A stretch of 64,000 nucleotides of DNA from NCBI RefSeq assembly GCF_900110455.1, contig NZ_FOIS01000002.1, positions 372,001-436,000 of the forward strand, written 5' to 3'. This stretch comes from Natrinema salifodinae. GTDB lineage: Archaea > Halobacteriota > Halobacteria > Halobacteriales > Natrialbaceae. The notes below the pieces were generated by a model. The model made no database searches and was not told the DNA's origin. It was given only the letters and a program-made list of their open reading frames with translations. Made by a program: the position numbers and the translations under genes. This document shows positions 1-64,000 of the stretch, piece by piece; within the stretch, counting starts at the first letter, position 1; each line of letters opens with the position of its first letter.

Positions 1-1
1 G

Positions 2-322
2 GAGTACGACGAGGACGACGACCTCGACGTCGACGGCGGCGACGGCCCCTTCCCCTGTCGCGAACCCTGTTCGCTCGTAATCGCCGCGGCCCGCAAGTGG
101 GCCATCCTCGAGTCCGAGGAAGAGCACACGTACGAACTGGAGCTGACGACGAGCGAGCTCAACCAGCTCGAAGCCCTGATCGACGCGGTCGCGGAGGGCC
201 GCACCGACGAGATCCGCGAGGCCGACGTCAACGACGGCGCGAACCGCTACCGGGCGCGCTATCTCCGCGCCAAGCGGTTCGACGACGAGGGGTCCCTCGA
301 GGCGACGCGGGTCGACGACTGA
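2..322 (+). CDS. Uncharacterised acidic haloarchaeal protein, C-terminal part
   Basis: The frame is open from the window edge to the TGA at 320-322, giving the last 106 residues of a longer protein. It starts inside an Asp/Glu-rich linker, followed by a short segment with two cysteines (CREPC) and then a mainly helical, charged C-terminus (ELTTSELNQLEALIDAV). The strong acidic bias and G+C-rich third positions fit a genuine haloarchaeal gene. I do not recognise the family. The 5' end lies outside the window. Confidence 0.7.
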   Translation, partial: EYDEDDDLDVDGGDGPFPCREPCSLVIAAARKWAILESEEEHTYELELTTSELNQLEALIDAVAEGRTDEIREADVNDGANRYRARYLRAKRFDDEGSLEATRVDD

Positions 323-535
323 GTCGCCGTTCGCTTTCCTTCTCACCTATCGCTCGCCGTCGCGGCCACGACCTCGGCGACCCGGTCGCCGACCGCGGGC
401 GGCGTGTCCCGCCGCGAGTGGCTCGTCTCACGGGGTCGACCGCGACGCTGGCATCGCTATCGGTCGGCCGTCGACGACTCGTCGGAAGCGGTATCGCGTC
501 CGCGGGCGGCACCCGATGACACGACTCGCGCCGCG

Positions 536-1123
536 CTACCGGACCAAGAGGAAGAGCGCCACCGCGAACCCGACGACGACGATCGCTACGCCGACCGTCG
601 CGATGGGGCCGCCGACCGTCGCCGCCGTCAGCGCCGCGATGCCGACGGCGACCAGGCCGAGCGCGAGTACCGCGAGCGTCGCGGGGTCGAGCCCGACGGC
701 GGCGAGCCGGTCGACGGCACTATCGAGCGCCGTCGGGTCGGGCTCCGATCGGGCGGGTTCGGAAAGCGACTCGTCGACGTCGATGTCCGGCGTCCCCGGG
801 ACGACGGTGACGTCGATCGATACCGACTCCGAACCGTAGCCGGTCAAGATCTCGAGTCGTCCCTCGACGGGTTGCTCGATGGCGTCGGCATCGACGCCGA
901 TCGGAACGGCGGTGACGCCGTCGGGTTCGACGTAGTAGTTCGCCTGGTCGATCGTCGCGACGTACTCGAGGTCACCGGCGAGCCGACAGTGGACGTGCGC
1001 GGGCGACGTGTGGCCCTGCAACAGGAGCGTGACGGACTCCCGGATCTCGAGGGATTCCGTGGCTACCTCGAGCGCGTCGGCTGACCCGCGGTTGACGTGG
1101 ACGGTGACCTCGGTTCCGAGCAC
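536..1123 (-). CDS. Membrane-anchored protein of unknown function
   Basis: This 195-residue protein has an N-terminal soluble part of about 115 residues rich in beta-strand-like segments (TEVTVHVNRG, VSIDVTVVPG), an acidic linker, and two hydrophobic helices at about 143-165 and 170-193 that end the protein. That layout suggests an extracytoplasmic or surface domain anchored by a C-terminal hairpin. It sits convergent to the first gene of the window and just downstream of the Trm112-like gene on the same strand. I see no catalytic motif, so the function is unknown. Confidence 0.65.
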   Translation of the reverse strand: MLGTEVTVHVNRGSADALEVATESLEIRESVTLLLQGHTSPAHVHCRLAGDLEYVATIDQANYYVEPDGVTAVPIGVDADAIEQPVEGRLEILTGYGSESVSIDVTVVPGTPDIDVDESLSEPARSEPDPTALDSAVDRLAAVGLDPATLAVLALGLVAVGIAALTAATVGGPIATVGVAIVVVGFAVALFLLVR

Positions 1124-1138
1124 AGTAGATCGGGCCGA

Positions 1139-1333
1139 TTAGGCCGGCGTTTCCTCGCGCATGTCCGGCGGCAGCAGGTTCGGAATGCCGTCTTCGATGG
1201 GGAAGGCCTCGCCGCACTCGGTGCAAACGAGATCGCCGCCGACGACCTCGTCGTCGTCGTACTCGGCGTCTTCCAGTTCCAGATCGTGTTTATCGAGCGG
1301 ACAGCAGAGAATGTCCAGCAACGACTCCTTCAT
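1139..1333 (-). CDS. Trm112-like methyltransferase activator
   Basis: This 64-residue protein begins MKESLLDILCCPLDKH and has the second metal-binding half CTECGEAFPIEDGIPNLLP. That is the layout of the Trm112/UPF0434 family, small zinc proteins that activate and stabilise SAM-dependent methyltransferases acting on tRNA, rRNA and release factor. I chose the internal ATG at 1333 because the family starts at this point; the open frame extends nine residues upstream. A Trm9-like methyltransferase, a known type of Trm112 partner, lies at 9.6 kb, but a partnership is only inferred. Confidence 0.8.
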   Translation of the reverse strand: MKESLLDILCCPLDKHDLELEDAEYDDDEVVGGDLVCTECGEAFPIEDGIPNLLPPDMREETPA

Positions 1334-1399
1334 ACTACGTAGGCTTGCCGCCTCCAGCAAAAGGTTTCGGGAACGTGCCCGACGAGTCGACGCGGTGCG

Positions 1400-2764
1400 T
1401 TACTCGTAGGGGTTCTCGACGACGACGGTCTCCTCGCGGCCGGGACCGACGCCGACCGCGTAGATCGGGGCGTCGAGTTCGTCGCTAAGGTACTCGAGGT
1501 AGGTCCGCGCGTTCTCGGGGATCGCGTCGTAGCCGTCCTCGGCGACCGCTTCCCAGTCGACCTCGGGCCAGCCGTCGAACGACTTGAACGTGGCCTCACA
1601 GCGGCCCCACTGCTCGGTCGTCGGGGGCATCGTGAAGATCTCCTCGCCGTCGAACTCGTAGCTGTGGCCGATCTGCACCTCGTCGAGGCCGGCGAGCACG
1701 TCGATGTGGTTGACCGCGAGGCCCGTAAAGCCGTTCGCGCGGGCCGCGTGCCGGAGCATCGGCATGTCGAGCCAGCCGACGCGGCGCGGGCGACCGGTGA
1801 CGGTGCCGTACTCCCCGCCTTCGTCGCGGATGTAGGTCGCGAGGTCCTCCTCGTCCGCGCCTGCGCCCTCGTCGGCGTCGTAGTCGGGCGTCTGACCCTC
1901 GACGCCGCCGAGTTCTGTCGGGAGCGGGCCGGTGCCGACCCGCGAGAGGTAGGCCTTGACGATGCCGATAACCTCGCCCTGTCCGACGACGGTGGGGCCG
2001 AGGCCGGTGCCGACGCTCGCGCCGCCCGCGGTCGGGTTCGAGGAGGTCACGTAGGGGTAGATACCGTGGTCGATGTCGATCGAGGTCCCCTGTGCGCCCT
2101 CGAGCATGACGTTGTCGCCGGCGTCGATCCGCTCCTGGAGGAAGGTGCCGCAGTCGACGGTCATGTCCTCCTCGGCCAGGCGCTCGCCGTACTCGCGGTA
2201 GGTCTCGTAGAGGTGATCGATGTCGAACTCCTCGCCGGTCTCCTTGCCGAAGACCTCCTCGGCGAGGGCCTGCTTCTGGGGGACGACGTACTCGAGGCGC
2301 TCGCGGAGCGCGTCGGGATCGAGCAGGTCGCCGACGCGGACGCCGCGGCGGCCGGCCTTGTCCTCGTAGGTCGGGCCGATGCCGCGCTTGGTCGTCCCGG
2401 CGGCGAGATCGTCCTTCTCTTCCTCCTCGATGCCGTCGAGCGCGCGGTGATAGGGGAGAATGACGTGGGCGCGCTCGGCCACGCGGACGTCGGGATCGAG
2501 ACCGCGCTCGCGGAGCGTATCGATCTCGTCGAACAGCGTCTCGGGGTTGACGACGCAGCCGTTGCCGAGGACGCCGATCTTGCCTCGGACGGCGCCGGAC
2601 GGAACGAGCGACAGTTTGTACTTCTCACCGTCGTGGACGACGGTATGGCCAGCGTTGTCGCCGCCCTGATAGCGGGCGACGACGTCGGCGGCGTCGCCGT
2701 AGAGGTCGACGACGCCACCTTTGCCTTCGTCGCCGAGTTGCGACCCGACGATAGTGACGGTCAT
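1400..2764 (-). CDS. purA: Adenylosuccinate synthetase
   Basis: The enzyme condenses IMP with aspartate using GTP to give adenylosuccinate, the first committed step from IMP to AMP, in the cytoplasm. All signatures are visible in 454 residues: the N-terminal GSQLGDEGKGG loop with catalytic Asp12, GGDNAGHTV with His40, the TTKRGIGPTYEDK block, GTSIDIDHGIYPYVTSSN, and the C-terminal GVGPGREE loop. Length is typical for the family. The start at 2764 is fixed by the first residues of the nucleotide loop. A TTTATC element about 25 bp upstream is a possible TATA box, implying a nearly leaderless transcript. PurE and PurK of the same pathway are at 60-62 kb. Confidence 0.97.
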   Translation of the reverse strand: MTVTIVGSQLGDEGKGGVVDLYGDAADVVARYQGGDNAGHTVVHDGEKYKLSLVPSGAVRGKIGVLGNGCVVNPETLFDEIDTLRERGLDPDVRVAERAHVILPYHRALDGIEEEEKDDLAAGTTKRGIGPTYEDKAGRRGVRVGDLLDPDALRERLEYVVPQKQALAEEVFGKETGEEFDIDHLYETYREYGERLAEEDMTVDCGTFLQERIDAGDNVMLEGAQGTSIDIDHGIYPYVTSSNPTAGGASVGTGLGPTVVGQGEVIGIVKAYLSRVGTGPLPTELGGVEGQTPDYDADEGAGADEEDLATYIRDEGGEYGTVTGRPRRVGWLDMPMLRHAARANGFTGLAVNHIDVLAGLDEVQIGHSYEFDGEEIFTMPPTTEQWGRCEATFKSFDGWPEVDWEAVAEDGYDAIPENARTYLEYLSDELDAPIYAVGVGPGREETVVVENPYE

Positions 2765-3179
2765 AACAGCGGCGGGTTCTTGCCGGGCCGATAAACAGAT
2801 TACGGTATACGGGTGGCTGTGCCGTGGGACGCGACAGCGGCCGCTCGTACGGCCACTTCTCGCGGAATCGGGGCGCTTCGTCCGGACGACTCGAGCGAGC
2901 GACCGTGCCGCGCCCGCAAATTACCGCTGCTTGCGGTCGGCCGCGGACCGCGAGAATTAACTACAACCGTTCTAAATCCTCAGCTAGACTCGGGTCGCTT
3001 CCGATGCCGGGACTGAATCGCGAGCCGATCCACATTTGGATTCCGAGCGCGCTCGTCGCCTGGCGACACTCGGAAGCGGAAGCGTTAACTACTGACAGGC
3101 ATCAGCATTTAGTTGGGACCGGCCGTGGCAATCTGCGAGGGTAACTTTTAAAAGTCCCAAAGACAAGTTAACAAATGCC
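2765..3179. other. Divergent intergenic region between purA and a wHTH gene
   Basis: This 415 bp stretch separates the divergent purA and wHTH genes. It holds a putative purA promoter near 2786-2793 and a clear A+T-rich box for the wHTH gene at 3146-3153. The open frames in it lack acidic haloarchaeal composition and I see no supported gene, RNA or repeat. Confidence 0.5.
3146..3153 (+). promoter_or_regulatory. TATA-like box for the wHTH gene
   Basis: The octamer TTTTAAAA ends 27 bp before the ATG at 3180 in an otherwise G+C-rich region. This is where an archaeal TATA box sits for a leaderless transcript. No Shine-Dalgarno sequence precedes the ATG. Confidence 0.6.
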
Positions 3180-3485
3180 ATGATAGACAGACTTGAGAAG
3201 GAAGTCGATATGCTGGAACGACATCTGCAGGTCCTGAAGATGGTGATCGAGAACGAGCCTATCGGGATCGTCAAGATGTCGAACGAGACGGGCTACCCCC
3301 ATCACAAGGTTCGCTACTCGCTTCGCGTTCTCGAAGAGGAGAACCTCATCGAGCCCTCCAGCCAGGGCGCAATCAAGACCGAGCGCACGTCCGAGTTCGT
3401 CGACGAACTCGACGGCAAGATCGACGACATCGTCGACAAGCTCGAAGGGATGAAGATCGAGGACGTCGCCGAAGCCGAAAGCTAG
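3180..3485 (+). CDS. Small winged-helix protein with C-terminal coiled coil
   Basis: This 101-residue protein has an N-terminal heptad-like helix (LEKEVDMLERHLQVLKMVI), a winged-helix core (GIVKMSNETGYPHHKVRYSLRVLEEENLIEPS) and a charged C-terminal helix. It is probably a DNA-binding regulator or chromatin-associated protein; the target is not visible. I used the ATG at 3180 because the ATG five bases upstream is followed at once by a stop, and because the TATA-like box at 3146-3153 implies leaderless translation from here. It is divergent from purA, so coregulation is possible but unproven. Confidence 0.75.
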   Translation: MIDRLEKEVDMLERHLQVLKMVIENEPIGIVKMSNETGYPHHKVRYSLRVLEEENLIEPSSQGAIKTERTSEFVDELDGKIDDIVDKLEGMKIEDVAEAES

Positions 3486-3806
3486 TCTCTCGGACGCCGA
3501 ATTCCGTTCGAACACGGACTTGCCGCCTGCCTCCGCAACTGGTAGCGATGCGGTGCGATGCACTGCTCATCTGAACTTTTCGCCGCCGTTTCCCACTCTG
3601 TAGCCGGCTGCTCGCTTATCGCGCCGTCGTTTCCGCGCGAGCGATGCCTCTCCGCAACCGACCGTCGGACCGTCGATTTACCGCGGTCGCCGACGGCTGC
3701 TGCCGACAGCTCGAGACGTGAATCGAATGGCGAAAACAAAACCGAAACCGAAGCACCCGGTTCGAGGGTGATCCGCGGTTTTGTGGTTAGACAGCAGCGG
3801 TACCGG
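3486..3806. other. Non-coding gap with no recognised feature
   Basis: The 321 bp separate two convergent genes. I see only weakly structured G+C-rich sequence with a short A-rich patch near 3734-3745. No RNA, repeat or well-composed open frame is evident. Confidence 0.4.
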
Positions 3807-6404
3807 TCACAGCTCGGGCACGTTCATGTGGAACCCCTCGGAGCGCGACTCGGCCAGGCAAAGGTGATACCCGCTCTTGCGCGAGAGGTTGACGTAACTC
3901 AGGTTCGAGCCACGGCTGAGGAGCCCGCCGCTGGTCGCCTGTTCGGCCACCTCGAGCGCGCCCGGTTCGAAGTAACTCGACGTGACGGCCATCGTCGCGG
4001 CCAGGTCGGGATAGTTCGCCTTCACCGCGGAGGCGGCCGCTTCCAGTTCCTCCAGGAGGTCCTGCGACGCCGGTTCCCGCGAGTCGTTGAGCGTCGCCAG
4101 GACCAACGGGTTCCCCATCTTGTCGAACGCGACAACGTCGAAGGTCACCTGGTCGGGGACGTCTTCGGTGTCGTCGTCTTCCAGAGAGATGGTCGCACCG
4201 AGTTCGGCTCGGTCGATCCGGGGGATCGCATCGTAGAGGTCGGCCAGGCCGTCCGCGTGGCCGGTGTCCCGGATCTCGTAAAGGAGTCGTTCGGTGAGCC
4301 ACTCGACGAACCGAAACTCCATGGTCGAAGTGAGGAACTCCTCGTAGGGATCGCCGTCGACGACCGCGTCGCCGGAGTCGAATGGGGTGTGGTGTTCGAG
4401 CCGGAGGTTCGAGGAGACGTCGCTGCGATCGGCGTTGCCGTTGTGGGCCGTCTCGAGGGTGGATTTGCTCTTCGAAGCGTACCGGACGAAGAGGTTCGTC
4501 CCGGAGAGGGCTTGTGCAGGCGAGAGTTGGGTTCCCCCCGCGGCGGCTGCCCCGCCGGTGTCGGAATCGCGCTCGCGAGCCCGCCGTAGTTCCGTCTCGA
4601 GTTCGTCGATTCGAGACCGGAGCCGCTCGACCGTCGCCGAGAGCTCCTCGTTCTCCGACCGCAGCCGGTCGCGGTCGGTTGTGAGCTCCTCGGCTTTCGT
4701 CGCGAGGGCGTCGCGTTGCTCCTGAAGCGTCTCGAGTTGCTCGGTGAGCGCGGCGATCCGTTCGCGGTCGGCTCCCGTGTCGGCGCCGGCACCACCGCTG
4801 CCACCGCCGGCACCGGTTTCGGCCCCCGCGTCGGACTGGGAGCCGCGAGACGGCTGCTGTCGGGTACGCTCTCCGGACGGGCCGTCACTGCCTTGCCCTC
4901 CGGGCGACCGCGGCGTCGACGTCGTTTCGGTCGCTTCTCGGCCCGTCTGCGCCGCGTTCACAGCGGCTTCAGCGGCCTCTGCGTCCGCCGATGGCGAAGA
5001 TTGTCCCGCGCTCGCACCGCGGCCTGGCGCGTCGGACTCCGGCTTCGGCTGGCTCTTGTCCGGGTCGATCGACGGAATGCGACGGGTCTCGCGCCACTGT
5101 TCCTCGCGTTCGAACTGTTCTTCGAGGTCGTCGTCCGCGTCCTCGGACTCGGGGTCGGAGTCGTCAGCGGTCGATTCGGGGACGTCGGGGCCCTCGACCA
5201 CCACGTCTTCGGTCTCTTCAGCTTCCTCGTCTTCGACCCAAGAAATGTGCTGATCTAACTCCTCGGCCGCCGCTTCGACCTCGGAGAGATCGGGATCGGT
5301 GGGGGACTCGGTATCGGCATCGGCATCGGCAGCCGCCTCAGCGTCAGTTCCGGTCGTGTCGCCGTGGGCCGGTTTAGCACCGGCGGCCGTCTCCGTCCCC
5401 TCGGAATCGGTCGATTCGGCGCTCGCCTGGTCGGCGGCTGGCTCGGGCTCGCCCACACTCGCGTCCGCCGGCTCGTCGGTCGACGATGTAGCGGGCGGAG
5501 TTGCATCGGCGCCGGCGTCGGGATCCGGGTCGGCCTGGTCGGTCGTCATTCCTGCCTCCGCCTCGGTTTCCGTCGGATCCCCCGTGAGGTCGACGTCCGA
5601 GGTCAGTGCCGACGAGTCGTCGATCGTGACGTCTTCGATCGGATCGGTCCCCGCGGCTGCTCCGGCACCGGACGCGCCCTCGGTGCCGGCCGGTTCGGTG
5701 TTCGAGACGTCGATCGGTTCGATCGGCGAGCCGGTCGGATCAGCGGTCGAATCGGCGTCGGAACCGGTGCCGGCAGCCGCGCCGGCGGCGTCGACCCCGG
5801 CCCCGGAGCCCGTCGGTTCGGGACTCGATCCCGACGCGGACTGGGAGTTCGGTTCGGCGTCGCCGGTTCCCGGAACGTCGGTGACGTCGATTTCGACGTC
5901 GGTCACCTCGTAGATGCCGACCTCGTCAGCCGCGCGCTCGAAGGCCTCTTCACCGGTGTGCAGGCGCTCGGCGTTGCCGATGTAGGCGGCGGCCATCCGG
6001 CGGCCGCCGTAGTAGACGGCGTAGTAGTCGCCGCTGAGTACGTTTTCGCTCAGTTCGATGTAGCCGGTAAACGAGCCGCTCTGGAGCGTTTGATCGACCT
6101 CCCGGAGCGGCGTCTCGTTGGTGTAGTACTTCGCCCTGGTCTCGCCGCCGCGTTCCTCCATCGTACAGAGCAAGGGCAGCGACGGGTGGGGCGCCTCGTA
6201 GCGGGTTCCCGATGCGGTCTCGAAGTCCTCGACGTCGCCGTCGAAGACGCCGACGATGCGGCCGTTGAGCATAAAGAGCCACGTGCCGGCTCCCGAGACG
6301 GCACCAGAGAAATCGGCGTCAGCGAGATCGGAGAGACCGTCGAAACCGCCACTGAAGGGGCGGGAGTCCCACTCCTCGACGCGCTCTTGCGTGCGCGGGT
6401 CCAT
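3807..6404 (-). CDS. Large acidic three-part protein: N-domain, disordered linker, coiled coil and C-domain
   Basis: The 865-residue protein has four zones. Residues 1-175 form a folded domain (WLFMLNGRIVGVF, YYAVYYGGRRMAAAYIG). Residues 180-500 are a long low-complexity acidic linker of Ala, Asp, Ser, Thr and Glu. Residues about 545-615 are a strong coiled coil (EQLETLQEQRDALATKAEEL). The last 230 residues form another folded domain, which includes a segment of alpha/beta character (VTFDVVAFDKMGNPLVLATLNDS). Related proteins appear confined to haloarchaea as far as I know. The N-domain faintly recalls bacterial DUF4388-type regulatory domains, which I regard as unproven. It could be a scaffold or regulator; no catalytic motif is visible. 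Confidence 0.75.
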   Translation of the reverse strand: MDPRTQERVEEWDSRPFSGGFDGLSDLADADFSGAVSGAGTWLFMLNGRIVGVFDGDVEDFETASGTRYEAPHPSLPLLCTMEERGGETRAKYYTNETPLREVDQTLQSGSFTGYIELSENVLSGDYYAVYYGGRRMAAAYIGNAERLHTGEEAFERAADEVGIYEVTDVEIDVTDVPGTGDAEPNSQSASGSSPEPTGSGAGVDAAGAAAGTGSDADSTADPTGSPIEPIDVSNTEPAGTEGASGAGAAAGTDPIEDVTIDDSSALTSDVDLTGDPTETEAEAGMTTDQADPDPDAGADATPPATSSTDEPADASVGEPEPAADQASAESTDSEGTETAAGAKPAHGDTTGTDAEAAADADADTESPTDPDLSEVEAAAEELDQHISWVEDEEAEETEDVVVEGPDVPESTADDSDPESEDADDDLEEQFEREEQWRETRRIPSIDPDKSQPKPESDAPGRGASAGQSSPSADAEAAEAAVNAAQTGREATETTSTPRSPGGQGSDGPSGERTRQQPSRGSQSDAGAETGAGGGSGGAGADTGADRERIAALTEQLETLQEQRDALATKAEELTTDRDRLRSENEELSATVERLRSRIDELETELRRARERDSDTGGAAAAGGTQLSPAQALSGTNLFVRYASKSKSTLETAHNGNADRSDVSSNLRLEHHTPFDSGDAVVDGDPYEEFLTSTMEFRFVEWLTERLLYEIRDTGHADGLADLYDAIPRIDRAELGATISLEDDDTEDVPDQVTFDVVAFDKMGNPLVLATLNDSREPASQDLLEELEAAASAVKANYPDLAATMAVTSSYFEPGALEVAEQATSGGLLSRGSNLSYVNLSRKSGYHLCLAESRSEGFHMNVPEL

Positions 6405-6452
6405 AGTTCAACAAGAGAGAACCGGACCAAATACGTTTCGCCTAGATATTCC

Positions 6453-6731
6453 CTATATTTTTGATTCCGCGTCCTCGGCGAGCTCCTTCATTCGCTTGCC
6501 GATCCGACCGGCGCTGGAGAACTCGTCTTCGCTCATCGCGCTCGCGAGCGCGTTACCGAGGACGAAGACCGCGTGTTTGTGCTCGCTCTTCGACTTGTGG
6601 ACGTGCGAGGGGTCGACGTCGAGCTGGCGGTACGGGTCGAAAAGCGTTTCGTCGACCTCCTCGCGCTCGGAAAAGTACTCCATGATAACGACGAGTTCTT
6701 CGTGGAGCTCGAGGAGTTCGTCTTTGTGCAT
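6453..6731 (-). CDS. UPF0058 family protein
   Basis: This 92-residue, all-helical acidic protein begins MHKDELLELHEELVVIMEYF and contains VHKSKSEHKHAVFVLGNALA. These match the small archaeal UPF0058 family, found across euryarchaea and of unknown biochemical role. Length is typical. The ATG at 6731 follows an A+T-rich run (TTTAAATATTG) about 20-30 bp upstream on its strand, fitting a leaderless start. It lies downstream of the broken membrane gene on the same strand. Confidence 0.85.
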   Translation of the reverse strand: MHKDELLELHEELVVIMEYFSEREEVDETLFDPYRQLDVDPSHVHKSKSEHKHAVFVLGNALASAMSEDEFSSAGRIGKRMKELAEDAESKI

Positions 6732-6800
6732 GTCCGCGTATAGGTGGGGTCTCGATTTAAATATTGTGTGGCGATCGGTCGCAAAACCGGTCCCGACCGC

Positions 6801-7442
6801 TCAACGAGAGGATTCGTCCGGGTTTCCGTCGGTCCGACGGCGAAGGGTGACCGCGAGCAGGAGGATCCACCCGCCGAACGCGACGGCGGCGACGAATTCC
6901 GGAACTGCGAACCACGTCCTCGTATCGATCTCGCCGAGCGCCAGCACCCAGGCCAGCCAGGCGACCGGATGGACGTTCCCGAGCCAAAACGACGCGACCG
7001 CAAGGCGGCCGTCGCCGGATAGTGCCACCCCGGTGCCGTAGACCCACGCCGCGACGGGAGCCACACCGAACACCGTCAGGGCCGCAACGCCGTGCAGACT
7101 TCGACCGAGGTAGACCGCCGTGTGATCGAGGAAGAAGATCCCGACGCCGATCAGTCCGACCACCGCGATCGCGAGCAAAATCGCGCCGACCCGTTCGACG
7201 GCGTTGCGACTCGCGATCAGGACCCGCCAGGCGAACGGCAGGCCGACCAGGCCGCCCAGAACGAGACCGCCGTTGAACAGCGGGAACGTCGGCGCGCCGT
7301 ACCGGCCCATGTCCGAGAGGGCTCGGCTCCGTCAGGTGAACGTCTCGGGCGGCGCGACGACGGTCGCGAGGAGGATCGCGCCCAGCGCGACGATCGGGGC
7401 CGCGAATCCGCAGGTCGTCGCGGCCCGTTTCGTATCAACCAT
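6801..7442 (-). pseudogene. DUF998-type membrane protein interrupted by an in-frame stop
   Basis: Read from the ATG at 7442 the frame encodes a first membrane helix (APIVALGAILLATVVAP), then TFT, a TGA at 7334-7332, then RSRALSDMGRYGAPTFPLFNGG and five further membrane helices down to 6801. In DUF998 proteins the first helix is followed by an aromatic residue and the conserved xxALSDxG motif, so the TGA stands where a tryptophan codon TGG would be expected. The ATG at 7310 just after the stop could still give a 169-residue protein without helix one. The choices are a nonsense mutation, a sequencing error, or a shorter real start. Confidence 0.65.
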
Positions 7443-7599
7443 GGTACTGCTTTGGATAGCCTGGCGTATCACCGTAACCGTTCGGCTCGAGGAAAGGAGA
7501 GACGGGAATCGAACGGCGCGGCGAGAGCGATCAGGTACGAGAGACGAATCGTGGGGCGACCGAAATCGACTCGAATCGGGGAGTCGATCGCGTCACTCG

Positions 7600-8790
7600 T
7601 CAGTCGGCGCCAGCAGGCGTTGCGTCCGCGTCCGACTCGGTGTCACCATCGACATCGCTGTCCTCGCGGTGATCCGCGGGGAACCAGGCGAGTTCGTGAT
7701 CGGCGGTGACGCGGACGCCGACGCGCTCGTCCAGGTCGATCCGGTCGGAGTGGTTGTGCATGCATTCGATGGTTTCGCCGTCGTCGAGTTCCACGCGGTA
7801 GAGGACGGTCGGGCCGAGGTAGCGCCGGTAGACGACGCGACCGTCGGCCTCGCCCTCCGCGGCCGGGTACGCGGTCACGTCGTCCGGCCGGACGAGCAGG
7901 TCGACGGCGGTGCCGTCGTACTGGTGGGCCAGGCCGTGGACGTCGTCGCGGAGCACGCGGCCGAGCGCGGTGTCGACGTGGTCGCCGTGGACATCGCCCG
8001 AGAGGAAGCTGGCGTGGCCGAGGAAGCCGGCGACGAAGCGAGACTCGGGCTGCTGGAAGACCTGCTGGGGCGTGTCGACCTGTTCGATGTCGCCGTCGCA
8101 CATCACGGCGACGCGGTCGGAGATCGACAGCGCCTCCTCCTGGTCGTGTGTGACGGAGATGGCGGTGACGCCGGTCTCCTTGATGATCCGGCGGACCTCC
8201 TCGCGCATCTCGACGCGGAGGTCGACGTCGAGGTTCGAGAAGGGCTCGTCGAGCAACAGCATCTCGGGTTCGGGGGCCAGCGAGCGGGCGAGCGCGATCC
8301 GCTGTTGCTGGCCGCCGGAGAGTTCGTCCGGGTAGTGCTCGCCGTGTTCGGCGAGGCCGACCAGTTCGAGGAGGTCGTCGACGCGGGCGTCCCGGTCGGC
8401 CTCGTCCCAGTCCCGCAGGCCGAATGCGACGTTCTCCCGGGCGGTCAAGTGCGGAAAGAGCGCGAAGTCCTGAAAGACGACGCCGACGTTGCGCTCCTCC
8501 GGCGGGACGAAGCGGCCGTCGTCGGCGACGGTCTCGCCCTGTAGGCGAACCCGGCCGGCGTCGGGTTTTTCGAGGCCGGCGATCAGCCGGAGCGTCGTGG
8601 TCTTGCCGCAGCCTGAGGGGCCGAGTAGGGTCATAATCTCGCCGTCGCGGACGGACAGGGAGAGGTCGCCGATGACGTCCTCGCCGCCGTAGCGTTTCGC
8701 GATGCCGTCGAGTTCGAGAACCGTCTCCCCCGTCGTCGATTCCCGGACCGGTTCCTCGCCCGCCGTCGTAAGCAGTTGTCCGTTGGCCAT
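7600..8790 (-). CDS. Iron(III)/spermidine-type ABC transporter ATP-binding protein
   Basis: The 396-residue ATPase has Walker A (GPSGCGKTT), the Q-loop (VVFQDFALFPH), the signature LSGGQQQR, Walker B (MLLLDEPFSNLD) and the switch His in VTHDQEE. A C-terminal TOBE-like region (VDLLVRPDDV, GPTVLYRVELDDGETI) is typical of the FbpC/PotA group that energises uptake of ferric iron, sulfate or polyamines. I chose the ATG at 8790 because the conserved domain starts soon after it; the frame is open 15 codons further. No permease or binding-protein gene is adjacent, so it is an orphan here. The palindrome at 8827-8842 upstream points to iron control. Confidence 0.85.
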   Translation of the reverse strand: MANGQLLTTAGEEPVRESTTGETVLELDGIAKRYGGEDVIGDLSLSVRDGEIMTLLGPSGCGKTTTLRLIAGLEKPDAGRVRLQGETVADDGRFVPPEERNVGVVFQDFALFPHLTARENVAFGLRDWDEADRDARVDDLLELVGLAEHGEHYPDELSGGQQQRIALARSLAPEPEMLLLDEPFSNLDVDLRVEMREEVRRIIKETGVTAISVTHDQEEALSISDRVAVMCDGDIEQVDTPQQVFQQPESRFVAGFLGHASFLSGDVHGDHVDTALGRVLRDDVHGLAHQYDGTAVDLLVRPDDVTAYPAAEGEADGRVVYRRYLGPTVLYRVELDDGETIECMHNHSDRIDLDERVGVRVTADHELAWFPADHREDSDVDGDTESDADATPAGAD

Positions 8791-8826
8791 GTATCGACCC
8801 CCCGGCGTTGGCCGGCGTACATTCTC

Positions 8827-8842
8827 TTTAGGCAAGCCTAAA
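8827..8842 (-). promoter_or_regulatory. Iron-box-like perfect palindrome upstream of the ABC ATPase
   Basis: TTTAGGC-AA-GCCTAAA is a perfect 7+2+7 inverted repeat 37 bp upstream of the ATPase start. A TATA-like element (TTATAA, about 8848-8853) lies just beyond it, so the palindrome covers the expected transcription start. Its arms resemble the TTAGG/CCTAA core bound by DtxR/IdeR/Idr iron-dependent repressors. Confidence 0.6.
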
Positions 8843-8898
8843 ACACTTATAATTGCCGGTCGGATTCGGACCGACGGGAACGCGAAATCGGAGCGGCG

Positions 8899-9366
8899 TC
8901 AGAGTTCGACGCCGCTGGGGATCAGGCTGTGCTGGCGCAGCAGATTCCCCTCGTCGTCGTACACGAGAAACGTGCGTTTGTCGTAGCTGACGAACGGTTC
9001 GCCGTCGAGCGTGATCTCGACTTCGTACCGACCGTCGTCGTCGGCGGTCTCGCCGTAGCCACGCGCCGCCCGAATGAACTGGAGGACGTCGTCGGCATCC
9101 TCGTTGAGTTCGAGGATGAACTCGCCGGTGACGCGGTTCGTGACGCTCACCACGCCTGGCGTGTCGTCCTCGAGCGGCCCCTGCAGTCGGAGGGCGGTGT
9201 CGGTTTCGCTCGCGTCGAGTACGTCCCCGTCGGGACCGGTCAGGCGCTCGCGAAGCATCGTCGCCGGGCCGGTGAAATCGATCGATACCGAGGGCTTTTC
9301 AGGCTCGCCGTCGGTTTCGACCCAGTCGATATTGTTAACGTCTAACGTGAAGTGCTCGCGCCTCAT
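8899..9366 (-). CDS. Uncharacterised conserved haloarchaeal protein (DUF5793-like)
   Basis: This 155-residue soluble acidic protein starts MRREHFTLDVNNIDWVE and is rich in beta strands (VSIDFTGPATMLRERL, YEVEITLDGEPFVSY), without membrane segments or signal peptide. I associate the N-terminal sequence with the haloarchaeal DUF5793 family from memory, which is not verified here. The start at 9366 matches that family's beginning; the frame is open 15 codons further upstream. Function unknown. Confidence 0.65.
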   Translation of the reverse strand: MRREHFTLDVNNIDWVETDGEPEKPSVSIDFTGPATMLRERLTGPDGDVLDASETDTALRLQGPLEDDTPGVVSVTNRVTGEFILELNEDADDVLQFIRAARGYGETADDDGRYEVEITLDGEPFVSYDKRTFLVYDDEGNLLRQHSLIPSGVEL

Positions 9367-9595
9367 TCCGTACTCGTTCCTTCGGACTCCCGCGGTATGA
9401 ACGTAACGCACGACAAATCAGCCGGGAAGATAGTTCGGGAAACGAGTATTCGACGTCCGTCGACCGGACGAATTGCCTAATTTGTGATCGGCGCTGTCAG
9501 ATCGCCGGTACGATCGCGACTTCGACGGGATCGAGGAGTCGGATTACCGATGGCCAGTCGAACGTTTTTTGCGCGTACCCGGCCGAACCCCGACG

Positions 9596-10324
9596 ATGGC
9601 AGACCAGCAGGACGGGGGTCGGGATCGATCGACGACGTCGCCGGATCGCGAGGGGGCCAACCGGACCGTCGGGACCGACCGCGGCGCGGTCCGCGACACC
9701 TACGACCGGATCGCCGACCACTTCGCGTCCACGCGGGAGTACCCCTGGCCCGAGGTCGAGGCCTTCGTCGCGGACCGAGCGGACGACTGCGCGGGCGGCG
9801 TCGGACTCGATCTCGGTTGCGGGAACTGCCGCCACGCCCAACTCCTGGCCGACGAGTGCGCCTCAGTCATCGGTCTCGACGTCAGCCGCGGCCTACTCGA
9901 GACCGGCCGTGCTCGCGCACGCGAGCGCGATTTCGCCGCCGTCCTCGACCTGATCCAGGGCGACGCCGCATCTCTCCCGTTGGCCGCCGACAGCGTCGAC
10001 ACCGCGGTCTACGTCGCGACGCTCCACCACCTGCCGACGCGAGCGGCCCGGCGCGCCAGCCTCGACGAACTCGCGCGGGTCCTCGCTCCCGACGGCCGCG
10101 CGCTGGTCAGCGCCTGGTCGACCGCCCACGACCGGTTCGACGAGACCGACGGCTTCGACACGACGATCGAGTGGACGCTGCCCGGCGGCGAGACCGTCGA
10201 CCGGTTCTACCACATCTACGCGCCCGACGAGTTCGAGGCCGACCTGATCGACAGCGATCTCGACCTCCGCGAGTGGGAGCTGTCGAGTGGCAACTGTTAC
10301 GCGACGGTCGCGGGTTCGAGGTAG
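9596..10324 (+). CDS. SAM-dependent methyltransferase, Trm9/ALKBH8-like
   Basis: The 242-residue protein begins with a hydrophilic tail, then the class I methyltransferase core: AVRDTYDRIADHFASTREYPWPEV, motif I VGLDLGCGNCRHAQLL, motif II (SVIGLDVSRGLL), motif III IQGDAASLPLAADSVD, and VATLHHLPTRAARRASLDELARVL. The combination of the YDRIADHF.STR.YPWP start and the ATLHHLPT block is characteristic of Trm9/ABH8-type enzymes, which methylate wobble-uridine side chains in tRNA using a Trm112 partner in eukaryotes. A Trm112-like gene is at 1.1-1.3 kb. The substrate here is inferred, not shown. The ATG at 9596 is preceded by an A+T-rich stretch (GTTTTTTG) near 9563-9570. Confidence 0.8.
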   Translation: MADQQDGGRDRSTTSPDREGANRTVGTDRGAVRDTYDRIADHFASTREYPWPEVEAFVADRADDCAGGVGLDLGCGNCRHAQLLADECASVIGLDVSRGLLETGRARARERDFAAVLDLIQGDAASLPLAADSVDTAVYVATLHHLPTRAARRASLDELARVLAPDGRALVSAWSTAHDRFDETDGFDTTIEWTLPGGETVDRFYHIYAPDEFEADLIDSDLDLREWELSSGNCYATVAGSR

Positions 10325-10608
10325 TCGAGGGCGGACCAAGAGCGGAGTCCGGCGAGTAAGCGACGACCGGACAGCCCCGGTCGTGCGGGTTCGGCGACCG
10401 ACCGATCCGACGTGTCCCGCTACCAGTTATGACGTCCGTGGTACGAGCTTGTACGGGGGCAGGGGGAGAGGTATTTTCACCGGACGGACGCAGTAGATTT
10501 CAGTTCGGTTTTCAGTCACTGAAATCGAATGAAACGTTTCGAATGGAGTTCATTCTCCGAATAATGTCCGATTTTTATGATCGTCTCGCCGCTAGTCCCG
10601 AACGCGCT

Positions 10609-11556
10609 ATGACGCGTCTCACCAGACGTTCGGCGCTGCAGTTCGCAGGCGCATCGCTCGCCGCAGCCACCGTCCCCGCGACGGCGACCGCCGACGAGTC
10701 CGACGACTGGACGGTCGTCGAGACGCCGGTCGACAGCACCCTCCACGACGTCGCCGACACGGCGACGACCCCGCACGCGGTCGCAAGCGGCGGCCTGGTC
10801 ATCGAACGCACGGAGGCGGGCTGGGAGGTCGTCCTCCAGGGCGGCCCCACCGGCAACGGAAACGACCTCTACGGCGTCGACACTACCGACGACGGTGAGC
10901 GGCTCTGGATCGTCGGCGCCAGCGGCGCGATCGGCGAGTACGACGTGACGACCGGCGATCTGATCGACCGCTCCGCGCCCAATGACTTCACGGCCAACTT
11001 CAACGATGTCGCGGTCACCGGCCCCGCGGGCGACGCGGACGTCTACGTGGCCGACGACTCCGGCTCGATCCACTACAGCTTCGACAACGGGCGAGAGGGC
11101 ACCTGGGACTACGAGGCCCCCGGCAGCGGCGCCGGCTTCAACGCGATCGAATTCTACGAGGACCGATCGGGCCACGTCATCGACACCAACGGCAAGGTGT
11201 TCGCCACCGACGACGGCGTCACCTGGAACGCCATCGGCATCGAGGACGCCGGCGTCACCTACTACGGCCTCGACAGCGACGCCGCGGACGACGTCCGCGT
11301 CAGCGGCGGCAACGCCTCCGTGTTCACCTACGACGGCAGTCAGTGGGGTCTCGAGAGCCTCGGCGATGCGGACCTCTTCGACGTCGAGACCGACGGCGAC
11401 AACGGGTACACCGTCGGCAGCGGCGGCGTGATCTTCGAACTAGACGGCGGCGAGTGGTGCCAGCAGCAGACTCCGACCGGCGAGAACCTCTTCGCCGTCG
11501 CCCGCGGCCCTGTCGACATCGCCGTCGGCTCCGGCGGCGAGGTGCTCGAGCGGTAA
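10609..11556 (+). CDS. Tat-exported beta-propeller protein
   Basis: The protein of 315 residues starts MTRLTRRSALQFAGASLAAA, a twin-arginine export signal with a cleavage region near ATA-DES, so it should be folded in the cytoplasm and exported. The rest is a series of about six to seven degenerate repeats, each with a pattern like xxVxxxxxG-xxxVGxxGxVxxx (for example LWIVGASGAIGEYD, GYTVGSGGVIFELD, DIAVGSGGEVLE). This resembles YCF48/BNR-like propellers. I chose the ATG at 10609 because it places the RR motif correctly; the frame is open 60 codons upstream. It is the last backbone gene before the tRNA. Function unknown. Confidence 0.75.
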   Translation: MTRLTRRSALQFAGASLAAATVPATATADESDDWTVVETPVDSTLHDVADTATTPHAVASGGLVIERTEAGWEVVLQGGPTGNGNDLYGVDTTDDGERLWIVGASGAIGEYDVTTGDLIDRSAPNDFTANFNDVAVTGPAGDADVYVADDSGSIHYSFDNGREGTWDYEAPGSGAGFNAIEFYEDRSGHVIDTNGKVFATDDGVTWNAIGIEDAGVTYYGLDSDAADDVRVSGGNASVFTYDGSQWGLESLGDADLFDVETDGDNGYTVGSGGVIFELDGGEWCQQQTPTGENLFAVARGPVDIAVGSGGEVLER

Positions 11557-11707
11557 GCCGCTCCGATCGACTTTCCCGCCGTGGAGTCCGGGTTCGATCG
11601 CGACGAATCGTCTTAAACTATCGCGTCACCGTTTTTCGACTGCGTTGCGATCGCCACCGGGCGGGGCGTCGACCGTCGCCTGGCGACGGCGCGGAAAAGG
11701 AAGATCC

Positions 11708-11712
11708 TTAAA
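11708..11712 (+). promoter_or_regulatory. TATA-like box of the tRNA gene
   Basis: TTAAA stands 25-29 bp before the first base of tRNA-Gly in a G+C-rich setting, the usual position of an archaeal tRNA promoter box. Confidence 0.4.
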
Positions 11713-11736
11713 CGTGGAACGAAAATCGGGAACTGC

Positions 11737-11807
11737 GCGCGGATGGTCTAGTGGCAGGACCTGAGCCTTCCAAGCTCATGGCCCGGGTTCAAATCCCGGT
11801 CCGCGCA
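11737..11807 (+). tRNA. tRNA-Gly(UCC)
   Basis: The 71 bases fold as a full cloverleaf. The acceptor arms are GCGCGGA and TCCGCGC with discriminator A, the anticodon stem TGAGC/GCTCA closes a CTTCCAA loop (anticodon TCC, 11769-11771), and the T arm contains GGGTTCAAATCCC. CCA is not encoded. It reads GGA and, by wobble, GGG codons. The 3' 48 bases serve as the left attachment site of the integrated element, so the intact gene is kept after integration. Confidence 0.95.
11760..11807 (+). repeat. Left attachment site (attL), 48 bp
   Basis: This segment covers the anticodon stem-loop, T arm and acceptor 3' strand of tRNA-Gly and is identical to 26905-26952. Bases outside the match differ on both sides, which fixes the repeat at 48 bp. 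Confidence 0.93.
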
Positions 11808-11961
11808 TAGTTTCCCGCGCCTCAGCGCGCGAAACAGTAGTTTTCGAGTGTCTGTGGAAACACAGACATATGCCGATTACAACTCATAGCCCGGGTCTCG
11901 AGATTGACCCCGACGCCGTCGTGTGGTTTTCAGATGTATCAGGCTCATTAGAGGTGACAGT

Positions 11962-13056
11962 ATGAACGTACCGGTGGTCTCATCACCAGTCGAGGAGCGG
12001 CTCGACGAGCGGCAATTGGTCGATTACCGGGAGTACAAGCGTGATCTCCTCAAATGGCTGCACCATCTCGGGAAGAACCCTGATCACGCTGAAGGATATG
12101 CAGAGACCACAGTGCGGCAGGTCTCATACAAAGTGGACAAGTTCTACCGATGGCTCTGGAACGAAGAGGGTTATACTACCAGTGCAACTCCCGACGATGC
12201 AGACGACTACATGCGCCACCTGGTCTATTCAGACACGGAGTACAGTACTGGTCACAAGGCGAGTTCACAAAAGTGCCTGAAACGGTTGTTCAAGTGGCGA
12301 CGTCACGAACTCGGTGAAGAGGTTGAATGGGAGCCGACACACAGCTTCTCACCGGACGCGTCCCAACCGCGTGATTATCTCACTGTGGAGGAGCGCAAAC
12401 TGATACGAGAGGCTGCTCTAGAGTACGGAAGTGTCCCTTCGTACAGTGCCCTTGACCCACAGGAGCGGCAGTCGTGGAAACGGTACCTGGCGCAGCGATT
12501 CGAGAAGCCTATCGACGACGTGAGTGTAAGCGACTTCGACCGCGCCAACGGATGGAAAATTCCGAGCCTCACCTGGGTATCACTGGACTGTGGTCTTCGC
12601 CCGGTTGAGGTCGAGCGCGCTACAGTGAATTGGGTAGACACGGAAAACAACGTCCTACGCATCCCGAAGGCCGAATCATCGAAGAACACGGAAAACTGGA
12701 TCGTCGGTGTCACTGAGCGTACATCAACAGCACTCGAGCGCTGGCTAATCGAGCGGCAGCAGTATGATCAGTATCAAGACACCGACGCACTGTGGCTAAC
12801 GCGACACGGCAATCCGTACAACTCTAGCTCGTTGAAGTACATCCTCTCTCGTCTCTGTGAGATAGCCGAGATTCCGACTGAGAACCGAAGCTTGTCATGG
12901 TATGCTATTCGCCATTCGGTCGGCACCTACATGACTCGAGAGCAGGACTTAGCGGCCGCACAGGCACAGTTGCGCCATAAGAGCCCGGAGACGACGATGC
13001 GTTACGACCAGACGCCAATTGAAGACCGACGCGATGCACTCAACCGGATGGGATAA
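11962..13056 (+). CDS. Tyrosine recombinase (element integrase)
   Basis: The 364-residue protein has an N-terminal SAM-like core-binding domain (about 20-125; TTVRQVSYKVDKFYRWLW) and a C-terminal catalytic domain. Visible active-site elements are Arg in GLRPVEVERA, Lys in ESSKNTENW, YAIRHSVGTYM where the usual first His of HxxR is Tyr, His in AQLRHKSPETT and the nucleophile Tyr in MRYDQ. Its place directly beside the tRNA and reading inward is that of haloarchaeal element integrases. The ATG at 11962 is preceded by GAGGTGA at a good spacing; an alternative ATG lies at 11923. Confidence 0.92.
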   Translation: MNVPVVSSPVEERLDERQLVDYREYKRDLLKWLHHLGKNPDHAEGYAETTVRQVSYKVDKFYRWLWNEEGYTTSATPDDADDYMRHLVYSDTEYSTGHKASSQKCLKRLFKWRRHELGEEVEWEPTHSFSPDASQPRDYLTVEERKLIREAALEYGSVPSYSALDPQERQSWKRYLAQRFEKPIDDVSVSDFDRANGWKIPSLTWVSLDCGLRPVEVERATVNWVDTENNVLRIPKAESSKNTENWIVGVTERTSTALERWLIERQQYDQYQDTDALWLTRHGNPYNSSSLKYILSRLCEIAEIPTENRSLSWYAIRHSVGTYMTREQDLAAAQAQLRHKSPETTMRYDQTPIEDRRDALNRMG

Positions 13057-13108
13057 TGGTAATTCTGTAGAAACTGATATAACGTTTCACTTATTAGACG
13101 GTATCTGT

Positions 13109-13492
13109 ATGTCGGGAAAGACAAAGACCGTCGGTCTCAAAATGGATGATGGATCTTACGAAGTGTTGCCAGAGGGAATGGCCGGATCTCGAGAAAACGT
13201 GAGCCAAATAATCTTACCAGCGAGTATCCCATGGGAGTCTGACGTACAATTGTATCCAGCAGAACTTGAATTCGCTGGGAGTGAAGAGCGTGCGATGGGT
13301 GGTGAGACCATTTACGATGCGCGACACATTGGGACTGTTCCAAATACTGGAGACGAATTCTACGTTGAAGCGACGTTCCAAGAATATCCAGCAAATGATT
13401 TTCAGCTTGTTGACGGTGGCGCAACTGGACCGGCGTCTTTTGCGCACTTCGCTCCCGATGATTTGAAATCGTATATGTACGCTGTTCTTTAG
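13109..13492 (+). CDS. Hypothetical element protein
   Basis: The 127-residue acidic protein (MSGKTKTVGLKMDDGSYEV start) appears to be a single beta-rich soluble domain with no motif I recognise. A TATA-like TGATATAAC stretch near 13076-13084 fits leaderless translation from the ATG at 13109, although the frame continues back into the integrase end. The stop overlaps the end of the convergent SRA-HNH gene by four bases. It may be an accessory of the integrase or the nuclease; there is no direct evidence. Confidence 0.55.
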   Translation: MSGKTKTVGLKMDDGSYEVLPEGMAGSRENVSQIILPASIPWESDVQLYPAELEFAGSEERAMGGETIYDARHIGTVPNTGDEFYVEATFQEYPANDFQLVDGGATGPASFAHFAPDDLKSYMYAVL

Positions 13493-14811
13493 AGAAATAT
13501 TAGATTCCGCTGTTCTGCTTTTGCTATTAACTCCTGATTGAATTCATCACCATTACGCCCTTGATGCACCCGTCGATGGCAGTTTGGACACAGTGCGATG
13601 ACGTTCTCTGGTGCATCTGGCCCGCCGTCACTCTGCCGTGTGAGGTGATGGACCTCGAGGAACGGCTCACCGGTGCTAGTTACGAAGGGAGCTTCTTGCT
13701 CACATCCCTGACAGACGCCGTCTGCCATCCGAAGTGCAAACTCACGGACGTACTGTGATCGTGGATAAGAGCGGCCGCCAGAACGGCTTGAGGAAGTGCG
13801 TGATCCTGTTGGCGAGCTCTGTTTTGCTTTCTCGAAAAGCTCCTCATCCGAAAGCGACGTCGGCGTTCCCTCCTCGATTTCAATCTCTGTGCCGCCCACA
13901 GGGGCTAACTGAAACTGGAATGCTTCACGAGGGTCATCATTCTCGTCGCGCAGTGTCCTAGTATCGTACCCGATGTATTCGTATTCACCGAGGTAGGTGA
14001 CAATCCACGGCAGGTCTGTGCTCTCAAAGAGATGAAGGGACTTGCCGTTCTCCTTGTGGTCGCGAATAGCTTCGTTGCCGCCGTCCATCGTCATATCGCC
14101 TTCCGTTCCTTCGCCAGTGTAGAGGAAGGTGTCGTTCTCAAGGAATTTATCTTCGTATCCGTAGTCATCGCCTGAGTCACCGGTAAAGATGAGAACTAGA
14201 GGAAGGTCACTCGGTTTGGCGATTCCTTTGTATCGTTCTCCTTTGAGCGCATCGTGGATGAACCACCGATTATACGCTGCGCCAACTTCGAACGTGCCAC
14301 CTTCAATCGGGATAGAGTAGACACCATTGTCTTCAGTGACCAGCTCGAGCGATTTGAGCCAATCAAGGTGCTTAGTTACGACGCCCTTGGGTAAATTGTG
14401 ATCAGGATAGGCATCACGGAGATATGTTTGTATCTCTTCGACCGTTCGGTAACCGTTCGGAATGATCCTGGCGATCTCCCGGAATCCATCGACAGCCTTC
14501 TCGAGGCCCTCATACATAACCAAGGGCTCGTTATGCCGCCAGAAGGTCTCGCCCTTGTTTGTAGTTTGATAGCCATCTGGAGTACTGTCGAGCAGGTCGA
14601 TGGACTCGAGGAACGAGATATTTCGGCTGACGGTTTCTTCTGCATCAGCGGGTGTAGATGCTCTTGATCCGGCAGATGTATTTTCTAGCAGCCAGTCAAA
14701 AAGTGCTGCTTCAGTCGGTTTTTGTTCTGAGATATACTGGAGGGTCGAATGGAGATCCTGAATCCGATCATCAACCCCACCGAAGAAGCGTTCGGTCGTC
14801 ATCCGGCTCAT
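13489..14811 (-). CDS. Modification-dependent (type IV-like) SRA-HNH endonuclease
   Basis: The 440-residue protein has two helical or winged-helix segments at about 15-170, an SRA-like base-flipping domain at about 180-305, a Ser/Gly linker, and a C-terminal HNH domain. The SRA part shows the ScoMcrA-type pattern (GIAKPSDLPLVLIFTG, GYEDKFLENDTFLYTGEG, GDM, GNEAIRDH, LHLFE, YLGEYEYIG). The HNH domain has C367/C370, H388/H389, N403, C408/C411 and H416. ScoMcrA-like enzymes cut DNA carrying methylated or phosphorothioated bases, so defence against modified DNA is the likely job. AATATACG about 22-29 bp upstream fits a leaderless start. It is divergent from the PD-(D/E)XK-like gene. Confidence 0.85.
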   Translation of the reverse strand: MSRMTTERFFGGVDDRIQDLHSTLQYISEQKPTEAALFDWLLENTSAGSRASTPADAEETVSRNISFLESIDLLDSTPDGYQTTNKGETFWRHNEPLVMYEGLEKAVDGFREIARIIPNGYRTVEEIQTYLRDAYPDHNLPKGVVTKHLDWLKSLELVTEDNGVYSIPIEGGTFEVGAAYNRWFIHDALKGERYKGIAKPSDLPLVLIFTGDSGDDYGYEDKFLENDTFLYTGEGTEGDMTMDGGNEAIRDHKENGKSLHLFESTDLPWIVTYLGEYEYIGYDTRTLRDENDDPREAFQFQLAPVGGTEIEIEEGTPTSLSDEELFEKAKQSSPTGSRTSSSRSGGRSYPRSQYVREFALRMADGVCQGCEQEAPFVTSTGEPFLEVHHLTRQSDGGPDAPENVIALCPNCHRRVHQGRNGDEFNQELIAKAEQRNLIFL

Positions 14812-14911
14812 AGCAGTCTACCTTCATGCCAGACGTATATTCATGTGGAAAATTCTCCAGCGGGATGAGAAAAAGGAAGAGATGACGATTAACTTCTCAC
14901 ATCGAGTGATA

Positions 14912-14920
14912 GTACTTATA
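14912..14920 (+). promoter_or_regulatory. TATA-like box for the PD-(D/E)XK-like gene
   Basis: GTACTTATA at 14912-14920 ends 26 bp before the ATG at 14947. The 135 bp intergenic region also holds the opposite promoter of the SRA-HNH gene, making this a compact divergent promoter. Confidence 0.5.
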
Positions 14921-14946
14921 ACCTCGCGGCAGAGGTCTGAACAATA

Positions 14947-15594
14947 ATGACAGAGGAACAGACGCTGACTGGGAAACTCGTAGAATCTTTTGCTGATGTC
15001 ATCCACGATGTCGATCGTACTATCGGTGAAAATAAGGACTACGGCGCTGGGATCGGACCTCACGACGAGAACGATCAGGTCGATGCTCTGATCGAGGAAG
15101 TCCGCCGTCAAGATAATCTCCCTGGGGATGTATCCACTGCGAAGTCCGACCCATCAGGCGTCACATACCCTGGTACCCAATCCGCCGATTTGGTGATTGA
15201 GGCCCCTGAGTTAACGGAATACTGTGAAGCGAAGCTGTTTCGGTTCATAAAGGCGAACGGTAACCCATCGCCACGAGGCTACAGCAAAGTCTTCAGCCCC
15301 TATCAGTCCCATAGTCCGCGCTCGTTCATTCATGATGTGGACAAGCTAGCTGCCGCCGACATCAGGGCCGCAAAGACACTCTTGGGAATCTATTATAGGC
15401 CTATCAAAGGCGCCGGATCTCATATCACTGGACAGGCTATCGCCAAAAAGTTCGTGTCCGATGTTGAGCAATGGACTGAACACGAGATCAGCCTCGACAC
15501 GGTCGTACCCTTCTCAGGACTCCAGCATGATGTCCACCAACGGGGAGCGATACTCGCTTGGAAACTTGACGATCAGCCTGAGCGTTTTTTCTAG
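14947..15594 (+). CDS. PD-(D/E)XK-like nuclease, putative restriction enzyme
   Basis: The 215-residue protein contains a plausible PD-(D/E)XK active site: Asp81 in QSADLVIE followed on the next strand by E94-A-K96 in YCEAKLFRF. A preceding helix contains a conserved-looking Glu in LVESFADVI. The spacing and the hydrophobic strands fit the restriction-endonuclease fold. No methyltransferase is nearby. It lies between the SRA-HNH and the tandem GIY-YIG genes, which supports a DNA-cleavage or defence role. The assignment rests on motif reading and is less certain than its neighbours. Confidence 0.6.
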   Translation: MTEEQTLTGKLVESFADVIHDVDRTIGENKDYGAGIGPHDENDQVDALIEEVRRQDNLPGDVSTAKSDPSGVTYPGTQSADLVIEAPELTEYCEAKLFRFIKANGNPSPRGYSKVFSPYQSHSPRSFIHDVDKLAAADIRAAKTLLGIYYRPIKGAGSHITGQAIAKKFVSDVEQWTEHEISLDTVVPFSGLQHDVHQRGAILAWKLDDQPERFF

Positions 15595-15676
15595 AGCGTT
15601 CCATTAGATCGCCGTCCTGGTACCGTGACCCCTTAGGGTAACGCTGCTCGTGTCACCTTCAAAGAAGGTAAGAGCG

Positions 15677-16552
15677 ATGGGTGCAGACAAACTGACTATG
15701 CAGCCGTATTATGAGTCCGACTGGTTAGGTTTCGACTGGTCGGACTGGGTCAGCTTCGCCCCTTCTGATGGTTATCTCTCAACGGCTCCAACCGACGAAG
15801 GTCTCTATCGCGTACGTCATCAGCGCACAGAGGGTCTCGAGTACATCGGACAGACTGGTCGAAGCCTTCGGGGACGTCTCCGAGCGCTGTCCGGATGTTA
15901 CAAACCCGAAATGCCGTTCACTGATCCACATGTTGCGGCGCCGTGTCTATGGGCCGTCCGTGAAGAGTACGGACCGGAGTTCGAAGTTTCCTGGATCACC
16001 CCCGATGTGGCCCCAGATCGTTCGCAGCGCTTAGCCATTGAAGAGGCGTTGATTGCGTCATATCGACGCGACACTGGAGAAAGCCCAACAGCGAACTTCG
16101 GTCGAATCATTCCTGGCTATCGACGCTCGAGTAACCGGTCAGGTGGGTTCACTGGGGGTATTCTCGAAGAGGGTGAAAGTGAGCCGAACTGTGAGCCGGG
16201 AACTGGACCGTTGCCATGGACGGATGCCGATGCAATACTCTCAGATTCGTGGATGGGTCTTGACTGGTCGGAACCTGAACGCTTGGCAGATGCGTACCAA
16301 CAGATTCCGAAGGAAAGCGGCCTGTATCGGATCTGGAATGAAGACGACGTCCCACCGTTGGAATACATCGGACAGAGCGGAAACCTCCGAAGTCGGCTGT
16401 ATCGCCACCGTCGAAACAGAGACGGTGATCTATTGTTCAGCTATACGACGCTGTCAGAACTCGACGCAGCCCATAAGCGAAGTGAGGTCGAAACCGAGTT
16501 GATCGGTGCTCACTGGCTTGCTTGTGAGATGGCTCCACGAGACCAGTTCTAA
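15677..16552 (+). CDS. Tandem GIY-YIG nuclease-like protein
   Basis: The 291-residue protein is an internal duplication. Each half starts with a W(L/M)G(F/L)DWS segment and carries a GIY-YIG core: GLYRV at 42-46 with YIGQT at 56-60, and GLYRI at 215-219 with YIGQS at 230-234. The first half keeps an Arg after YIG, Glu122 in the IEEALI helix and a terminal Asn140. The second keeps the Arg and a Glu in SEVETELI but ends without the final Asn motif. GIY-YIG proteins cut DNA in homing, repair and restriction. I used the ATG at 15677 with GAAGGT upstream; a GTG at 15650 is possible. Confidence 0.8.
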   Translation: MGADKLTMQPYYESDWLGFDWSDWVSFAPSDGYLSTAPTDEGLYRVRHQRTEGLEYIGQTGRSLRGRLRALSGCYKPEMPFTDPHVAAPCLWAVREEYGPEFEVSWITPDVAPDRSQRLAIEEALIASYRRDTGESPTANFGRIIPGYRRSSNRSGGFTGGILEEGESEPNCEPGTGPLPWTDADAILSDSWMGLDWSEPERLADAYQQIPKESGLYRIWNEDDVPPLEYIGQSGNLRSRLYRHRRNRDGDLLFSYTTLSELDAAHKRSEVETELIGAHWLACEMAPRDQF

Positions 16553-16602
16553 CTCATGAAATTCACGTAACGATTATCACGTATTAGTTACTCTCACTTA
16601 CT

Positions 16603-17205
16603 ATGGGGTTATTCAGTTCAGGAGATGATGACTTGGGTGATTATGAGTGTGAGCCACAGGGAGAATACGTCACAAAAGCTCGAATTGAGAAGGTAGAAGA
16701 TATCTTAGATGAGGGCGAGAAGATACACTATATAACCCGCGGATCAACCGTCGACGTTGAAGGGTCATCTGCTGGGAAATCATTATTCGGCGACGATAGA
16801 AGTCGCAAGTCTGGCACACGAGGGTACGTACGAGCAGTCTACACTGATAGCCGAGTAGCAGTAAAGATTCCTCAGTGGTTGGGCTCTGATGAGCGGTCTG
16901 TACCGTATGAGAGCATAACTAGTGTTGATCTGGATACTGGACTTGTTAATAAGCGCGTTTCCCTCCAGACGCCTGGGCAAACCTACCATATTGAAGTCCA
17001 AGAGCCAGGTAAAGACGAAGTTCGAGAAATTGTGTCGTTCATCAGGGAGAAGATTAACGAGGTAAATCAACCAGACACAGTCGTGGCAGAGTCAGAACCA
17101 GACCCACTTGATCAGCTGGACAAACTTCAAGAGCTTCATGAGAAGGGTGTCGTAGACGATGAAGAATTTGAAGAAAAGAAACAATCTCTGCTTGATAAGG
17201 TGTAA
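16603..17205 (+). CDS. PH-like and SHOCT domain protein
   Basis: The 200-residue protein has a central bacterial PH-like domain (about 30-145; YVRAVYTDSRVAVKIPQW, SVPYESITSVDLDTGL) and a C-terminal SHOCT motif (DQLDKLQELHEKGVVDDEEFEEKKQSLL). SHOCT segments are short helical pairs attached to many domains, often for oligomerisation. Such proteins are common in archaeal mobile elements, but their function is unknown. Codon use is A+T-rich like the rest of the element. No Shine-Dalgarno is seen and a leaderless start is likely. Confidence 0.7.
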   Translation: MGLFSSGDDDLGDYECEPQGEYVTKARIEKVEDILDEGEKIHYITRGSTVDVEGSSAGKSLFGDDRSRKSGTRGYVRAVYTDSRVAVKIPQWLGSDERSVPYESITSVDLDTGLVNKRVSLQTPGQTYHIEVQEPGKDEVREIVSFIREKINEVNQPDTVVAESEPDPLDQLDKLQELHEKGVVDDEEFEEKKQSLLDKV

Positions 17206-17295
17206 TACGGATTATGTTCAGTTTTCAGATAGAACACATTAAGTAGCTAAACGGTATGGAAGAGTCGACCGGATAACGGTTACACGGCCGGGAAC

Positions 17296-17388
17296 CTACT
17301 CCTCTTCACAGGTGGCCCGTGCCCGCTTGATTTCCAGAAGCTCCAGCTCGATCTGCTCGAGTTCTGCCTCTGTGACTTTCCGCTTCAT
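17296..17388 (-). CDS. Thirty-residue charged helical microprotein
   Basis: The ATG at 17388 overlaps the TGA of the SWIM gene in an ATGA, and the frame runs to a TAG at 17296. The product MKRKVTEAELEQIELELLEI and ten more residues form a single highly charged helix with heptad-like Leu/Ile spacing. Coupling to the SWIM gene suggests a partner or regulator of it. The size makes the call uncertain. Confidence 0.4.
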   Translation of the reverse strand: MKRKVTEAELEQIELELLEIKRARATCEEE

Positions 17389-17789
17389 TCTGGGACCTCC
17401 GGATTCGGTGTGTCGAAGTCAGCGTTAAAGCAAGGGAAGCAAGGGAGCTCTTGGTCAACACTCCAGCACGAACAGTCATCGGGTCGCAGTGGACCGCCAT
17501 CAGTAACTGGTCGCTCTGTCGCCGCAGTGAGGACCGGTTGACGGATCGCGATGGCGACGCGATGCTTACACGGCTCATCATGATGGACGTCGGCCGGGCA
17601 TTCACAGCAGACCGGAATGCCACCCTTGACGTTGACGCGATACTCATGATTTTCCGGGTCAGCGTAGCTGCCGTTTCGTACCGTGACGATCCCAGGAGCG
17701 GTTAACTCGAACTCGAATGCTTCGTATTGTGCGCACTTTACGACTTTGTTATCCGAAACTCCAAGGTGATGGAGTATGTTTTCTGTCAT
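17385..17789 (-). CDS. SWIM zinc-finger protein
   Basis: The 134-residue protein contains the SWIM motif CxCx(n)CxH at VCCECPADVHHDEPCKHRVA, preceded by a short beta-rich segment. A second Cys cluster (CSCWSVDQELPCFPC) follows near the C-terminus. SWIM domains bind zinc and mediate DNA or protein contacts; stand-alone versions are frequent in haloarchaeal plasmids and elements. I chose the ATG at 17789 at the family-like start; the frame is open 40 codons upstream through a hairpin. The next microprotein overlaps its stop by four bases. Confidence 0.75.
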   Translation of the reverse strand: MTENILHHLGVSDNKVVKCAQYEAFEFELTAPGIVTVRNGSYADPENHEYRVNVKGGIPVCCECPADVHHDEPCKHRVAIAIRQPVLTAATERPVTDGGPLRPDDCSCWSVDQELPCFPCFNADFDTPNPEVPE

Positions 17790-17810
17790 GGCTTCTCCCA
17801 GAAAGCCAGT

Positions 17811-17830
17811 CCGGGTGCTGCAACACCCGG
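17811..17830 (-). promoter_or_regulatory. Hairpin in the SWIM-gene leader
   Basis: CCGGGTG-CTGCAA-CACCCGG is a perfect 7+6+7 inverted repeat, 22-41 bp upstream of the SWIM start. It could be an RNA hairpin in a leader or a protein-binding site. Confidence 0.4.
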
Positions 17831-17857
17831 GCATTTTGACTGACTTTCTTAGATAGA

Positions 17858-17872
17858 CATACAATCTGTATG
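17858..17872. promoter_or_regulatory. Inverted repeat in the divergent promoter region
   Basis: CATACA-ATC-TGTATG is a perfect 6+3+6 palindrome between the SWIM gene and the small plus-strand gene at 17910. The half-site ACATACA recurs at 17893-17899, so a regulator could bind several half-sites here. Confidence 0.4.
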
Positions 17873-17909
17873 ACAATAAGTCTAAACATTCTGACATACA
17901 GGCGGACAT

Positions 17910-18065
17910 ATGACCAGCTTTGGTACAGACTCATGGCACCTCATGAACCCTGCGATTGACCCCCTATACAGCGATTATGATGGGGTTGAGGGGATTCAGT
18001 GGCCATTTTCACGATTAAGTAGTATTTTTATGATATTTCTCATCTCGGCCATTATCGGCAAATGA
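17910..18065 (+). CDS. Possible small membrane protein
   Basis: An ATG opens a 51-residue frame (MTSFGTDSWHLMNPAIDPLY start) ending with a hydrophobic segment (SSIFMIFLISAIIGK) that could be one membrane helix. It is divergent from the SWIM gene across a region with palindromes. Its acidic N-terminal half and position support it weakly; there is no family match that I know. Confidence 0.3.
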   Translation: MTSFGTDSWHLMNPAIDPLYSDYDGVEGIQWPFSRLSSIFMIFLISAIIGK

Positions 18066-18306
18066 CTCTCGACAACTGACCAGTCGAATTATCGCACTGA
18101 GGGCTGCATAGCGGTGCTTCAATGTTGGTCTTAGTATTTACTATAAATATTCAGCTACTTGGTTTTCTGTATAATCGGGCCGGTCGAAATCGTTAGTACG
18201 TATTGGCAGGTAGATCTTCATGTAAGTAAGGTGGTGAACATAAGAAAATCGCCAGACAGGATGGAGAACCATTAATTGTGTGTAGATATAATGATATATT
18301 GGACAG
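18066..18306. other. A+T-rich spacer
   Basis: The 241 bp between the small membrane ORF and the 38-residue protein are notably A+T-rich, with several TATA-like runs, including TGATATATTG near 18290-18299 just before the next gene. No supported gene was found. It may hold the promoter of the replication operon. Confidence 0.35.
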
Positions 18307-18309
18307 ATG

Positions 18310-18426
18310 ATGGAAACTACACTCGGCGTCTCGAAGGAGACGCGCAATCGACTGCGGAGGCTGAAAGGCTTCGAACGCACTTACGATGAGCTCCTTCAGG
18401 AGATGCTCGAAGAATACGACGAATGA
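18310..18426 (+). CDS. 38-residue antitoxin-like/ribbon-helix protein
   Basis: The product starts METTLGVSKETRNRLRRLKG and continues with YDELLQEMLEEY. This is the layout of short haloarchaeal VapB-like or DUF7557-type proteins: one beta strand followed by two helices. Such proteins often act as DNA-binding autoregulators. No VapC-type toxin follows. The in-frame ATG at 18307 is an equally possible start. Its stop overlaps the next ATG (18423) in ATGA. A GCGTCTC/GAGACGC hairpin lies inside the coding sequence at 18326-18343. Confidence 0.6.
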   Translation: METTLGVSKETRNRLRRLKGFERTYDELLQEMLEEYDE

Positions 18427-18623
18427 TGCAACTGAAGAAGCACAGTTCCTGGACGTTGGCAAATTGGGCTTGGGACCTCGAGTTGCCGACGCCCAGCGAA
18501 ACGACGCAGTACCGCGAGGACGTGAGTCCTGTGTTTAAGAAAATGGCACACGCCATTGTAAATCTTACACATTGTCTCACCTCCTCGTGGTGTCAACCAC
18601 TACGGAATGACAGAACTCATTAA
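18423..18623 (+). CDS. Doubtful 66-residue ORF
   Basis: The ATG overlaps the stop of the 38-residue gene, and the frame runs to 18623, overlapping the start of the next gene by 17 bases. The sequence (MMQLKKHSSWTLANWAWDLE start) is less acidic than its neighbours and has no motif. Inverted repeats at 18542-18557 (AATGGC/GCCATT) and 18587-18600 (GTGGT/ACCAC) lie inside it, so the DNA may have a structural role instead. Confidence 0.25.
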   Translation: MMQLKKHSSWTLANWAWDLELPTPSETTQYREDVSPVFKKMAHAIVNLTHCLTSSWCQPLRNDRTH

Positions 18624-18828
18624 CATTCAGTTTTATCGGCTCAGCGACATCAACATTAGCGAACTGCCGCCGGAGATGCACCGGTCAGTAGTGAGAGTAG
18701 ACGAATGCGACACGCCAGATTGCAGTGGCAACCCAACCCTGCTTGCGCTCAAAGGGGAACGCTACGGTCTCCACTGTGAGGACTGCCACGACAAAGCCGC
18801 TGAGGAGGCAATCGGGGTAATCCTATGA
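18607..18828 (+). CDS. Small putative zinc-binding protein
   Basis: The 73-residue protein carries two Cys pairs, CDTPDC and HCEDCH, separated by a short beta segment (PTLLALKGERYGL). This is a probable zinc ribbon. Its stop overlaps the next ATG in ATGA, placing it in a coupled chain leading to the primase-helicase gene. That context suggests an accessory role in replication or its control; the family is not recognised. Confidence 0.55.
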   Translation: MTELINIQFYRLSDINISELPPEMHRSVVRVDECDTPDCSGNPTLLALKGERYGLHCEDCHDKAAEEAIGVIL

Positions 18829-18917
18829 AATCAATTACCATCAGTAAGATTCGTGACATCGCAAGTATAGACTCCTATACCCGCGATGTCACGAACATCA
18901 CCAACAGGTGGTTCTGA
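18825..18917 (+). CDS. Possible 30-residue leader ORF before the primase-helicase
   Basis: The frame begins in the ATGA overlap with the preceding gene and its TGA shares a base with the primase ATG (TGATG). Most of it is the large palindrome 18850-18895, so the peptide MKSITISKIRDIASIDSYTR and ten further residues may be a by-product of a DNA signal. Alternatively it serves translational coupling across the structured repeat. Confidence 0.3.
   Translation: MKSITISKIRDIASIDSYTRDVTNITNRWF
18842..18895 (+). repeat. Structured repeat, copy 1 (upstream of primase-helicase)
   Basis: A 21 bp block at 18842-18862 is repeated identically at 22164-22184. Here it forms the left side of a long hairpin: outer arms TTCGTGACATCGC (18850-18862) and GCGATGTCACGAA (18883-18895) are perfect over 13 bp, and inner arms GTATAG/CTATAC (18865-18870 and 18875-18880) enclose an ACTC loop. 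It looks like an origin, iteron or processing site. Confidence 0.8.
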
Positions 18918-21900
18918 TGGCGGCTGCGGCTGATCAATCGTCGCAGTGGCGGCAGTGCCTCGTTGACGCTCTCGAGTTCTTCCATGATCAGATCGATCAG
19001 GAAATCGAAGATCACACAGCTAATGGGGAGCACCCTGACCGACCGACGACCGCTCGAGAATATTTCAAAGAGGCGCGCGGATGGACTGACGAGACGGTCG
19101 AAGCGAAGTTGCTCGGTTGGGCACCTCCGGATCGAAGCGCACTTCGAGATCATCTCGGTCGGCTCGGATATACGCTCGATGAGATGCTGGCGACGGGGTT
19201 ATTCAGTGAGTACGGACATGCGACCTGGCAAGGGCGGTACGTCTTGCCCTACTTCGATGAAGCCGGTGATCCTGTGTATGCTATCGCGCGGTGTACGGGG
19301 TCAAAAGGCGGTGGCAACGCGGGCTATGACGGGCATCCAGCAGACTTTATCCCGGGGAAGTATGCAAAGATGTCCCACACAAAGGACTACGCCGAGGTTG
19401 ACGAACCGATTTACGGCCTCTCAACTCTCAAGCGCGATGGTCCAGTAATCATCACGGAGGGGATCGCCGACGCGATTACGACGCATGAAGCAGGCTATGC
19501 GTGCCTGTCTCCTGTCACGACTCGATTCAAACAGCGTCACCGTGAGTTGCTCCTCGAGAGACTCGAGGGAGACCGTCTGGTGATCGTCATTCAGGACGCT
19601 GAGGTGCCGGGATCGTCGTACGAAGATGAGTTTGGCTTAGACCTCCCACAGTTCGGTCCGGGCATCGAGGGAGCTGTTCAGACTGCTCACTATCTGCATG
19701 AAAACGGAGTCGATGCGCGTCTCGGTGAGCTCCCTCTTCTGGCAGATAGCCTTCAGAAGGTCGACCTCGATGACTACCTCCAGGAGTGGAGTGATACCTT
19801 AGCTCCCATCGTTTCCAGCGCGAAGCCGGCGGCGCAACACCCGGCTCATGATCCGACGACGAGAGAGATCGACGTAGAGCGAACCGAAGTGTCGCCCTCA
19901 GGTGAGGGATCGGCGCTCTGGAACCTGACGATGCCGGACGTCACCGGCCTGAACTGGGGGTATCGCGGCCCCAGTCCGCTGGGTCATCACGGGGATTCAG
20001 AAGATTACTTCCTTCTCTTGGAGAACCGGCAAATCGGCTACGATCACAAGTACGACGCGACGTATCACCCGGTGACCTATCTGCTGTGCAATGCAGGTGT
20101 ACGGCGCCAGAATAATCCTGAGGGGCCTCTCACTGACGAAGAGAAATTTGAATCCTGGCGCTATGCAAAGGCAGAGGGTCTCATCCCATCAGACGACGAG
20201 GTGCCCTATGCTGCTCTCAGAGGCGTCGCCCTCAAGCACGGACTCTGCGAACGCGACGACATCACCGACGGCTGGAAGCTCACACCGTCGGCCTATCTTG
20301 CAGCAATCGAAACGATCGAAAACGAGTACGGTCTCGAATCGGGCCGTAACACGAACGGGGAGCCGGTAGCGCTCATTCCATCGGTCTCGAACGAGTGGGA
20401 CTGGCGAAGCGACGAGCCGTCTATACCCCTTGAGGAAGCCCGGTCTCGGTGCCAAGCAGCGATCGAGGAGGCGCTCATTAATCGATCGACTGCGATCATC
20501 GACGCACTCCCCAGCATGGGGAAGTCTCGAGGCGTAATCAAGGCGGCTGCAGGAACAGGTGAACCGCTCACAATTCTCGTCGGCCGCGGGCACGAAGAGA
20601 TGTACGAACAGTATGAAGAATGGTGCGAAGAAGACGGCCTCAAGTGCAAGCGTCTTCCGAGCTTCACTTCGGACTGCGAAACCGCGAATGGTACACACGG
20701 TGACGCCTGGCGCGATAGAGTCATGGAGCCGTACAGTCGGGGGGCTACAGGGCGCGATATCCACATGCGGATCGAAGATATGCCGTGTAAAGAGGACGGC
20801 TGCACCTACCGATCCCAATGGTCGTTCGATCCCGATGAATACGACGTCCTTATCGGGCACTACACTCACGCTCACGTCTACAAAGCGATTCAGGGGCGAG
20901 CAGTCGCATTCGACGAATTTCCTGGTGGTGCCTTCGAGCTAGACTCGGTGAAAGGGCTGCCAGGAACGGTCTCGACGTATCTTGAAGATTCTCCCCTTCC
21001 AGTCAATGATTTCACTGAATTGATCGAATGCCGGCGTGATCCAGCCCTCCGAGACGAAGCACTTCGACAGTTCGCTTCTCGAGACGGCATAAAAGTCGCG
21101 CCGGATGCCGATCAGGCATTTACACAGGGTGGTCATTCCGCAGCGCCATTCGTCGTTCTCATGCTTATCTTCGGTGAGGAAGTCATGGACGGGTGGGAAG
21201 TAGCAGATATTGAATCGTCACGATGTCTCTGGCACCGGCCTACTCAAACCTTCTACATGCTGACGCCACCAGATCTCTTGCCAGGCCGCGGGGTTATCGG
21301 TCTCGACGGCACACCGACGTCGATCATGTGGAATCTGGCGCTTGATCAGCGGTTCACCCATCGGGAAGTTCTCGACAAAGACGAACGCTCAAAGTATATC
21401 ACTGAGACGATGAGCATCGAACTCGTCAGAACGACAGAGAGCATCAAGCCCTCGGGGAAGGGCGGCCGATACGTGAACGTCGAGGATGACACGGCGCTCT
21501 TCGAGAACATCGCTCAGGAACACGACGAAAAGCCGGCACTCATCGCCCCTCAAGCTGCGTTAAAACGGTACGAGCAGTCCGGCGCGCTTGAGTACATCGA
21601 TGGAACACAGCACTACGGAAACCTGCTCGGATCAAATGAGTTCAAACACCTGCGGGTCGGTGTCGTCTCTGGATCGATGCACTATGGCGACAGATTCATC
21701 GAGAAATGGGCGGCCTACGCCGACGAAGACATCGACAGAGAGGGCAAGGGGGTGAACCTCACCTATGGCGATTTCGGCGATAAGATCCTCACCCACATGC
21801 GCGAACACCAGACACTACAAGCCATGTTCCGATTCGGCCGGGACGGAAACGGCGCTCGGGTCTACATCAATACGAATACCCTTCCCGACTGGATAGAACC

Positions 21901-22156
21901 GCACGACGAAGCGCGCGTCGTCCGCTGTTGGTCAGATGGAGAACGACAAATTCTCGAGGTGATCAACGATCTGGACGAGTGGAAAACGAGTGATTTGATC
22001 GAACACCCTGACATCGAGATCAGCAAACGCCAGATTCACCGAGTGCTGAACAAGCTCACTGAACGAGGATACGTAACAAAGACACGGAAGGGCCGTGCTC
22101 TAGTCTGGCGCGCTGACGGTGACTGCCCGGAACACGGCGATGTCGAATTAGGCTGA
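18917..22156 (+). CDS. TOPRIM primase-helicase replication protein
   Basis: The 1,079-residue protein appears to be the element's replication enzyme. Residues about 45-300 are a DnaG-like primase part with a TOPRIM fold: ITEGIADAI (Glu181) and VIVIQDAE (Asp227). A linker domain follows to about 460. A helicase-like ATPase begins with Walker A LPSMGKSRG (about 531-539) and Walker B AVAFDEF (661-667), with four cysteines between them (KC at 576, SDC at 586, PC at 623, GC at 628) that may bind metal. LDGTP and a motif-VI-like FRFGRDGNGARVYIN follow. The last 65 residues form a winged helix (TSDLIEHPDIEISKRQIHRVL). The ATG at 18917 overlaps the preceding TGA; a GTG at 18908 is possible. Confidence 0.85.
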   Translation: MAAAADQSSQWRQCLVDALEFFHDQIDQEIEDHTANGEHPDRPTTAREYFKEARGWTDETVEAKLLGWAPPDRSALRDHLGRLGYTLDEMLATGLFSEYGHATWQGRYVLPYFDEAGDPVYAIARCTGSKGGGNAGYDGHPADFIPGKYAKMSHTKDYAEVDEPIYGLSTLKRDGPVIITEGIADAITTHEAGYACLSPVTTRFKQRHRELLLERLEGDRLVIVIQDAEVPGSSYEDEFGLDLPQFGPGIEGAVQTAHYLHENGVDARLGELPLLADSLQKVDLDDYLQEWSDTLAPIVSSAKPAAQHPAHDPTTREIDVERTEVSPSGEGSALWNLTMPDVTGLNWGYRGPSPLGHHGDSEDYFLLLENRQIGYDHKYDATYHPVTYLLCNAGVRRQNNPEGPLTDEEKFESWRYAKAEGLIPSDDEVPYAALRGVALKHGLCERDDITDGWKLTPSAYLAAIETIENEYGLESGRNTNGEPVALIPSVSNEWDWRSDEPSIPLEEARSRCQAAIEEALINRSTAIIDALPSMGKSRGVIKAAAGTGEPLTILVGRGHEEMYEQYEEWCEEDGLKCKRLPSFTSDCETANGTHGDAWRDRVMEPYSRGATGRDIHMRIEDMPCKEDGCTYRSQWSFDPDEYDVLIGHYTHAHVYKAIQGRAVAFDEFPGGAFELDSVKGLPGTVSTYLEDSPLPVNDFTELIECRRDPALRDEALRQFASRDGIKVAPDADQAFTQGGHSAAPFVVLMLIFGEEVMDGWEVADIESSRCLWHRPTQTFYMLTPPDLLPGRGVIGLDGTPTSIMWNLALDQRFTHREVLDKDERSKYITETMSIELVRTTESIKPSGKGGRYVNVEDDTALFENIAQEHDEKPALIAPQAALKRYEQSGALEYIDGTQHYGNLLGSNEFKHLRVGVVSGSMHYGDRFIEKWAAYADEDIDREGKGVNLTYGDFGDKILTHMREHQTLQAMFRFGRDGNGARVYINTNTLPDWIEPHDEARVVRCWSDGERQILEVINDLDEWKTSDLIEHPDIEISKRQIHRVLNKLTERGYVTKTRKGRALVWRADGDCPEHGDVELG

Positions 22157-22163
22157 TTGCCAA

Positions 22164-22214
22164 CAGTAAGATTCGTGACATCGCGGGTATTAGACTCTAA
22201 TACTTGGGATGTCA
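22164..22214 (+). repeat. Structured repeat, copy 2 (downstream of primase-helicase)
   Basis: The first 21 bp are identical to copy 1 (18842-18862). The inner hairpin is GTATTAG-ACT-CTAATAC (22187-22203): compared with copy 1 it gained one T on the left and the matching A on the right, so pairing is kept. The outer arm is shorter (TGACATC 22176-22182 with GATGTCA 22208-22214). It begins eight bases after the primase-helicase stop. Confidence 0.75.
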
Positions 22215-22287
22215 TTAATTAATCGAGTAAATTTCTATCTGAACAGCATATGACCCCCACCTCTAAGTCACGTCACCACTGGGTTGA

Positions 22288-22449
22288 AAGTTTGAAATCC
22301 AGAAGACTGCTGAAGACAATGAGGAGTCACAGCTGCTCAACAGCTGGCGTGACGAGGGCAGCGATGTCTACGTTTGCGCTGAGTGCGGCAAGGTGTTCGA
22401 GACGGCTGACAGCCTGAACGGTCATCAGTCGGCTCACAGGGACGACTAG
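22288..22449 (+). pseudogene. C2H2 zinc-finger gene fragment
   Basis: The frame ends with a single C2H2-type finger, VCAECGKVFETADSLNGHQSAH, followed by RDD and a TAG. It is open back to a TGA at 22285-22287, but contains no ATG, GTG or TTG ahead of the finger. It is therefore probably a 5'-truncated relic of a small haloarchaeal zinc-finger gene, unless an unusual start codon is used. Confidence 0.5.
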
Positions 22450-22474
22450 CCTCGATACAGCGCTTGGAAAACAC

Positions 22475-22687
22475 ATGGCGAACAACTGTGGCGCTGTAGA
22501 ATCTCACTCCATCTCTTGTGATGAAGTGTACGAAGCACTTCCGGCCCTGTTCTGCAGAGCTGAGGTAGCTGAACACTTCGAAGCCTGCTATAACACTGTG
22601 AAGAAGCGCATTTGGGTCCTCGAGGAAGAGGGTGACGTCGAGCGCCTAAATGGAACGGACATCTGGCAGCGAAACTCCAAGGGGTAA
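22475..22687 (+). CDS. Small winged-helix regulator
   Basis: The 70-residue protein has a winged-helix pattern: DEVYEALPALFCRAEVAEHF, CYNTVKKRIWVLEEEGDVERLNGTDIWQR. The last part is the typical recognition helix plus wing of small haloarchaeal HTH proteins. It lies in the decayed stretch downstream of the primase-helicase but its own frame is intact. A repressor of element genes is plausible. Confidence 0.55.
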   Translation: MANNCGAVESHSISCDEVYEALPALFCRAEVAEHFEACYNTVKKRIWVLEEEGDVERLNGTDIWQRNSKG

Positions 22688-22761
22688 CGCTGTTAGGACA
22701 GTACCATATTCCTTTCAGTCCCTTTAAATATTTATTGACGTATATACATTACTAGAACTTG

Positions 22762-22881
22762 ATGCTAATGCCCGGTGCAGTGACGTTAAGCACGGCGGTG
22801 TACCTGCAAACAATCTCGAAACGACAGAAACCGCTCCTTGTGCTCCTGCTCATCATGGGAGCGTGGGTGATGCTGATATGA
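22762..22881 (+). CDS. Very small membrane protein
   Basis: A frame of 39 residues (MLMPGAVTLSTAVYL start) ends with KPLLVLLLIMGAWVMLI, one convincing membrane helix. Its TGA overlaps the ATG of the next, frameshifted gene in ATGA. A TATATACATT run about 20 bp before the ATG could be a promoter. Small size keeps confidence moderate. Confidence 0.4.
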   Translation: MLMPGAVTLSTAVYLQTISKRQKPLLVLLLIMGAWVMLI

Positions 22882-23127
22882 GCTACAGCAAAGAGGCAGC
22901 CGACGAAGTCCGTGAGGCTATCCCTGATGGCCCCCTCACCCGGGGGTTGTGGCCAAAAACAAGAGGACCTGTCTCTCCGGCATGTAGCCACCATTCTGGA
23001 CAGCCTAGCGGAAGAGGGGGTACTGAAGCGTAGGAAGGTCGGCCAGACCTGGCTGTATGTTCACAGCCGCAATGGCTGGCCGACTGTCTCCCCCGAATCA
23101 GCTGACGATCGAACCAGAAAATCGTGA
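22878..23127 (+). pseudogene. Frameshifted winged-helix gene
   Basis: The first frame reads MSYSKEAADEVREAIPDGPL then TRG and soon loses sense. The next frame carries on with GQKQEDLSLRHVATILDSLA and GVLKRRKVGQTWLYVHS, the second half of a winged helix. Removing one G from the five-G run at 22942-22946 joins both into one 82-residue small HTH protein. It is therefore a one-base insertion, either a true mutation or a sequencing error in a homopolymer. Confidence 0.6.
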
Positions 23128-23133
23128 AAACAA

Positions 23134-23731
23134 ATGATAACAAAACCAGGAGATGGGTTTAACAATCCGATTCGAGTGACTGGAGAGTGGCGCAGTGAGC
23201 CAGAGGAGAACGGTCACACTGGTGGTCAGTTCCAACGTCGACTCAAGCGGATCACTCAGTGTGTGAGGGTACACGAGCTAAGTTGTGATACCTACGTCTG
23301 CGATTTCGTCGTATTCTGTGACGAGCTGACTGAGCAGATTCGACGACACATCAAGCGGTCAACGCGCTTCGATTAAGACTCAAGGGAAGACATCCAGCGC
23401 TGGGGATCGACGAATGTCAGTGCAGTCATTCACAATGTTCATGATGACGGCTTCCGAGTCGAGGAGTTCGTGATCAGGTTGCCGAGTGCCGATCTACCTC
23501 GAGATGAGACCCCGGATGCTGTAGCTAGCCTGATCGAAAAGGCCGCCGGCCTCGAGCGTCGATGTATGGATTCGACCACCGGTCTCTGCGATGGCAGGAA
23601 GCTTCTGCTCTGGAACAGTGCCAAAGGGATTTGATGATCCGTATCCACACGTGGGTGTCCAGGATGCTTCGATCCATCCGACTGTGTTTCTGGATTTTCT
23701 TTCTGACCTGTGCAGTGACTATGACCTCTGA
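23134..23731 (+). pseudogene. Element gene broken by a stop codon and a frameshift
   Basis: From the ATG at 23134 the frame reads 80 residues to TAA at 23374-23376, then stays open in the same frame with acidic protein-like sequence (DSREDIQRWGSTNVSAVIHN, LPSADLPRDETPDAVASLIE) to 23634. In the +1 frame it continues as DDPYPHVGVQDASIHPTVFL and DFLSDLCSDYDL to the TGA at 23731. An extra G in 23626-23628 explains the shift. The intact ancestor would have encoded about 199 residues. I do not recognise the family. Confidence 0.55.
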
Positions 23732-23733
23732 GA

Positions 23734-24129
23734 TCACGCTACAAAGATGGCGTATCCCATTAATGAACAGCCAGTAATCAATACTGCATAGGTGAACTCG
23801 TTACCATCGTTGAAGCGCCAGCTGTCTACAGAGTCATTCACGTAGATTAACGTAAGGATGAGCGCTAATCCGAGCGCGAATAGGAAAAAGCGTGTATCTG
23901 AAAGAAATCCCAGAACCTCTGTTTTCAGCCAGCCACTGAGGATTGCGGCACTGAGAATGCTTCCAACGATGATCAGATAGGTCTCCTGTTTCGTCTTGAA
24001 ATTACCGCGGAAGATGAAAGCGGTACTCCCCGCTGTGTAGAAGTGATCTTTAATCCACGAAATCACAAATGCGATTAGAAGAATCGCTACCCCTTCCTGT
24101 GCCCATTCTAAAGGTTGCTCGAGCACCAT
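23734..24129 (-). CDS. Four-helix membrane protein
   Basis: The 131-residue protein has four hydrophobic helices, for example GVAILLIAFVISWI, YLIIVGSILSAAILSGWL, FFLFALGLALILTLIYV and FTYAVLITGCSLMGYAIFVA. The ATG at 24129 is chosen because the sequence upstream is not protein-like; the open frame continues 19 codons. The gene is on the same strand as, and downstream of, the TrmB/YwgA-like pair, 86 bp away. Function unknown; membrane proteins of this size occur as effectors in defence cassettes, but nothing specific supports that here. Confidence 0.6.
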   Translation of the reverse strand: MVLEQPLEWAQEGVAILLIAFVISWIKDHFYTAGSTAFIFRGNFKTKQETYLIIVGSILSAAILSGWLKTEVLGFLSDTRFFLFALGLALILTLIYVNDSVDSWRFNDGNEFTYAVLITGCSLMGYAIFVA

Positions 24130-24215
24130 TACTGTTAGAGAATAAATGAGACATGATATACTTGTCGGCCTACTTAACACATACAATAGTGAACGGAATG
24201 AAGCGCTCTGAAACG

Positions 24216-24668
24216 TCAGTAGATGCTGTTTTCAGCGTACTTTGGGTACCGAGAATACACTTCTTCAATAAGATCAGAAAGTTGCTTATCGTTATATTCC
24301 TGTTTGATTTCTTCTGCGAGTGCCAAAATACGTCGGGCCTCATCCTGAGATAGCTGCTGTTCAACAAACTCCTCACCCGCTTGTTGAATTCTATAATCGT
24401 ATTTCGTTTTATCGCGACCGATCTGTTCTTCCTGGTCATCTATCATATCTTCTTCTGCAAGAAAATCAAGATCATCATAGACTTCTTTCGAGAAAGGCCC
24501 ATAATCGTATGCAATAAAGTCATAATTACTAGACTTTAATGGATTGTCATCAATCTCCTGGAAGCGCTGCTGCATCAGAAAGATCATTTTCTGCAAACGA
24601 GTTCGTCCCTCAATTGGCTCTCCACCATCAGCGTACATCAGCGCGAGAGGGAGCAATTTCCTATGCAT
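24216..24668 (-). CDS. YwgA/SocA-like (Panacea-related) domain protein
   Basis: The 150-residue protein has the pattern PIEGRTRLQKMIFLMQQRF, then FIAYDYGPFSKEVYDDLDFL, seen in Bacillus YwgA and more distantly in the SocA/DUF4065 (Panacea) antitoxin domain: an R-x-x-LQK-hhhhh helix followed by a YGPhS motif. Panacea domains neutralise many different toxins and also occur in proteolytic adaptors. The start ATG overlaps the TrmB stop by eight bases, so the two are translationally coupled. No classical toxin is adjacent; the 414-residue divergent protein is a candidate partner by position only. Confidence 0.6.
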   Translation of the reverse strand: MHRKLLPLALMYADGGEPIEGRTRLQKMIFLMQQRFQEIDDNPLKSSNYDFIAYDYGPFSKEVYDDLDFLAEEDMIDDQEEQIGRDKTKYDYRIQQAGEEFVEQQLSQDEARRILALAEEIKQEYNDKQLSDLIEEVYSRYPKYAENSIY

Positions 24669-25425
24669 GGGCGTCGAACTCTTCTGCGTCGTTAAATATC
24701 TCTTCGAACTCCCTCGTGAAAACACTTGCCATCGTTTCATCGCTAAAGATAATCCCTGTGTTCCCACGGTCAATTTCCATGACAACATGCTCCTGATCAA
24801 TAACGTAGAAGGTTTGATCTACATCTTGATGAGTCCAGACAGGGATATTGAATGATGTGAATTCTTTAATTTCCTGCTGTCGTGCATTCCATATGACTGG
24901 CTTAACATCGACCTCACTATCAGCAAGGCGTTCCAAAATACGAAGATCGCTCGTCTCATACCATCGAGGGTCGGGCTCAAGAGCATACACGCTTTCTTCT
25001 GCTTGTTCTAACATTTCCCGGAGTTTTCGAATAGTTCCGGACTGACCACCAAGGACCCAAGACGAGCTCGTAGATTGATCTCTGCTCCGTGGATTGAGCT
25101 CATATGCCGTGCCGAGCGTTTCAATCAGTTCAGTAGCTTTGTTGTTGAACTCCTCCTTCCGTTCTCCGATCAGCTTCTCCGGGTTCTGGACGTCATATAT
25201 TGTTGGATTAGCATCTTGTTCTGTGACAACGCCTTCATTTTTGAGGTCGTCCAGAACGTCATATATTCGTCCTTGGTGAATATCTGTTCTAACAACAATT
25301 TCCCGAGCTTCTAGCGGGCCCTCAGCAACGAGACAGCGGTAGGCTGCTGCCTGATACTTCCCCCACCCCATTATATCTTGAAGCGGTTTATCTGCTTTCT
25401 CGAGGGTCTTCTCCGGACGACTCAT
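24661..25425 (-). CDS. TrmB-family transcriptional regulator
   Basis: The 254-residue protein has an N-terminal TrmB winged helix (about 15-85; QAAAYRCLVAEGPLEAREIV, GRIYDVLDDLKNEGVV), a coiled segment and a C-terminal PLD-like ligand or dimerisation region (VYALEPDPRWYETSDLRILE, TFYVIDQEHVVMEIDRG). TrmB regulators in archaea sense sugars or other small molecules, often controlling an adjacent operon. I chose the ATG at 25425 (MSRPEKTLEKADKPL) because the 33 codons upstream run through the divergent promoter. It is divergent from the 414-residue gene, with a palindrome at 25426-25444 next to its start. Confidence 0.8.
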   Translation of the reverse strand: MSRPEKTLEKADKPLQDIMGWGKYQAAAYRCLVAEGPLEAREIVVRTDIHQGRIYDVLDDLKNEGVVTEQDANPTIYDVQNPEKLIGERKEEFNNKATELIETLGTAYELNPRSRDQSTSSSWVLGGQSGTIRKLREMLEQAEESVYALEPDPRWYETSDLRILERLADSEVDVKPVIWNARQQEIKEFTSFNIPVWTHQDVDQTFYVIDQEHVVMEIDRGNTGIIFSDETMASVFTREFEEIFNDAEEFDAHA

Positions 25426-25444
25426 AACAACCACTATAGTTGTT
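25426..25444. promoter_or_regulatory. Palindrome at the trmB-like start, candidate operator
   Basis: AACAAC (25426-25431) and GTTGTT (25439-25444) form a perfect inverted repeat with a seven-base spacer. Inside it lies the eight-base palindrome ACTATAGT (25433-25440). The site directly abuts the ATG at 25425, so binding there would block expression of the regulator, as in autoregulation. Confidence 0.45.
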
Positions 25445-25505
25445 TTTCTAATAAACTTTATTCTTCGTAGTCTAAGAAACTCACACTTGGGTGGTTCAAT
25501 CTCAC

Positions 25506-25512
25506 TTATATA
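25506..25512 (+). promoter_or_regulatory. TATA box of the 414-residue gene
   Basis: TTATATA ends 24 bp before the ATG at 25537. No Shine-Dalgarno is present, so a leaderless transcript is expected. The site is within the 111 bp divergent region shared with the TrmB gene. Confidence 0.6.
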
Positions 25513-25536
25513 CCCCCAGCGCACGTATCATATACC

Positions 25537-26781
25537 ATGAGTTCCACACCAGAAACGAACTCTGACGACGACGACCAGAACGACGAACGACTCATCAACG
25601 CGCTTTCCACGCGCGAAATCCGACGAGGGCTTCTCGACTCGGATATCGACGTGGGCGAGAACGCGGACCGCGAAGAGGTGTTCAATCTCCTCGAGACACA
25701 CCCTGCGGCAGACCAACTCCGAGAGGACATCGTCGAGGGGGCGAAAAAGCGCATCCTGGAAGATGGGCATGTCAAGCATGACTCCATCGAAGGGACTGGT
25801 CAGGGAATTCCGGTCATCAGCGACGCTCTCACTCTGGCCGAGGTGTACTACTACGACTCGTACTTCCAGTACACTGACCACACTGCGCGTGTATACGAAG
25901 CACCTGACTTCGGTGGCGTTCTCCGGGACATCGCCGAAGACGCGGACTCACCTGCAGCAGCCCGAAACCTGTTCATGGAGTTCTGTGAATCGGAGGACGT
26001 CGACCCTGCATACATCGAAGCGACTGAAGATGTTCCGGCTCCGCTCATCGATAACACCGACGACCAATTCAGCCCCCGTCTCGTGAAGTTCGAGGACGCC
26101 AACACCATCTACCTCGAGTACTGGAAGCGCGGAAAGACGATGAGCGAGTTCGACGTTCGGACCGGCGACTACGAGAAAATCAAGACGCTCTACCGCGCGG
26201 TCGTTCGTGTCAACCTCGACACTGGACTCATCGAGACGATGGGTGACAACAGCCAACAATCCAATGAACAGTTGGTCAAACGGTTCCTCGGTGAGTTCAG
26301 TGGCTCCGACACTGTGCGCCGAATCAACATCCGAGGTCCGGACATCCGGCGGACGAAAAGTGACCTCGCACTCCTCACGAGCCTCAACGAGTTCGTGGGT
26401 GAAGAGGCGAAGGTTCGGCTGACTCGCAATCAGAGTGGAAACGTCGAGGCTGACCCGGCTCACGACCAAATGGAAAGCGAGCGCGACTACTCAAAGACCA
26501 ACTTCCAGATTTTCATCGGAGAGACGGCCGATGGCTGGGAACTGGTCTACCCGAGAGAGCTCGGAGAAGAACCGGACAGCGAGGATGAGGTCACAACGAG
26601 TGACGTTCTCACGGCAATCGATGAGTCATCCCGAATCGACTACGAGGACGTGAAGGACCTCACTATCACTCTCGACGGTGAGAAGTCGACGTACCGAATC
26701 CAGAAGAAGGACCTCGCCCCGAGCACCAGGGAACAGGTCTTCGACCTCCTCGCTGAGGAACTGGGCTGGATTTCGGACTAA
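25537..26781 (+). CDS. Unknown 414-residue acidic protein, divergent from the TrmB regulator
   Basis: I do not recognise this protein. It has a disordered acidic N-terminus (TNSDDDDQNDERLINAL), a helical region to about 200, a central part with charged beta segments (TIYLEYWKRGKTMSEFDVRT, VNLDTGLIETMG), a segment rich in Arg and Thr (IRRTKSDLALLTSLNEF) and a C-terminal domain (FQIFIGETADGWELVYPREL). It has no membrane segment, signal peptide or obvious catalytic motif. Its codon use is richer in G+C than the neighbouring element genes. It is the last gene before the right attachment site and is probably controlled by the divergent TrmB regulator, making it likely cargo of the element. Confidence 0.75.
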   Translation: MSSTPETNSDDDDQNDERLINALSTREIRRGLLDSDIDVGENADREEVFNLLETHPAADQLREDIVEGAKKRILEDGHVKHDSIEGTGQGIPVISDALTLAEVYYYDSYFQYTDHTARVYEAPDFGGVLRDIAEDADSPAAARNLFMEFCESEDVDPAYIEATEDVPAPLIDNTDDQFSPRLVKFEDANTIYLEYWKRGKTMSEFDVRTGDYEKIKTLYRAVVRVNLDTGLIETMGDNSQQSNEQLVKRFLGEFSGSDTVRRINIRGPDIRRTKSDLALLTSLNEFVGEEAKVRLTRNQSGNVEADPAHDQMESERDYSKTNFQIFIGETADGWELVYPRELGEEPDSEDEVTTSDVLTAIDESSRIDYEDVKDLTITLDGEKSTYRIQKKDLAPSTREQVFDLLAEELGWISD

Positions 26782-26883
26782 GATGCGATAAGCCAGGGGC
26801 TCACAGTGCGGATTTTTATATCGTAGGATACACTGTACATAGGTACAGACACTCGGAACTCGCGCTTGGTACGATGGTACTCC

Positions 26884-26902
26884 GCGAAATCTCCGATTTC
26901 GC
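26884..26902. repeat. Short palindrome beside attR
   Basis: GCGAAATC-TCC-GATTTCGC is a perfect 8+3+8 inverted repeat ending two bases before the 48 bp attachment repeat. Its three-base loop design resembles the palindromes inside purK at 61.2 kb, although the sequences differ. Confidence 0.6.
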
Positions 26903-26904
26903 AC

Positions 26905-26952
26905 CCTGAGCCTTCCAAGCTCATGGCCCGGGTTCAAATCCCGGTCCGCGCA
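26905..26952 (+). repeat. Right attachment site (attR), 48 bp tRNA-Gly copy
   Basis: The segment is identical to 11760-11807. It lacks the 5' third of the tRNA (acceptor 5' strand and D arm), so it is not a functional tRNA gene but the second half-site left by integration. Confidence 0.93.
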
Positions 26953-27060
26953 CTTTTCGACGAACGGACGTGAAGAGACCGTACGTGATAGAGGGATTTG
27001 AAACACGCGAGCCGCAGCGTCCGAACGAAGTGACGAAGTGAGGGCGACCGTCTCGCAGTC

Positions 27061-27083
27061 GGGTTCAAATCCCGGTCCGCGCA
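27061..27083 (+). repeat. Older tRNA-Gly 3' fragment
   Basis: The 23 bases are identical to the T arm and acceptor end of the tRNA (11785-11807), but sequence further 5' does not match. It is best read as the remains of an earlier attachment site, 131 bp beyond attR. Confidence 0.75.
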
Positions 27084-27249
27084 CTTCGCACCGCCTTCAG
27101 CCGTCGGAATTGGTTTCACCCCCGATTACCGAGTGGTCGGTCGTCGGTCCCGCCTGACCAGGCCAGAAAATAGCTGCCGGTCAGACGGTAGAGACTGAAC
27201 CGACGCTGCTCTCGCGGGTCGCCGCGAATCGGCGCGCTCACTCAGTATT

Positions 27250-27268
27250 GCCAACCCATATGGTTGGC
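27250..27268. promoter_or_regulatory. Palindrome upstream of the HTH-10 regulator
   Basis: GCCAACC-CATAT-GGTTGGC is a perfect 7+5+7 inverted repeat ending 19 bp before the start at 27288. A related half-site GCCAAACC follows at 27273-27280. It overlaps the expected promoter, so it is a candidate operator, perhaps for autoregulation. Confidence 0.5.
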
Positions 27269-27287
27269 GATAGCCAAACCCAGGCGC

Positions 27288-28055
27288 ATGCGCGAGTTCG
27301 CGTTTACGATCGAGTACGACAAGGGGGCGGATCCGCTTATGGACGTTTTCATCGAGTATCCGGACGCCCACGCACGGACGATCTCTTGTCATATGTCTCC
27401 GAACGGAGTGTGGCGAGTCGACAGGATTGCCGGTCCGGAGGAGGCCCTCGAGCGGATCGACGAGATCTATACGGCCCCGGAACACTGTAACGAGTGTATC
27501 GGCTCGCGCCACTGCCACACCAATTGGGAGCACGAAATCCTCGAATCGAACCCCTCCCGCCGGACGATCTACACCTACCGTCCGTCCGCGAGTGATTGCC
27601 ATTCGGTGCTCCATCTCGCCTGCATCTATCTCGGTGAGGGCATCGTCCCCGCCGCGGAACGGCGCGGCAATCGCTACGAATGGAGAATACTGATGCGCGA
27701 CGACGCGGACGCCAGCGGCCTGCACGAGGCGCTCAACGAAGAACTCAGGGACGGACTACGCGTGAACTTCCGCCAGATCGGCGGCCCGTCCTACTGGGCG
27801 GAAGAAGCGATTTCGCTCGCCGAACTTCCCCACGAACAGCGCGAAGCGATCGAGGCGGCCGTTCGGTCCGGATACTACGAGACGCCGCGGAACGCGTCGA
27901 TGGCGGACATCGCCGAGGTGCTCGATATTCCCCGGTCGACGCTCCAGTATCGTCTCCAACGGGCCGAATCGTGGATTATCGGCTGCTTCGTCTCCCGGTC
28001 GATCGCCGACATCGGCGACGAGTTCTCTGCGCTCCCGATGGTCACCGAGTTATGA
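27288..28055 (+). CDS. HTH-10 (bacterio-opsin activator-like) transcriptional regulator
   Basis: The 255-residue protein has an N-terminal sensor-like part with a Cys/His cluster (HCNECIGSRHCHTNW) and a C-terminal HTH-10 domain (about 185-235: LPHEQREAIEAAVRSGYYET, SMADIAEVLDIPRSTLQYRL). HTH-10 proteins are typical haloarchaeal regulators that respond to redox, light or metabolites. The start at 27288 (MREFAFTIEYD) is the family-like beginning. The palindrome upstream may be its operator. The next gene, convergent, is a flavin-dependent oxidoreductase, possibly a functional link. Confidence 0.82.
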   Translation: MREFAFTIEYDKGADPLMDVFIEYPDAHARTISCHMSPNGVWRVDRIAGPEEALERIDEIYTAPEHCNECIGSRHCHTNWEHEILESNPSRRTIYTYRPSASDCHSVLHLACIYLGEGIVPAAERRGNRYEWRILMRDDADASGLHEALNEELRDGLRVNFRQIGGPSYWAEEAISLAELPHEQREAIEAAVRSGYYETPRNASMADIAEVLDIPRSTLQYRLQRAESWIIGCFVSRSIADIGDEFSALPMVTEL

Positions 28056-28199
28056 GGGGCCCATCGCCGACCGAACCGTCTCGATACTCTGTTACGGCGC
28101 ATCCACCAGGAGTTCGGTTCTCGGCTGCCGGCTGCCGTCGGTGGAGACGATACTAGACGTCGTCCCCCTCCGCTACTGCTTCATCGAGGGTAGTGAGGA

Positions 28200-29138
28200 C
28201 TAGTCCGGAATCGCCGGGAAGACTTCGGTCGCCAGTTCGTCCATCACATCTCCGGCGGGCCGTTCGTTGTACTTGAGATTGAACAGCAGGTGGTCAACCC
28301 CGATCTCGTCAAGCTGGCTGATGTACTCGATGAGCCATTCGCGGCCCGCTCGAAAGCCCTGGTGAATCCGGGACGGCGGCTCCGAGGGGTCGGCGGCGAG
28401 GTCGATGTACATCGACTGTCCGAACGGTTTGAACTCGTTCCCGGTCAACTCGCGCCACCGTTCGATGGTGGCGGCCTGGTCGTCGAGCGACTGCATGTAG
28501 TACATCCATCCGTCGCCGTTCTCGGCGATCCAGTCCTCCTCCTGTCGCGCATGGCCGGTGATGAGCAGGGGAATCTGCCCGGTCGTCGGCTTCGGAACGA
28601 GATCGACATCGCCGTCCATCGTCCCGAACGAGGAGTCGATTTCCGGGAACTCCTCGGACCAGAGGCGTCTGAGCGCGGCGACGCTCTCCCGGAACCGTTC
28701 GCCCCGTGCGGTCGGGTCCGTATCGAACGCCTGGTACTCGACGGGGCGGTCGCCGCTGGCGAGCCCGAGGACGAGTCGTCCGTCGGACAGGTTGGTAACG
28801 GATGCCGCCGCCTTCGCGACGTGAATCGGATGGCGCAGCGGTAAGACGATCGCACCCGTCGCTAGCGCGATCTCGTCGGTGTGGGCTGCAATATGGCTCA
28901 GATACACCCACGGGTCGTAGATCTGACCTGCGTCTCCGAACGAGGGATCGAGCAAGGGAACGTCGCGGAACCAGAGGGCATCGAAGCCTAACTCCTCGGC
29001 TCGCTGTGCGAGTTCGACTTGTCGATCCATCGACGGCGTGGTCCCCTCGTACGATTCGAGCGGAAAAATCGCGCCAAACGTAAGCTCGTCCGAATCGTAC
29101 ATCCGTCGGAATCCCGGATGATCGTGTCGATCAGCCAT
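28200..29138 (-). CDS. LLM-class flavin-dependent oxidoreductase
   Basis: The 312-residue protein reads as a luciferase-like monooxygenase: LTFGAIFPLESYEG, QRAEELGFDALWFRDVPLLD, DPWVYLSHIAAHTDEIALAT, VTNLSDGRLVLGLASGDRPVEY and FRESVAALRRLWSEEFP are the standard TIM-barrel blocks binding FMN or F420. C-terminal LITGHARQEEDWIAENGDGW completes the fold. The substrate cannot be told. A second Met (residue 13) is an alternative start. It stands alone between the HTH-10 gene and the ABC exporter. Confidence 0.85.
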   Translation of the reverse strand: MADRHDHPGFRRMYDSDELTFGAIFPLESYEGTTPSMDRQVELAQRAEELGFDALWFRDVPLLDPSFGDAGQIYDPWVYLSHIAAHTDEIALATGAIVLPLRHPIHVAKAAASVTNLSDGRLVLGLASGDRPVEYQAFDTDPTARGERFRESVAALRRLWSEEFPEIDSSFGTMDGDVDLVPKPTTGQIPLLITGHARQEEDWIAENGDGWMYYMQSLDDQAATIERWRELTGNEFKPFGQSMYIDLAADPSEPPSRIHQGFRAGREWLIEYISQLDEIGVDHLLFNLKYNERPAGDVMDELATEVFPAIPD

Positions 29139-29193
29139 CTGTAGTCACTGTTTACTCCGGATCGAGTTAGACTCTATTTTGGCATATGACGAA

Positions 29194-29964
29194 TCAGACC
29201 GCCTCGACGCGTTCGAACAGCGCCGCGCCGATCGTGACCATCACCACCGACGACGCGACGAGAGCGCCGAGATCGAGCAGGACGGAGAACGACGACGTAC
29301 CGACGAGGACCGCCCGCAGCCCGTCGACTCCGTAGGTCAGAGGATTCACGTACGCCAAGTACCGGACCGAACTCGGCAGTCCCTCGATCGGGTACAGCGC
29401 GCCGGAGAGGAAAAACAGCGGGAAGATGACGAACTGGACGATCAGGCCGAACCCCTCGCTGTCGCTGAACTGGGAGGCCAGCGCGATGCCGAAGCCGACG
29501 AACGTGATCGCGAGGAGGACCAGAAAGACGACCGCGACCGGCACCGAGAGGAGGCTCACGGGCTCGAACCCCAGCGGAATCGAGAGCAGGAGGATGAGCA
29601 GCGCCTGGACGAGCGCCGTCGTCGAGCCGCCGGCGATCCGTCCGAGGACGATCGACGTGCGACTCACCGGTGCGACGAGAATCTCCTTCAGGAAGCCGAC
29701 CTCCTGGTCCGCGAGGATCGAGAGTCCGGCGAAGGACGCCCCGAAGAGCATCGTGAAGCCGACGATCCCTGGGACGAGGTACTGGAGGTAGTCGACGCCC
29801 TCCGGAAGACCGGGGATCGCCGCTCCGCGGAACCCGAAGCCCATGAAGACGAGAAACAGCAGCGGCATCGCCAGCGAGCCGACGATCCGCGACGGCGTCC
29901 GGAGGAACCGCTTCGTATCGCGCAGCCAGAGCCCGTAGATCGCCTGCGCGTCGACGAGTTTCAC
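29194..29964 (-). CDS. ABC-2 type transporter permease
   Basis: The 256-residue membrane protein has six hydrophobic segments (SLAMPLLFLVFMGFGF, GFTMLFGASFAGLSIL, LVQALLILLLSIPLGF, VVFLVLLAITFVGFGI, IVQFVIFPLFFLSGALYPIE, VLLDLGALVASSVVMVTIGA), typical of the DrrB/ABC-2 family. It forms an exporter with the ATPase just upstream. The GTG at 29964 overlaps the ATPase stop in GTGA, which decides the start; an earlier in-frame start would overlap most of the ATPase end. Confidence 0.88.
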   Translation of the reverse strand: MKLVDAQAIYGLWLRDTKRFLRTPSRIVGSLAMPLLFLVFMGFGFRGAAIPGLPEGVDYLQYLVPGIVGFTMLFGASFAGLSILADQEVGFLKEILVAPVSRTSIVLGRIAGGSTTALVQALLILLLSIPLGFEPVSLLSVPVAVVFLVLLAITFVGFGIALASQFSDSEGFGLIVQFVIFPLFFLSGALYPIEGLPSSVRYLAYVNPLTYGVDGLRAVLVGTSSFSVLLDLGALVASSVVMVTIGAALFERVEAV

Positions 29965-31070
29965 GAGCGGTCCTCCGTGGAGACCGCGCTCGAACGGTCG
30001 TCGTGCACGTCCGCTCTCGATTCGGTTCCGGTCGCGGTCGACCCCGACCTGGTCCCGCCGAGCGCAGCCAGGCCCCGGCTCCGACCGGCGCCCGCGGCCG
30101 CGCGGTCGCGGTCGGTCAATTCGAGGAAGACGTTCTCGAGGGTCGGCTCGCGGAGGTCGATCGACGTGATGCCCGCGCCCGTCTCGTCGGCCAGGCGGAC
30201 GAGGGCGGCGATCCGCGCGTCGCCGTCGTCGACCGTGACGTGGACGCCGGATCGGCCGTCGGCGACGGCGTAGTCGCGACACCAGGCCCGGTCGTCGAGG
30301 CGGTCGAGCAGCGCGGACGGGACGTCGGATTGCCCCTCGGTCCCGGCCTCGGCCCCGTCGCTCGCGAATTCGAGGGCAACGACGTCGCCGCCCAGTGACT
30401 CCTTGAGCGCCGCCGGCGCGTCGATTGCGACGATGTCGCCGTCGTCGACGATTGCCACGCGATCGCAGAGCCGATCGGCCTCCTCGATGTAGTGAGTCGT
30501 CAGGACGATCGAGACACCGGCCGCCTCGTTCAGTTGCTCGATGTACTCCCAGGTGTCTCGCCTGGTGCGCGCGTCGAGGCCGACGGTCGGTTCGTCGAGG
30601 AAGAGGACCGCCGGTTCGTGCAGCAGGCCGCGGGCGATCTCGAGGCGGCGTTTCATGCCGCCGGAGTAGGTGCCGACGGGGTCGTCGCGGACCGCGGACA
30701 GCCCGACGAGCCCGAGGACCTCGTCGATGCGGTCGGCGCGGTCGCTCCGGGCCTGGCCGTACAGCCGGGAGTGGAAGGCCAGGTTCTCGGCGCCGGTTAG
30801 CTCCTCGTCGAGGGCGGGTTCCTGGAAGACGATGCCGAGACTGGAGCGGACCGCCCCCTTCTCGGACCGGACGTCGTGGCCGTTGACCGACGCGGTGCCC
30901 GAACTCGGCGGGAGGAGCGCCACCAGCATGTTGATCAGGGTCGACTTGCCCGCGCCATTGGGGCCGAGCAGGCCGAACAGCTCGCCGCGCTCGACCGTAA
31001 ACGAGAGGTCGTCGACCGCGGTGACCCCGTCGAACTCCTTGGTGAGGCCGTCGACGTGAATCGCGTCCAT
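29961..31070 (-). CDS. ABC exporter ATP-binding protein, DrrA-like
   Basis: The 369-residue ATPase shows Walker A (GPNGAGKSTLINML), Q-loop (IVFQEPALDEEL), signature YSGGMKRRLEIARGL, Walker B VLFLDEPTVGLD and the switch His in LTTHYIEEADRLC. A C-terminal DrrA-type region ends in LREPTLENVFLELTDRD, followed by a low-complexity tail of about 45 residues that is unusual for the family. With the overlapping permease it should export a hydrophobic compound; the substrate is unknown. Confidence 0.9.
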   Translation of the reverse strand: MDAIHVDGLTKEFDGVTAVDDLSFTVERGELFGLLGPNGAGKSTLINMLVALLPPSSGTASVNGHDVRSEKGAVRSSLGIVFQEPALDEELTGAENLAFHSRLYGQARSDRADRIDEVLGLVGLSAVRDDPVGTYSGGMKRRLEIARGLLHEPAVLFLDEPTVGLDARTRRDTWEYIEQLNEAAGVSIVLTTHYIEEADRLCDRVAIVDDGDIVAIDAPAALKESLGGDVVALEFASDGAEAGTEGQSDVPSALLDRLDDRAWCRDYAVADGRSGVHVTVDDGDARIAALVRLADETGAGITSIDLREPTLENVFLELTDRDRAAAGAGRSRGLAALGGTRSGSTATGTESRADVHDDRSSAVSTEDRS

Positions 31071-31169
31071 GGAGGGTTACTGGTTCGATAGCTACGGATA
31101 AATTATCGTCGATCGTCGCGGGTATTTTCTCGCAACTGCCGATCCGAGAACCACCCGGACGTCGGTCTG

Positions 31170-31715
31170 CTACAGGGTGGCGTCGGTAGGCCGGTCGCGG
31201 AGATCGACCGTCGCGGCGAAGACGACTCCGAGCACGACGCCGAACAGGAGGTGGCCGAGCAGGCTGCCCGCGGCGGCCGTCGGGAACGCCGCGGCTCCGC
31301 TACCGCCGACGGCGTTCACCCAGACCGGGAGGACGAGCAGCGGCAGGATCGCCCAGACTGCGAGCCCGAAGACGAACCCGGCGCCGATCAGCCGCGCGAC
31401 GACGCCGGCCCGGGCGAGGACATCGGTCGCGACGTCGGTCCGAAGCACGCCCAGAATCGGATCGCGCGTGACGAGCATGCCGAACGCGACGCCGAGGACG
31501 ATTCCGTGTGCAATGTGAACGGCCCAGCCGACGGCAGTCGTCGGTTCGAGCCCGTAGATGGCGGGGATAGCGCCCGCGAGGATTTCGGGATCGAGCAGCC
31601 ACATGAGGATCCCGAAGGCGATCGCGCCGAGGGCGCCGCCGAGTACACTCCCGACGATCCAGCCGGTGCTGCCGCGCAGGCCGAACGCGGCCACGGTATT
31701 GGAGTCGCTACTCAT
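31170..31715 (-). CDS. Four- to five-helix membrane protein
   Basis: The 181-residue protein contains glycine/alanine-rich membrane helices (WIVGSVLGGALGAIAFGILM, VGWAVHIAHGIVLGVAFGML, LIGAGFVFGLAVWAILPLLV, GSLLGHLLFGVVLGVVFAAT). Similar proteins in haloarchaea are of unknown function and I cannot name the family with confidence. A TTAGGTTAGGC sequence 38-48 bp upstream resembles half of a DtxR-type iron box. It is a single gene between the exporter operon and a divergent acetyltransferase. Confidence 0.7.
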   Translation of the reverse strand: MSSDSNTVAAFGLRGSTGWIVGSVLGGALGAIAFGILMWLLDPEILAGAIPAIYGLEPTTAVGWAVHIAHGIVLGVAFGMLVTRDPILGVLRTDVATDVLARAGVVARLIGAGFVFGLAVWAILPLLVLPVWVNAVGGSGAAAFPTAAAGSLLGHLLFGVVLGVVFAATVDLRDRPTDATL

Positions 31716-31833
31716 CGGTCGGCGCTACGCCGAACGAGCCCAAAAGTATTGGTTAGGTTAGGCATTCGGCATCTCAGGTTGGCCGGAACGTTCCGATCCG
31801 TGCATTGTTGTACCTCGCCCGGCAACTCCCGCC

Positions 31834-32394
31834 GTGGAGTACGACCTGCTTGGCTGGCCGCCGGACGGCCCGAAACTCCGGCTCGATCACGAGCGGTTCA
31901 GCTACGCCGGCAAGTTCGTCATGACGAACACGGGGAAGGCGGTGGCCCGGACCGACGACGGCGAGATCGTCGCGGCCGTCGCGTTCAACGAGGACCGCAC
32001 CGACGCCGACGCGCTGTGGCTGCGCTACGTCACCGTCGACCGCGAGCGCCGCGGCGAGGGGATCGGGCCCGCGCTCCTCCGGCGGGTTCGGGACCGGGCG
32101 ATCGAACGCGGCTACGACCGGCTCCGGATCGCCGTCAACAACCCGTTCGCCTACGAGGCGCTCTACCGGACCGGCTTCGCCTACACCGGCGAGACGACAG
32201 GTATCGCCGAACTCGTCCTCGAGTATCCAACACCGGGTTCGGACCCGGGCGACGACCGAAACCGATCCGCTCGCGAACGGTACCAGGCCGGCCTCGACGA
32301 GTTTCGCGAACGCGACCTCTCGGACGAGGAAGCGGCGTTCCTCGAGTCCCGTCGCGGGAGCGAACCGCCCGAGCGGGACCCGACCGGCGAGTGA
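31834..32394 (+). CDS. GNAT-family N-acetyltransferase
   Basis: The 186-residue protein carries the GNAT core: LWLRYVTVDRERRGEGIGPA for motif A with the acetyl-CoA loop RRGEGIG, then RLRIAVNNPFAYEALYRTGF for motif B. A charged C-terminal tail (RERDLSDEEAAFLESRRG) follows. It starts with GTG at 31834 (VEYDLLGWPPDGPKL); there is no nearby ATG in frame. Substrate unknown. Confidence 0.85.
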   Translation: MEYDLLGWPPDGPKLRLDHERFSYAGKFVMTNTGKAVARTDDGEIVAAVAFNEDRTDADALWLRYVTVDRERRGEGIGPALLRRVRDRAIERGYDRLRIAVNNPFAYEALYRTGFAYTGETTGIAELVLEYPTPGSDPGDDRNRSARERYQAGLDEFRERDLSDEEAAFLESRRGSEPPERDPTGE

Positions 32395-32501
32395 GCGGGC
32401 CGATTATCGCGTCGCGCGTCGGCGCGCAGCGTCGCGACGAGCACCGACGAGGCGACTGCGAAGCCAACGATTCAAATCCCGGTCGACCCAAGTGACCGGC
32501 A

Positions 32502-33479
32502 ATGGGAAACGCTGCACTTCGGGACATCGCCGTCATCGAGGAGATCCCCTTCGCGGACGTCGAGGGCGTCGTCGCCGTCGACGCGCACAACTGGCTCTAC
32601 CGGTACCTGACCACGACGGTCAAGTGGACCGATAGCTCGAAGTACACGACCGCGGACGGGTCCGAGGTCGCCAACCTGGTCGGCATCGTCCAGGGGCTGC
32701 CGAAGTTCTTCGAGAACGACGTCACGCCGGTGATGGTCTTCGACGGCGGTCCCTCGGAACTGAAGACCGACGAGATCGAGTCCCGCCGGGAGCAACGCCG
32801 CAGCTACGAGGAGCAACTCGAGACCGCCCGCGAGGAGGGCGACGAGGTCGCCATCGCGCAACTCGAATCGCGCACGCAGCGGCTGACACCGACGATTCAG
32901 GAGACCAGCCGGGAACTGTTCCGACTGCTCGACGTGCCGATCGTCGAGGCGCCGGCCGAGGGGGAGGCCCAGGCCGCCCACATCGTCCGGCGCGGCGACG
33001 CCGACTACGTGGGCTCGGAGGACTACGACGCCCTGCTGTTCGGCGCGCCGCTGACGCTGCGCCAGCTGACGAGCAAGGGCGATCCCGAGCTGATGGACCT
33101 CGACGCCACGCTCGAGCACCACGACCTCACGCTCGAGCAGCTGATCGACGCGGCGATCCTCATCGGGACGGACTTCAACGAGGGCGTCTCCGGCATCGGT
33201 CCCAAAACGGCCATCTCGGCGATCACCGAACACGGCGACCTCTGGAGCGCCCTCGAGGCCCGCGGCGCCCACATCGAGCACGGCGACCGCGTCCGACAGC
33301 TCTTTCGCGACCCGAACGTCACCGACGACTACGAGTTCGACCCGACGATCGATCCGGACCTGGCGGCCGCGCGGGAGTACGTCACCGACGAGTGGGCCGT
33401 CGACCCCGACGAGGTCGAGCGCGGCTTCGAGCGCATCGAGGAGAGCGTCACGCAGACCGGACTCGACCGCTGGACGTGA
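32502..33479 (+). CDS. fen: Flap endonuclease 1
   Basis: FEN1 removes 5' flaps during lagging-strand synthesis and repair. The 325 residues contain the N region ([26 protein letters not shown]), the helical arch, the I region ([33 protein letters not shown]) and the helix-hairpin-helix [16 protein letters not shown], with the expected acidic metal ligands. The last eight residues QTGLDRWT resemble a PCNA-interacting PIP box, which anchors the enzyme to the sliding clamp, although the final aromatic pair is incomplete. Length is normal for archaeal FEN1. Confidence 0.95.
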
Positions 33480-33585
33480 GGACGACGGCGGACGCCGCCG
33501 CTCGCGTCTTGTCGGTTGCTCGCAGCACCGGTAAGGGGGTCGCCGGACGCAGGACCGAAGGGGCGCCCGCTCTTTCCCTCCCCCG

Positions 33586-34605
33586 ATGAAAGCCTACGAA
33601 GTTCAGGAAGCCACGAGCGACTACGAGGGTGTCGTCCGGACCGACCGCGACCGTCCCGAGCCGGCCGCCGACGAGGCGCTCGTCCGAATCCGCGCGGCCT
33701 CGCTGAACTACCGCGACCTGGCCATCGCGAACGACGACCTCGCCTATCCGGGCGCGTCGCTGCCGGTCGTCCCCCTCTCCGACGGGGCCGGCGAGGTCGT
33801 CGCGGTCGGCGACCGGGTCGACCGCCTCTCGGAGGGCGACCGCGTCGCGACCCCCTTCGCCCCCGACTGGATCGACGGCGAGGGCACGCCCGAGAAGATC
33901 GCCCGAACCGCCGGCGGAAACATCGACGGCGCGCTCGCCGAGTACGTCACCTTCCCCGCCGCGAGCCTCCCGATTCTCCCCGATCACTTCTCCTACGAAC
34001 AGGGTGCGACGCTGTCGTGTGCCGGCCTGACCGCCTGGCGAGCCCTCGTCGAGGACGGCGATCTCACCGCCGGCGAGACCGTCCTCGCGCTGGGAACCGG
34101 CGGCGTCTCGACGTTCGCGCTCCAGTTCGCGACGGTGCAGGGGGCCGAGGTCGTCGTCACCTCCTCGAGCGACGAGAAGCTCGAGCGCGCCCGCGAGCTC
34201 GGCGCCGCGGAGACGATCAACTACGAAGAGAACCCCGACTGGGGCGAGACCGTCCGGGAACTGACCGGCGGCGGGGTCGACCACGTCGTCGAGGTCGGCG
34301 GGCCGGGCACGCTCGAGCGTTCGCTGGCGGCCGCCGGGGTCAACGGCCACGTCCACCTCATCGGCGTGCTCGCCGGTCAGGACGGCCTGGTCCATCCGGG
34401 CCCGATGTTGCACAAGTCGCTCACCGTCGAGGGCGTGATGGGCGTCGGCAGCCGCGCGATGTTCGACCGGATGAACCGCGCCATGGAAGCCACCGAGCTG
34501 GAGCCGGTGATCGACCGCGTCTTCGACTTCGACGAGGTGCGGGAAGCCTACCGGTACCTCGAGGCCGGCGAGCACCAGGGGAAGGTCGTCGTTTCGCTCG
34601 ACTGA
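33586..34605 (+). CDS. Zinc-type alcohol dehydrogenase/quinone oxidoreductase family protein
   Basis: The 339-residue medium-chain dehydrogenase has a GroES-like N-domain (ALVRIRAASLNYRDL, VPLSDGAGEVVAVGDRVDRL) and a Rossmann domain (GETVLALGTGGVSTFALQFA; DHVVEVGGPGTLERSL). The usual catalytic zinc Cys and the structural four-Cys loop are missing (NYRDL replaces the Cys site), which fits the zinc-free NADPH:quinone reductase branch. The ATG at 33586 is the family start. The physiological substrate is unknown. Confidence 0.88.
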   Translation: MKAYEVQEATSDYEGVVRTDRDRPEPAADEALVRIRAASLNYRDLAIANDDLAYPGASLPVVPLSDGAGEVVAVGDRVDRLSEGDRVATPFAPDWIDGEGTPEKIARTAGGNIDGALAEYVTFPAASLPILPDHFSYEQGATLSCAGLTAWRALVEDGDLTAGETVLALGTGGVSTFALQFATVQGAEVVVTSSSDEKLERARELGAAETINYEENPDWGETVRELTGGGVDHVVEVGGPGTLERSLAAAGVNGHVHLIGVLAGQDGLVHPGPMLHKSLTVEGVMGVGSRAMFDRMNRAMEATELEPVIDRVFDFDEVREAYRYLEAGEHQGKVVVSLD

Positions 34606-34642
34606 GCGGGTCGGTCGCTGCGACTCGCCGCTGGCTCGCCGA

Positions 34643-35845
34643 TCACCGATCGGGCCGAAACCGGTCCGGAAGGGCCTCACGGTACGCGAGCCCCACCGCG
34701 TCTTCGACGCCGCTGACGGCGGAGAGATAGCCGATCCCGACGCTCGTTTTCACCGCCTTGGCCGGCCGTCCGGTGAGGACGCGCTCGCCCAGCGTCGCGA
34801 CCGCGTCGTCGCCGACGCTGACCGCCCAGCCTGGCGACTCGAACGAGAACGTCGCGAGTTCGGGCTCGGATCGGTCGGACCCGGCTTCACCGGCGGCGAC
34901 CGATCCACCGGAACCGGTCCCGGTCTCGGTCGCCGCGATCCGAGAGATGTTCTCGGCGACCGTCTGCGCCTCGCGGACGGCGGCCTGGGCGCTCGCCGGG
35001 ACTCGCTCCCCGTCGGCGTCGATCACGCTGACGGCGTCGCCCAGCGCGAACGTCCGCTCGTCGAGTCGGAGGTCGCCGTCCACGGGGGGTCGCTCCCCGG
35101 ACAGCGCGTCGGCTCCGCGGAGGCCGCCGGTCCAGACGAACTGCTCGTACGCGACACGCTCGCCGGACTCGAGGTGGACGTGCGCCTCGTCGGCCCGCAC
35201 GACGGTCGCCCCGGTCCGCACGTCGACGGCCTGGTCTTCCAGCGCGGCCCGAACCGCTCGCCGGAAGTTCGCCGGGAAGTTCGGCGCGACGCGCTCGAGT
35301 CGTTCGAGGATCGTGATCGTCGCGGCGCTGCCCTCCTCGCGGGCGAGCGCCGCGAGTTCGCCCGCGACCTGGACACCCGAGAGGCCGGCGCCGACGACGA
35401 CGATCCGAGGGCTGGAGTTGGAGCCGCCGGTACGGAACGTTTCGAGCGCCGTCCGCCGAATCCGATTCGCGTGGACCAGGCGCTTGAGCGGCGTCGCGTG
35501 CTCGCGAACGCCGTCGATGCCGTAGTAGGCCGTCCGGGCGCCGAGACAGACCGCCGCCAGGTCGTAGGAGAGCGAGCCGGACGAGAGGGACACCGTGCGC
35601 TCGTCGAGATCGACGGCCTCGGCGCGGGCGACGCGGACGGCGGCTCGATCGAGCACCGCCGGCAGCGGAATCGTGATCGCCGCGGCGAGTTCCGGCCGTC
35701 GAATGACGCGGTGGAGTTCGTGCTGGACCAGGTGATCCGGGGTGGCGTCGACCAGGGTGAGGTCGACCTCGTCGGGGAGGTCCCGCTCGAGCAGCCGCGT
35801 CAGGGTCAGTCCCGCGTACCCCGCTCCGAGAACGACGACGTGCAT
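34643..35845 (-). CDS. NDH-2-like FAD/NAD(P)-dependent oxidoreductase
   Basis: The 400-residue flavoprotein begins MHVVVLGAGYAGLTLTRLL, an FAD-binding GxGxxG fold, and has a second one in PRIVVVGAGLSGVQVAGELA, plus FVWTGGLRGADALSG and DERTFALGDAVSV for the FAD C-terminal motif. This is the layout of type II NADH dehydrogenases and sulfide:quinone-type enzymes. A type II enzyme would be useful because the complex I operon in this window lacks NADH-oxidising subunits. The ATG at 35845 was chosen since the fold starts there; the frame is open 43 codons upstream. Confidence 0.85.
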   Translation of the reverse strand: MHVVVLGAGYAGLTLTRLLERDLPDEVDLTLVDATPDHLVQHELHRVIRRPELAAAITIPLPAVLDRAAVRVARAEAVDLDERTVSLSSGSLSYDLAAVCLGARTAYYGIDGVREHATPLKRLVHANRIRRTALETFRTGGSNSSPRIVVVGAGLSGVQVAGELAALAREEGSAATITILERLERVAPNFPANFRRAVRAALEDQAVDVRTGATVVRADEAHVHLESGERVAYEQFVWTGGLRGADALSGERPPVDGDLRLDERTFALGDAVSVIDADGERVPASAQAAVREAQTVAENISRIAATETGTGSGGSVAAGEAGSDRSEPELATFSFESPGWAVSVGDDAVATLGERVLTGRPAKAVKTSVGIGYLSAVSGVEDAVGLAYREALPDRFRPDR

Positions 35846-35984
35846 ACGACCGGATTCGGACTCGAAGCGTATAGAAATAGATGGGGCCGTCGGTCGGGAC
35901 AGCTGTGTACCCGACAGCGGAACGGTAGCGACCCGGACCGCGGGCGGCTCGCGGTTCGGTCGAACTGAACGCACCGCGCCGCGC

Positions 35985-36272
35985 TCACTCGTCGGGCACT
36001 GTGTGCTCGTGGGAGCGGGGATCCTCGTCCGGTGCCGAAACGTCGACGCGACCGGCCCCGGTGACGACGACGGAACAACCGCTGTACCGGAACTGCACGC
36101 GGAGCTCTCGCGACCCGGAACGAACGATCGAATTGAGGGCTTCGGGTTCGATCACGTCGTAGAGCGGCGGTTCGAAATCGATCGGCGACGTGTCGTACGC
36201 GGTCGCCACGGCGTCGACGACCGCCTGGCTCGGCGAGCAATGCTCATCAGAAGGTGGACAGCTGTCGGTCAT
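35985..36272 (-). CDS. HalOD1 output-domain protein
   Basis: The 95-residue protein shows the HalOD1 pattern: SQAVVDAVATAYDTSPIDFE, PPLYDVIEPEALNSIV, VQFRYSGCSVVVTGAGRVDV. HalOD1 is a haloarchaea-specific output domain of signalling proteins, also found alone. Target unknown. It lies upstream of the NDH-2-like gene on the same strand but 139 bp away, so linkage is weak. Confidence 0.85.
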   Translation of the reverse strand: MTDSCPPSDEHCSPSQAVVDAVATAYDTSPIDFEPPLYDVIEPEALNSIVRSGSRELRVQFRYSGCSVVVTGAGRVDVSAPDEDPRSHEHTVPDE

Positions 36273-36395
36273 CGCCCTGGCTAGCGGAGACGCGTCCTAA
36301 AATATGTTGGAGATTAGATAAATTTTCGCGGGGACTTGAACCCGACGGTAGATTCCTCGGAACAGCACCAGTCTTCGGGGAAAGTGACGCGAAAC

Positions 36396-36866
36396 TCACG
36401 CGTCGTTCGTATACTTCCTTCCGAGGTGGTTGAACGTCCGGTTGTTCTCCTCGACGACGACGCTCGTCGTCGTAATTTCGATGCCGAGGTCGTGGAGTTC
36501 GTCGGCGACCGCCTCCGCTCGGTCCTGAGATCGGGTGACGAGTTCCACGTGGAGGTCGTCTTCGTCGGTCAGCAGCCGCCTGACGGTGATGACGTTCTCG
36601 ATGTCGCTCACCTTTGCGACGATGTCCTCGTCGCTCGCGTGGACCGTCCCGACGAGGAGCATCCGCTGTTCGAACCCGGCCTTCTCGTAGTCGATCGCGG
36701 GCGCGTATCCCGCGATGATCCCCCGCTCCTCGAGGTCGTTGATCCGGGAGGCGACAGTGCTCGCGGCGAGATCGACCTGCTCGCCGATCGATTCGGTCGT
36801 CGCGTTCCGGGCGTCGTCCTGAAGGGCGTGGAGGATCGCCATGTCGATCCTATCGAGATCCGCCAT
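36396..36866 (-). CDS. Lrp/AsnC family transcriptional regulator
   Basis: The 156-residue protein has an N-terminal HTH (MADLDRIDMAILHALQDDAR, ESIGEQVDLAASTVASRIND) and the linker LEERGIIAGYAPAIDYEKAGF. A C-terminal RAM-type ligand-binding domain (MLLVGTVHASDEDIVAKVSD, DLHVELVTRSQDRAEAVADE) follows. Such regulators form octamers and sense amino acids or similar. It is monocistronic here; the target is unknown. Confidence 0.92.
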   Translation of the reverse strand: MADLDRIDMAILHALQDDARNATTESIGEQVDLAASTVASRINDLEERGIIAGYAPAIDYEKAGFEQRMLLVGTVHASDEDIVAKVSDIENVITVRRLLTDEDDLHVELVTRSQDRAEAVADELHDLGIEITTTSVVVEENNRTFNHLGRKYTNDA

Positions 36867-37058
36867 CAGTGTTCACTACGAGTAACCTACGTCAACGATC
36901 CATATGACTCTTCAGGCGTTCTTATTTGGAAAATCGGCAGTTGCAGCCGGCGATCACCAGCAGCCATCGCGATCGATCGACGACTCGGCGGTCACGACTC
37001 CGTCCGGAGAGCGGAGGCAAATTCGGGAGCTTCGCGGCGGAGAGTGGAGTTCCGGCTC

Positions 37059-38042
37059 TCAGAACAGGTGCTTGTCCTCGTCGAGCAGCTTCGCGGGTCC
37101 GCCGACGTCCCAGACGGTCGTGGAGACGCCGCAGTCGGCGACGGCCTCCTCGACCTCGTCGACGTGTTCCTCGGTGGTGTTGACGTAGACGCTGGCGCCG
37201 GTGTCGGTCGAGAAGTAAACGGGGATGTCCTCCTCCTCGCGGAGTTCGCGCACGCGGTTGAAGATCGCCAGGGTGGCCGGCTGCCAGTAGATCCACCCCT
37301 CGGGACCGGTCATCGTCGTCGCCGCGAGCGAGAGCGAATCGTGTTCGGCGAGTTCGAACGCGCGATCGAAGTCGTTCTCGCGGAGGGCGTCGCGCATCTC
37401 GGCGATCTGGCCGTGAATGTGAGCGTTTCGAGCCTGGAACATGTGGCTGTCGGCGGCCTCGCGGTGGGCGTCCTCGGTCTCCTTGTGGTAGGGGACCAGG
37501 CCGACGACGATTTTGAGGTCCTCGTGGAGGTCCGACGGGATGCGCCGGGAGCGACAGTCCTCGTCGTTGAGGCCGGTGTGGAGCTGCGAGAAGGCACCGG
37601 TGACCGCGCGCGCGGCGGAGGCGGAGCCGACGCGGGCGATCGTGGAGATCACCTGCTTGGAGGCGTCGATTTCGGCCGCCTCTGCCAAGGCCATCGCGGC
37701 GGCCGCGAAGCCGGACGAGGACGAGCCGAGTCCGACGTTAGAGGGGAAACTGTTCTCGCTCTCGAGGCGGACGGGGTAGACGGTGTGGGCGGCGTCGGAC
37801 AGCGAGCGAGCCTTCTCGACGACGGCCTCGACCCGTTCGTACGCGCGTCCGTCGAGTTCCTCGCCGTCGACGACGAACGTGTCCTCCTCGTAGTCCATCG
37901 AGAACTCGACGGTCGTCCGAGTGTGGCTCGGCGCGGTGCAGACGCTGATACTATCGTGATAGGGGAGTCGCTCGATCTCGTCGCGCATCCCGTGATACTT
38001 GACTAACCCCTGAATGGGGTGGGCCATCGCCGTGGCTTTCAT
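37059..38042 (-). CDS. mvaD: Phosphomevalonate decarboxylase
   Basis: The enzyme converts 5-phosphomevalonate to isopentenyl phosphate in the haloarchaeal branch of the mevalonate pathway. The 327-residue GHMP-fold protein has HPIQGLVKYHGMRD (Lys15), the phosphate-binding SNVGLGSSSSGFAAAA, SASAARAVTGAF (Arg145) and YFSTDTGASVYVN (Asp280). These correspond to the Lys-Arg-Asp triad of diphosphomevalonate decarboxylases. The haloarchaeal enzyme uses the monophosphate; this choice is from family knowledge. The product feeds the polyprenyl synthase at 41.9 kb via isopentenyl phosphate kinase, not seen here. Start at 38042 (MKATAMAHP). Confidence 0.92.
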   Translation of the reverse strand: MKATAMAHPIQGLVKYHGMRDEIERLPYHDSISVCTAPSHTRTTVEFSMDYEEDTFVVDGEELDGRAYERVEAVVEKARSLSDAAHTVYPVRLESENSFPSNVGLGSSSSGFAAAAMALAEAAEIDASKQVISTIARVGSASAARAVTGAFSQLHTGLNDEDCRSRRIPSDLHEDLKIVVGLVPYHKETEDAHREAADSHMFQARNAHIHGQIAEMRDALRENDFDRAFELAEHDSLSLAATTMTGPEGWIYWQPATLAIFNRVRELREEEDIPVYFSTDTGASVYVNTTEEHVDEVEEAVADCGVSTTVWDVGGPAKLLDEDKHLF

Positions 38043-38315
38043 ACCCTGATACGTGGCTGAGGGCCGCTTAAAGCTCACGGCATCCTTCTGGACCCCGTTA
38101 TCGGGCCGCTCGGGCGCTCAATCGCCGCGTACGTGTTCATCTCCGCTGTCCACCGTCCCGCCGCCCTACCGCCCTCTCGATTACTGCTCCGTCGCGTCAG
38201 CCGCGTCGTCCGCATCGACGTCGGCCCCGCTCGCGTCCCCGCGGCCGCCAGGCGACTCGTCGCGCTGCCGTTCCGAACCGAACGGCTCAAATGCGCGCTC
38301 TCCAACGGATTCGGC

Positions 38316-38999
38316 ATGGGAACCCCGCTCGAGACCCGCGCCGACCAGGCGGCGGAAGTCATCGATCGCCTCGAAGACGCGTACCCGGACTCGACGATCT
38401 CGCTGCGGTACTCGAACCGGCTGGAGCTGCTGATCGCGGTGATCCTCTCGGCCCAGTGTACCGACGAGCGGGTGAACAAAGAGACGAAACACCTCTTCGA
38501 GAAGTACGACGGGCCCGAGGACTACGCGAACGCGCCCCAGGAGGAGCTCGCGGAGGACCTGAACTCGATCACCTACTACAATAATAAGGCCAAGTACATC
38601 CGCAGCGCCTGCGAGACCATCGTTGAGGAGCACGACGGCGAGGTGCCGGACACGATGGACGAGCTGACGGAGCTTTCCGGCGTCGGCCGGAAGACAGCGA
38701 ACGTCGTCCTCCAGCACGGCCACGACGTCGTCGAGGGGATCGTCGTCGACACGCACGTCCAGCGGCTCTCGCGGCGGCTCGGACTGACCGAGGAGGAGTA
38801 TCCGGAGCAGATCGAGCAGGACCTGATGGGGATCGTCCCCGAGGGCTACTGGCAGCAGTTCACCCACCTCTGTATCGATCACGGACGGGCGACCTGTACG
38901 GCCCGCAATCCCGACTGCGCCGACTGTGTCCTGGCGGACGTCTGTCCGTCCGCGAAGGGCGACAGCGAGATCGATCTCGCCTCCGGCGAACCGTGGTAA
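38316..38999 (+). CDS. nth: Endonuclease III (DNA glycosylase/AP lyase)
   Basis: Nth removes oxidised pyrimidines and cuts AP sites. The 227-residue protein has the helix-hairpin-helix ELTELSGVGRKTANVVLQHG with catalytic Lys126, the catalytic Asp145 in VVDTHVQRLSRRL, and the [4Fe-4S] cluster ligands C194, C201, C204 and C210 with the standard 6-2-5 spacing. I chose the ATG at 38316 because the family starts there (MGTPLETRAD); the frame is open upstream into an unlikely Arg-rich sequence. Confidence 0.95.
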   Translation: MGTPLETRADQAAEVIDRLEDAYPDSTISLRYSNRLELLIAVILSAQCTDERVNKETKHLFEKYDGPEDYANAPQEELAEDLNSITYYNNKAKYIRSACETIVEEHDGEVPDTMDELTELSGVGRKTANVVLQHGHDVVEGIVVDTHVQRLSRRLGLTEEEYPEQIEQDLMGIVPEGYWQQFTHLCIDHGRATCTARNPDCADCVLADVCPSAKGDSEIDLASGEPW

Positions 39000-39100
39000 T
39001 CAGCCGGTATCGGCGCTGCTGACCCGATATCACCGACACGCCGACCCTCGCAAGCCCAACGCCTTTTCAGGGACCGACGATACCCTCAATCGGGATCACT

Positions 39101-39361
39101 ATGTCCGACAACACCGACGAACGCGAGAACACCGGCAAGGACGAACACGGACGGGACGTCGAGCTCGCAAAAGAGAAGAGCGACCCCGAGGAGGCTCGAG
39201 ACGAGGAGGAGCTCACCGAGGAAGAGAAGGAGGCCCGCGAGCGACAGGACGAGGAAGAACGACGTCAGGATATCGAGCAGCAGTCCGCGGAACGAGAGGC
39301 CGACGCCACCGAGAACGCGAACCCGGACCACCACCGAGACGAGCCACCGTACAACAGCTAA
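39101..39361 (+). CDS. Highly charged disordered small protein
   Basis: The 86-residue protein is almost entirely Glu, Asp, Arg, Lys and Gln (EELTEEEKEARERQDEEERR) with no hydrophobic core. It could form one long charged helix or be disordered. Such proteins are common in haloarchaea and of unknown function. Its composition and the clear ATG at 39101 support it as a real gene downstream of nth. Confidence 0.6.
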   Translation: MSDNTDERENTGKDEHGRDVELAKEKSDPEEARDEEELTEEEKEARERQDEEERRQDIEQQSAEREADATENANPDHHRDEPPYNS

Positions 39362-39474
39362 CCTCGCTCCCGGCGCGATCGATTTCGCGTCCGCCCGTCC
39401 GACGGTAGCCAACGGCCGGTGGATCCCGCGTTTTTCGGCCGTTCCCGCTCCGTCCGAGGGACTGCTCTATCGTG

Positions 39475-40305
39475 TTACAATTCTGAATATCCTGGAACGA
39501 CCAGCGTCGGGAGCGTTCCGACGACCGAGACGGTGACCCGGGAGTCGACGGTAACCGTTCCGACCGACCGGCCGTCGGCCACGAGGGTGACATCGCCCTC
39601 GTCGCGTTCGACCGTCACCGCGAGGTCGTCGTTCGGCAGCACCCACCGCCTGGTCTGGGTCACGAAGGGAGCGATCGGTGCGACCGCGAGCGCGTCGAGG
39701 GCCGGCGAGAGCTGGGGTGCCTCGACGGCGCTCGCGTAACCGTGGCTTCCCGCGGGCGTCGCCGCGACGACGCCGTCGGCGCGGAAGGTCGCGACGTCGG
39801 ACCCCCGGCTTCGGACGCCGTACTCGGAGATCCGGGCCGGCTCGTCGGTGACCAGGGTCACGTCGAACAGCGCGCGTTCGTCGACGGCGGACGCGGAATC
39901 GGGGTCGTGGTCGTCAGCGCTCCCGGACTCGAGGGTAACGCCCAGCACGGATCGCGGCCGTCGGGCGACGTCCCCGTCGAGGACCGCATCGAGCGCGGCG
40001 ACCAGGCCGTCGCGGACGACCGACTCGATTCCGGAGACGGGGCCAACCGGGAGAATCGGCGTGTCGACGCCGGTGCGGGCGGCCGCGGCCAGGGCGGCCT
40101 CGCCGGCCGTAACCAGCACCGACGGGTCGGCCGCGAGCACCTCCTCGAGATCGCCGCTGACGTGGGTCGCATCGACAGTCGAGAGCGTCGACGGGTCGAT
40201 CGCGTCGATGTCGGCGCTCCCGCTCCGGTCAGCGTCGGTCGCCTCCCCCTCGCGATCGACGACGCCGACGACGGGGTCCTCGCCCGCGCTCCAGGCGGCA
40301 TCCAT
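39475..40305 (-). CDS. NAD kinase-like protein without the GGDG motif
   Basis: The 276-residue protein matches the ATP-NAD kinase fold in its C-terminal half: TFRADGVVAATPAGSHGYAS (compare DGhhhxTPTGSTAY), LSPALDALAVAPIAPF and VERDEGDVTLVADGRSVG. In the N-terminal half, where the catalytic GGDGT should be, it reads VLVTAGEAALAAAARTG. The Gly-Gly-Asp needed for phosphotransfer is thus absent, and the 'TPTGST' Thr/Ser are replaced by Ala/His. It is probably a catalytically dead or repurposed NAD(P)-binding paralogue. Start at 40305 (MDAAWSAGEDP) is the sensible one; the longer frame upstream is Arg-rich. Confidence 0.8.
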   Translation of the reverse strand: MDAAWSAGEDPVVGVVDREGEATDADRSGSADIDAIDPSTLSTVDATHVSGDLEEVLAADPSVLVTAGEAALAAAARTGVDTPILPVGPVSGIESVVRDGLVAALDAVLDGDVARRPRSVLGVTLESGSADDHDPDSASAVDERALFDVTLVTDEPARISEYGVRSRGSDVATFRADGVVAATPAGSHGYASAVEAPQLSPALDALAVAPIAPFVTQTRRWVLPNDDLAVTVERDEGDVTLVADGRSVGTVTVDSRVTVSVVGTLPTLVVPGYSEL

Positions 40306-40415
40306 GCCCGTCAGTTCACACGGGCCGCTCAAAAGCGTACGGTTGTCGGGCGCGCTCGCGTGCCGGCGTCCGATCGTCGCTCGCCTCGACGACGTCGACG
40401 ATGGGTCGACGGCGC

Positions 40416-41726
40416 CTACGCGTCGTAGGGCCAATCGCCGGTGATCCGCATCCCCTCTGCGAGGTCCTGGGATTCGAGATCTTCGACGATGGCCGCGGGC
40501 TCCCGGTGGTCGATCGTCACGTCCTCGCGGGCGAGTTCGACGACGTACTCGGTCAGGAGGATCGCCTGTTCGCGCAGCGTCCGGGGTTCGAGTTTCTCGA
40601 TCGTATCGGCGAAGGTATGACCCCAGCCGCGGCCGACGTCGTCCGCGGTCGACTTGACGTGACAGCCCGGGACGCCCCACTTGACCAGCGACCAGTGGTC
40701 GCTGTGTGGTCCGACCTGCGGCACCGTCTCGATCGGGTGGTCGTAGCGGTCCGCGACGTCGGTCGCCGCGTTCCGGAGCGCGTCGAACCCGTGCGTGACG
40801 ATCGAGAGGGTCCGATTCCGGACGACGCCGTCGCTGTTGACGACCGCCTTGATCGACTCGAGGTCCGCCCGATCGGCGTAGCGTTCGGACCCGACCAGGC
40901 CGACCTCCTCCGCGCCGAAGGCGACGAACTCGACGCGGGTCTCGAGTTCGTCCTCGCGGGCCGCCAGGGCGGCGGCGAGTTCGACCACCATCGCGGTCCC
41001 CGCGCCGTTGTCCATCGCGCCCTCGGCAATGTCGTGGGCGTCGACGTGGCTCGTCACGAGCACGCGCTCGTCGGTGTCGGGGCCGAGTTCGGCGCGGACG
41101 TTCTGGCTCTCAGCGTCGTGAATGTCCGCCTCGACGGAGACCGTGATCGACTCGCCGTCGAACCGCCTGGCCAGGCGCGCGCCGACCTCGTTCGAGACGC
41201 CGACGGCGGGGATCTCACCGATCGGATCCTCGTCGGTGCCCACGCTGCCGGTCGGCGGCAGACAGCCCTCGACGTGGTTGCGGTAGACGAAGCCGACGGC
41301 GCCGTTTTCGACGGCGTGGTAGTACTTCTCCCGGCGGTGGACGTACCGGTCGTAGTAGTCCGGGATGTCGCTGCGGACCATCACGATCGCGTCCTCGACG
41401 TCGGTCGACTCGAAGTCCTCGGGGAGGCCGTAGCCGAGGTCGAGAAGCGGCGCGCCGACGCGCTCGGACGGACTGCGCGGCAGGGCGATGCAGTCCTGGG
41501 TCGTGTCGCCGGCCGTGATCGCGCTGTCGCCGCGCGTCCAGCCCTGAATGTCGAAGGTGTCGAGGCGGGCGTTTCGCGCGCCGGCGTCGGCCAGCGCGTC
41601 CCGGGTCAGTTCGGCCGCCTCGCGTTCGCCCTCGCTGCCGGCCATGCGGTTCCCGACGTCGACGAGGGCCTCGAGGTGGTCCCAGCCGACGTCGCTGGTG
41701 AAGATCGTGCCGATCCAGTCGGACAT
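40416..41726 (-). CDS. M28 family zinc aminopeptidase
   Basis: The 436-residue protein has a PA-like insert (about 105-170; AIVMVRSDIPDYYDRYVHRR, GAVGFVYRN) and an M28 catalytic domain with the expected ligands. These are His227 in TSHVDAHD, Asp239 in GAMDNGAGTA, Glu273/Glu274 in FGAEEVGLVGS, Asp299 in VNSDG and His370 in GWGHTFADT. It lacks a signal peptide, so it likely acts in the cytoplasm on small peptides. The haloarchaeal acidic surface is evident. It follows the NAD kinase-like gene on the same strand with 110 bp between. Confidence 0.9.
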   Translation of the reverse strand: MSDWIGTIFTSDVGWDHLEALVDVGNRMAGSEGEREAAELTRDALADAGARNARLDTFDIQGWTRGDSAITAGDTTQDCIALPRSPSERVGAPLLDLGYGLPEDFESTDVEDAIVMVRSDIPDYYDRYVHRREKYYHAVENGAVGFVYRNHVEGCLPPTGSVGTDEDPIGEIPAVGVSNEVGARLARRFDGESITVSVEADIHDAESQNVRAELGPDTDERVLVTSHVDAHDIAEGAMDNGAGTAMVVELAAALAAREDELETRVEFVAFGAEEVGLVGSERYADRADLESIKAVVNSDGVVRNRTLSIVTHGFDALRNAATDVADRYDHPIETVPQVGPHSDHWSLVKWGVPGCHVKSTADDVGRGWGHTFADTIEKLEPRTLREQAILLTEYVVELAREDVTIDHREPAAIVEDLESQDLAEGMRITGDWPYDA

Positions 41727-41871
41727 GAGTACGGCTGCAACGTGGCGACACTGCCGTGTAACGGTTCCGCTCGCCCGGGCCGGCGGCCGCGAGAACGCCG
41801 CAGTAGTTTGTCCCTGTTGTTGACACGACTAACTGCGAATCTTTTTTAGCCCGCTCCCTCTCGGATCGGGT

Positions 41872-42936
41872 ATGCGGGAGACGCTTGCCGATTGGCGGCC
41901 GGCCATCGACGAGGCGATCGCCGACCTGGTCCCACGCGAGATCGACGCCGACTACCTCGAATCGTTCTTCGGCGCACCCACCTACGAGTACGATCCGGCG
42001 GGGATCCAGCACGCGCTGTCGACGCCGCTGTGGGATCTGCTCGACCGCGGCGGAAAGCGGTGGCGCGCGGTGCTCTTTCTCGTCTTCGTGGACGGATTCG
42101 GCGCGGATCCGGCCGAGTACCTACCCTACGCCTGTATTCCGGAGATTCTGCACAACGGCACGATCATCGTCGACGACGTCGAGGACGAGGCCACGATCCG
42201 ACGCGGCGAACCGGCGTTACACCGCATCTACGGCCGCGACATCGCCCTCAACGCCGGCAACGCGATGTACTTCCTGCCGCTGAAAATTCTGACGCAGGAC
42301 CCGGCCGACCTCCCGGCCGATCGCCGCCTGGCCGCCTACGAGATGCTGATGCACGAACTCAACCGGACCCACCTCGGCCAGGGGATGGACATCTGCTGGC
42401 ACAACGAACGCGACGTCCGAATCGGGACCGAGGAGTACCTCGAGATGTGCGCGTGCAAGACCGGCTGTCTCGGCCGGATCGTCGCACGCCTGGCCGCGAT
42501 CATCACCGACCAGCCGCCCGAAGTCGAGCGGGCCGTCGCCGAGTACGCGGAGCTAACCGCGGTCGCCTTCCAGATCGGCGACGACATCCTGGACGTCGAG
42601 AACTCGCTGGGCCGGGCCGGCGAGTTCGGCAAGGAGTTCGGCAACGACATCCGCGAGGGCAAGAAGACGCTGCTGGTCATCCACGCCCTTCAGGAGAGCG
42701 ACGCCGAACAGGCACAGCGGCTACAGGAGATTCTCCAGGCCGACACCACCGCCGACGACGAGGTCCTCGAAGCCCTCGCGATCCTCGAGGACGTCGGCAG
42801 CATCGAGTACGCCCGGGAGCGTGCGCTCGACCTGGCCGCCGAGGCCCGAGCGGCGATCGCGGACCTGGACTTCGACGACGAGACGGCCTGGAAGCTCGAC
42901 GAGTTCACCGAGTTCGTCATCGAGCGCGACGAGTAA
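41872..42936 (+). CDS. Polyprenyl (geranylgeranyl/farnesyl) diphosphate synthase
   Basis: This trans-prenyltransferase condenses IPP with allylic diphosphates to make C15-C20 or longer chains for archaeal ether lipids and carotenoids. Its 354 residues contain the first Asp-rich motif DDVEDEATIRRGE (101-105) and the second GDDILDVE (237-241). GGKRWRAVLFL, the IPP-binding region, and GKEFGNDIREGKKTLL are also present. I cannot judge chain length safely: the residues just before the first DDxxD (NGTIIV) are small, which would allow longer products. The start at 41872 is the natural one. Confidence 0.9.
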   Translation: MRETLADWRPAIDEAIADLVPREIDADYLESFFGAPTYEYDPAGIQHALSTPLWDLLDRGGKRWRAVLFLVFVDGFGADPAEYLPYACIPEILHNGTIIVDDVEDEATIRRGEPALHRIYGRDIALNAGNAMYFLPLKILTQDPADLPADRRLAAYEMLMHELNRTHLGQGMDICWHNERDVRIGTEEYLEMCACKTGCLGRIVARLAAIITDQPPEVERAVAEYAELTAVAFQIGDDILDVENSLGRAGEFGKEFGNDIREGKKTLLVIHALQESDAEQAQRLQEILQADTTADDEVLEALAILEDVGSIEYARERALDLAAEARAAIADLDFDDETAWKLDEFTEFVIERDE

Positions 42937-43067
42937 CGAGCCGACCGGCGTTCCGAATTCGCTCGCCTGCTTCCTCCTTGATTTCGATCATCGTCTCCAT
43001 CCCCGGAACAGTCACAGCTGCCGAACGGCAGGGTCAGATACTACCCCCTGGACGTGGAAGGTCGGGT

Positions 43068-43463
43068 ATGGCCGATCACTCGAGGCGGACCGAACCCGAG
43101 ACCGACCGGACCGACGCCGCGACCCCGTGGCCGCTGCTCGTGGCCGTCGGCCTGGTCGGCTCGGAGGTCGGTATCGTCGTCGATCTCACGCCCGTCGCCG
43201 TCGGCGGCCTGGTGATCTTCGCCGCGAGCGTCGCCGGCATCCTGGCGGACGCCGACTACGTCGACCGCCCGCTCGCGCTCGCGGCCAAATTCGGCGCCGC
43301 GTTCGTCGCCGTCGGCGCGGTGTTGATCGCCCACGCGACCGGGACGGTGCCGATCGGGCTCCTCGATCCGCTGTCCGGCCTGGCGAGTCGCGGCGCGGCG
43401 TTAGTTGTCGCCGGCGTGGTGACGACGGTCGGGGCCGGGCTCCTGCGGTCGCGGCGCGCGTAA
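43068..43463 (+). CDS. Small membrane protein of a cox-cluster-like group
   Basis: The 131-residue protein has a charged N-terminal tail (RRTEPETDRTDAATPW) and four hydrophobic helices (PLLVAVGLVGSEVGIVVDL, AVGGLVIFAASVAGILA, AAKFGAAFVAVGAVLIAHAT, AALVVAGVVTTVGAGLL). Similar short proteins are annotated in haloarchaea as 'cox cluster' proteins because they adjoin cytochrome oxidase genes. No cox gene is in this window. It leads a group of four small membrane-protein genes up to 44.2 kb. Confidence 0.7.
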   Translation: MADHSRRTEPETDRTDAATPWPLLVAVGLVGSEVGIVVDLTPVAVGGLVIFAASVAGILADADYVDRPLALAAKFGAAFVAVGAVLIAHATGTVPIGLLDPLSGLASRGAALVVAGVVTTVGAGLLRSRRA

Positions 43464-43545
43464 CACAAGGTACCGAGTCGAAACCGACCCGAAAGCGACC
43501 GATCCATCCGAGTAAGAGAGACCCCTCCGAAACTAGTTTCAATCC

Positions 43546-43794
43546 ATGAGCAGACGCGCCTTCGACGCGGAAATCGCGCTCGACCTCACAGTCAACCTGA
43601 TCCCGTTCCTGATCATCGGGTTCTTCGTCGTCGTCTTCGCGGTGTTCAACCCCTGGGGATTCGACCCGCTGCAGTCGACGGTCCAGTTTGCCGTCCTGAT
43701 CGTGACGATGGGGACGCTCGCATTCGTCACCTACTACGCAGCCAGGGCGATCGAGACCGACGACCACACGCGACACGACACGTCCGAGACGTGA
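43546..43794 (+). CDS. Small two-helix membrane protein (DUF6684-like)
   Basis: The 82-residue protein has two hydrophobic helices (VNLIPFLIIGFFVVVFAVFN, VQFAVLIVTMGTLAFVTYYA) and a polar tail with two short charged stretches. It resembles the haloarchaeal DUF6684 family, found in cytochrome-oxidase gene clusters, from memory and unverified. ATG at 43546 follows the preceding gene by 82 bp. Confidence 0.7.
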   Translation: MSRRAFDAEIALDLTVNLIPFLIIGFFVVVFAVFNPWGFDPLQSTVQFAVLIVTMGTLAFVTYYAARAIETDDHTRHDTSET

Positions 43795-43808
43795 CGGCTG
43801 AACCCGTG

Positions 43809-43895
43809 TCAGTTGATGATGAGGACGAACCCGGTTAGCGCCATCAGGATCGCGATCCCGACCAGCAAGAGTAAGAACAGTTCCTTCTCTTCCAT
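43809..43895 (-). CDS. 28-residue membrane microprotein
   Basis: The frame from the ATG at 43895 encodes MEEKELFLLLLVGIAILMAL and eight further residues ending GFVLIIN, a single membrane helix with an acidic N-terminus. It is convergent with the upstream gene, its stop lying 15 bp from the stop of that gene. Very short membrane proteins of this shape are known in haloarchaeal oxidase clusters. The clean frame, start and composition make it credible. Confidence 0.6.
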   Translation of the reverse strand: MEEKELFLLLLVGIAILMALTGFVLIIN

Positions 43896-43972
43896 AGTCG
43901 CTCAGTCACCGTCGCGGCGCAAAAACCTACTTCCTGAGCGACGTACCGGCAGTCGTGTTCGACGATCGAACG

Positions 43973-44227
43973 ATGGCGGGCCGGGGCGTCGTCGTCGGCC
44001 TCGGGCTCGCGTTAGTCGCCGCGACCGCCGCCTTCGGGGCCGTACTCGGCGCGACGCTCCCGGGACGGACCGGGCTCGAGGAGATCACCGTCCTCACGCT
44101 CGCGGTGCCGGTCTCGCCGGTCACGCTCGCGATCTACGGAGCCGTGGCCGTGGGCGGCCTGCTGATAGCGATCGGCGCCGTCGTCCGCGTCCTCTCGCGG
44201 TTCGACGAGGACGCCGTAGAGTCGTGA
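43973..44227 (+). CDS. Small two-helix membrane protein (DUF7520-like)
   Basis: The protein of 84 residues has two hydrophobic helices (GLGLALVAATAAFGAVLGA, VTLAIYGAVAVGGLLIAIGA) and a charged C-terminus (RVLSRFDEDAVES). I associate it with haloarchaeal cox-cluster proteins, without certainty. The ATG at 43973 is preferred; a GTG at 43955 would add six residues. The gene ends 45 bp before the stop of the convergent mutase gene. Confidence 0.6.
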   Translation: MAGRGVVVGLGLALVAATAAFGAVLGATLPGRTGLEEITVLTLAVPVSPVTLAIYGAVAVGGLLIAIGAVVRVLSRFDEDAVES

Positions 44228-44272
44228 TCGGGACCCGACACCCGACGGCCGCGACGGGCTCGAGACGCCCCG

Positions 44273-45973
44273 TCAGGCCAGGCCGATCTGCTCGCTGTAG
44301 GCGCCGTACTGATCCTCGAAGACGCCCATGATCTCGCCCATCGTGGCGTAGGCTTTCACCGCGTCCACGATGAACGGCATCGTGTTCTCGCCACGTTCGG
44401 TGGCCTGACGAAGGTCCTCGAGCGCGTCCTCGACGGCTGCGTCGTCCCGCTCGGCCGTGACGTCCTCGAGCCGACCGAGTTGGCGCTCCGCGGTGGTCTC
44501 GTCGATCTGGAGGATGTCGGGACTGGTGTCCTCCTCGAGGGTGTACTCGTTGACGCCGACGACGACCTCCTCGCCGCGCTCGACGCGCTCCTGATACTCG
44601 TAGGAGGCCTCCTGGATCTCCCGGAGGAAGTAGCCGTCGCCGATGCCCGTGAGGATGCCGTCGCGAACGGAGCCGTCGCCCATCTCGCGGATCGCTTCGA
44701 TGTAGCGCATCGCACGTTCCTCGACCTCGTCGGTGAGCGTCTCGATGGCGAAGGAACCGCCCATCGGGTCGACGATGTCCGCGGCGCCGGATTCCTCGGC
44801 GATGATCTGTTGGGTGCGCAGGGCGACCCGGACGGCCTTTTCCGAGGGCAGCGCCAGGGCCTCGTCGAAGCTGTTCGTGTGCAGCGACTGGGTCCCGCCG
44901 AACACGCCGGCAAGCGCCTGAATCGTGACGCGAACGATGTTGTTCAGCGGCTGTTGGGCGGTCAGCGACTGACCCGCGGTCTGGGTGTGGAACTTGAGCC
45001 GCTTGGACTCGTCGGCCTCGGCGTCGTACCACTCGTCCATCACCCGGGCGTAGATCCGCCTGGCCGCGCGGAACTTCGCGATCTCCTCGAAGAAGGAGTT
45101 GTGGCAGTTGAAGAAAAACGACAGGCGCGGCGCGAACTCATCGACGTCGAGCCCGCGGTCCATCGCGTCCTCGACGTAGCCGAAGCCATCCGCGAGCGTA
45201 AAGGCGAGTTCCTGAACCGCCGTCGACCCCGCCTCGCGGATGTGATATCCGGAGATGGAGATCGGGTGGAACTTCGGCGTCTCCGCGGTACTGAACTCGA
45301 CGACGTCCGTCACGAGATCCAGCGAGGGCTCCGGCGGAATCACCCACTCCTTCTGGGCGATGAACTCCTTGAACATGTCGTTCTGGAGGGTCCCGCGCAG
45401 CTTCTCGCGGGGGACGTCCCGCTGGTCGGCCAGCGCGACGTACATCGCGTAGATCACCGGCGCGGAGGGGTTGATCGTAAAGGAGGTCGAGATCTCCTCG
45501 AGGTCGATTCCGTCGAAAAGGATCTCCATGTCGCGGAGGGTATCGACGGCGACGCCCTCCCTGCCGATCTCGCCCTCGCTCATGGGGTCGTCCGAGTCCA
45601 GCCCCATCAGCGTCGGCATGTCGAAGGCCACCGAAAGCCCGGTCTGGCCCTCGTCGATCAGGTAGTGAAAGCGCTCGTTGGTTTCCTCGGCCGTCCCGAA
45701 GCCGGCGAACTGGCGCATCGTCCACGTCCGCCCGCGGTACATCGTCGGGTACGGCCCGCGAGTGTACGGCTCCTCGCCGGGGAACCCGAGGTCGTCGAGG
45801 TAATCGAGGTCCGAGACGTCCTCGGGCGTGTACAGCCGGTCTACCTCGTGGTTCGAGACCGTCGCGAACCGCTCTCGTCGCTCGCCGTGGCGCTCGAGCG
45901 TCGGCGCTACCGTCTCCGCCTCCCACCGCTCGCCGGCGTCGCGGATCTCCTCAAGTTCCTCATCATCGTACAT
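44273..45973 (-). CDS. mcmA: Methylmalonyl-CoA mutase, catalytic (large) subunit
   Basis: It interconverts methylmalonyl-CoA and succinyl-CoA using adenosylcobalamin. The 566-residue protein contains the catalytic barrel: TRGPYPTMYRGRTWTMRQFAG, GLSVAFDMPTLMGLDSD, EISTSFTINPSAPVIYAMYV, NDMFKEFIAQKEWVIPPEPS and FHTQTAGQSLTAQQPLNNIV. LHTNSFDEALALPSEKAVRV is also present. The C-terminal B12-binding domain (DxHxxG) is absent, as expected for the split archaeal enzyme, whose small subunit is encoded elsewhere and not in this window. Start at 45973 (MYDDEELEEIRD) is the family-like one. Confidence 0.95.
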   Translation of the reverse strand: MYDDEELEEIRDAGERWEAETVAPTLERHGERRERFATVSNHEVDRLYTPEDVSDLDYLDDLGFPGEEPYTRGPYPTMYRGRTWTMRQFAGFGTAEETNERFHYLIDEGQTGLSVAFDMPTLMGLDSDDPMSEGEIGREGVAVDTLRDMEILFDGIDLEEISTSFTINPSAPVIYAMYVALADQRDVPREKLRGTLQNDMFKEFIAQKEWVIPPEPSLDLVTDVVEFSTAETPKFHPISISGYHIREAGSTAVQELAFTLADGFGYVEDAMDRGLDVDEFAPRLSFFFNCHNSFFEEIAKFRAARRIYARVMDEWYDAEADESKRLKFHTQTAGQSLTAQQPLNNIVRVTIQALAGVFGGTQSLHTNSFDEALALPSEKAVRVALRTQQIIAEESGAADIVDPMGGSFAIETLTDEVEERAMRYIEAIREMGDGSVRDGILTGIGDGYFLREIQEASYEYQERVERGEEVVVGVNEYTLEEDTSPDILQIDETTAERQLGRLEDVTAERDDAAVEDALEDLRQATERGENTMPFIVDAVKAYATMGEIMGVFEDQYGAYSEQIGLA

Positions 45974-46090
45974 GGTCGTAATATTTGCCGACAGAGCTAT
46001 GAAGGTTCGGGCGCGACCGGTCGCGCTGAGAACGCGTCCGTTGTAGCCCACCCTCGGTCAGTTTCACTCTCGATCCGGTCCCGGAGGCGG

Positions 46091-46831
46091 TCAGATCCGG
46101 AGGTGTTCGCGCCCCGCTACCAGGCTGTCGTAGGCCCAGTCGATATCGACGCAGCGCTTCGGCGTGTCCGCCAGGCCGTCGCGACTGACGACTTCGACGG
46201 TACGGTTGCGCGCATCGGACGTGAACGGCGCGGCGGCCATGACCGCGGCGACGTCGGCCCGCGGGATCGATCCCGAGACGGAGTCGCCGCCTTCGCCGGC
46301 GATGACCTCGCCGCTAGGTGGGTCGTTCGTGAGTTTTCCCGGGCGGATAATCGTGTATCCGAGTCCGGACCGGCGCAGTGCCGTTTCGGCGTCTTGCTTG
46401 GCCCGCAACGTTCCTCGAACGAGGAGCCTGGTGGGCAGCGACAGCCCCGCTTTCGAGTTCCCGACGCCGATCGCGCTCTCGAAGACGAAGTAGGACACGT
46501 CCGCCGCGATCGCGGCGGTGACGAGGTTGATGACGCCGGTTCGATCGACCAGTTTGCTGCCGGTCACGTGGCGCAGGCCAGGCGACGTTCCGAGCGCGCA
46601 GTAGACGATGTCACAGTCTTCGACGGCGGCCACGGCGTCGGCGGACTCGAAGAAGTCGGCGACGATGACCTCGTCGGCTCCGTGGCGTTCGAGGGTGTCC
46701 GCGGCCGCGTACGATCGCGTGGTCGCGCGGACGGCGATCTCGGTCGGCCGCAGGACGGAGAGGAGTTCGATCCCGGTGTCGCCGCTGGCACCGGCGATGA
46801 GGATGCGGTCAGGTGTGCGTGATCCAGCCAT
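46091..46831 (-). CDS. NAD(P)-binding SDR-like protein (atypical, NmrA/YwnB type)
   Basis: The 246-residue protein begins with the Rossmann motif RILIAGASGDTGIELLSVL and continues with VIVADFFESADAVAAVEDCD, VINLVTAAIAADVSYFVFES and YTIIRPGKLTNDPPSG. These are the typical blocks of atypical SDR proteins of the NmrA/YwnB group. The usual YxxxK catalytic pair is not in place, so it may be a sensor or an isomerase-like protein. Start at 46831 (MAGSRTPDRILIAG). Confidence 0.82.
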   Translation of the reverse strand: MAGSRTPDRILIAGASGDTGIELLSVLRPTEIAVRATTRSYAAADTLERHGADEVIVADFFESADAVAAVEDCDIVYCALGTSPGLRHVTGSKLVDRTGVINLVTAAIAADVSYFVFESAIGVGNSKAGLSLPTRLLVRGTLRAKQDAETALRRSGLGYTIIRPGKLTNDPPSGEVIAGEGGDSVSGSIPRADVAAVMAAAPFTSDARNRTVEVVSRDGLADTPKRCVDIDWAYDSLVAGREHLRI

Positions 46832-47005
46832 CGAGCGAGGTACCGCACGGACACGGAAAACGGTCACCAGCGGTCGGCCGGACTGACTGTCCGCGGTCGG
46901 CAACTATGAGACGCCGTCGAAAATCGCCGCGGCCACAGGCCGTCGGACGCCCGATCGCCCGAGCGGTCCTGGGTTCGGCGCTGTCCGTCTGCGGCACCAG
47001 CCCGG

Positions 47006-47824
47006 CTACGGCTCCGCTCCGCCGTTGGACTGGAGCCGTTTCGTCGTCTGGACTAGCGGGTGGCGCGCGTAGTCGACCACTTCGATGTCGTCGATCCGTT
47101 CGAGCTCTTCCTTCTCGGCCGTCCGGGCCATGCCGAGGTCGATCTCGTCGTCGACGACGATGACGTAGGCGTCCATCTCGTCGATCCCCAGGCGGTCGGC
47201 CGCGAGCACGCGGTGATGACCGTCGGCAAGCAGGAGGGTCCCGGCGTTGTCGATGACCACCAGCGGTTCGGCCAGGCCGCGCTCGAGTTCGTACCGGCGG
47301 CCCTCGAGTTCGTCGGCGTACACGCGGCCCTGGGTGGGCGTGAGGTCGGCGAGGGGGACGGTCCGTCGTTCCTCGCGCAGGTCGACTTCGTGGATCTGTT
47401 CTAAGGTCCGCTTCAGTTTGCCGACCTTCTCGGGGGTCGCGCGCTCGATCTGGCTGCGGATAACGTCGGCGTTGGAAATGATGCCGACCAGGTTGCCCGC
47501 GTCGTCGACGACGGGAAGCTTCTGGATGCCCGATCGGAGGATGACACGGGCGGCGTCGGTGACCTTCATGTCGGGGTGGGCGACCAGAAGATCGGTCGTC
47601 ATGACCCTGAAGATCGGATCGGTGTCGTCCGCGAGCAGCAGGTCGCGGGCGCTGATGAAACCTTCGACGCGTCGGCGCTCGCAGACGGGGAAGCCGCTGT
47701 GTTCCTCGCTCTCGTCGATTCGCGTCGCGACCTCGCCGACGGTCTCGTCGGGCGATACCGTGACGACGTCGCGCGTCATGTAGTCCTTAACCCGGGGCTT
47801 GGTCCGGTCCGACACGACCTCCAT
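47006..47824 (-). CDS. CBS-pair protein with ParB/SerK-like C-terminal domain
   Basis: The 272-residue protein has two CBS motifs (about 12-65 and 75-125; MTRDVVTVSPDETVGEVATR, VILRSGIQKLPVVDDAGNLV) that usually bind adenosine nucleotides, a linker helix, and a ParB-like domain (155-228) with the loop LLADGHHRVLAADRL. In Thermococcus a ParB-fold protein, SerK, is an ADP-dependent free serine kinase with such a loop, so a small-molecule kinase controlled by adenylates is plausible. A DNA-binding or CTP-related role is the alternative. Start at 47824 by family. Confidence 0.78.
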   Translation of the reverse strand: MEVVSDRTKPRVKDYMTRDVVTVSPDETVGEVATRIDESEEHSGFPVCERRRVEGFISARDLLLADDTDPIFRVMTTDLLVAHPDMKVTDAARVILRSGIQKLPVVDDAGNLVGIISNADVIRSQIERATPEKVGKLKRTLEQIHEVDLREERRTVPLADLTPTQGRVYADELEGRRYELERGLAEPLVVIDNAGTLLLADGHHRVLAADRLGIDEMDAYVIVVDDEIDLGMARTAEKEELERIDDIEVVDYARHPLVQTTKRLQSNGGAEP

Positions 47825-47945
47825 ACGCTGACGAACGGGCGCCGCGCGCAAAAGCACTGTCACTGGCGCCGGTCTCCGACGCCGGGCGTGCCCGGCACGG
47901 AAGAGGGGCCGACGGAACGAGGGAGGACGAGCGGGACGTGACGGG

Positions 47946-49478
47946 TCAGGCGGACTCGGATCCCGACTCGCCGTCGCCGGCGTCGCTTCGTTTCGTGAAC
48001 AGCCACTCGCTGGTCTGGTCGTAGGCGTCGACGGGAGTGCCGGGCCGCGTCTCGATGGCCTCGAAGAACCGGTTGGTGATGACCTCCTCGACGACGCTGA
48101 CGATCGACTCGACCTCGTCCTCGTCGACCACTTCCTCGTCCTCGTCTTCGTCCGCGCTCCCGAGGATCCCGATCTCGAGTTGTGCGCCGGCCATATCGGC
48201 GTGGCCGCCGGCGCTGCCGATCCGCTCGAACGCGTCCCGGAGTGTCTCGCCGAGGTCGACGTCGTTGGCCCGCGAGCGTGCCGAGACGTAGACCATCTCG
48301 TCGTCGAACCCGAAGACGAGCGTCGTCTCGACCCCTTCCATCGCGAGCAGTTGATCGGCCGCCTGGGGAAGGGCGTCGCGGTCGCTGATTCGGCCGACGC
48401 TGGCGGCGGCCACCGAACCGCGCTGGATCCGGTTCTTGATCGCCCGCGCGATCGTCTCGAGCGTGTCGCCCTCGAGCGAGGGTTGTTCGATCTGCTCCAA
48501 CAGCGACGTATCGACGTGGGGACACAGAATCGACGCGGCCCGGAAATCGGCCGGCGAGACCTCGCGGGTGAAGTCGTTCGTGTCGACCCGGATACCGTAC
48601 AGCAGCGCCGTCGCCGTCGCCGGGTCGAAGGGGATGTCGAACTGATCGACGTACTCCGTCAGGACGGTGCTCGTCGCACCCGCACCCTGCCGCAGATCGA
48701 CGTACTCGCCGGGGACCGGCCCGCGAGGCGGGTGGTGGTCGATGACGATATCGATGCGAAGGTCCGACGGTAACTGATCGTTGACGCCCGGCCGAGAGTG
48801 GTCGACGAGGGCGACGGCCGCGTACTCCGAGATCGACTCGTCGGGCGCGAGGTTGCGCAGATCCAGATCGAGCAAGTTGACCATCGCCCGGTTCTCCTGG
48901 TGGGAGATGTCGCCGAAATAGCAGGCGTCGGCCTCGACGCCGACCGACTCGGCGATGTCGACCAAGGCCACCGCGCTCGCGATGGCGTCCGGATCCGGGT
49001 TGTCGTGGGTGACGACCGCCAGGCGACCGTCGATAGCCGCGAGTTGCTGTCGGAGTTCGAGGGCGGCCTCGGCGGACGGACTGGCGGTCGCGTCGAGCAC
49101 GCGGTCGGCCAGGGTCTGTCCCGGGCCGACGACGTGCTCCGCGAGGGCCTCGAACCGCTCGCGGTCGCCCGTCGTCGCGTTACCGCCCAGATAGGCCACG
49201 ATCGACGCGTCGGGAAACCGGTCGCGCGCGGCCTCGAGCGCGGCCCGGTTGACGTCGGTGCGGTCGCTGGCCACGAAGATCACGTCCGGCATGTCCTCGG
49301 TCGCGATGGCCGCGGGATCGCTCGGATCGGCGCTGCGGGCCGGCACGCTCTCGTCGCGCAGGGTCTCGACGACGCTCTCGTCGTCGGTGATCGCGAGCAG
49401 CCGGCCGTCGCGCTCGGACAGTCGCTCGGTCACCTGGCGGCAGACGGTCCCGCAGCCGAGCACGAGCCGGAAAACCAT
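47946..49478 (-). CDS. TrkA-N/DHH phosphoesterase fusion protein
   Basis: The 510-residue protein begins with a TrkA-N/Rossmann domain (1-125; VFRLVLGCGTVCRQVTERL, VIFVASDRTDVNRAAL) and continues with a DHH-DHHA1 phosphoesterase. Metal-binding motifs are HDNPDPDAIAS (158-168), VDHS (Asp226), DHHPP (247-251) and AGGHADMAGAQ near the end. This fusion is known in haloarchaea, with relatives cleaving cyclic di-AMP, nanoRNA or inorganic pyrophosphate. The actual substrate here is not determined. An acidic loop (DEDEDEEVVDEDE) lies in the C-terminal part. Confidence 0.88.
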   Translation of the reverse strand: MVFRLVLGCGTVCRQVTERLSERDGRLLAITDDESVVETLRDESVPARSADPSDPAAIATEDMPDVIFVASDRTDVNRAALEAARDRFPDASIVAYLGGNATTGDRERFEALAEHVVGPGQTLADRVLDATASPSAEAALELRQQLAAIDGRLAVVTHDNPDPDAIASAVALVDIAESVGVEADACYFGDISHQENRAMVNLLDLDLRNLAPDESISEYAAVALVDHSRPGVNDQLPSDLRIDIVIDHHPPRGPVPGEYVDLRQGAGATSTVLTEYVDQFDIPFDPATATALLYGIRVDTNDFTREVSPADFRAASILCPHVDTSLLEQIEQPSLEGDTLETIARAIKNRIQRGSVAAASVGRISDRDALPQAADQLLAMEGVETTLVFGFDDEMVYVSARSRANDVDLGETLRDAFERIGSAGGHADMAGAQLEIGILGSADEDEDEEVVDEDEVESIVSVVEEVITNRFFEAIETRPGTPVDAYDQTSEWLFTKRSDAGDGESGSESA

Positions 49479-49554
49479 GTATCGCGGCTTGTAACCCCGA
49501 GCGGTAAAAGGTACCGGGTCAGATCGGACGAAAACGGCGGTCGATCGCGAGCGC

Positions 49555-51081
49555 TCAGGCGACGACCGCGGCCGCCGCTTCGATCGCGGCGTCGGCGATC
49601 GGACTGAACGCCGGCAGGATGAGCACCGTCAGCACCGCTGCGGTGATGACCGCCGCGTAGAGCCCGATCGGCTGGGAGAGGCTGTCGCGGTCGAGGATCG
49701 GTTCCTCGATCCACAGCGCCTTGACCAGCCGCGAGTAGTAGTACAGCGAGAGCGCGCTGTTGACTACGAGCGCGGCGGCGACGACGAGCAGGATCGTGTT
49801 ATCCGCGGCCGCTTCGAGCGTCGCGGTGTACAGCAGGTACTTGCTCCAGAAGCCGCCGAACGGCGGCACGCCGGCGAGGCTGAACATGAACACGGCCATC
49901 GCGGCGCAGGCGAACGGCGCCTGCTGCGAGAGGCCGTTGTAGTCCTCGAAGGTGCGGCCGACGCCCCAATACTCGGCTAAGCCGACGAACAGGAACGCGC
50001 CGGTGTTCATGAAGCCGTAGACCAGCAGGTGCATCATGGCCGCGCCCATGACGAGTTCGCCGCCGTCGGCCGACAGGCCCGCCAGGCCGATCAGCACGTA
50101 GCCGGCGTGGCCGACCGAGGAGTACGCGAGCATGCGCTTGACGTTCTCCTGGGTGGCCGCGGCGAAGTTCCCGACCGTCATCGTGACGATCGCGAGGATG
50201 ACGAAGGCCCAGGTCCACTCGACGCCGATGACGTCGGTCGTGGCCTCGAGCGGGAACGCGGTCGTGAACACGCGGAACGCGAGCACGAAGCCGGCGGCCT
50301 TCGAGGCCGACGAGAGGAACGCCGAGATCGGCGCGGGCGCGCCCTCGTAGGCCTCGGGGGCCCAGAAGTGGAAGGGAACGCTCGCGGTCTTGAACGCGAT
50401 CCCGCCGATCAACATTAGGATGCCGAGCCCAAGCAGGCCGCCCATCTCGCCGACGTCGCCGAGGGCCTCGGCGATCGCCTCGAGCTGCAGGGAGCCGGTC
50501 GCGCCGTAGACCAGGCTGACCCCGTAGACGAAGATCGCCGAGGACAGGGCGCCGATCAGGAAGTACTTCAGGCCCGCCTCGACGCTGCCGCGGTTGTCCT
50601 TTAGGATCGCGACCAGCGCGTACGACGGCAGGCTCGTCAGTTCGAGCGCGATGAAGATCGTCACCAGGCTGTTCGAGGCGGCCATGATCGACATCCCGGT
50701 CGCCGCGAGCACGACCAGCGAGTAGTACTCGGCCTGGTAGGTGTGATCGCGCAGGTAGTCGTGGCTCGCGACCGCGACGAGGGCGGTGACGACCGCGATG
50801 ATGATCATGAAGTACAGCGCCAGGCGGTCGACCACGAATTGGCCGCCCATGAGGTCGATGACGCCGTAGTTCTCGATGCCCGTCGCGCCGACGCCGGCGG
50901 CGGTGAACCAGACGGCGACGGCCAGCGACGTCAGCGCGCCCACGACGGTGGTACCGGCGAGGATCGTCCGGTTCGTCGAGCGCGGCTTGATGCTGTCGAA
51001 GACGAACAGCACGAGCGCCGTCGCCGCGAGGATCAGTGCCGGTGCGAGCGCCGCCCACTCGGGGAGTTCGACGACCGCCAT
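49555..51081 (-). CDS. nuoN: Complex I-like proton-pumping subunit N
   Basis: The 508-residue antiporter-like subunit has about 14 membrane helices. Conserved blocks such as LVLAATGMSIMAASNSLVTI, LTSLPSYALVAILKDNRGSV, EAGLKYFLIGALSSAIFVYG, and SVPFHFWAPEAYEGAPAPIS carry the Glu and Lys used for proton transfer. NVKRMLAYSSVGHAGYVLIG completes the set. It is the last gene of the operon; its ATG shares one base with the nuoM stop (TGATG), indicating translational coupling. Confidence 0.95.
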   Translation of the reverse strand: MAVVELPEWAALAPALILAATALVLFVFDSIKPRSTNRTILAGTTVVGALTSLAVAVWFTAAGVGATGIENYGVIDLMGGQFVVDRLALYFMIIIAVVTALVAVASHDYLRDHTYQAEYYSLVVLAATGMSIMAASNSLVTIFIALELTSLPSYALVAILKDNRGSVEAGLKYFLIGALSSAIFVYGVSLVYGATGSLQLEAIAEALGDVGEMGGLLGLGILMLIGGIAFKTASVPFHFWAPEAYEGAPAPISAFLSSASKAAGFVLAFRVFTTAFPLEATTDVIGVEWTWAFVILAIVTMTVGNFAAATQENVKRMLAYSSVGHAGYVLIGLAGLSADGGELVMGAAMMHLLVYGFMNTGAFLFVGLAEYWGVGRTFEDYNGLSQQAPFACAAMAVFMFSLAGVPPFGGFWSKYLLYTATLEAAADNTILLVVAAALVVNSALSLYYYSRLVKALWIEEPILDRDSLSQPIGLYAAVITAAVLTVLILPAFSPIADAAIEAAAAVVA

Positions 51082-52606
51082 CAGAGATCACCTCCGTTCT
51101 CGAGGATCGGATCGACTGCGTCGGTTATCATGTCGAAGATCAGGTCGGGGGCCACGCCGAGGGCGATGATCAGCCCCAGCAACACGACCATCGACGCGAC
51201 GTCGTGCAGCGGCGCCGTGCCCACCTCATAGTCGGTTTCGAGCCGGTACGGTCCGAACACCGTCCGCTGGAGCGCGAACAGCAGGTAGCCCGCGACGATG
51301 ACGATGCCGAACATCGCCAGCGAGGTGAACAGCGGCGAGTAGTCGAGCAGTTCGGAGCCGAAGGTCCCGAAGAAGATCGTGAACTCGCCGTAGAAGCCGC
51401 TCATCAGCGGCAGTCCCATGTAGCCGAAGGCGCCGGCCACCAGAATGGCGACCGCGATCGGCATCCGGTCGGCCAGGCCGGACATGTCGGTGACCATCCG
51501 GGTGTGGGTGGCGTTATAGATGACGCCGACGGCCATGAACATCAGCCCGGAGATCAGGCCGTGGGAAACCATCTGGAAGGTCGCGCCGCCGACCCCGAAC
51601 TGGGTGTAGGCGACCAGCCCGAGGATGACGTAGCCCATCGACGAGACCGACGAGTAGGCGACGATCCGCTTCAAGTCGGTCTGGGCGAGCGCGAGCATCG
51701 CGCCGTAGATGACGCTGATCACCGCGATCGCCGCGATCGGGACCGCGTAGGTCGCGACCTGGTCCGGGAACATCGTGAAGTTGAACCGGAGCAGGGCGTA
51801 GGTCCCCATCTTCAGCAGGACGCCCGCCAGCAGCACCGATGCGGGCGTCGGCGCCTCGACGTGGGCGTCCGGTAGCCAGGTGTGGAAGGGGACGATGGGC
51901 ACCTTCACCGCAAACCCGAGGAACATCGCGACGAACACGACCGACGCGAGGGTCGTCCCGCCGAGCCCGAAGAAGCCCTCGGGACCGCCGTTGACCATCG
52001 CCGTCGCGATCTCGGGCAGGGCGAACGACGTGACCGAGTCGCCGAGTCCGAAGACCAGGGCGATGAACGCGCCGAACATCACCAGCGACGCCACGTTCGT
52101 GTAGACGAAGAACTTGATCGCGGCGTACTTCCGGCGCGGGCCGCCCCAGATCCCGATCAGCAGGTACATCGGGATCAGGACCGCCTCCCAGAAGACGAAC
52201 CACAGGAAGAAGTCCAGCGCCGAGAAGACGCCGAGCAGCATCGCCTCGATGAACAGGATCAGCCCGTAGAACTGGGACTCCCGCTCGTCGATCGGCGTCC
52301 ACGAGCTGACGATCGCCAGCGTACAGAGGATCGTCGTCAGGACCACGAGCGGCAGGCTGATGCCGTCGAGGCCGACGAACCACGAGATCGAGTACTCGCC
52401 GACGTCGATCCACGTCGCTCGCGACTCGAACGCCAGCTCGCCATCGAGCAGGGCGTTCCCGCTACCGTCGAACGCGGCGAACAGCCACAGGGACAGCGCT
52501 GCCGGCACCAGGCTGATGGCGAAGGCGAGTTTACCGGCGATGCGATTCGGCGCGAGGAACGTCACCAGCGCGCCGAGCAGTGCCACCGCGATCAACGCTT
52601 CGATCA

Positions 52607-52610
<4 letters not shown>
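51081..52610 (-). CDS. nuoM: Complex I-like proton-pumping subunit M
   Basis: The 509-residue protein is an antiporter-like subunit. Characteristic are LDFFLWFVFWEAVLIPMYLL (with the conserved Glu), KIPI-like VKVPIVPFHTWLPDAHVEAP, SVLLAGVLLKMGTYALLRFN and DLKRIVAYSSVSSMGYVILG. I prefer the ATG at 52610, which overlaps the nuoL stop in ATGA; the frame has another in-frame start three codons earlier (52619). It lies between nuoL and nuoN as in most complex I operons. Confidence 0.95.
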
Positions 52611-54655
<2,045 letters not shown>

Positions 54656-54656
54656 C

Positions 54657-54962
54657 TTACCACCTCATCGTCGTTGGAACTGTGACGTCGACGTCACGGA
54701 AGTTGCGGTACAGCACCAGGATGATCCCGAGTCCGACGGCGACCTCGGCGGCGGCCAGCGCCATGGTAAACAGCGCGAACAGCTGGCCGGTGAGGTTGCC
54801 GTGATAGAACGCGAACGCGATCAGGTTGACGTTGGCCGCGTTCAGCATGAGTTCGACGGACATCAGGAACAGCAGTGCGTTGCGACGCGTCAGGATACCG
54901 AACAGGCCGATGCAGAACAGCGCCATCGACAGCAGGACGTAGTACTGCACGTCGACGGTCAT
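54657..54962 (-). CDS. nuoK: Complex I-like subunit K
   Basis: The 101-residue, three-helix subunit begins VDVQYYVLLSMALFCIGLFG and shows the hallmark MSVELMLNAANVNLIAFAF (with the key Glu), and FTMALAAAEVAVGLGIILVL with the second membrane Glu. Length is normal. It overlaps the nuoJ2 stop by four bases (ATGA) and ends directly before nuoL. Confidence 0.95.
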   Translation of the reverse strand: MTVDVQYYVLLSMALFCIGLFGILTRRNALLFLMSVELMLNAANVNLIAFAFYHGNLTGQLFALFTMALAAAEVAVGLGIILVLYRNFRDVDVTVPTTMRW

Positions 54963-55375
54963 CGCTGTTCACCCCCATCGGACCGCTCGCCGCCGTCGGT
55001 GGCGGCCGGCTGCGGGCCCGCACTGCCGGACGTCTCGCCGGTCGACGAGAGCGCGGCGACGGGCTCGCCCCCCTCCTCGCGTTTCGCGAGGACGAGCGAG
55101 GCGTCGAGCGCCGCGTCGAGCGCGACGGCGACCAGCAGGACGGCCGCGAGGAACGGCTCCGTGCCGCCGACTTCCTGCAGTTCCGTGAAGTCGAACAGCG
55201 CGTAGCCGAGTTCGGCCGTGATCGAGATGCCGTCGGGGTAGCCGGCCCCGGCGGCCTCGGTCATCGGTTCGAACGGCGTGTTGACGACGACCAGCGCCAT
55301 CACCGCAAAGAGGGCGACGGCGAGCAATCCCGGAACCAGCGTCCGGCCGAGCCGGAGTTTCGGGCCTGTCGTCAT
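54959..55375 (-). CDS. nuoJ2: Complex I-like subunit J, C-terminal half
   Basis: The 138-residue protein has two membrane helices (VPGLLAVALFAVMALVVVNT, PFLAAVLLVAVALDAALDAS) between a short start and a low-complexity tail (SSTGETSGSAGPQPAATDGG). It corresponds to the last part of bacterial NuoJ. In haloarchaea NuoJ is split in two adjacent genes, J1 and J2, and the four-base ATGA overlap here supports a joint product. The extra polar tail is unusual for NuoJ. Confidence 0.85.
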   Translation of the reverse strand: MTTGPKLRLGRTLVPGLLAVALFAVMALVVVNTPFEPMTEAAGAGYPDGISITAELGYALFDFTELQEVGGTEPFLAAVLLVAVALDAALDASLVLAKREEGGEPVAALSSTGETSGSAGPQPAATDGGERSDGGEQR

Positions 55376-55656
55376 GCCTGTACCACCTCGTCGGAGTCCG
55401 CGTCAGTCTCGGATTCGTCGCGCTGGGTCAGCATGACGGCGAACGTGATGAGCACGAGGACCCCGCCCACGTAGACGAGAACCTGCATCATGGCGACGAA
55501 CTCCGCCGCCAGCATCACGTAGTGCACCGCGACGCTGAGCAGCGCCACGCCCAGCAGGAGCGCCGAATGCCACGGGTCCTGCATGAGCACGACACCCACC
55601 GCGCTGGCCAGCGTAACGAACGCGAACAGCGCGAACGCGATCAGCTCGTAGTTCAT
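55372..55656 (-). CDS. nuoJ1: Complex I-like subunit J, N-terminal half
   Basis: The 94-residue protein has three helices, with the conserved NuoJ blocks LIAFALFAFVTLASAVGVVL, DPWHSALLLGVALLSVAVHY and AAEFVAMMQVLVYVGGVLVL, including the flexible helix 3 that takes part in the coupling of electron transfer to pumping. The ATG at 55656 is the family start; the open frame extends 22 codons further into the spacer to nuoI. The stop overlaps nuoJ2. Confidence 0.88.
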   Translation of the reverse strand: MNYELIAFALFAFVTLASAVGVVLMQDPWHSALLLGVALLSVAVHYVMLAAEFVAMMQVLVYVGGVLVLITFAVMLTQRDESETDADSDEVVQA

Positions 55657-55696
55657 GGTTTGTTGGTAGTGCCCGTTTGCGGGACGGGCGGACCCG

Positions 55697-56158
55697 TTAC
55701 TGGTAGTCGACCTCCCCCTCACCCTCGCCGACCCAGGCGCCCCGGTCGGGTTCCCTGGAGGCGAGCGGGTCGATGTCCTTGTACCACGGTACCGCCTTCA
55801 GCTGCTCTTTGTTGTAGACGAAGTCGTGTTTCGTGTCCGCCGTGAACTCGAAGTTCTCCGTGAGCAGGATGGCGTCGACCGGGCAGACCTCCTCGCAGAG
55901 CCGGCAGTAGACGCACTGCCCGATGTGGAGGTTGTACTGTTCGCCCTGTCGCTGATCGTTCGTCACGATCTGGATCGTGTCGTTCGGACAGACGTTCTCG
56001 CACTGGCGACACCAGATACACCGCTCCTGGCTGAACTTGTGTACGCCGCGAAAGCGCGGCGAGACGTCCGGTGCGGTCTCCGGATACTCCACCGTGAAGG
56101 TGGAGCCGTCCAGCGCGTGCTTCATCGTCGTTGCCATCGATTTGAGTATCCCGATCAT
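55697..56158 (-). CDS. nuoI: Complex I-like ferredoxin subunit I
   Basis: The 153-residue protein carries two [4Fe-4S] clusters: C47-x2-C50-x2-C53-x3-C57 (RCIWCRQCENVCP) and C82-x2-C85-x2-C88-x3-C92 (QCVYCRLCEEVCP). These relay electrons to NuoB. An N-terminal amphipathic stretch (MIGILKSMATTMKHALDGS) may attach it to the membrane domain. The ATG at 56158 overlaps the nuoH stop (ATGA). In such enzymes without subunits E, F and G, the electron donor could be ferredoxin or another protein; it is not identified here. Confidence 0.95.
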   Translation of the reverse strand: MIGILKSMATTMKHALDGSTFTVEYPETAPDVSPRFRGVHKFSQERCIWCRQCENVCPNDTIQIVTNDQRQGEQYNLHIGQCVYCRLCEEVCPVDAILLTENFEFTADTKHDFVYNKEQLKAVPWYKDIDPLASREPDRGAWVGEGEGEVDYQ

Positions 56159-57261
56159 GCTATCAGCCCCACGATTACCGCGGTCAGGATGAGATTGGCG
56201 AAAGCGAGGACGAGCAGTCCCTTCCAGCCAATCTCGATCAGTTGGTCGATCCGGACGCGTGGCACCGCCGAACGCAGCCACTGCGTCGCGAGGAACACCG
56301 CCCAGATCTTGATGGTGAACCAGACGATACCCGGCAGGATCGGCCCGGCGGGCCCGCCCAGGAAGATCGTCGCAATGATCGCACCCCCGAGGAAGATGTG
56401 GAGGAACTCCCCGAGGTAGATCAGCACGAAGTAGACCGAGGAGTACTCGGTCTGGTATCCCGCGACGATCTCGGTCGGTGCCTCCGGCGTGTCGAAGGGG
56501 TTGCGGCCGACCTCCGCGAAGTTCGCGACCAGAAACAGCACGAACGCAAACGGGTTGACCAGCGCGTACCACGACGGCACGTCGATGCCCGCGACCGTCA
56601 CCAGCGTCTCGTGCTGGGCCGCGACGATCTCGCCCATCTGCAGCGTTCCGGCGAAGATCACGATCGACATCCCGGTGACGACCAGCGGGATCTCGTAGGC
56701 GACGTTCTGTGCCACTGCGCGGAGCCCGCCGAGCATCGAGTACTTGTTCGCCGACGCGTAGCCGGCCATCACCAGGCCGAGGCTCGCGATCCCCGAGACC
56801 GCGAAGACGTACGCGAGTCCGACCTCGGGATCGGCGAGGTGAATGCCGCTGCCCATCGGAATGACGGCGAAACCGAGCAGCGCAGACGACGCGACGACGA
56901 TCGGCGCGAGGTCGTAGGCCGGTCGGTCCGCGTTCTCCGGCACGACTAACTCCTTCGAGAGGAGTCGGACGGCGTCGGCGACGATGATGAACAGGCCGGC
57001 CGGACCGAGCCGATTGACCGCGATCCGGTCCGTGAAGGCGGCGGTGATCTTTCGCTTCGCCCACGGCCCGGCGACGCCGGTCATCGCCAGCATCAGGTTG
57101 CCGATGATGAAGGCCGCGATGAACGTTGCGAGCAGTTCGCCGGCCAGGCCGAACCCGTCCAGGCCGGTCAGGCGACCGATCCGCTCGGGGAGCAAGACTG
57201 TGTCCTGCAGCGGCACTGCGGGCGCCGCGTCGGTCGCAGTCGCGATTCCGGCACCGGACAT
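56155..57261 (-). CDS. nuoH: Complex I-like subunit H
   Basis: The 368-residue, eight-helix subunit links the hydrophilic arm to the membrane arm and lines the quinone site. Conserved sequences include AAFTDRIAVNRLGPAGLFII (quinone-site loop), YASANKYSMLGGLRAVAQNV, AYEIPLVVTGMSIVIFAGTL and FAEVGRNPFDTPEAPTEIVA with conserved Glu and Asp. It begins one base before the nuoCD stop region and its own stop overlaps nuoI, so the operon is very compact. Confidence 0.95.
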   Translation of the reverse strand: MSGAGIATATDAAPAVPLQDTVLLPERIGRLTGLDGFGLAGELLATFIAAFIIGNLMLAMTGVAGPWAKRKITAAFTDRIAVNRLGPAGLFIIVADAVRLLSKELVVPENADRPAYDLAPIVVASSALLGFAVIPMGSGIHLADPEVGLAYVFAVSGIASLGLVMAGYASANKYSMLGGLRAVAQNVAYEIPLVVTGMSIVIFAGTLQMGEIVAAQHETLVTVAGIDVPSWYALVNPFAFVLFLVANFAEVGRNPFDTPEAPTEIVAGYQTEYSSVYFVLIYLGEFLHIFLGGAIIATIFLGGPAGPILPGIVWFTIKIWAVFLATQWLRSAVPRVRIDQLIEIGWKGLLVLAFANLILTAVIVGLIA

Positions 57262-57262
57262 G

Positions 57263-58921
57263 TCAGCGGTCCACCTCCCCGAGCACGATGTCTAAGCTAC
57301 CGAGTGACGCGATCAGGTCGGGCACGTACTCCCCTTCAGACATCTCGGGCAGCGCCGAGAGGTTGTGGAAGCAGGGGCTGCGGATCTTGAACCGGGCCGG
57401 CTTATCCGTGCCGTCGGCCCGGATGTAGATCCCGAGTTCGCCCTTCGCGCCCTCGACGCTGCGGTAGATCTCCGTGTCCGAATCCGGCTTGAGCGTCCGG
57501 GGGACGTTGCTCTGGACCGTCCGTTCGTCCTCGGGCCAGTCCTCGAGCAGGTCGAGACACTGCTCGATGATCTTCGCCGACTCCTCGACCTCCTGCATGC
57601 GCACGAGGACGCGGCTGTAGTTGTCGCAGCCGTTCTCGGTGACGACGTTCCAGTCGAGTTCATCGTAGTAGCCGTAGGGATCGTCGCGGCGAAGGTCGTA
57701 GTCGATCCCGGAGCCGCGAGCGACGGGCCCGGTGCAGCCGTACTGTTTGGCCGTCTCCGGCTCCAAGATGCCCGTGTCGTGGGTCCGGATCTGGAAAATC
57801 TCGTTGCCGGTCAGCAGGTCGTGGTACTCGTCGACCTTCGCCGGGAGCCCGTCGAGGAAATCTCGGCACTTCCCGATGAACTCCTCGCGGGGTTCGGGCA
57901 GGTCCCAGGCGACCCCGCCCAGGCGGAAGTAGTTGAACATGAGCCGCTGGCCGGTCAGGTCCTCCAGAATGTCCTGGACGACCTCGCGGTCGCGCATGCC
58001 GTACTGGAAGATGGCGGTGAAGTCGCCGTAGACGTCCAGCGCGAAGGTCGCCAGCGCGAGCATGTGCGACGCGATCCGGCAGAACTCGGCGCCCATCGTC
58101 CGGATGACCTGGGCGTACTCGGGGACCTCGATGTCCGCGAGGTCTTCGGCCGTCCGGGCGTAGGCCCACTCGTTGAGGAGGCCGGCCGAGACGTAGTCCC
58201 AGCGGTCCGGGTATGGCATGATCTGGTGGCGGTAGGTCCCCTGCTGGCACATCTGCTCCTCGCAGCGGTGCAGATAGCCGATGTCGGGGTCGACGTCGAC
58301 CACCGTCTCGCCGTCTAAGACCGTCTCGATGTGGAGCACGCCGTGGGTCGCCGGGTGGTGGGGCCCGATGTTCAGGAACATCGTGTCCGACTCCTCGTCG
58401 TGGTGGTCGGGCCGGACCGGATTAGCGTGCTCCGAGAGGGTCACGACCTGCGGCTTCTCCTGATCGTAGTCCAGCGAGAGCGGATGGCCCTGCCAGGTCT
58501 CGGGCAGGAGGATCCGCCGCGGATCGGGATGGCCCTCGTAGTCGATGCCGACCAGGTCGAAGGCCTCGCGCTCGTGCCAATCCGCCGTCCGGAAGACCGG
58601 TTCGGCGGACTCGCTGACCGGGTCGTCCGTCGTCGTCGGGACGACGATCGAGACCTCCTGGGTCGGATCGGCGTACTTCCGGAGGTGGTAGATCGACTCG
58701 TAGCGGTCCTCGTACTGCTGGGCGGTGAGATTGGCGAGGTGATCGAAGCCCGCCTGGTCCCGCAGGTCGCCGAGGACGTCCTGAACGTCGTCCGGGCGGA
58801 TGACGAACCCGGGCGCATTCAGGTGATCATCGCGCGCGAGCGCTCGGTCGCCGATCACCACTTCGAGGTCGTCCTCGGTGACTTCGACCGGCGGTCGCCC
58901 TCGTTCGAGCCCCGTGCTCAT
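57263..58921 (-). CDS. nuoCD: Complex I-like fused subunits C and D
   Basis: The 552-residue protein joins NuoC (about 1-170; [40 protein letters not shown]) and NuoD (about 184-552; [60 protein letters not shown]). The 49-kDa-type part forms the quinone pocket with NuoB. Fusion of C and D is also found in some bacteria. It overlaps the nuoB stop by four bases. Confidence 0.96.
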
Positions 58922-59625
58922 GGCGAATCAGCCCAGTTATAGCGCATGACGAGGTCGTCTTCGTCGATGTCGTTAGCGAGCTTCTGGACGAGTTCGTCTT
59001 TCGGTAGGTCGCCGAACTCCTCGAGCTCGTACGGTTTGACGACGACGGGCGTCGACTCGCCGTTGCGGATCCGCTCTTGGAGTTTGGCGATCCCGTAGAC
59101 CAGCGCCTCCGGCCGCGGCGGGCAGCCGGGGACGTGGATGTCGATCGGGATGATCTCCTCGGCGCCTTTCACGACGTTGTACCCCTCCTGGAAGGGGCCG
59201 CCGGAAATCGTACACGACCCCATCCCGACGACGAACTTCGGTTCGGGCATCTGGTCGTAGACCCGCTTCATGCGGGGGCCGAACTTCGAGACGATCGTCC
59301 CGGGCACGATCATCACGTCGGCCTGGCGAGGCGAGGCGCGGGGGACGCCGGCCCCGAACCGGTCGAGGTCGTGTTTGATCGCGTACGTGTGCATCATCTC
59401 GATGCTGCAGCAGGCGATCCCGAACTGCAGCATGAACATTGAGTTGCCCCGAACCCAGTTCATGAACTTGTCGAACTTCGTGAGGATGAACGGGGTGGAG
59501 CCGAAGGCCTCCCGGAGTTTGGAGTTGAAGCGATCGTCGGTGCCCTCACCGATTCGCGACTCCCGGGTGTCTGTCGACGGTGCGGCGCTGCCGTGGATCG
59601 ATTGGCGTGGTTGTTCGCTACTCAT
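58918..59625 (-). CDS. nuoB: Complex I-like subunit B
   Basis: The 235-residue protein binds cluster N2, the last electron carrier before quinone. Ligands are the adjacent C72 and C73 ([14 protein letters not shown]), C138 (MGSCTISGG) and C168 ([13 protein letters not shown]). An acidic, probably disordered N-terminus of about 35 residues precedes the core and a C-terminal extension includes [20 protein letters not shown]. The ATG at 59625 begins the N-terminal tail; it lies just six bases from the nuoA stop. Confidence 0.96.
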
Positions 59626-59631
59626 GGTCTG

Positions 59632-60039
59632 TCAGGGTCTGTCGGGTCCCAGTTGCCGGGGTGTCTTCGCCCACTGTACCGCGCCGTTGCGCCACGCCCA
59701 CGCGAGTCCGACCAGCAGGATGGCGACGAACAGCAGCATCGGCCCGAGCGCGCGGGCGAGTGAAATGCTCTCCGCGGCCAGCGCATCCTGGTAAACGACC
59801 GTCCACGGGAACAGCAGGACGGCCTCGATATCGAAGATGACGAACAGAAGCGCAACCATGTAGTACTGGATGTTGAACCGGATGCGCGTGCCGCCGGTCG
59901 GAACCTCGCCACTCTCGTAGGTGGCGCGTTTGCTCATTTCGGGCACGGTGGGCCGTATGAGATACGACACCGCCATCATCCCAAGCGGTATCAGTATCCC
60001 GACGAGCGCCAGCGCCCCGATAGCGATCCAATCATTCAT
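59632..60039 (-). CDS. nuoA: Complex I-like subunit A
   Basis: The 135-residue, three-helix subunit shows WIAIGALALVGILIPLGMMA, the loop ATYESGEVPTGGTRIRFNIQ with the conserved Glu-Ser-Gly (here in place of the bacterial ECG), and FVIFDIEAVLLFPWTVVYQD. It is the first gene of the operon, next to its promoter region. The start is uncertain: 60039 (MNDWIAIG) matches the family, while upstream ATGs at 60069 and 60075 would add 10-12 residues. Confidence 0.93.
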   Translation of the reverse strand: MNDWIAIGALALVGILIPLGMMAVSYLIRPTVPEMSKRATYESGEVPTGGTRIRFNIQYYMVALLFVIFDIEAVLLFPWTVVYQDALAAESISLARALGPMLLFVAILLVGLAWAWRNGAVQWAKTPRQLGPDRP

Positions 60040-60309
60040 CTCGGTAACGTCCGGAAGTTCCGACCGCATCCACATAAGGGTTGATTCTTCGTTTTTCGGG
60101 GAAACACGGGCTACAGCGCGACTTCAGCGGCGAGATATCCTCCTGAATAATCACTGTAGAATCGTTTCGCAAGTGAAGAGTCGGTAAGCGAAAATTACTC
60201 TCACCCGAAAAACACCGATAAGATCGGATTGCGCGCGGTAATTCCGCTTGGGGCGGACGGGTCCGACCGACGCCTCGGAAGAATCCAAAGCCGACTCGAG
60301 TCCGAGCGC

Positions 60310-60948
60310 TTAGCGATCGCGGTCCCGGAACGCCGGCGTCCCCTCGTCGTGGAGCTCGCGCGAGACGGCGCCGACGCCCTCGCGCAGGCTCTCGTGGTAG
60401 GCGACCAGGCGGTCGCGCACCGCGTCGTGCTGACGGGCGAGAATCTGGGCGGCCGAGAGCGCGGCGTTGAACGACTTGCCGGCGTCGACCGCGACTAGCG
60501 GCGCGCCGGTGGGCATCCCGATGACGCTGTCGACGGACTTCTCCTGAACGGGGACGCCGATGACCGGCAGCGGGTAGGCGATCGACGCGGTCATGTTCGG
60601 CAGGTCTGCGGACTTGCCGCCCGCGCCCGCGATGACGACCTCGAGGCCGCGGTCCTCCGCCGTCTCAGCGTAAGCCGTCATTAAGTCCGGCGTCCGGTGG
60701 GCCGATGTGACGTAGGTCTCGAACGTGAACCGCTCACCGGGTGGATTCTCGTAGTCGGTCTGCTCGGCGAAGCCGAGTTCGTCGACGAAGGCATCGTAGG
60801 CGCCCCGTCGCTCGCCGCCGGTCATCATCGTCTCGAGATCCGAGTCGCTGCCCATCACAATCCCGACGTCGGGAGTCGCCTCGCTCGGGCGGTCCTGCTC
60901 GGCCTCGCGGCGCAGCCGGTCGATCAGGTCGCTGACGCTGTCGCTCAT
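60310..60948 (-). CDS. purE: N5-carboxyaminoimidazole ribonucleotide mutase
   Basis: PurE moves the carboxylate of N5-CAIR to C4 in de novo purine synthesis, using the product of the neighbouring PurK. The 212-residue protein has GIVMGSDSDLETM, TYVTSAHRTPDLMTAYAETA with the catalytic His, VVIAGAGGKSADLPNMTASI and KSVDSVIGMPTGAPLVAVDA. An N-terminal acidic extension and an insert after the first motif make it longer than bacterial class I PurE. The ATG at 60948 (MSDSVSDLIDR) is preferred to one ten codons upstream. Confidence 0.94.
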   Translation of the reverse strand: MSDSVSDLIDRLRREAEQDRPSEATPDVGIVMGSDSDLETMMTGGERRGAYDAFVDELGFAEQTDYENPPGERFTFETYVTSAHRTPDLMTAYAETAEDRGLEVVIAGAGGKSADLPNMTASIAYPLPVIGVPVQEKSVDSVIGMPTGAPLVAVDAGKSFNAALSAAQILARQHDAVRDRLVAYHESLREGVGAVSRELHDEGTPAFRDRDR

Positions 60949-61006
60949 GACCGGTAGTGGTCGGGCCGGTGACTTCAATCAGGGGTAAACGCCGTCGACG
61001 AACGGC

Positions 61007-62230
61007 TCACTCGGTCCGGAAGGTCACCGCATCCTCGAGTTCGCGCGCGGTCTCGAGCAGGTCCTCGACGTCGGCATCCTCGTTCTCGCCAGAGACCGTT
61101 ACGTGGCCCATCTTGCGCAGCGGCCGAACCTGCCGCTTGCCGTACCAGTGGAGGTGCGCGCCAGGCGTCTCGAGAATGCGGTCGATGTCTCCCAGCCCCG
61201 CACGCTGTTCCTCGGCGACGTCATCAGAATCGCTTTGCGATTCTGATTGGCTCGAAAGAGCGAAGCTCTTTCGAACGTCGCCGAGCAGGTTCGTCAGCAC
61301 GGTCGGCGAGCGCAGCTCCGTAGAGCCCAGCGGCCAGCCCAGTACGGCGCGGGCGTGCTGTTCGAACTGCGACGATTGCGCGCCTTCGATGGTCCAGTGC
61401 CCGGAGTTGTGCGGGCGCGGCGCGATCTCGTTGAGCAGAATCTCGCCGTCGGTCGTCTCGAAGAGTTCGATTCCATACACACCGCGACCGTCCATCACCT
61501 CGAGGACGTCGCGCGCGACGTCGTACGCACGGTCGGCGACGCTCTCGCTCGACCGCGCGGGGACGACGGTCTCCCGCAGAATCTCCTCCTCGTGGATATT
61601 TTCGCCCAGCGGGAAGGTCGCAACGTCGCCGTCTCCCTTGACGGCGATGACCGACACCTCGCGCTCGAAGTCGACGAACGACTCGACCATCGCGGGGCCG
61701 GCGACGGACTCGAGCGCCTCTTCGGCCTCGGCCTTCGATTTGACAGGGACGTTCCCGCGGCCATCGTAGCCGCCGGTGCGGGCTTTGAGCATCACCGGTG
61801 CGCCGTAGTCGTCGATCGCCGCGCGGACGTCGTCTGCGTCCTCGACCTCGCGGAACGGCGGCACGGGAACGCCGGCGTCCTCGAGTTCGCGCTTCTGGAC
61901 GAGTTTGTCGTGGATGGTCCGCAGCGTCGACGGCTTCGGGTGGACCGGCGTCCCCGAGTCCTCGCTAACTCGCTCTAAGACGTCCTGATCGGCCAGTTCG
62001 ATCTCGAAGGTGAGCACGTCAGCGCGCGCGGCGAGTTCGCGGATTCCCGCCTCGTCGTCGAAGTCGGCGACGATCTGATCACGGACGACCGGCGCCGCTG
62101 GACAGTCAGGCGTCGGATCGAGCACGACCACTTCGACCCCCAGCGGCGCGGCCGCCTCGGCGAGCATCCGTCCGAGCTGTCCCCCGCCGACGACCCCGAG
62201 CGTCGGGCCCGGCGTTCGGAGCGTTGTCAT
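61007..62230 (-). CDS. purK: N5-carboxyaminoimidazole ribonucleotide synthase
   Basis: PurK is an ATP-grasp enzyme that carboxylates AIR with bicarbonate and ATP to N5-CAIR. The 407 residues begin with LGVVGGGQLGRMLAEAAAPL and contain the ATP-grasp blocks (PVMLKARTGGYDGRGNVPVK, MVESFVDFEREVSVIAVKGD) and RPHNSGHWTIEGAQSSQFEQ. An extra segment at about residues 319-336 (SFALSSQSESQSDSDD) is encoded by two tandem palindromes; the family has no such insert, so it is an inserted element that keeps the frame. The gene precedes purE on the same strand, with 58 bp between them. Confidence 0.94.
   Translation of the reverse strand: MTTLRTPGPTLGVVGGGQLGRMLAEAAAPLGVEVVVLDPTPDCPAAPVVRDQIVADFDDEAGIRELAARADVLTFEIELADQDVLERVSEDSGTPVHPKPSTLRTIHDKLVQKRELEDAGVPVPPFREVEDADDVRAAIDDYGAPVMLKARTGGYDGRGNVPVKSKAEAEEALESVAGPAMVESFVDFEREVSVIAVKGDGDVATFPLGENIHEEEILRETVVPARSSESVADRAYDVARDVLEVMDGRGVYGIELFETTDGEILLNEIAPRPHNSGHWTIEGAQSSQFEQHARAVLGWPLGSTELRSPTVLTNLLGDVRKSFALSSQSESQSDSDDVAEEQRAGLGDIDRILETPGAHLHWYGKRQVRPLRKMGHVTVSGENEDADVEDLLETARELEDAVTFRTE
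61223..61247. repeat. Palindrome 1 inside purK
   Basis: Perfect 11+3+11 inverted repeat, arms ATCAGAATCGC and GCGATTCTGAT around TTT. It lies within the purK coding sequence and is read through without a frameshift. Three-base-loop hairpins of this type resemble REP-like or miniature palindromic elements. Confidence 0.85.
61252..61274. repeat. Palindrome 2 inside purK
   Basis: Perfect 10+3+10 inverted repeat, arms TCGAAAGAGC and GCTCTTTCGA around GAA, four bases after palindrome 1. Together they form a twin hairpin of 52 bp within purK. Confidence 0.85.
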
Positions 62231-62536
62231 CGCGCGGCGGTTGATCCCCCCGCCGCTTAAGCGTTCTCACTTTACGACACGATCGTGCGCACAGCGCGGC
62301 GCGAACGTTCTCGATCTGATCACGATCGAGGACACTACGGGAGCGTGGCGGCGGCCGGTCGATAGCGATCGAATGGGATTTCAGCGGCGATACCGACGGT
62401 TTCGATCAGAGCTACCGCGCGATCGCGATCGCCGATCGATCGTCGCACGACGACGACGACTCAGCGAGAGCGGTCGACGAGCGACTCGCCGCGTGAGAAC
62501 GGTACCTCTTTTACCCGCCCACACCACCGCTCGCGT
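62231..62536. other. Divergent promoter region between purK and ribH
   Basis: The 306 bp lie between divergent genes. A CTTTTACC box at 62508-62515 is about 25 bp before the ribH ATG. The middle part is rich in CGATC repeats (about 62410-62445). No supported gene or RNA is visible. Confidence 0.45.
62508..62515 (+). promoter_or_regulatory. TATA-like box of ribH
   Basis: The run CTTTTACC stands 22-29 bp upstream of the ribH ATG at 62537 in a G+C-rich context, fitting a leaderless transcript. Confidence 0.4.
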
Positions 62537-62983
62537 ATGTCCACGCTCGGACTGGTGGTCGCGGAGTTCAACCGCCCGATCACCGAGCAGATGGAGCAGG
62601 AAGCGCTCGAGGCGGCCACCGCCGCGGGCGCCGACGTGTACGAGACGGTCCGCGTCCCGGGGGCCTACGACGCGCCCCTGGCCGCCGACCGGCTGGCACG
62701 CCGCGACGCGGTCGACGCCGTCGCCGTCGTCGGGACGATCGTCACCGGCGATACGGACCACGATCAGGTAATCGGCGACGCCACCGCCCAGCGGCTCTCC
62801 GACGTGAGCCTCGAGCGGGACACGCCCGTGACCCTCGGCGTGACGGGCCCCGGCATGTCCGCCGCGGAAGCGCGCGAGCGCATTTCGAACGCGGCGACGG
62901 CCGTCGACGCCGCGCTCGATCTCGTCGACGAACTGCCCGATCCCAGTGCCGACGCCGCCGCAGATTCCGATTCAGACCAATGA
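62537..62983 (+). CDS. ribH: 6,7-dimethyl-8-ribityllumazine synthase
   Basis: RibH makes the lumazine precursor of riboflavin from an amino-uracil and a C4 phosphate. The 148-residue protein shows LGLVVAEFNRPITEQMEQEA, VRVPGAYDAPLAADRLARRD, AVVGTIVTGDTDHDQVIGDA with the catalytic His, and VTLGVTGPGMSAAEARERIS. Archaeal lumazine synthases form large capsid-like shells. The ATG at 62537 is the family start. Its stop overlaps the next gene's ATG by four bases (ATGA). Confidence 0.94.
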   Translation: MSTLGLVVAEFNRPITEQMEQEALEAATAAGADVYETVRVPGAYDAPLAADRLARRDAVDAVAVVGTIVTGDTDHDQVIGDATAQRLSDVSLERDTPVTLGVTGPGMSAAEARERISNAATAVDAALDLVDELPDPSADAAADSDSDQ

Positions 62984-64000
62984 CGATGGAATTCACCGAC
63001 CGCCTGACCCGAGTCGAACCGTCCGCAACGCTTGCCATCTCCGCGCTCGCGACCGAACTCGAGAACGAGGGCGCGGACGTCGTCGACCTCTCCGTCGGCG
63101 AACCCGACTTCCCCACGCCCGAGAACATCGTTCAGGCCGGCAAGGACGCGATGGACGCCGGCCACACCGGCTACACTACCTCCGCCGGCATCCTCGACCT
63201 CCGCGAGGCGATTTCCGAGAAGCTGGCCGCCGACGGCCTCGATCACACCACCGACGAGATCATCGTCACCCCCGGCGCGAAGCAGGCCCTCTACGAGATC
63301 GTCCAGGCACTCGTCGGCGAGGGCGACGAGGTCGTCCTGCTCGACCCCGCGTGGGTCTCCTACGAGGCCATGGTCAAGATGGCCGGCGGCGACCTCACCC
63401 GCGTCGACCTCTCGGACTCGGAGTTCCAGCTCGAGCCCGCGCTCGACGACCTCGAGGCCGCGGTCTCCGACGAGACCGAACTGCTGATCGTCAACTCGCC
63501 GTCGAACCCCACCGGCGCCGTCTACTCCGACGAAGCGCTCGAGGGTATCCGCGACCTGGCCGTCGAGCACGACGTCACCGTCATCTCCGACGAGATCTAC
63601 AAGGAGATCACCTACGGCGTCGAGCCCACCAGCCTCGGCACGCTCGAGGGCATGGCTGACCGCACCGTGACGGTCAACGGCTTCTCGAAGGCCTACTCGA
63701 TGACCGGCTGGCGCCTGGGCTACTTCGCCGGCCCCGAGGACCTCATCGACCAGGCCGGCAAGCTCCACAGCCACTCGGTCTCCTCGGCCGTCAACTTCGT
63801 CCAGCACGCCGGCATCGAGGCCCTGGAAAACACCGACACCGCCGTCGACCAGATGGTCGAGGCCTTCCGCGACCGGCGCGACCTGGTCGTCGACCTGCTC
63901 GAGGAGCACGACGTCGACGTCGCCGTCCCCGAGGGGGCGTTCTACATGATGTTGCCCGTCGACGAAGACGACCAGGCCTGGTGCGAGGGCGCGCTCGAGG
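62980..64000 (+). CDS. Class I/II pyridoxal-phosphate aminotransferase, 3' end outside window
   Basis: The visible 340 residues match the AspC-like aminotransferases. These have VVDLSVGEPDFPTPENIVQA, GHTGYTTSAGILDLREAISE, IVTPGAKQALYEIVQALVGE, LLIVNSPSNPTGAVYSDEAL, VISDEIYKEITYG and the PLP lysine in VNGFSKAYSMTGWRLGYFAG. Likely substrates are aspartate or aromatic amino acids with 2-oxoglutarate. The ATG at 62980 overlaps the ribH stop; a second in-frame ATG follows two codons later (62986). About 40 residues are missing at the C-terminus because the window ends. Confidence 0.92.
   Translation, partial: MTMEFTDRLTRVEPSATLAISALATELENEGADVVDLSVGEPDFPTPENIVQAGKDAMDAGHTGYTTSAGILDLREAISEKLAADGLDHTTDEIIVTPGAKQALYEIVQALVGEGDEVVLLDPAWVSYEAMVKMAGGDLTRVDLSDSEFQLEPALDDLEAAVSDETELLIVNSPSNPTGAVYSDEALEGIRDLAVEHDVTVISDEIYKEITYGVEPTSLGTLEGMADRTVTVNGFSKAYSMTGWRLGYFAGPEDLIDQAGKLHSHSVSSAVNFVQHAGIEALENTDTAVDQMVEAFRDRRDLVVDLLEEHDVDVAVPEGAFYMMLPVDEDDQAWCEGALE

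Follow-up and report, generated by a model that had tools for sequence, protein, structure and literature searches.

An integrated element with a primase-helicase gene

The window (the entire 64-kb stretch of DNA that was analysed) contains an integrated element in which a gene for a large replication protein (rep) lies between two copies of an imperfect palindrome, referred to here as hairpin copies 1 and 2. The features are as follows.

11760–26952: integrated element, ~15.1 kb, carrying both hairpins; GC ~50% versus ~66% in the adjoining chromosome
11923–13056, + strand: tyrosine recombinase (integrase), adjoining the tRNA gene (PF00589, E 9e-18)
18607–18828, + strand: 73-aa ORF with C..C / C..C-type motifs, just 5′ of copy 1 and rep; stop codon overlapping the following ATG (ATGA)
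18825–18917, + strand: 30-aa ORF (MKSITISKIRDIASIDSYTRDVTNITNRWF) that holds copy 1 and ends in a TGATG overlap with a rep ATG
18849–18896, − strand: hairpin copy 1, upstream of rep; polarity opposite to that of the family, judged from R2 model scores and the fold
18908–22156, + strand: rep, 1,082 aa; DnaG_N/TOPRIM-like primase (residues ~47–226), XPD/DinG-like SF2 helicase (~495–1000) and winged helix (~1009–1069)
22157–22219, + strand: former coding tail (LPTVRFVTSRVLDSNTWDVIN) after the rep TGA, similar to the tail that plasmid homologs translate from their hairpin (...YTWEFTN)
22171–22219, + strand: hairpin copy 2, putative origin, 15 nt past the rep stop; canonical place and polarity, judged from R1 and R2 model scores and the position in homologs

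The 48-bp direct repeats that form the att sites are at 11760–11807, inside a tRNA-Gly gene (11737–11807), and at 26905–26952, and these repeats, together with the tyrosine recombinase beside the tRNA and the low GC content, identify the island as a plasmid-like element of 15.1 kb that has integrated here. The rep gene is thus in an intact element inserted in tRNA-Gly, which has the defining features of tRNA-integrated plasmids, an integrase plus att repeats in a tRNA gene. There is a third, partial att copy of 24 bp just outside the element (27060–27083), which suggests a trace of an earlier integration at the same tRNA-Gly. The integrase is 59% identical to that of a hairpin-bearing element in another genome (G043), and a GIY-YIG domain protein (15650–16552) is 48% identical to a protein of the G043 element that is also beside a hairpin copy (L169). 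Other genes of the element include those for an HNH nuclease protein (13489–14811) and a SocA/Panacea-type antitoxin domain protein (24216–24800), which are possible cargo or addiction genes.

The Rep domains were assigned from Pfam, NCBIfam and PHROGs, with DnaG also recognized by a PDB sequence profile, and the AlphaFold model (mean pLDDT 87.5) matches XPD and DinG structures in the PDB by Foldseek (best E 1.6e-11). The family profile match continues past the rep TGA, and it is the frame beyond this stop codon that reads LPTVRFVTSRVLDSNTWDVIN. The 73-aa ORF before rep has no significant similarity to its positional counterpart upstream of rep in the plasmid phalar02.

Two hairpins flanking rep

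A preliminary description of this DNA reported that an identical 21-bp block opens both copies, and this is confirmed, with CAGTAAGATTCGTGACATCGC present at 18842–18862 and 22164–22184. Apart from the att repeats, the 64 kb contain just two repeats of at least 20 bp, of which this is one, and by our own estimate the chance expectation for such a repeat pair is ~5e-4. The block opens an imperfect palindrome at each place (18849–18896 and 22171–22219), and copy 1 is the top-scoring palindrome of the window by a simple palindrome score (16, versus 12.5 for the runner-up). The predicted fold of copy 1 has an energy of −28.7 kcal/mol on the + strand (z −9.4) and −42.6 kcal/mol on the − strand, and that of copy 2 is −29.9 kcal/mol on the + strand (z −6.0). 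The Rfam scan gave tRNA-Gly as its sole match, with no other family above its gathering score; copy 1 scores 27.9 bits against an Rfam miRNA family, which is at chance level for a cut-off of 100.

The inner stem is GTATAG/CTATAC in copy 1 and GTATTAG/CTAATAC in copy 2, in keeping with the initial proposal that one base was added on both sides and the pairing kept. However, while each inner arm is longer by one base, the loop is shortened from ACTC (4 nt) to ACT (3 nt), giving a net increase in length of one, and the 3′ arm of copy 2 has further differences without compensation. Inner and outer stems are separated by a 2×2 non-Watson-Crick step, which is AA/CC in copy 1 and GG/TT in copy 2. Model R2, which was built without the window sequences, gives copy 1 a higher score on the − strand (42.6 bits) than on the + strand (35.4 bits), and scores copy 2 at 35.1 bits on the + strand, the family orientation; with model R1, copy 2 has 46.4 bits on the + strand versus 25.2 on the − strand. 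The two copies are thus direct repeats by their 5′ block and inverted by the polarity of the mismatch step.

The matched insertion was originally taken as direct evidence that the structure is under selection. Two copies alone are not proof of this, since template switching in quasi-palindromes makes arms match without selection and could have made the insertions; dozens of homologs do nonetheless support it, through covariation and through linkage to rep. The statement that the copies bracket exactly one gene is correct for rep, which is the sole gene between them, but the end of the 30-aa ORF is also included. There is no transposase between copies 1 and 2.

Conservation of the hairpin and its association with rep

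Rep homologs are present in 82 of 293 genomes in an order-wide sample, or about a quarter, and are also encoded on small circular plasmids including those of Halomarina (10.8 kb) and Halorientalis litorea (8.9 kb), phalar02 of DL31 (23.7 kb), and others. A palindrome scoring at least 10 is present 10–90 nt past the winged-helix match at 45 of 80 distinct rep loci, compared with six of 462 random control windows drawn from the same loci, and at a stricter score of at least 12 the numbers are 33 of 80 and 0 of 462. A few of the 45 best palindromes by this simple score are GC-rich chance matches (L050, L089 and L093), and the covariance model finds the expected site at these loci. A search for the hairpin beside homologous primase-helicases had been suggested as a check, and by palindrome score or covariance model it is found in 43 of 51 closer homologs, with eight in which neither method detects it. 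The helicase–winged-helix module and the hairpin stay constant, and the N-terminal domain of Rep varies.

Random scatter of such repeats would have spoken against a role linked to rep and is not seen: the model has only three matches in the 4.27-Mb genome containing the window (G000, contig C2), all beside rep genes, these being the two copies in the window and a weaker site at a second rep on contig C3. This second rep is a distant homolog in a 1,574-aa open frame, accompanied by a weak member of the same hairpin family (G000:C3:873208–874272; L081). Most of the matches across the 293 genomes coincide with rep loci, with exceptions in G054, G244, G186, G075 and G127. In G127 the hairpin is directly behind a gene ending in a winged helix, and in G186 it directly follows a 599-aa gene at whose end there is only a helix-type match below threshold. 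No rep was found near the hairpins at L164 (5668), L165 (2451) and L167 (6467); that of L167 is ~200 nt from a tRNA-Ile gene, and is possibly the remnant of a lost element.

Most homologs have a single hairpin, either 3′ of rep or within its coding tail, and small circular plasmids of 9–11 kb have rep plus one hairpin. Some elements contain two or three copies (e.g. two in L087, L088 and L075). Extra copies are present in G043 and G125, whose elements are both integrated in tRNA genes (46–47-bp repeats), and in both of these an extra copy upstream of rep adjoins a TATA-like sequence. In L061, a hairpin of inverted polarity (8391–8438) is within rep, between the primase and helicase coding regions.

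These arrangements bear on whether the hairpin is a site for recombination, serving in dimer resolution, as an integrase site, or as the ends of a 3.3-kb mobile unit. Such a role would fit an interrupted palindrome with an asymmetric core, the bracketing of rep by two copies, and the small integrases annotated in several plasmids. However, the att sites of the element are the 48-bp tRNA repeats, L036 and L039 have a separate inverted repeat adjoining the integrase, and most homologs have one hairpin. Moreover, a search for the 3.3-kb unit elsewhere in the genome found no second location, with two strong hairpin copies only and no transposase. A recombination site is therefore quite improbable; there is no positive evidence for resolution, and the suggestion that the copies are the ends of a mobile unit is not supported, as what moves is the whole 15.1-kb element in the tRNA gene, which has an integrase and att sites of its own. 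The inverted repeat in L036 (10424–10460) and L039 (8480–8516), GCGAACGTCGGGGTTT-gtagt-AAACTACGACGTTCGC, is identical in the two and is possibly the recombination site of the adjoining small integrase.

The multiple copies per element and the few matches without rep suggest a wider use for the hairpin, such as regulation. The palindromes could be operators only, with Rep or another winged-helix regulator controlling the operons of the element and the origin located elsewhere. In L053 and L054, copies close to a TATA-like sequence precede the rep operon, some copies are far from rep, there are several in the G043 element, and one orphan copy (L168) directly follows a gene for a short winged-helix protein. 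However, the 3′ end or coding tail of rep, where most plasmids have their only copy, is an unusual place for an operator, and the conserved 2×2 mismatch is not expected of a plain dimer operator; we regard an exclusively regulatory function as rather unlikely.

In an alignment of 27 hairpin copies, 91.5% of the stem cells are paired and both-sided changes are found at 14 of 17 stem pairs. The covariation is 0.463, compared with 0.140 in shuffled alignments, a comparison that is inflated by the relatedness of the sequences, and with at most 0.093 when the pairing partners are slid, a control that preserves relatedness. Although left out of the scoring, the sixth and seventh positions from the loop form Watson-Crick pairs in just 10 of 90 cells, and the break in the palindrome is therefore itself kept in the family. 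This argues against the matched insertion being purely a functionless by-product of template switching. Copy 1 is nearly perfect, as such a process would predict, but template switching would erase the 2×2 mismatch that most homologs keep, and it leaves the fixed position relative to rep unexplained; we consider it extremely improbable.

A large subfamily has the hairpin inside the rep frame, ~140 nt short of the stop codon, where its translation gives tails such as VRQLARSSIYTWEFTN or SAELARSSTYTWQFRT; the window and several relatives have a stop codon ahead of the hairpin. Amino acids encoded by the two arms change jointly (VR with TN, SA with RT, and VA with RN), which is what constraint acting on the nucleic acid would produce, and the GC3 of the hairpin arms is 0.58 versus 0.81 for the body of rep (29 loci scored as coding, most with the hairpin in frame). 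The dyad in the coding-tail loci thus appears, from these sequence comparisons, to be under constraint at the level of DNA. The location inside the rep coding tail in many plasmids also indicates that the hairpin is neither a transposon end nor, in these coding-tail cases, a terminator.

Non-Watson-Crick stem cells on the rep-sense strand include 21 G-T and seven A-C, counted among related rather than independent sequences, and the excess of G-T hints at folding of the sense strand. This and the very stable predicted folds would be consistent with an RNA element, in which a 3′ hairpin of the rep mRNA (and, for copy 1, a hairpin in its leader) controls stability, termination or translation. However, the G-T excess comes from related sequences with a coding bias on the same strand, termination ~140 nt before the stop codon would truncate rep in many plasmids, and copies are present in both orientations. 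Archaeal termination also relies chiefly on U-tracts, and an RNA function is improbable.

A candidate replication origin

Two archaeal systems provide experimental precedents for a hairpin behind rep. In the Sulfolobus plasmid pRN1, replication requires a stem-loop downstream of the primase-helicase gene, and this stem-loop still functions after relocation (PMC4234260). In SNJ2, the Rep has a MarR-like winged helix and its gene is followed by a hairpin that is essential for replication; changes that break the stem abolish replication and a structure-preserving change does not (PMC13107129).

The pRN1 plasmid resembles the present family in having a single multifunctional primase-helicase-winged-helix Rep, and a stem-loop downstream of rep, a single-copy cis element, whose structure is kept while its sequence diverges (PMC4234260); the same conservation of structure over sequence, 3′ of a rep of this composition, is seen here. 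The differences are that pRN1 Rep combines an archaeo-eukaryotic prim-pol with an SF3 helicase, a pairing that Rep here lacks, having instead a DnaG-like or other N-terminal module and an XPD/DinG-like SF2 helicase, and that the pRN1 stem-loop is ~100 nt and noncoding whereas the hairpin here is ~48 nt and often within a coding tail. The SNJ2/betapleolipovirus system shares the haloarchaeal integrative setting, the MarR-like winged helix of Rep and the hairpin downstream of rep (PMC13107129). However, SNJ2 Rep-Arvir is a rolling-circle endonuclease (DUF7845), and Rep here has no match to this catalytic domain in Pfam scans; the SNJ2 hairpin is also shorter, at 22 nt versus ~48 nt, and is accompanied by a separate inverted repeat upstream. 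Phage P4, whose helicase is of the SF3 type, has repeats at its origin, whereas here there is one palindrome and an SF2 helicase. The P4 alpha protein is nonetheless similar in that TOPRIM primase, helicase and winged-helix origin binding are in one protein (PMC4234260). The ssiA and ssiB sites of RSF1010 are likewise hairpins used by a plasmid-encoded primase, but the origin of RSF1010 is a separate one with iterons and the system has three proteins (PMC4234260), and iterons are not seen here.

The constant helicase–winged-helix–hairpin module, the single hairpin of each small plasmid and the tested precedents of pRN1 and SNJ2 together lead us to infer that the hairpin is a cis-acting replication site, and most likely the origin recognized by its own Rep, in a family of haloarchaeal plasmids; we put the probability at roughly 0.6. 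A replication origin was among three functions suggested in the preliminary description, and of these it is the best supported. With the element circular after excision, the C-terminal winged helix of Rep would bind copy 2, the palindrome at the 3′ end of rep, and the XPD/DinG-like helicase would open the DNA there, possibly aided by extrusion of a cruciform or hairpin with the conserved 2×2 bulge. The first primer, for extension by host polymerases, would be made by the primase domain or, in relatives, by a different N-terminal module. Copy 1, which is immediately ahead of the rep start within the rep operon, would be an additional Rep site and most likely arose by duplication of copy 2, as the 21 bp common to the two include 8 nt beyond the stem. 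It is probably an operator or a handcuffing site that keeps rep expression and copy number in check, although its origin as a duplicate providing Rep with another site in its own operon is speculative. The GC skew of the small plasmids places no origin clearly, and the inverted hairpin within rep of L061 and the eight closer homologs with none detected also count against the origin reading.

More broadly, and at somewhat less than even odds, there may be a widespread class of haloarchaeal replicons with a 48-nt palindromic origin in or just after the last codons of the initiator, recognized by a fixed XPD/DinG-like helicase–winged-helix module to which different N-terminal (primase) domains are swapped, such that the tail of Rep is largely dictated by the origin. 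How most haloarchaeal plasmids replicate is not understood, and the hairpin offers a small and precise origin candidate, extends the hairpin-behind-rep principle of pRN1 and SNJ2 to a third type of Rep, and provides a case of a putative origin overlapping the coding sequence of its own initiator. The hairpin together with rep could yield small shuttle vectors. We note that the hairpin may have been described earlier outside of the open-access literature.

A different candidate origin, TAACCAAC-N24-GTTGGTTA, was rejected, as it occurs in several related plasmids and is absent from the window element and others. It is an interrupted palindrome (N23–25) of near-constant spacing, with one to three copies per plasmid in L035, L039, L049, L050, L083 and L085.
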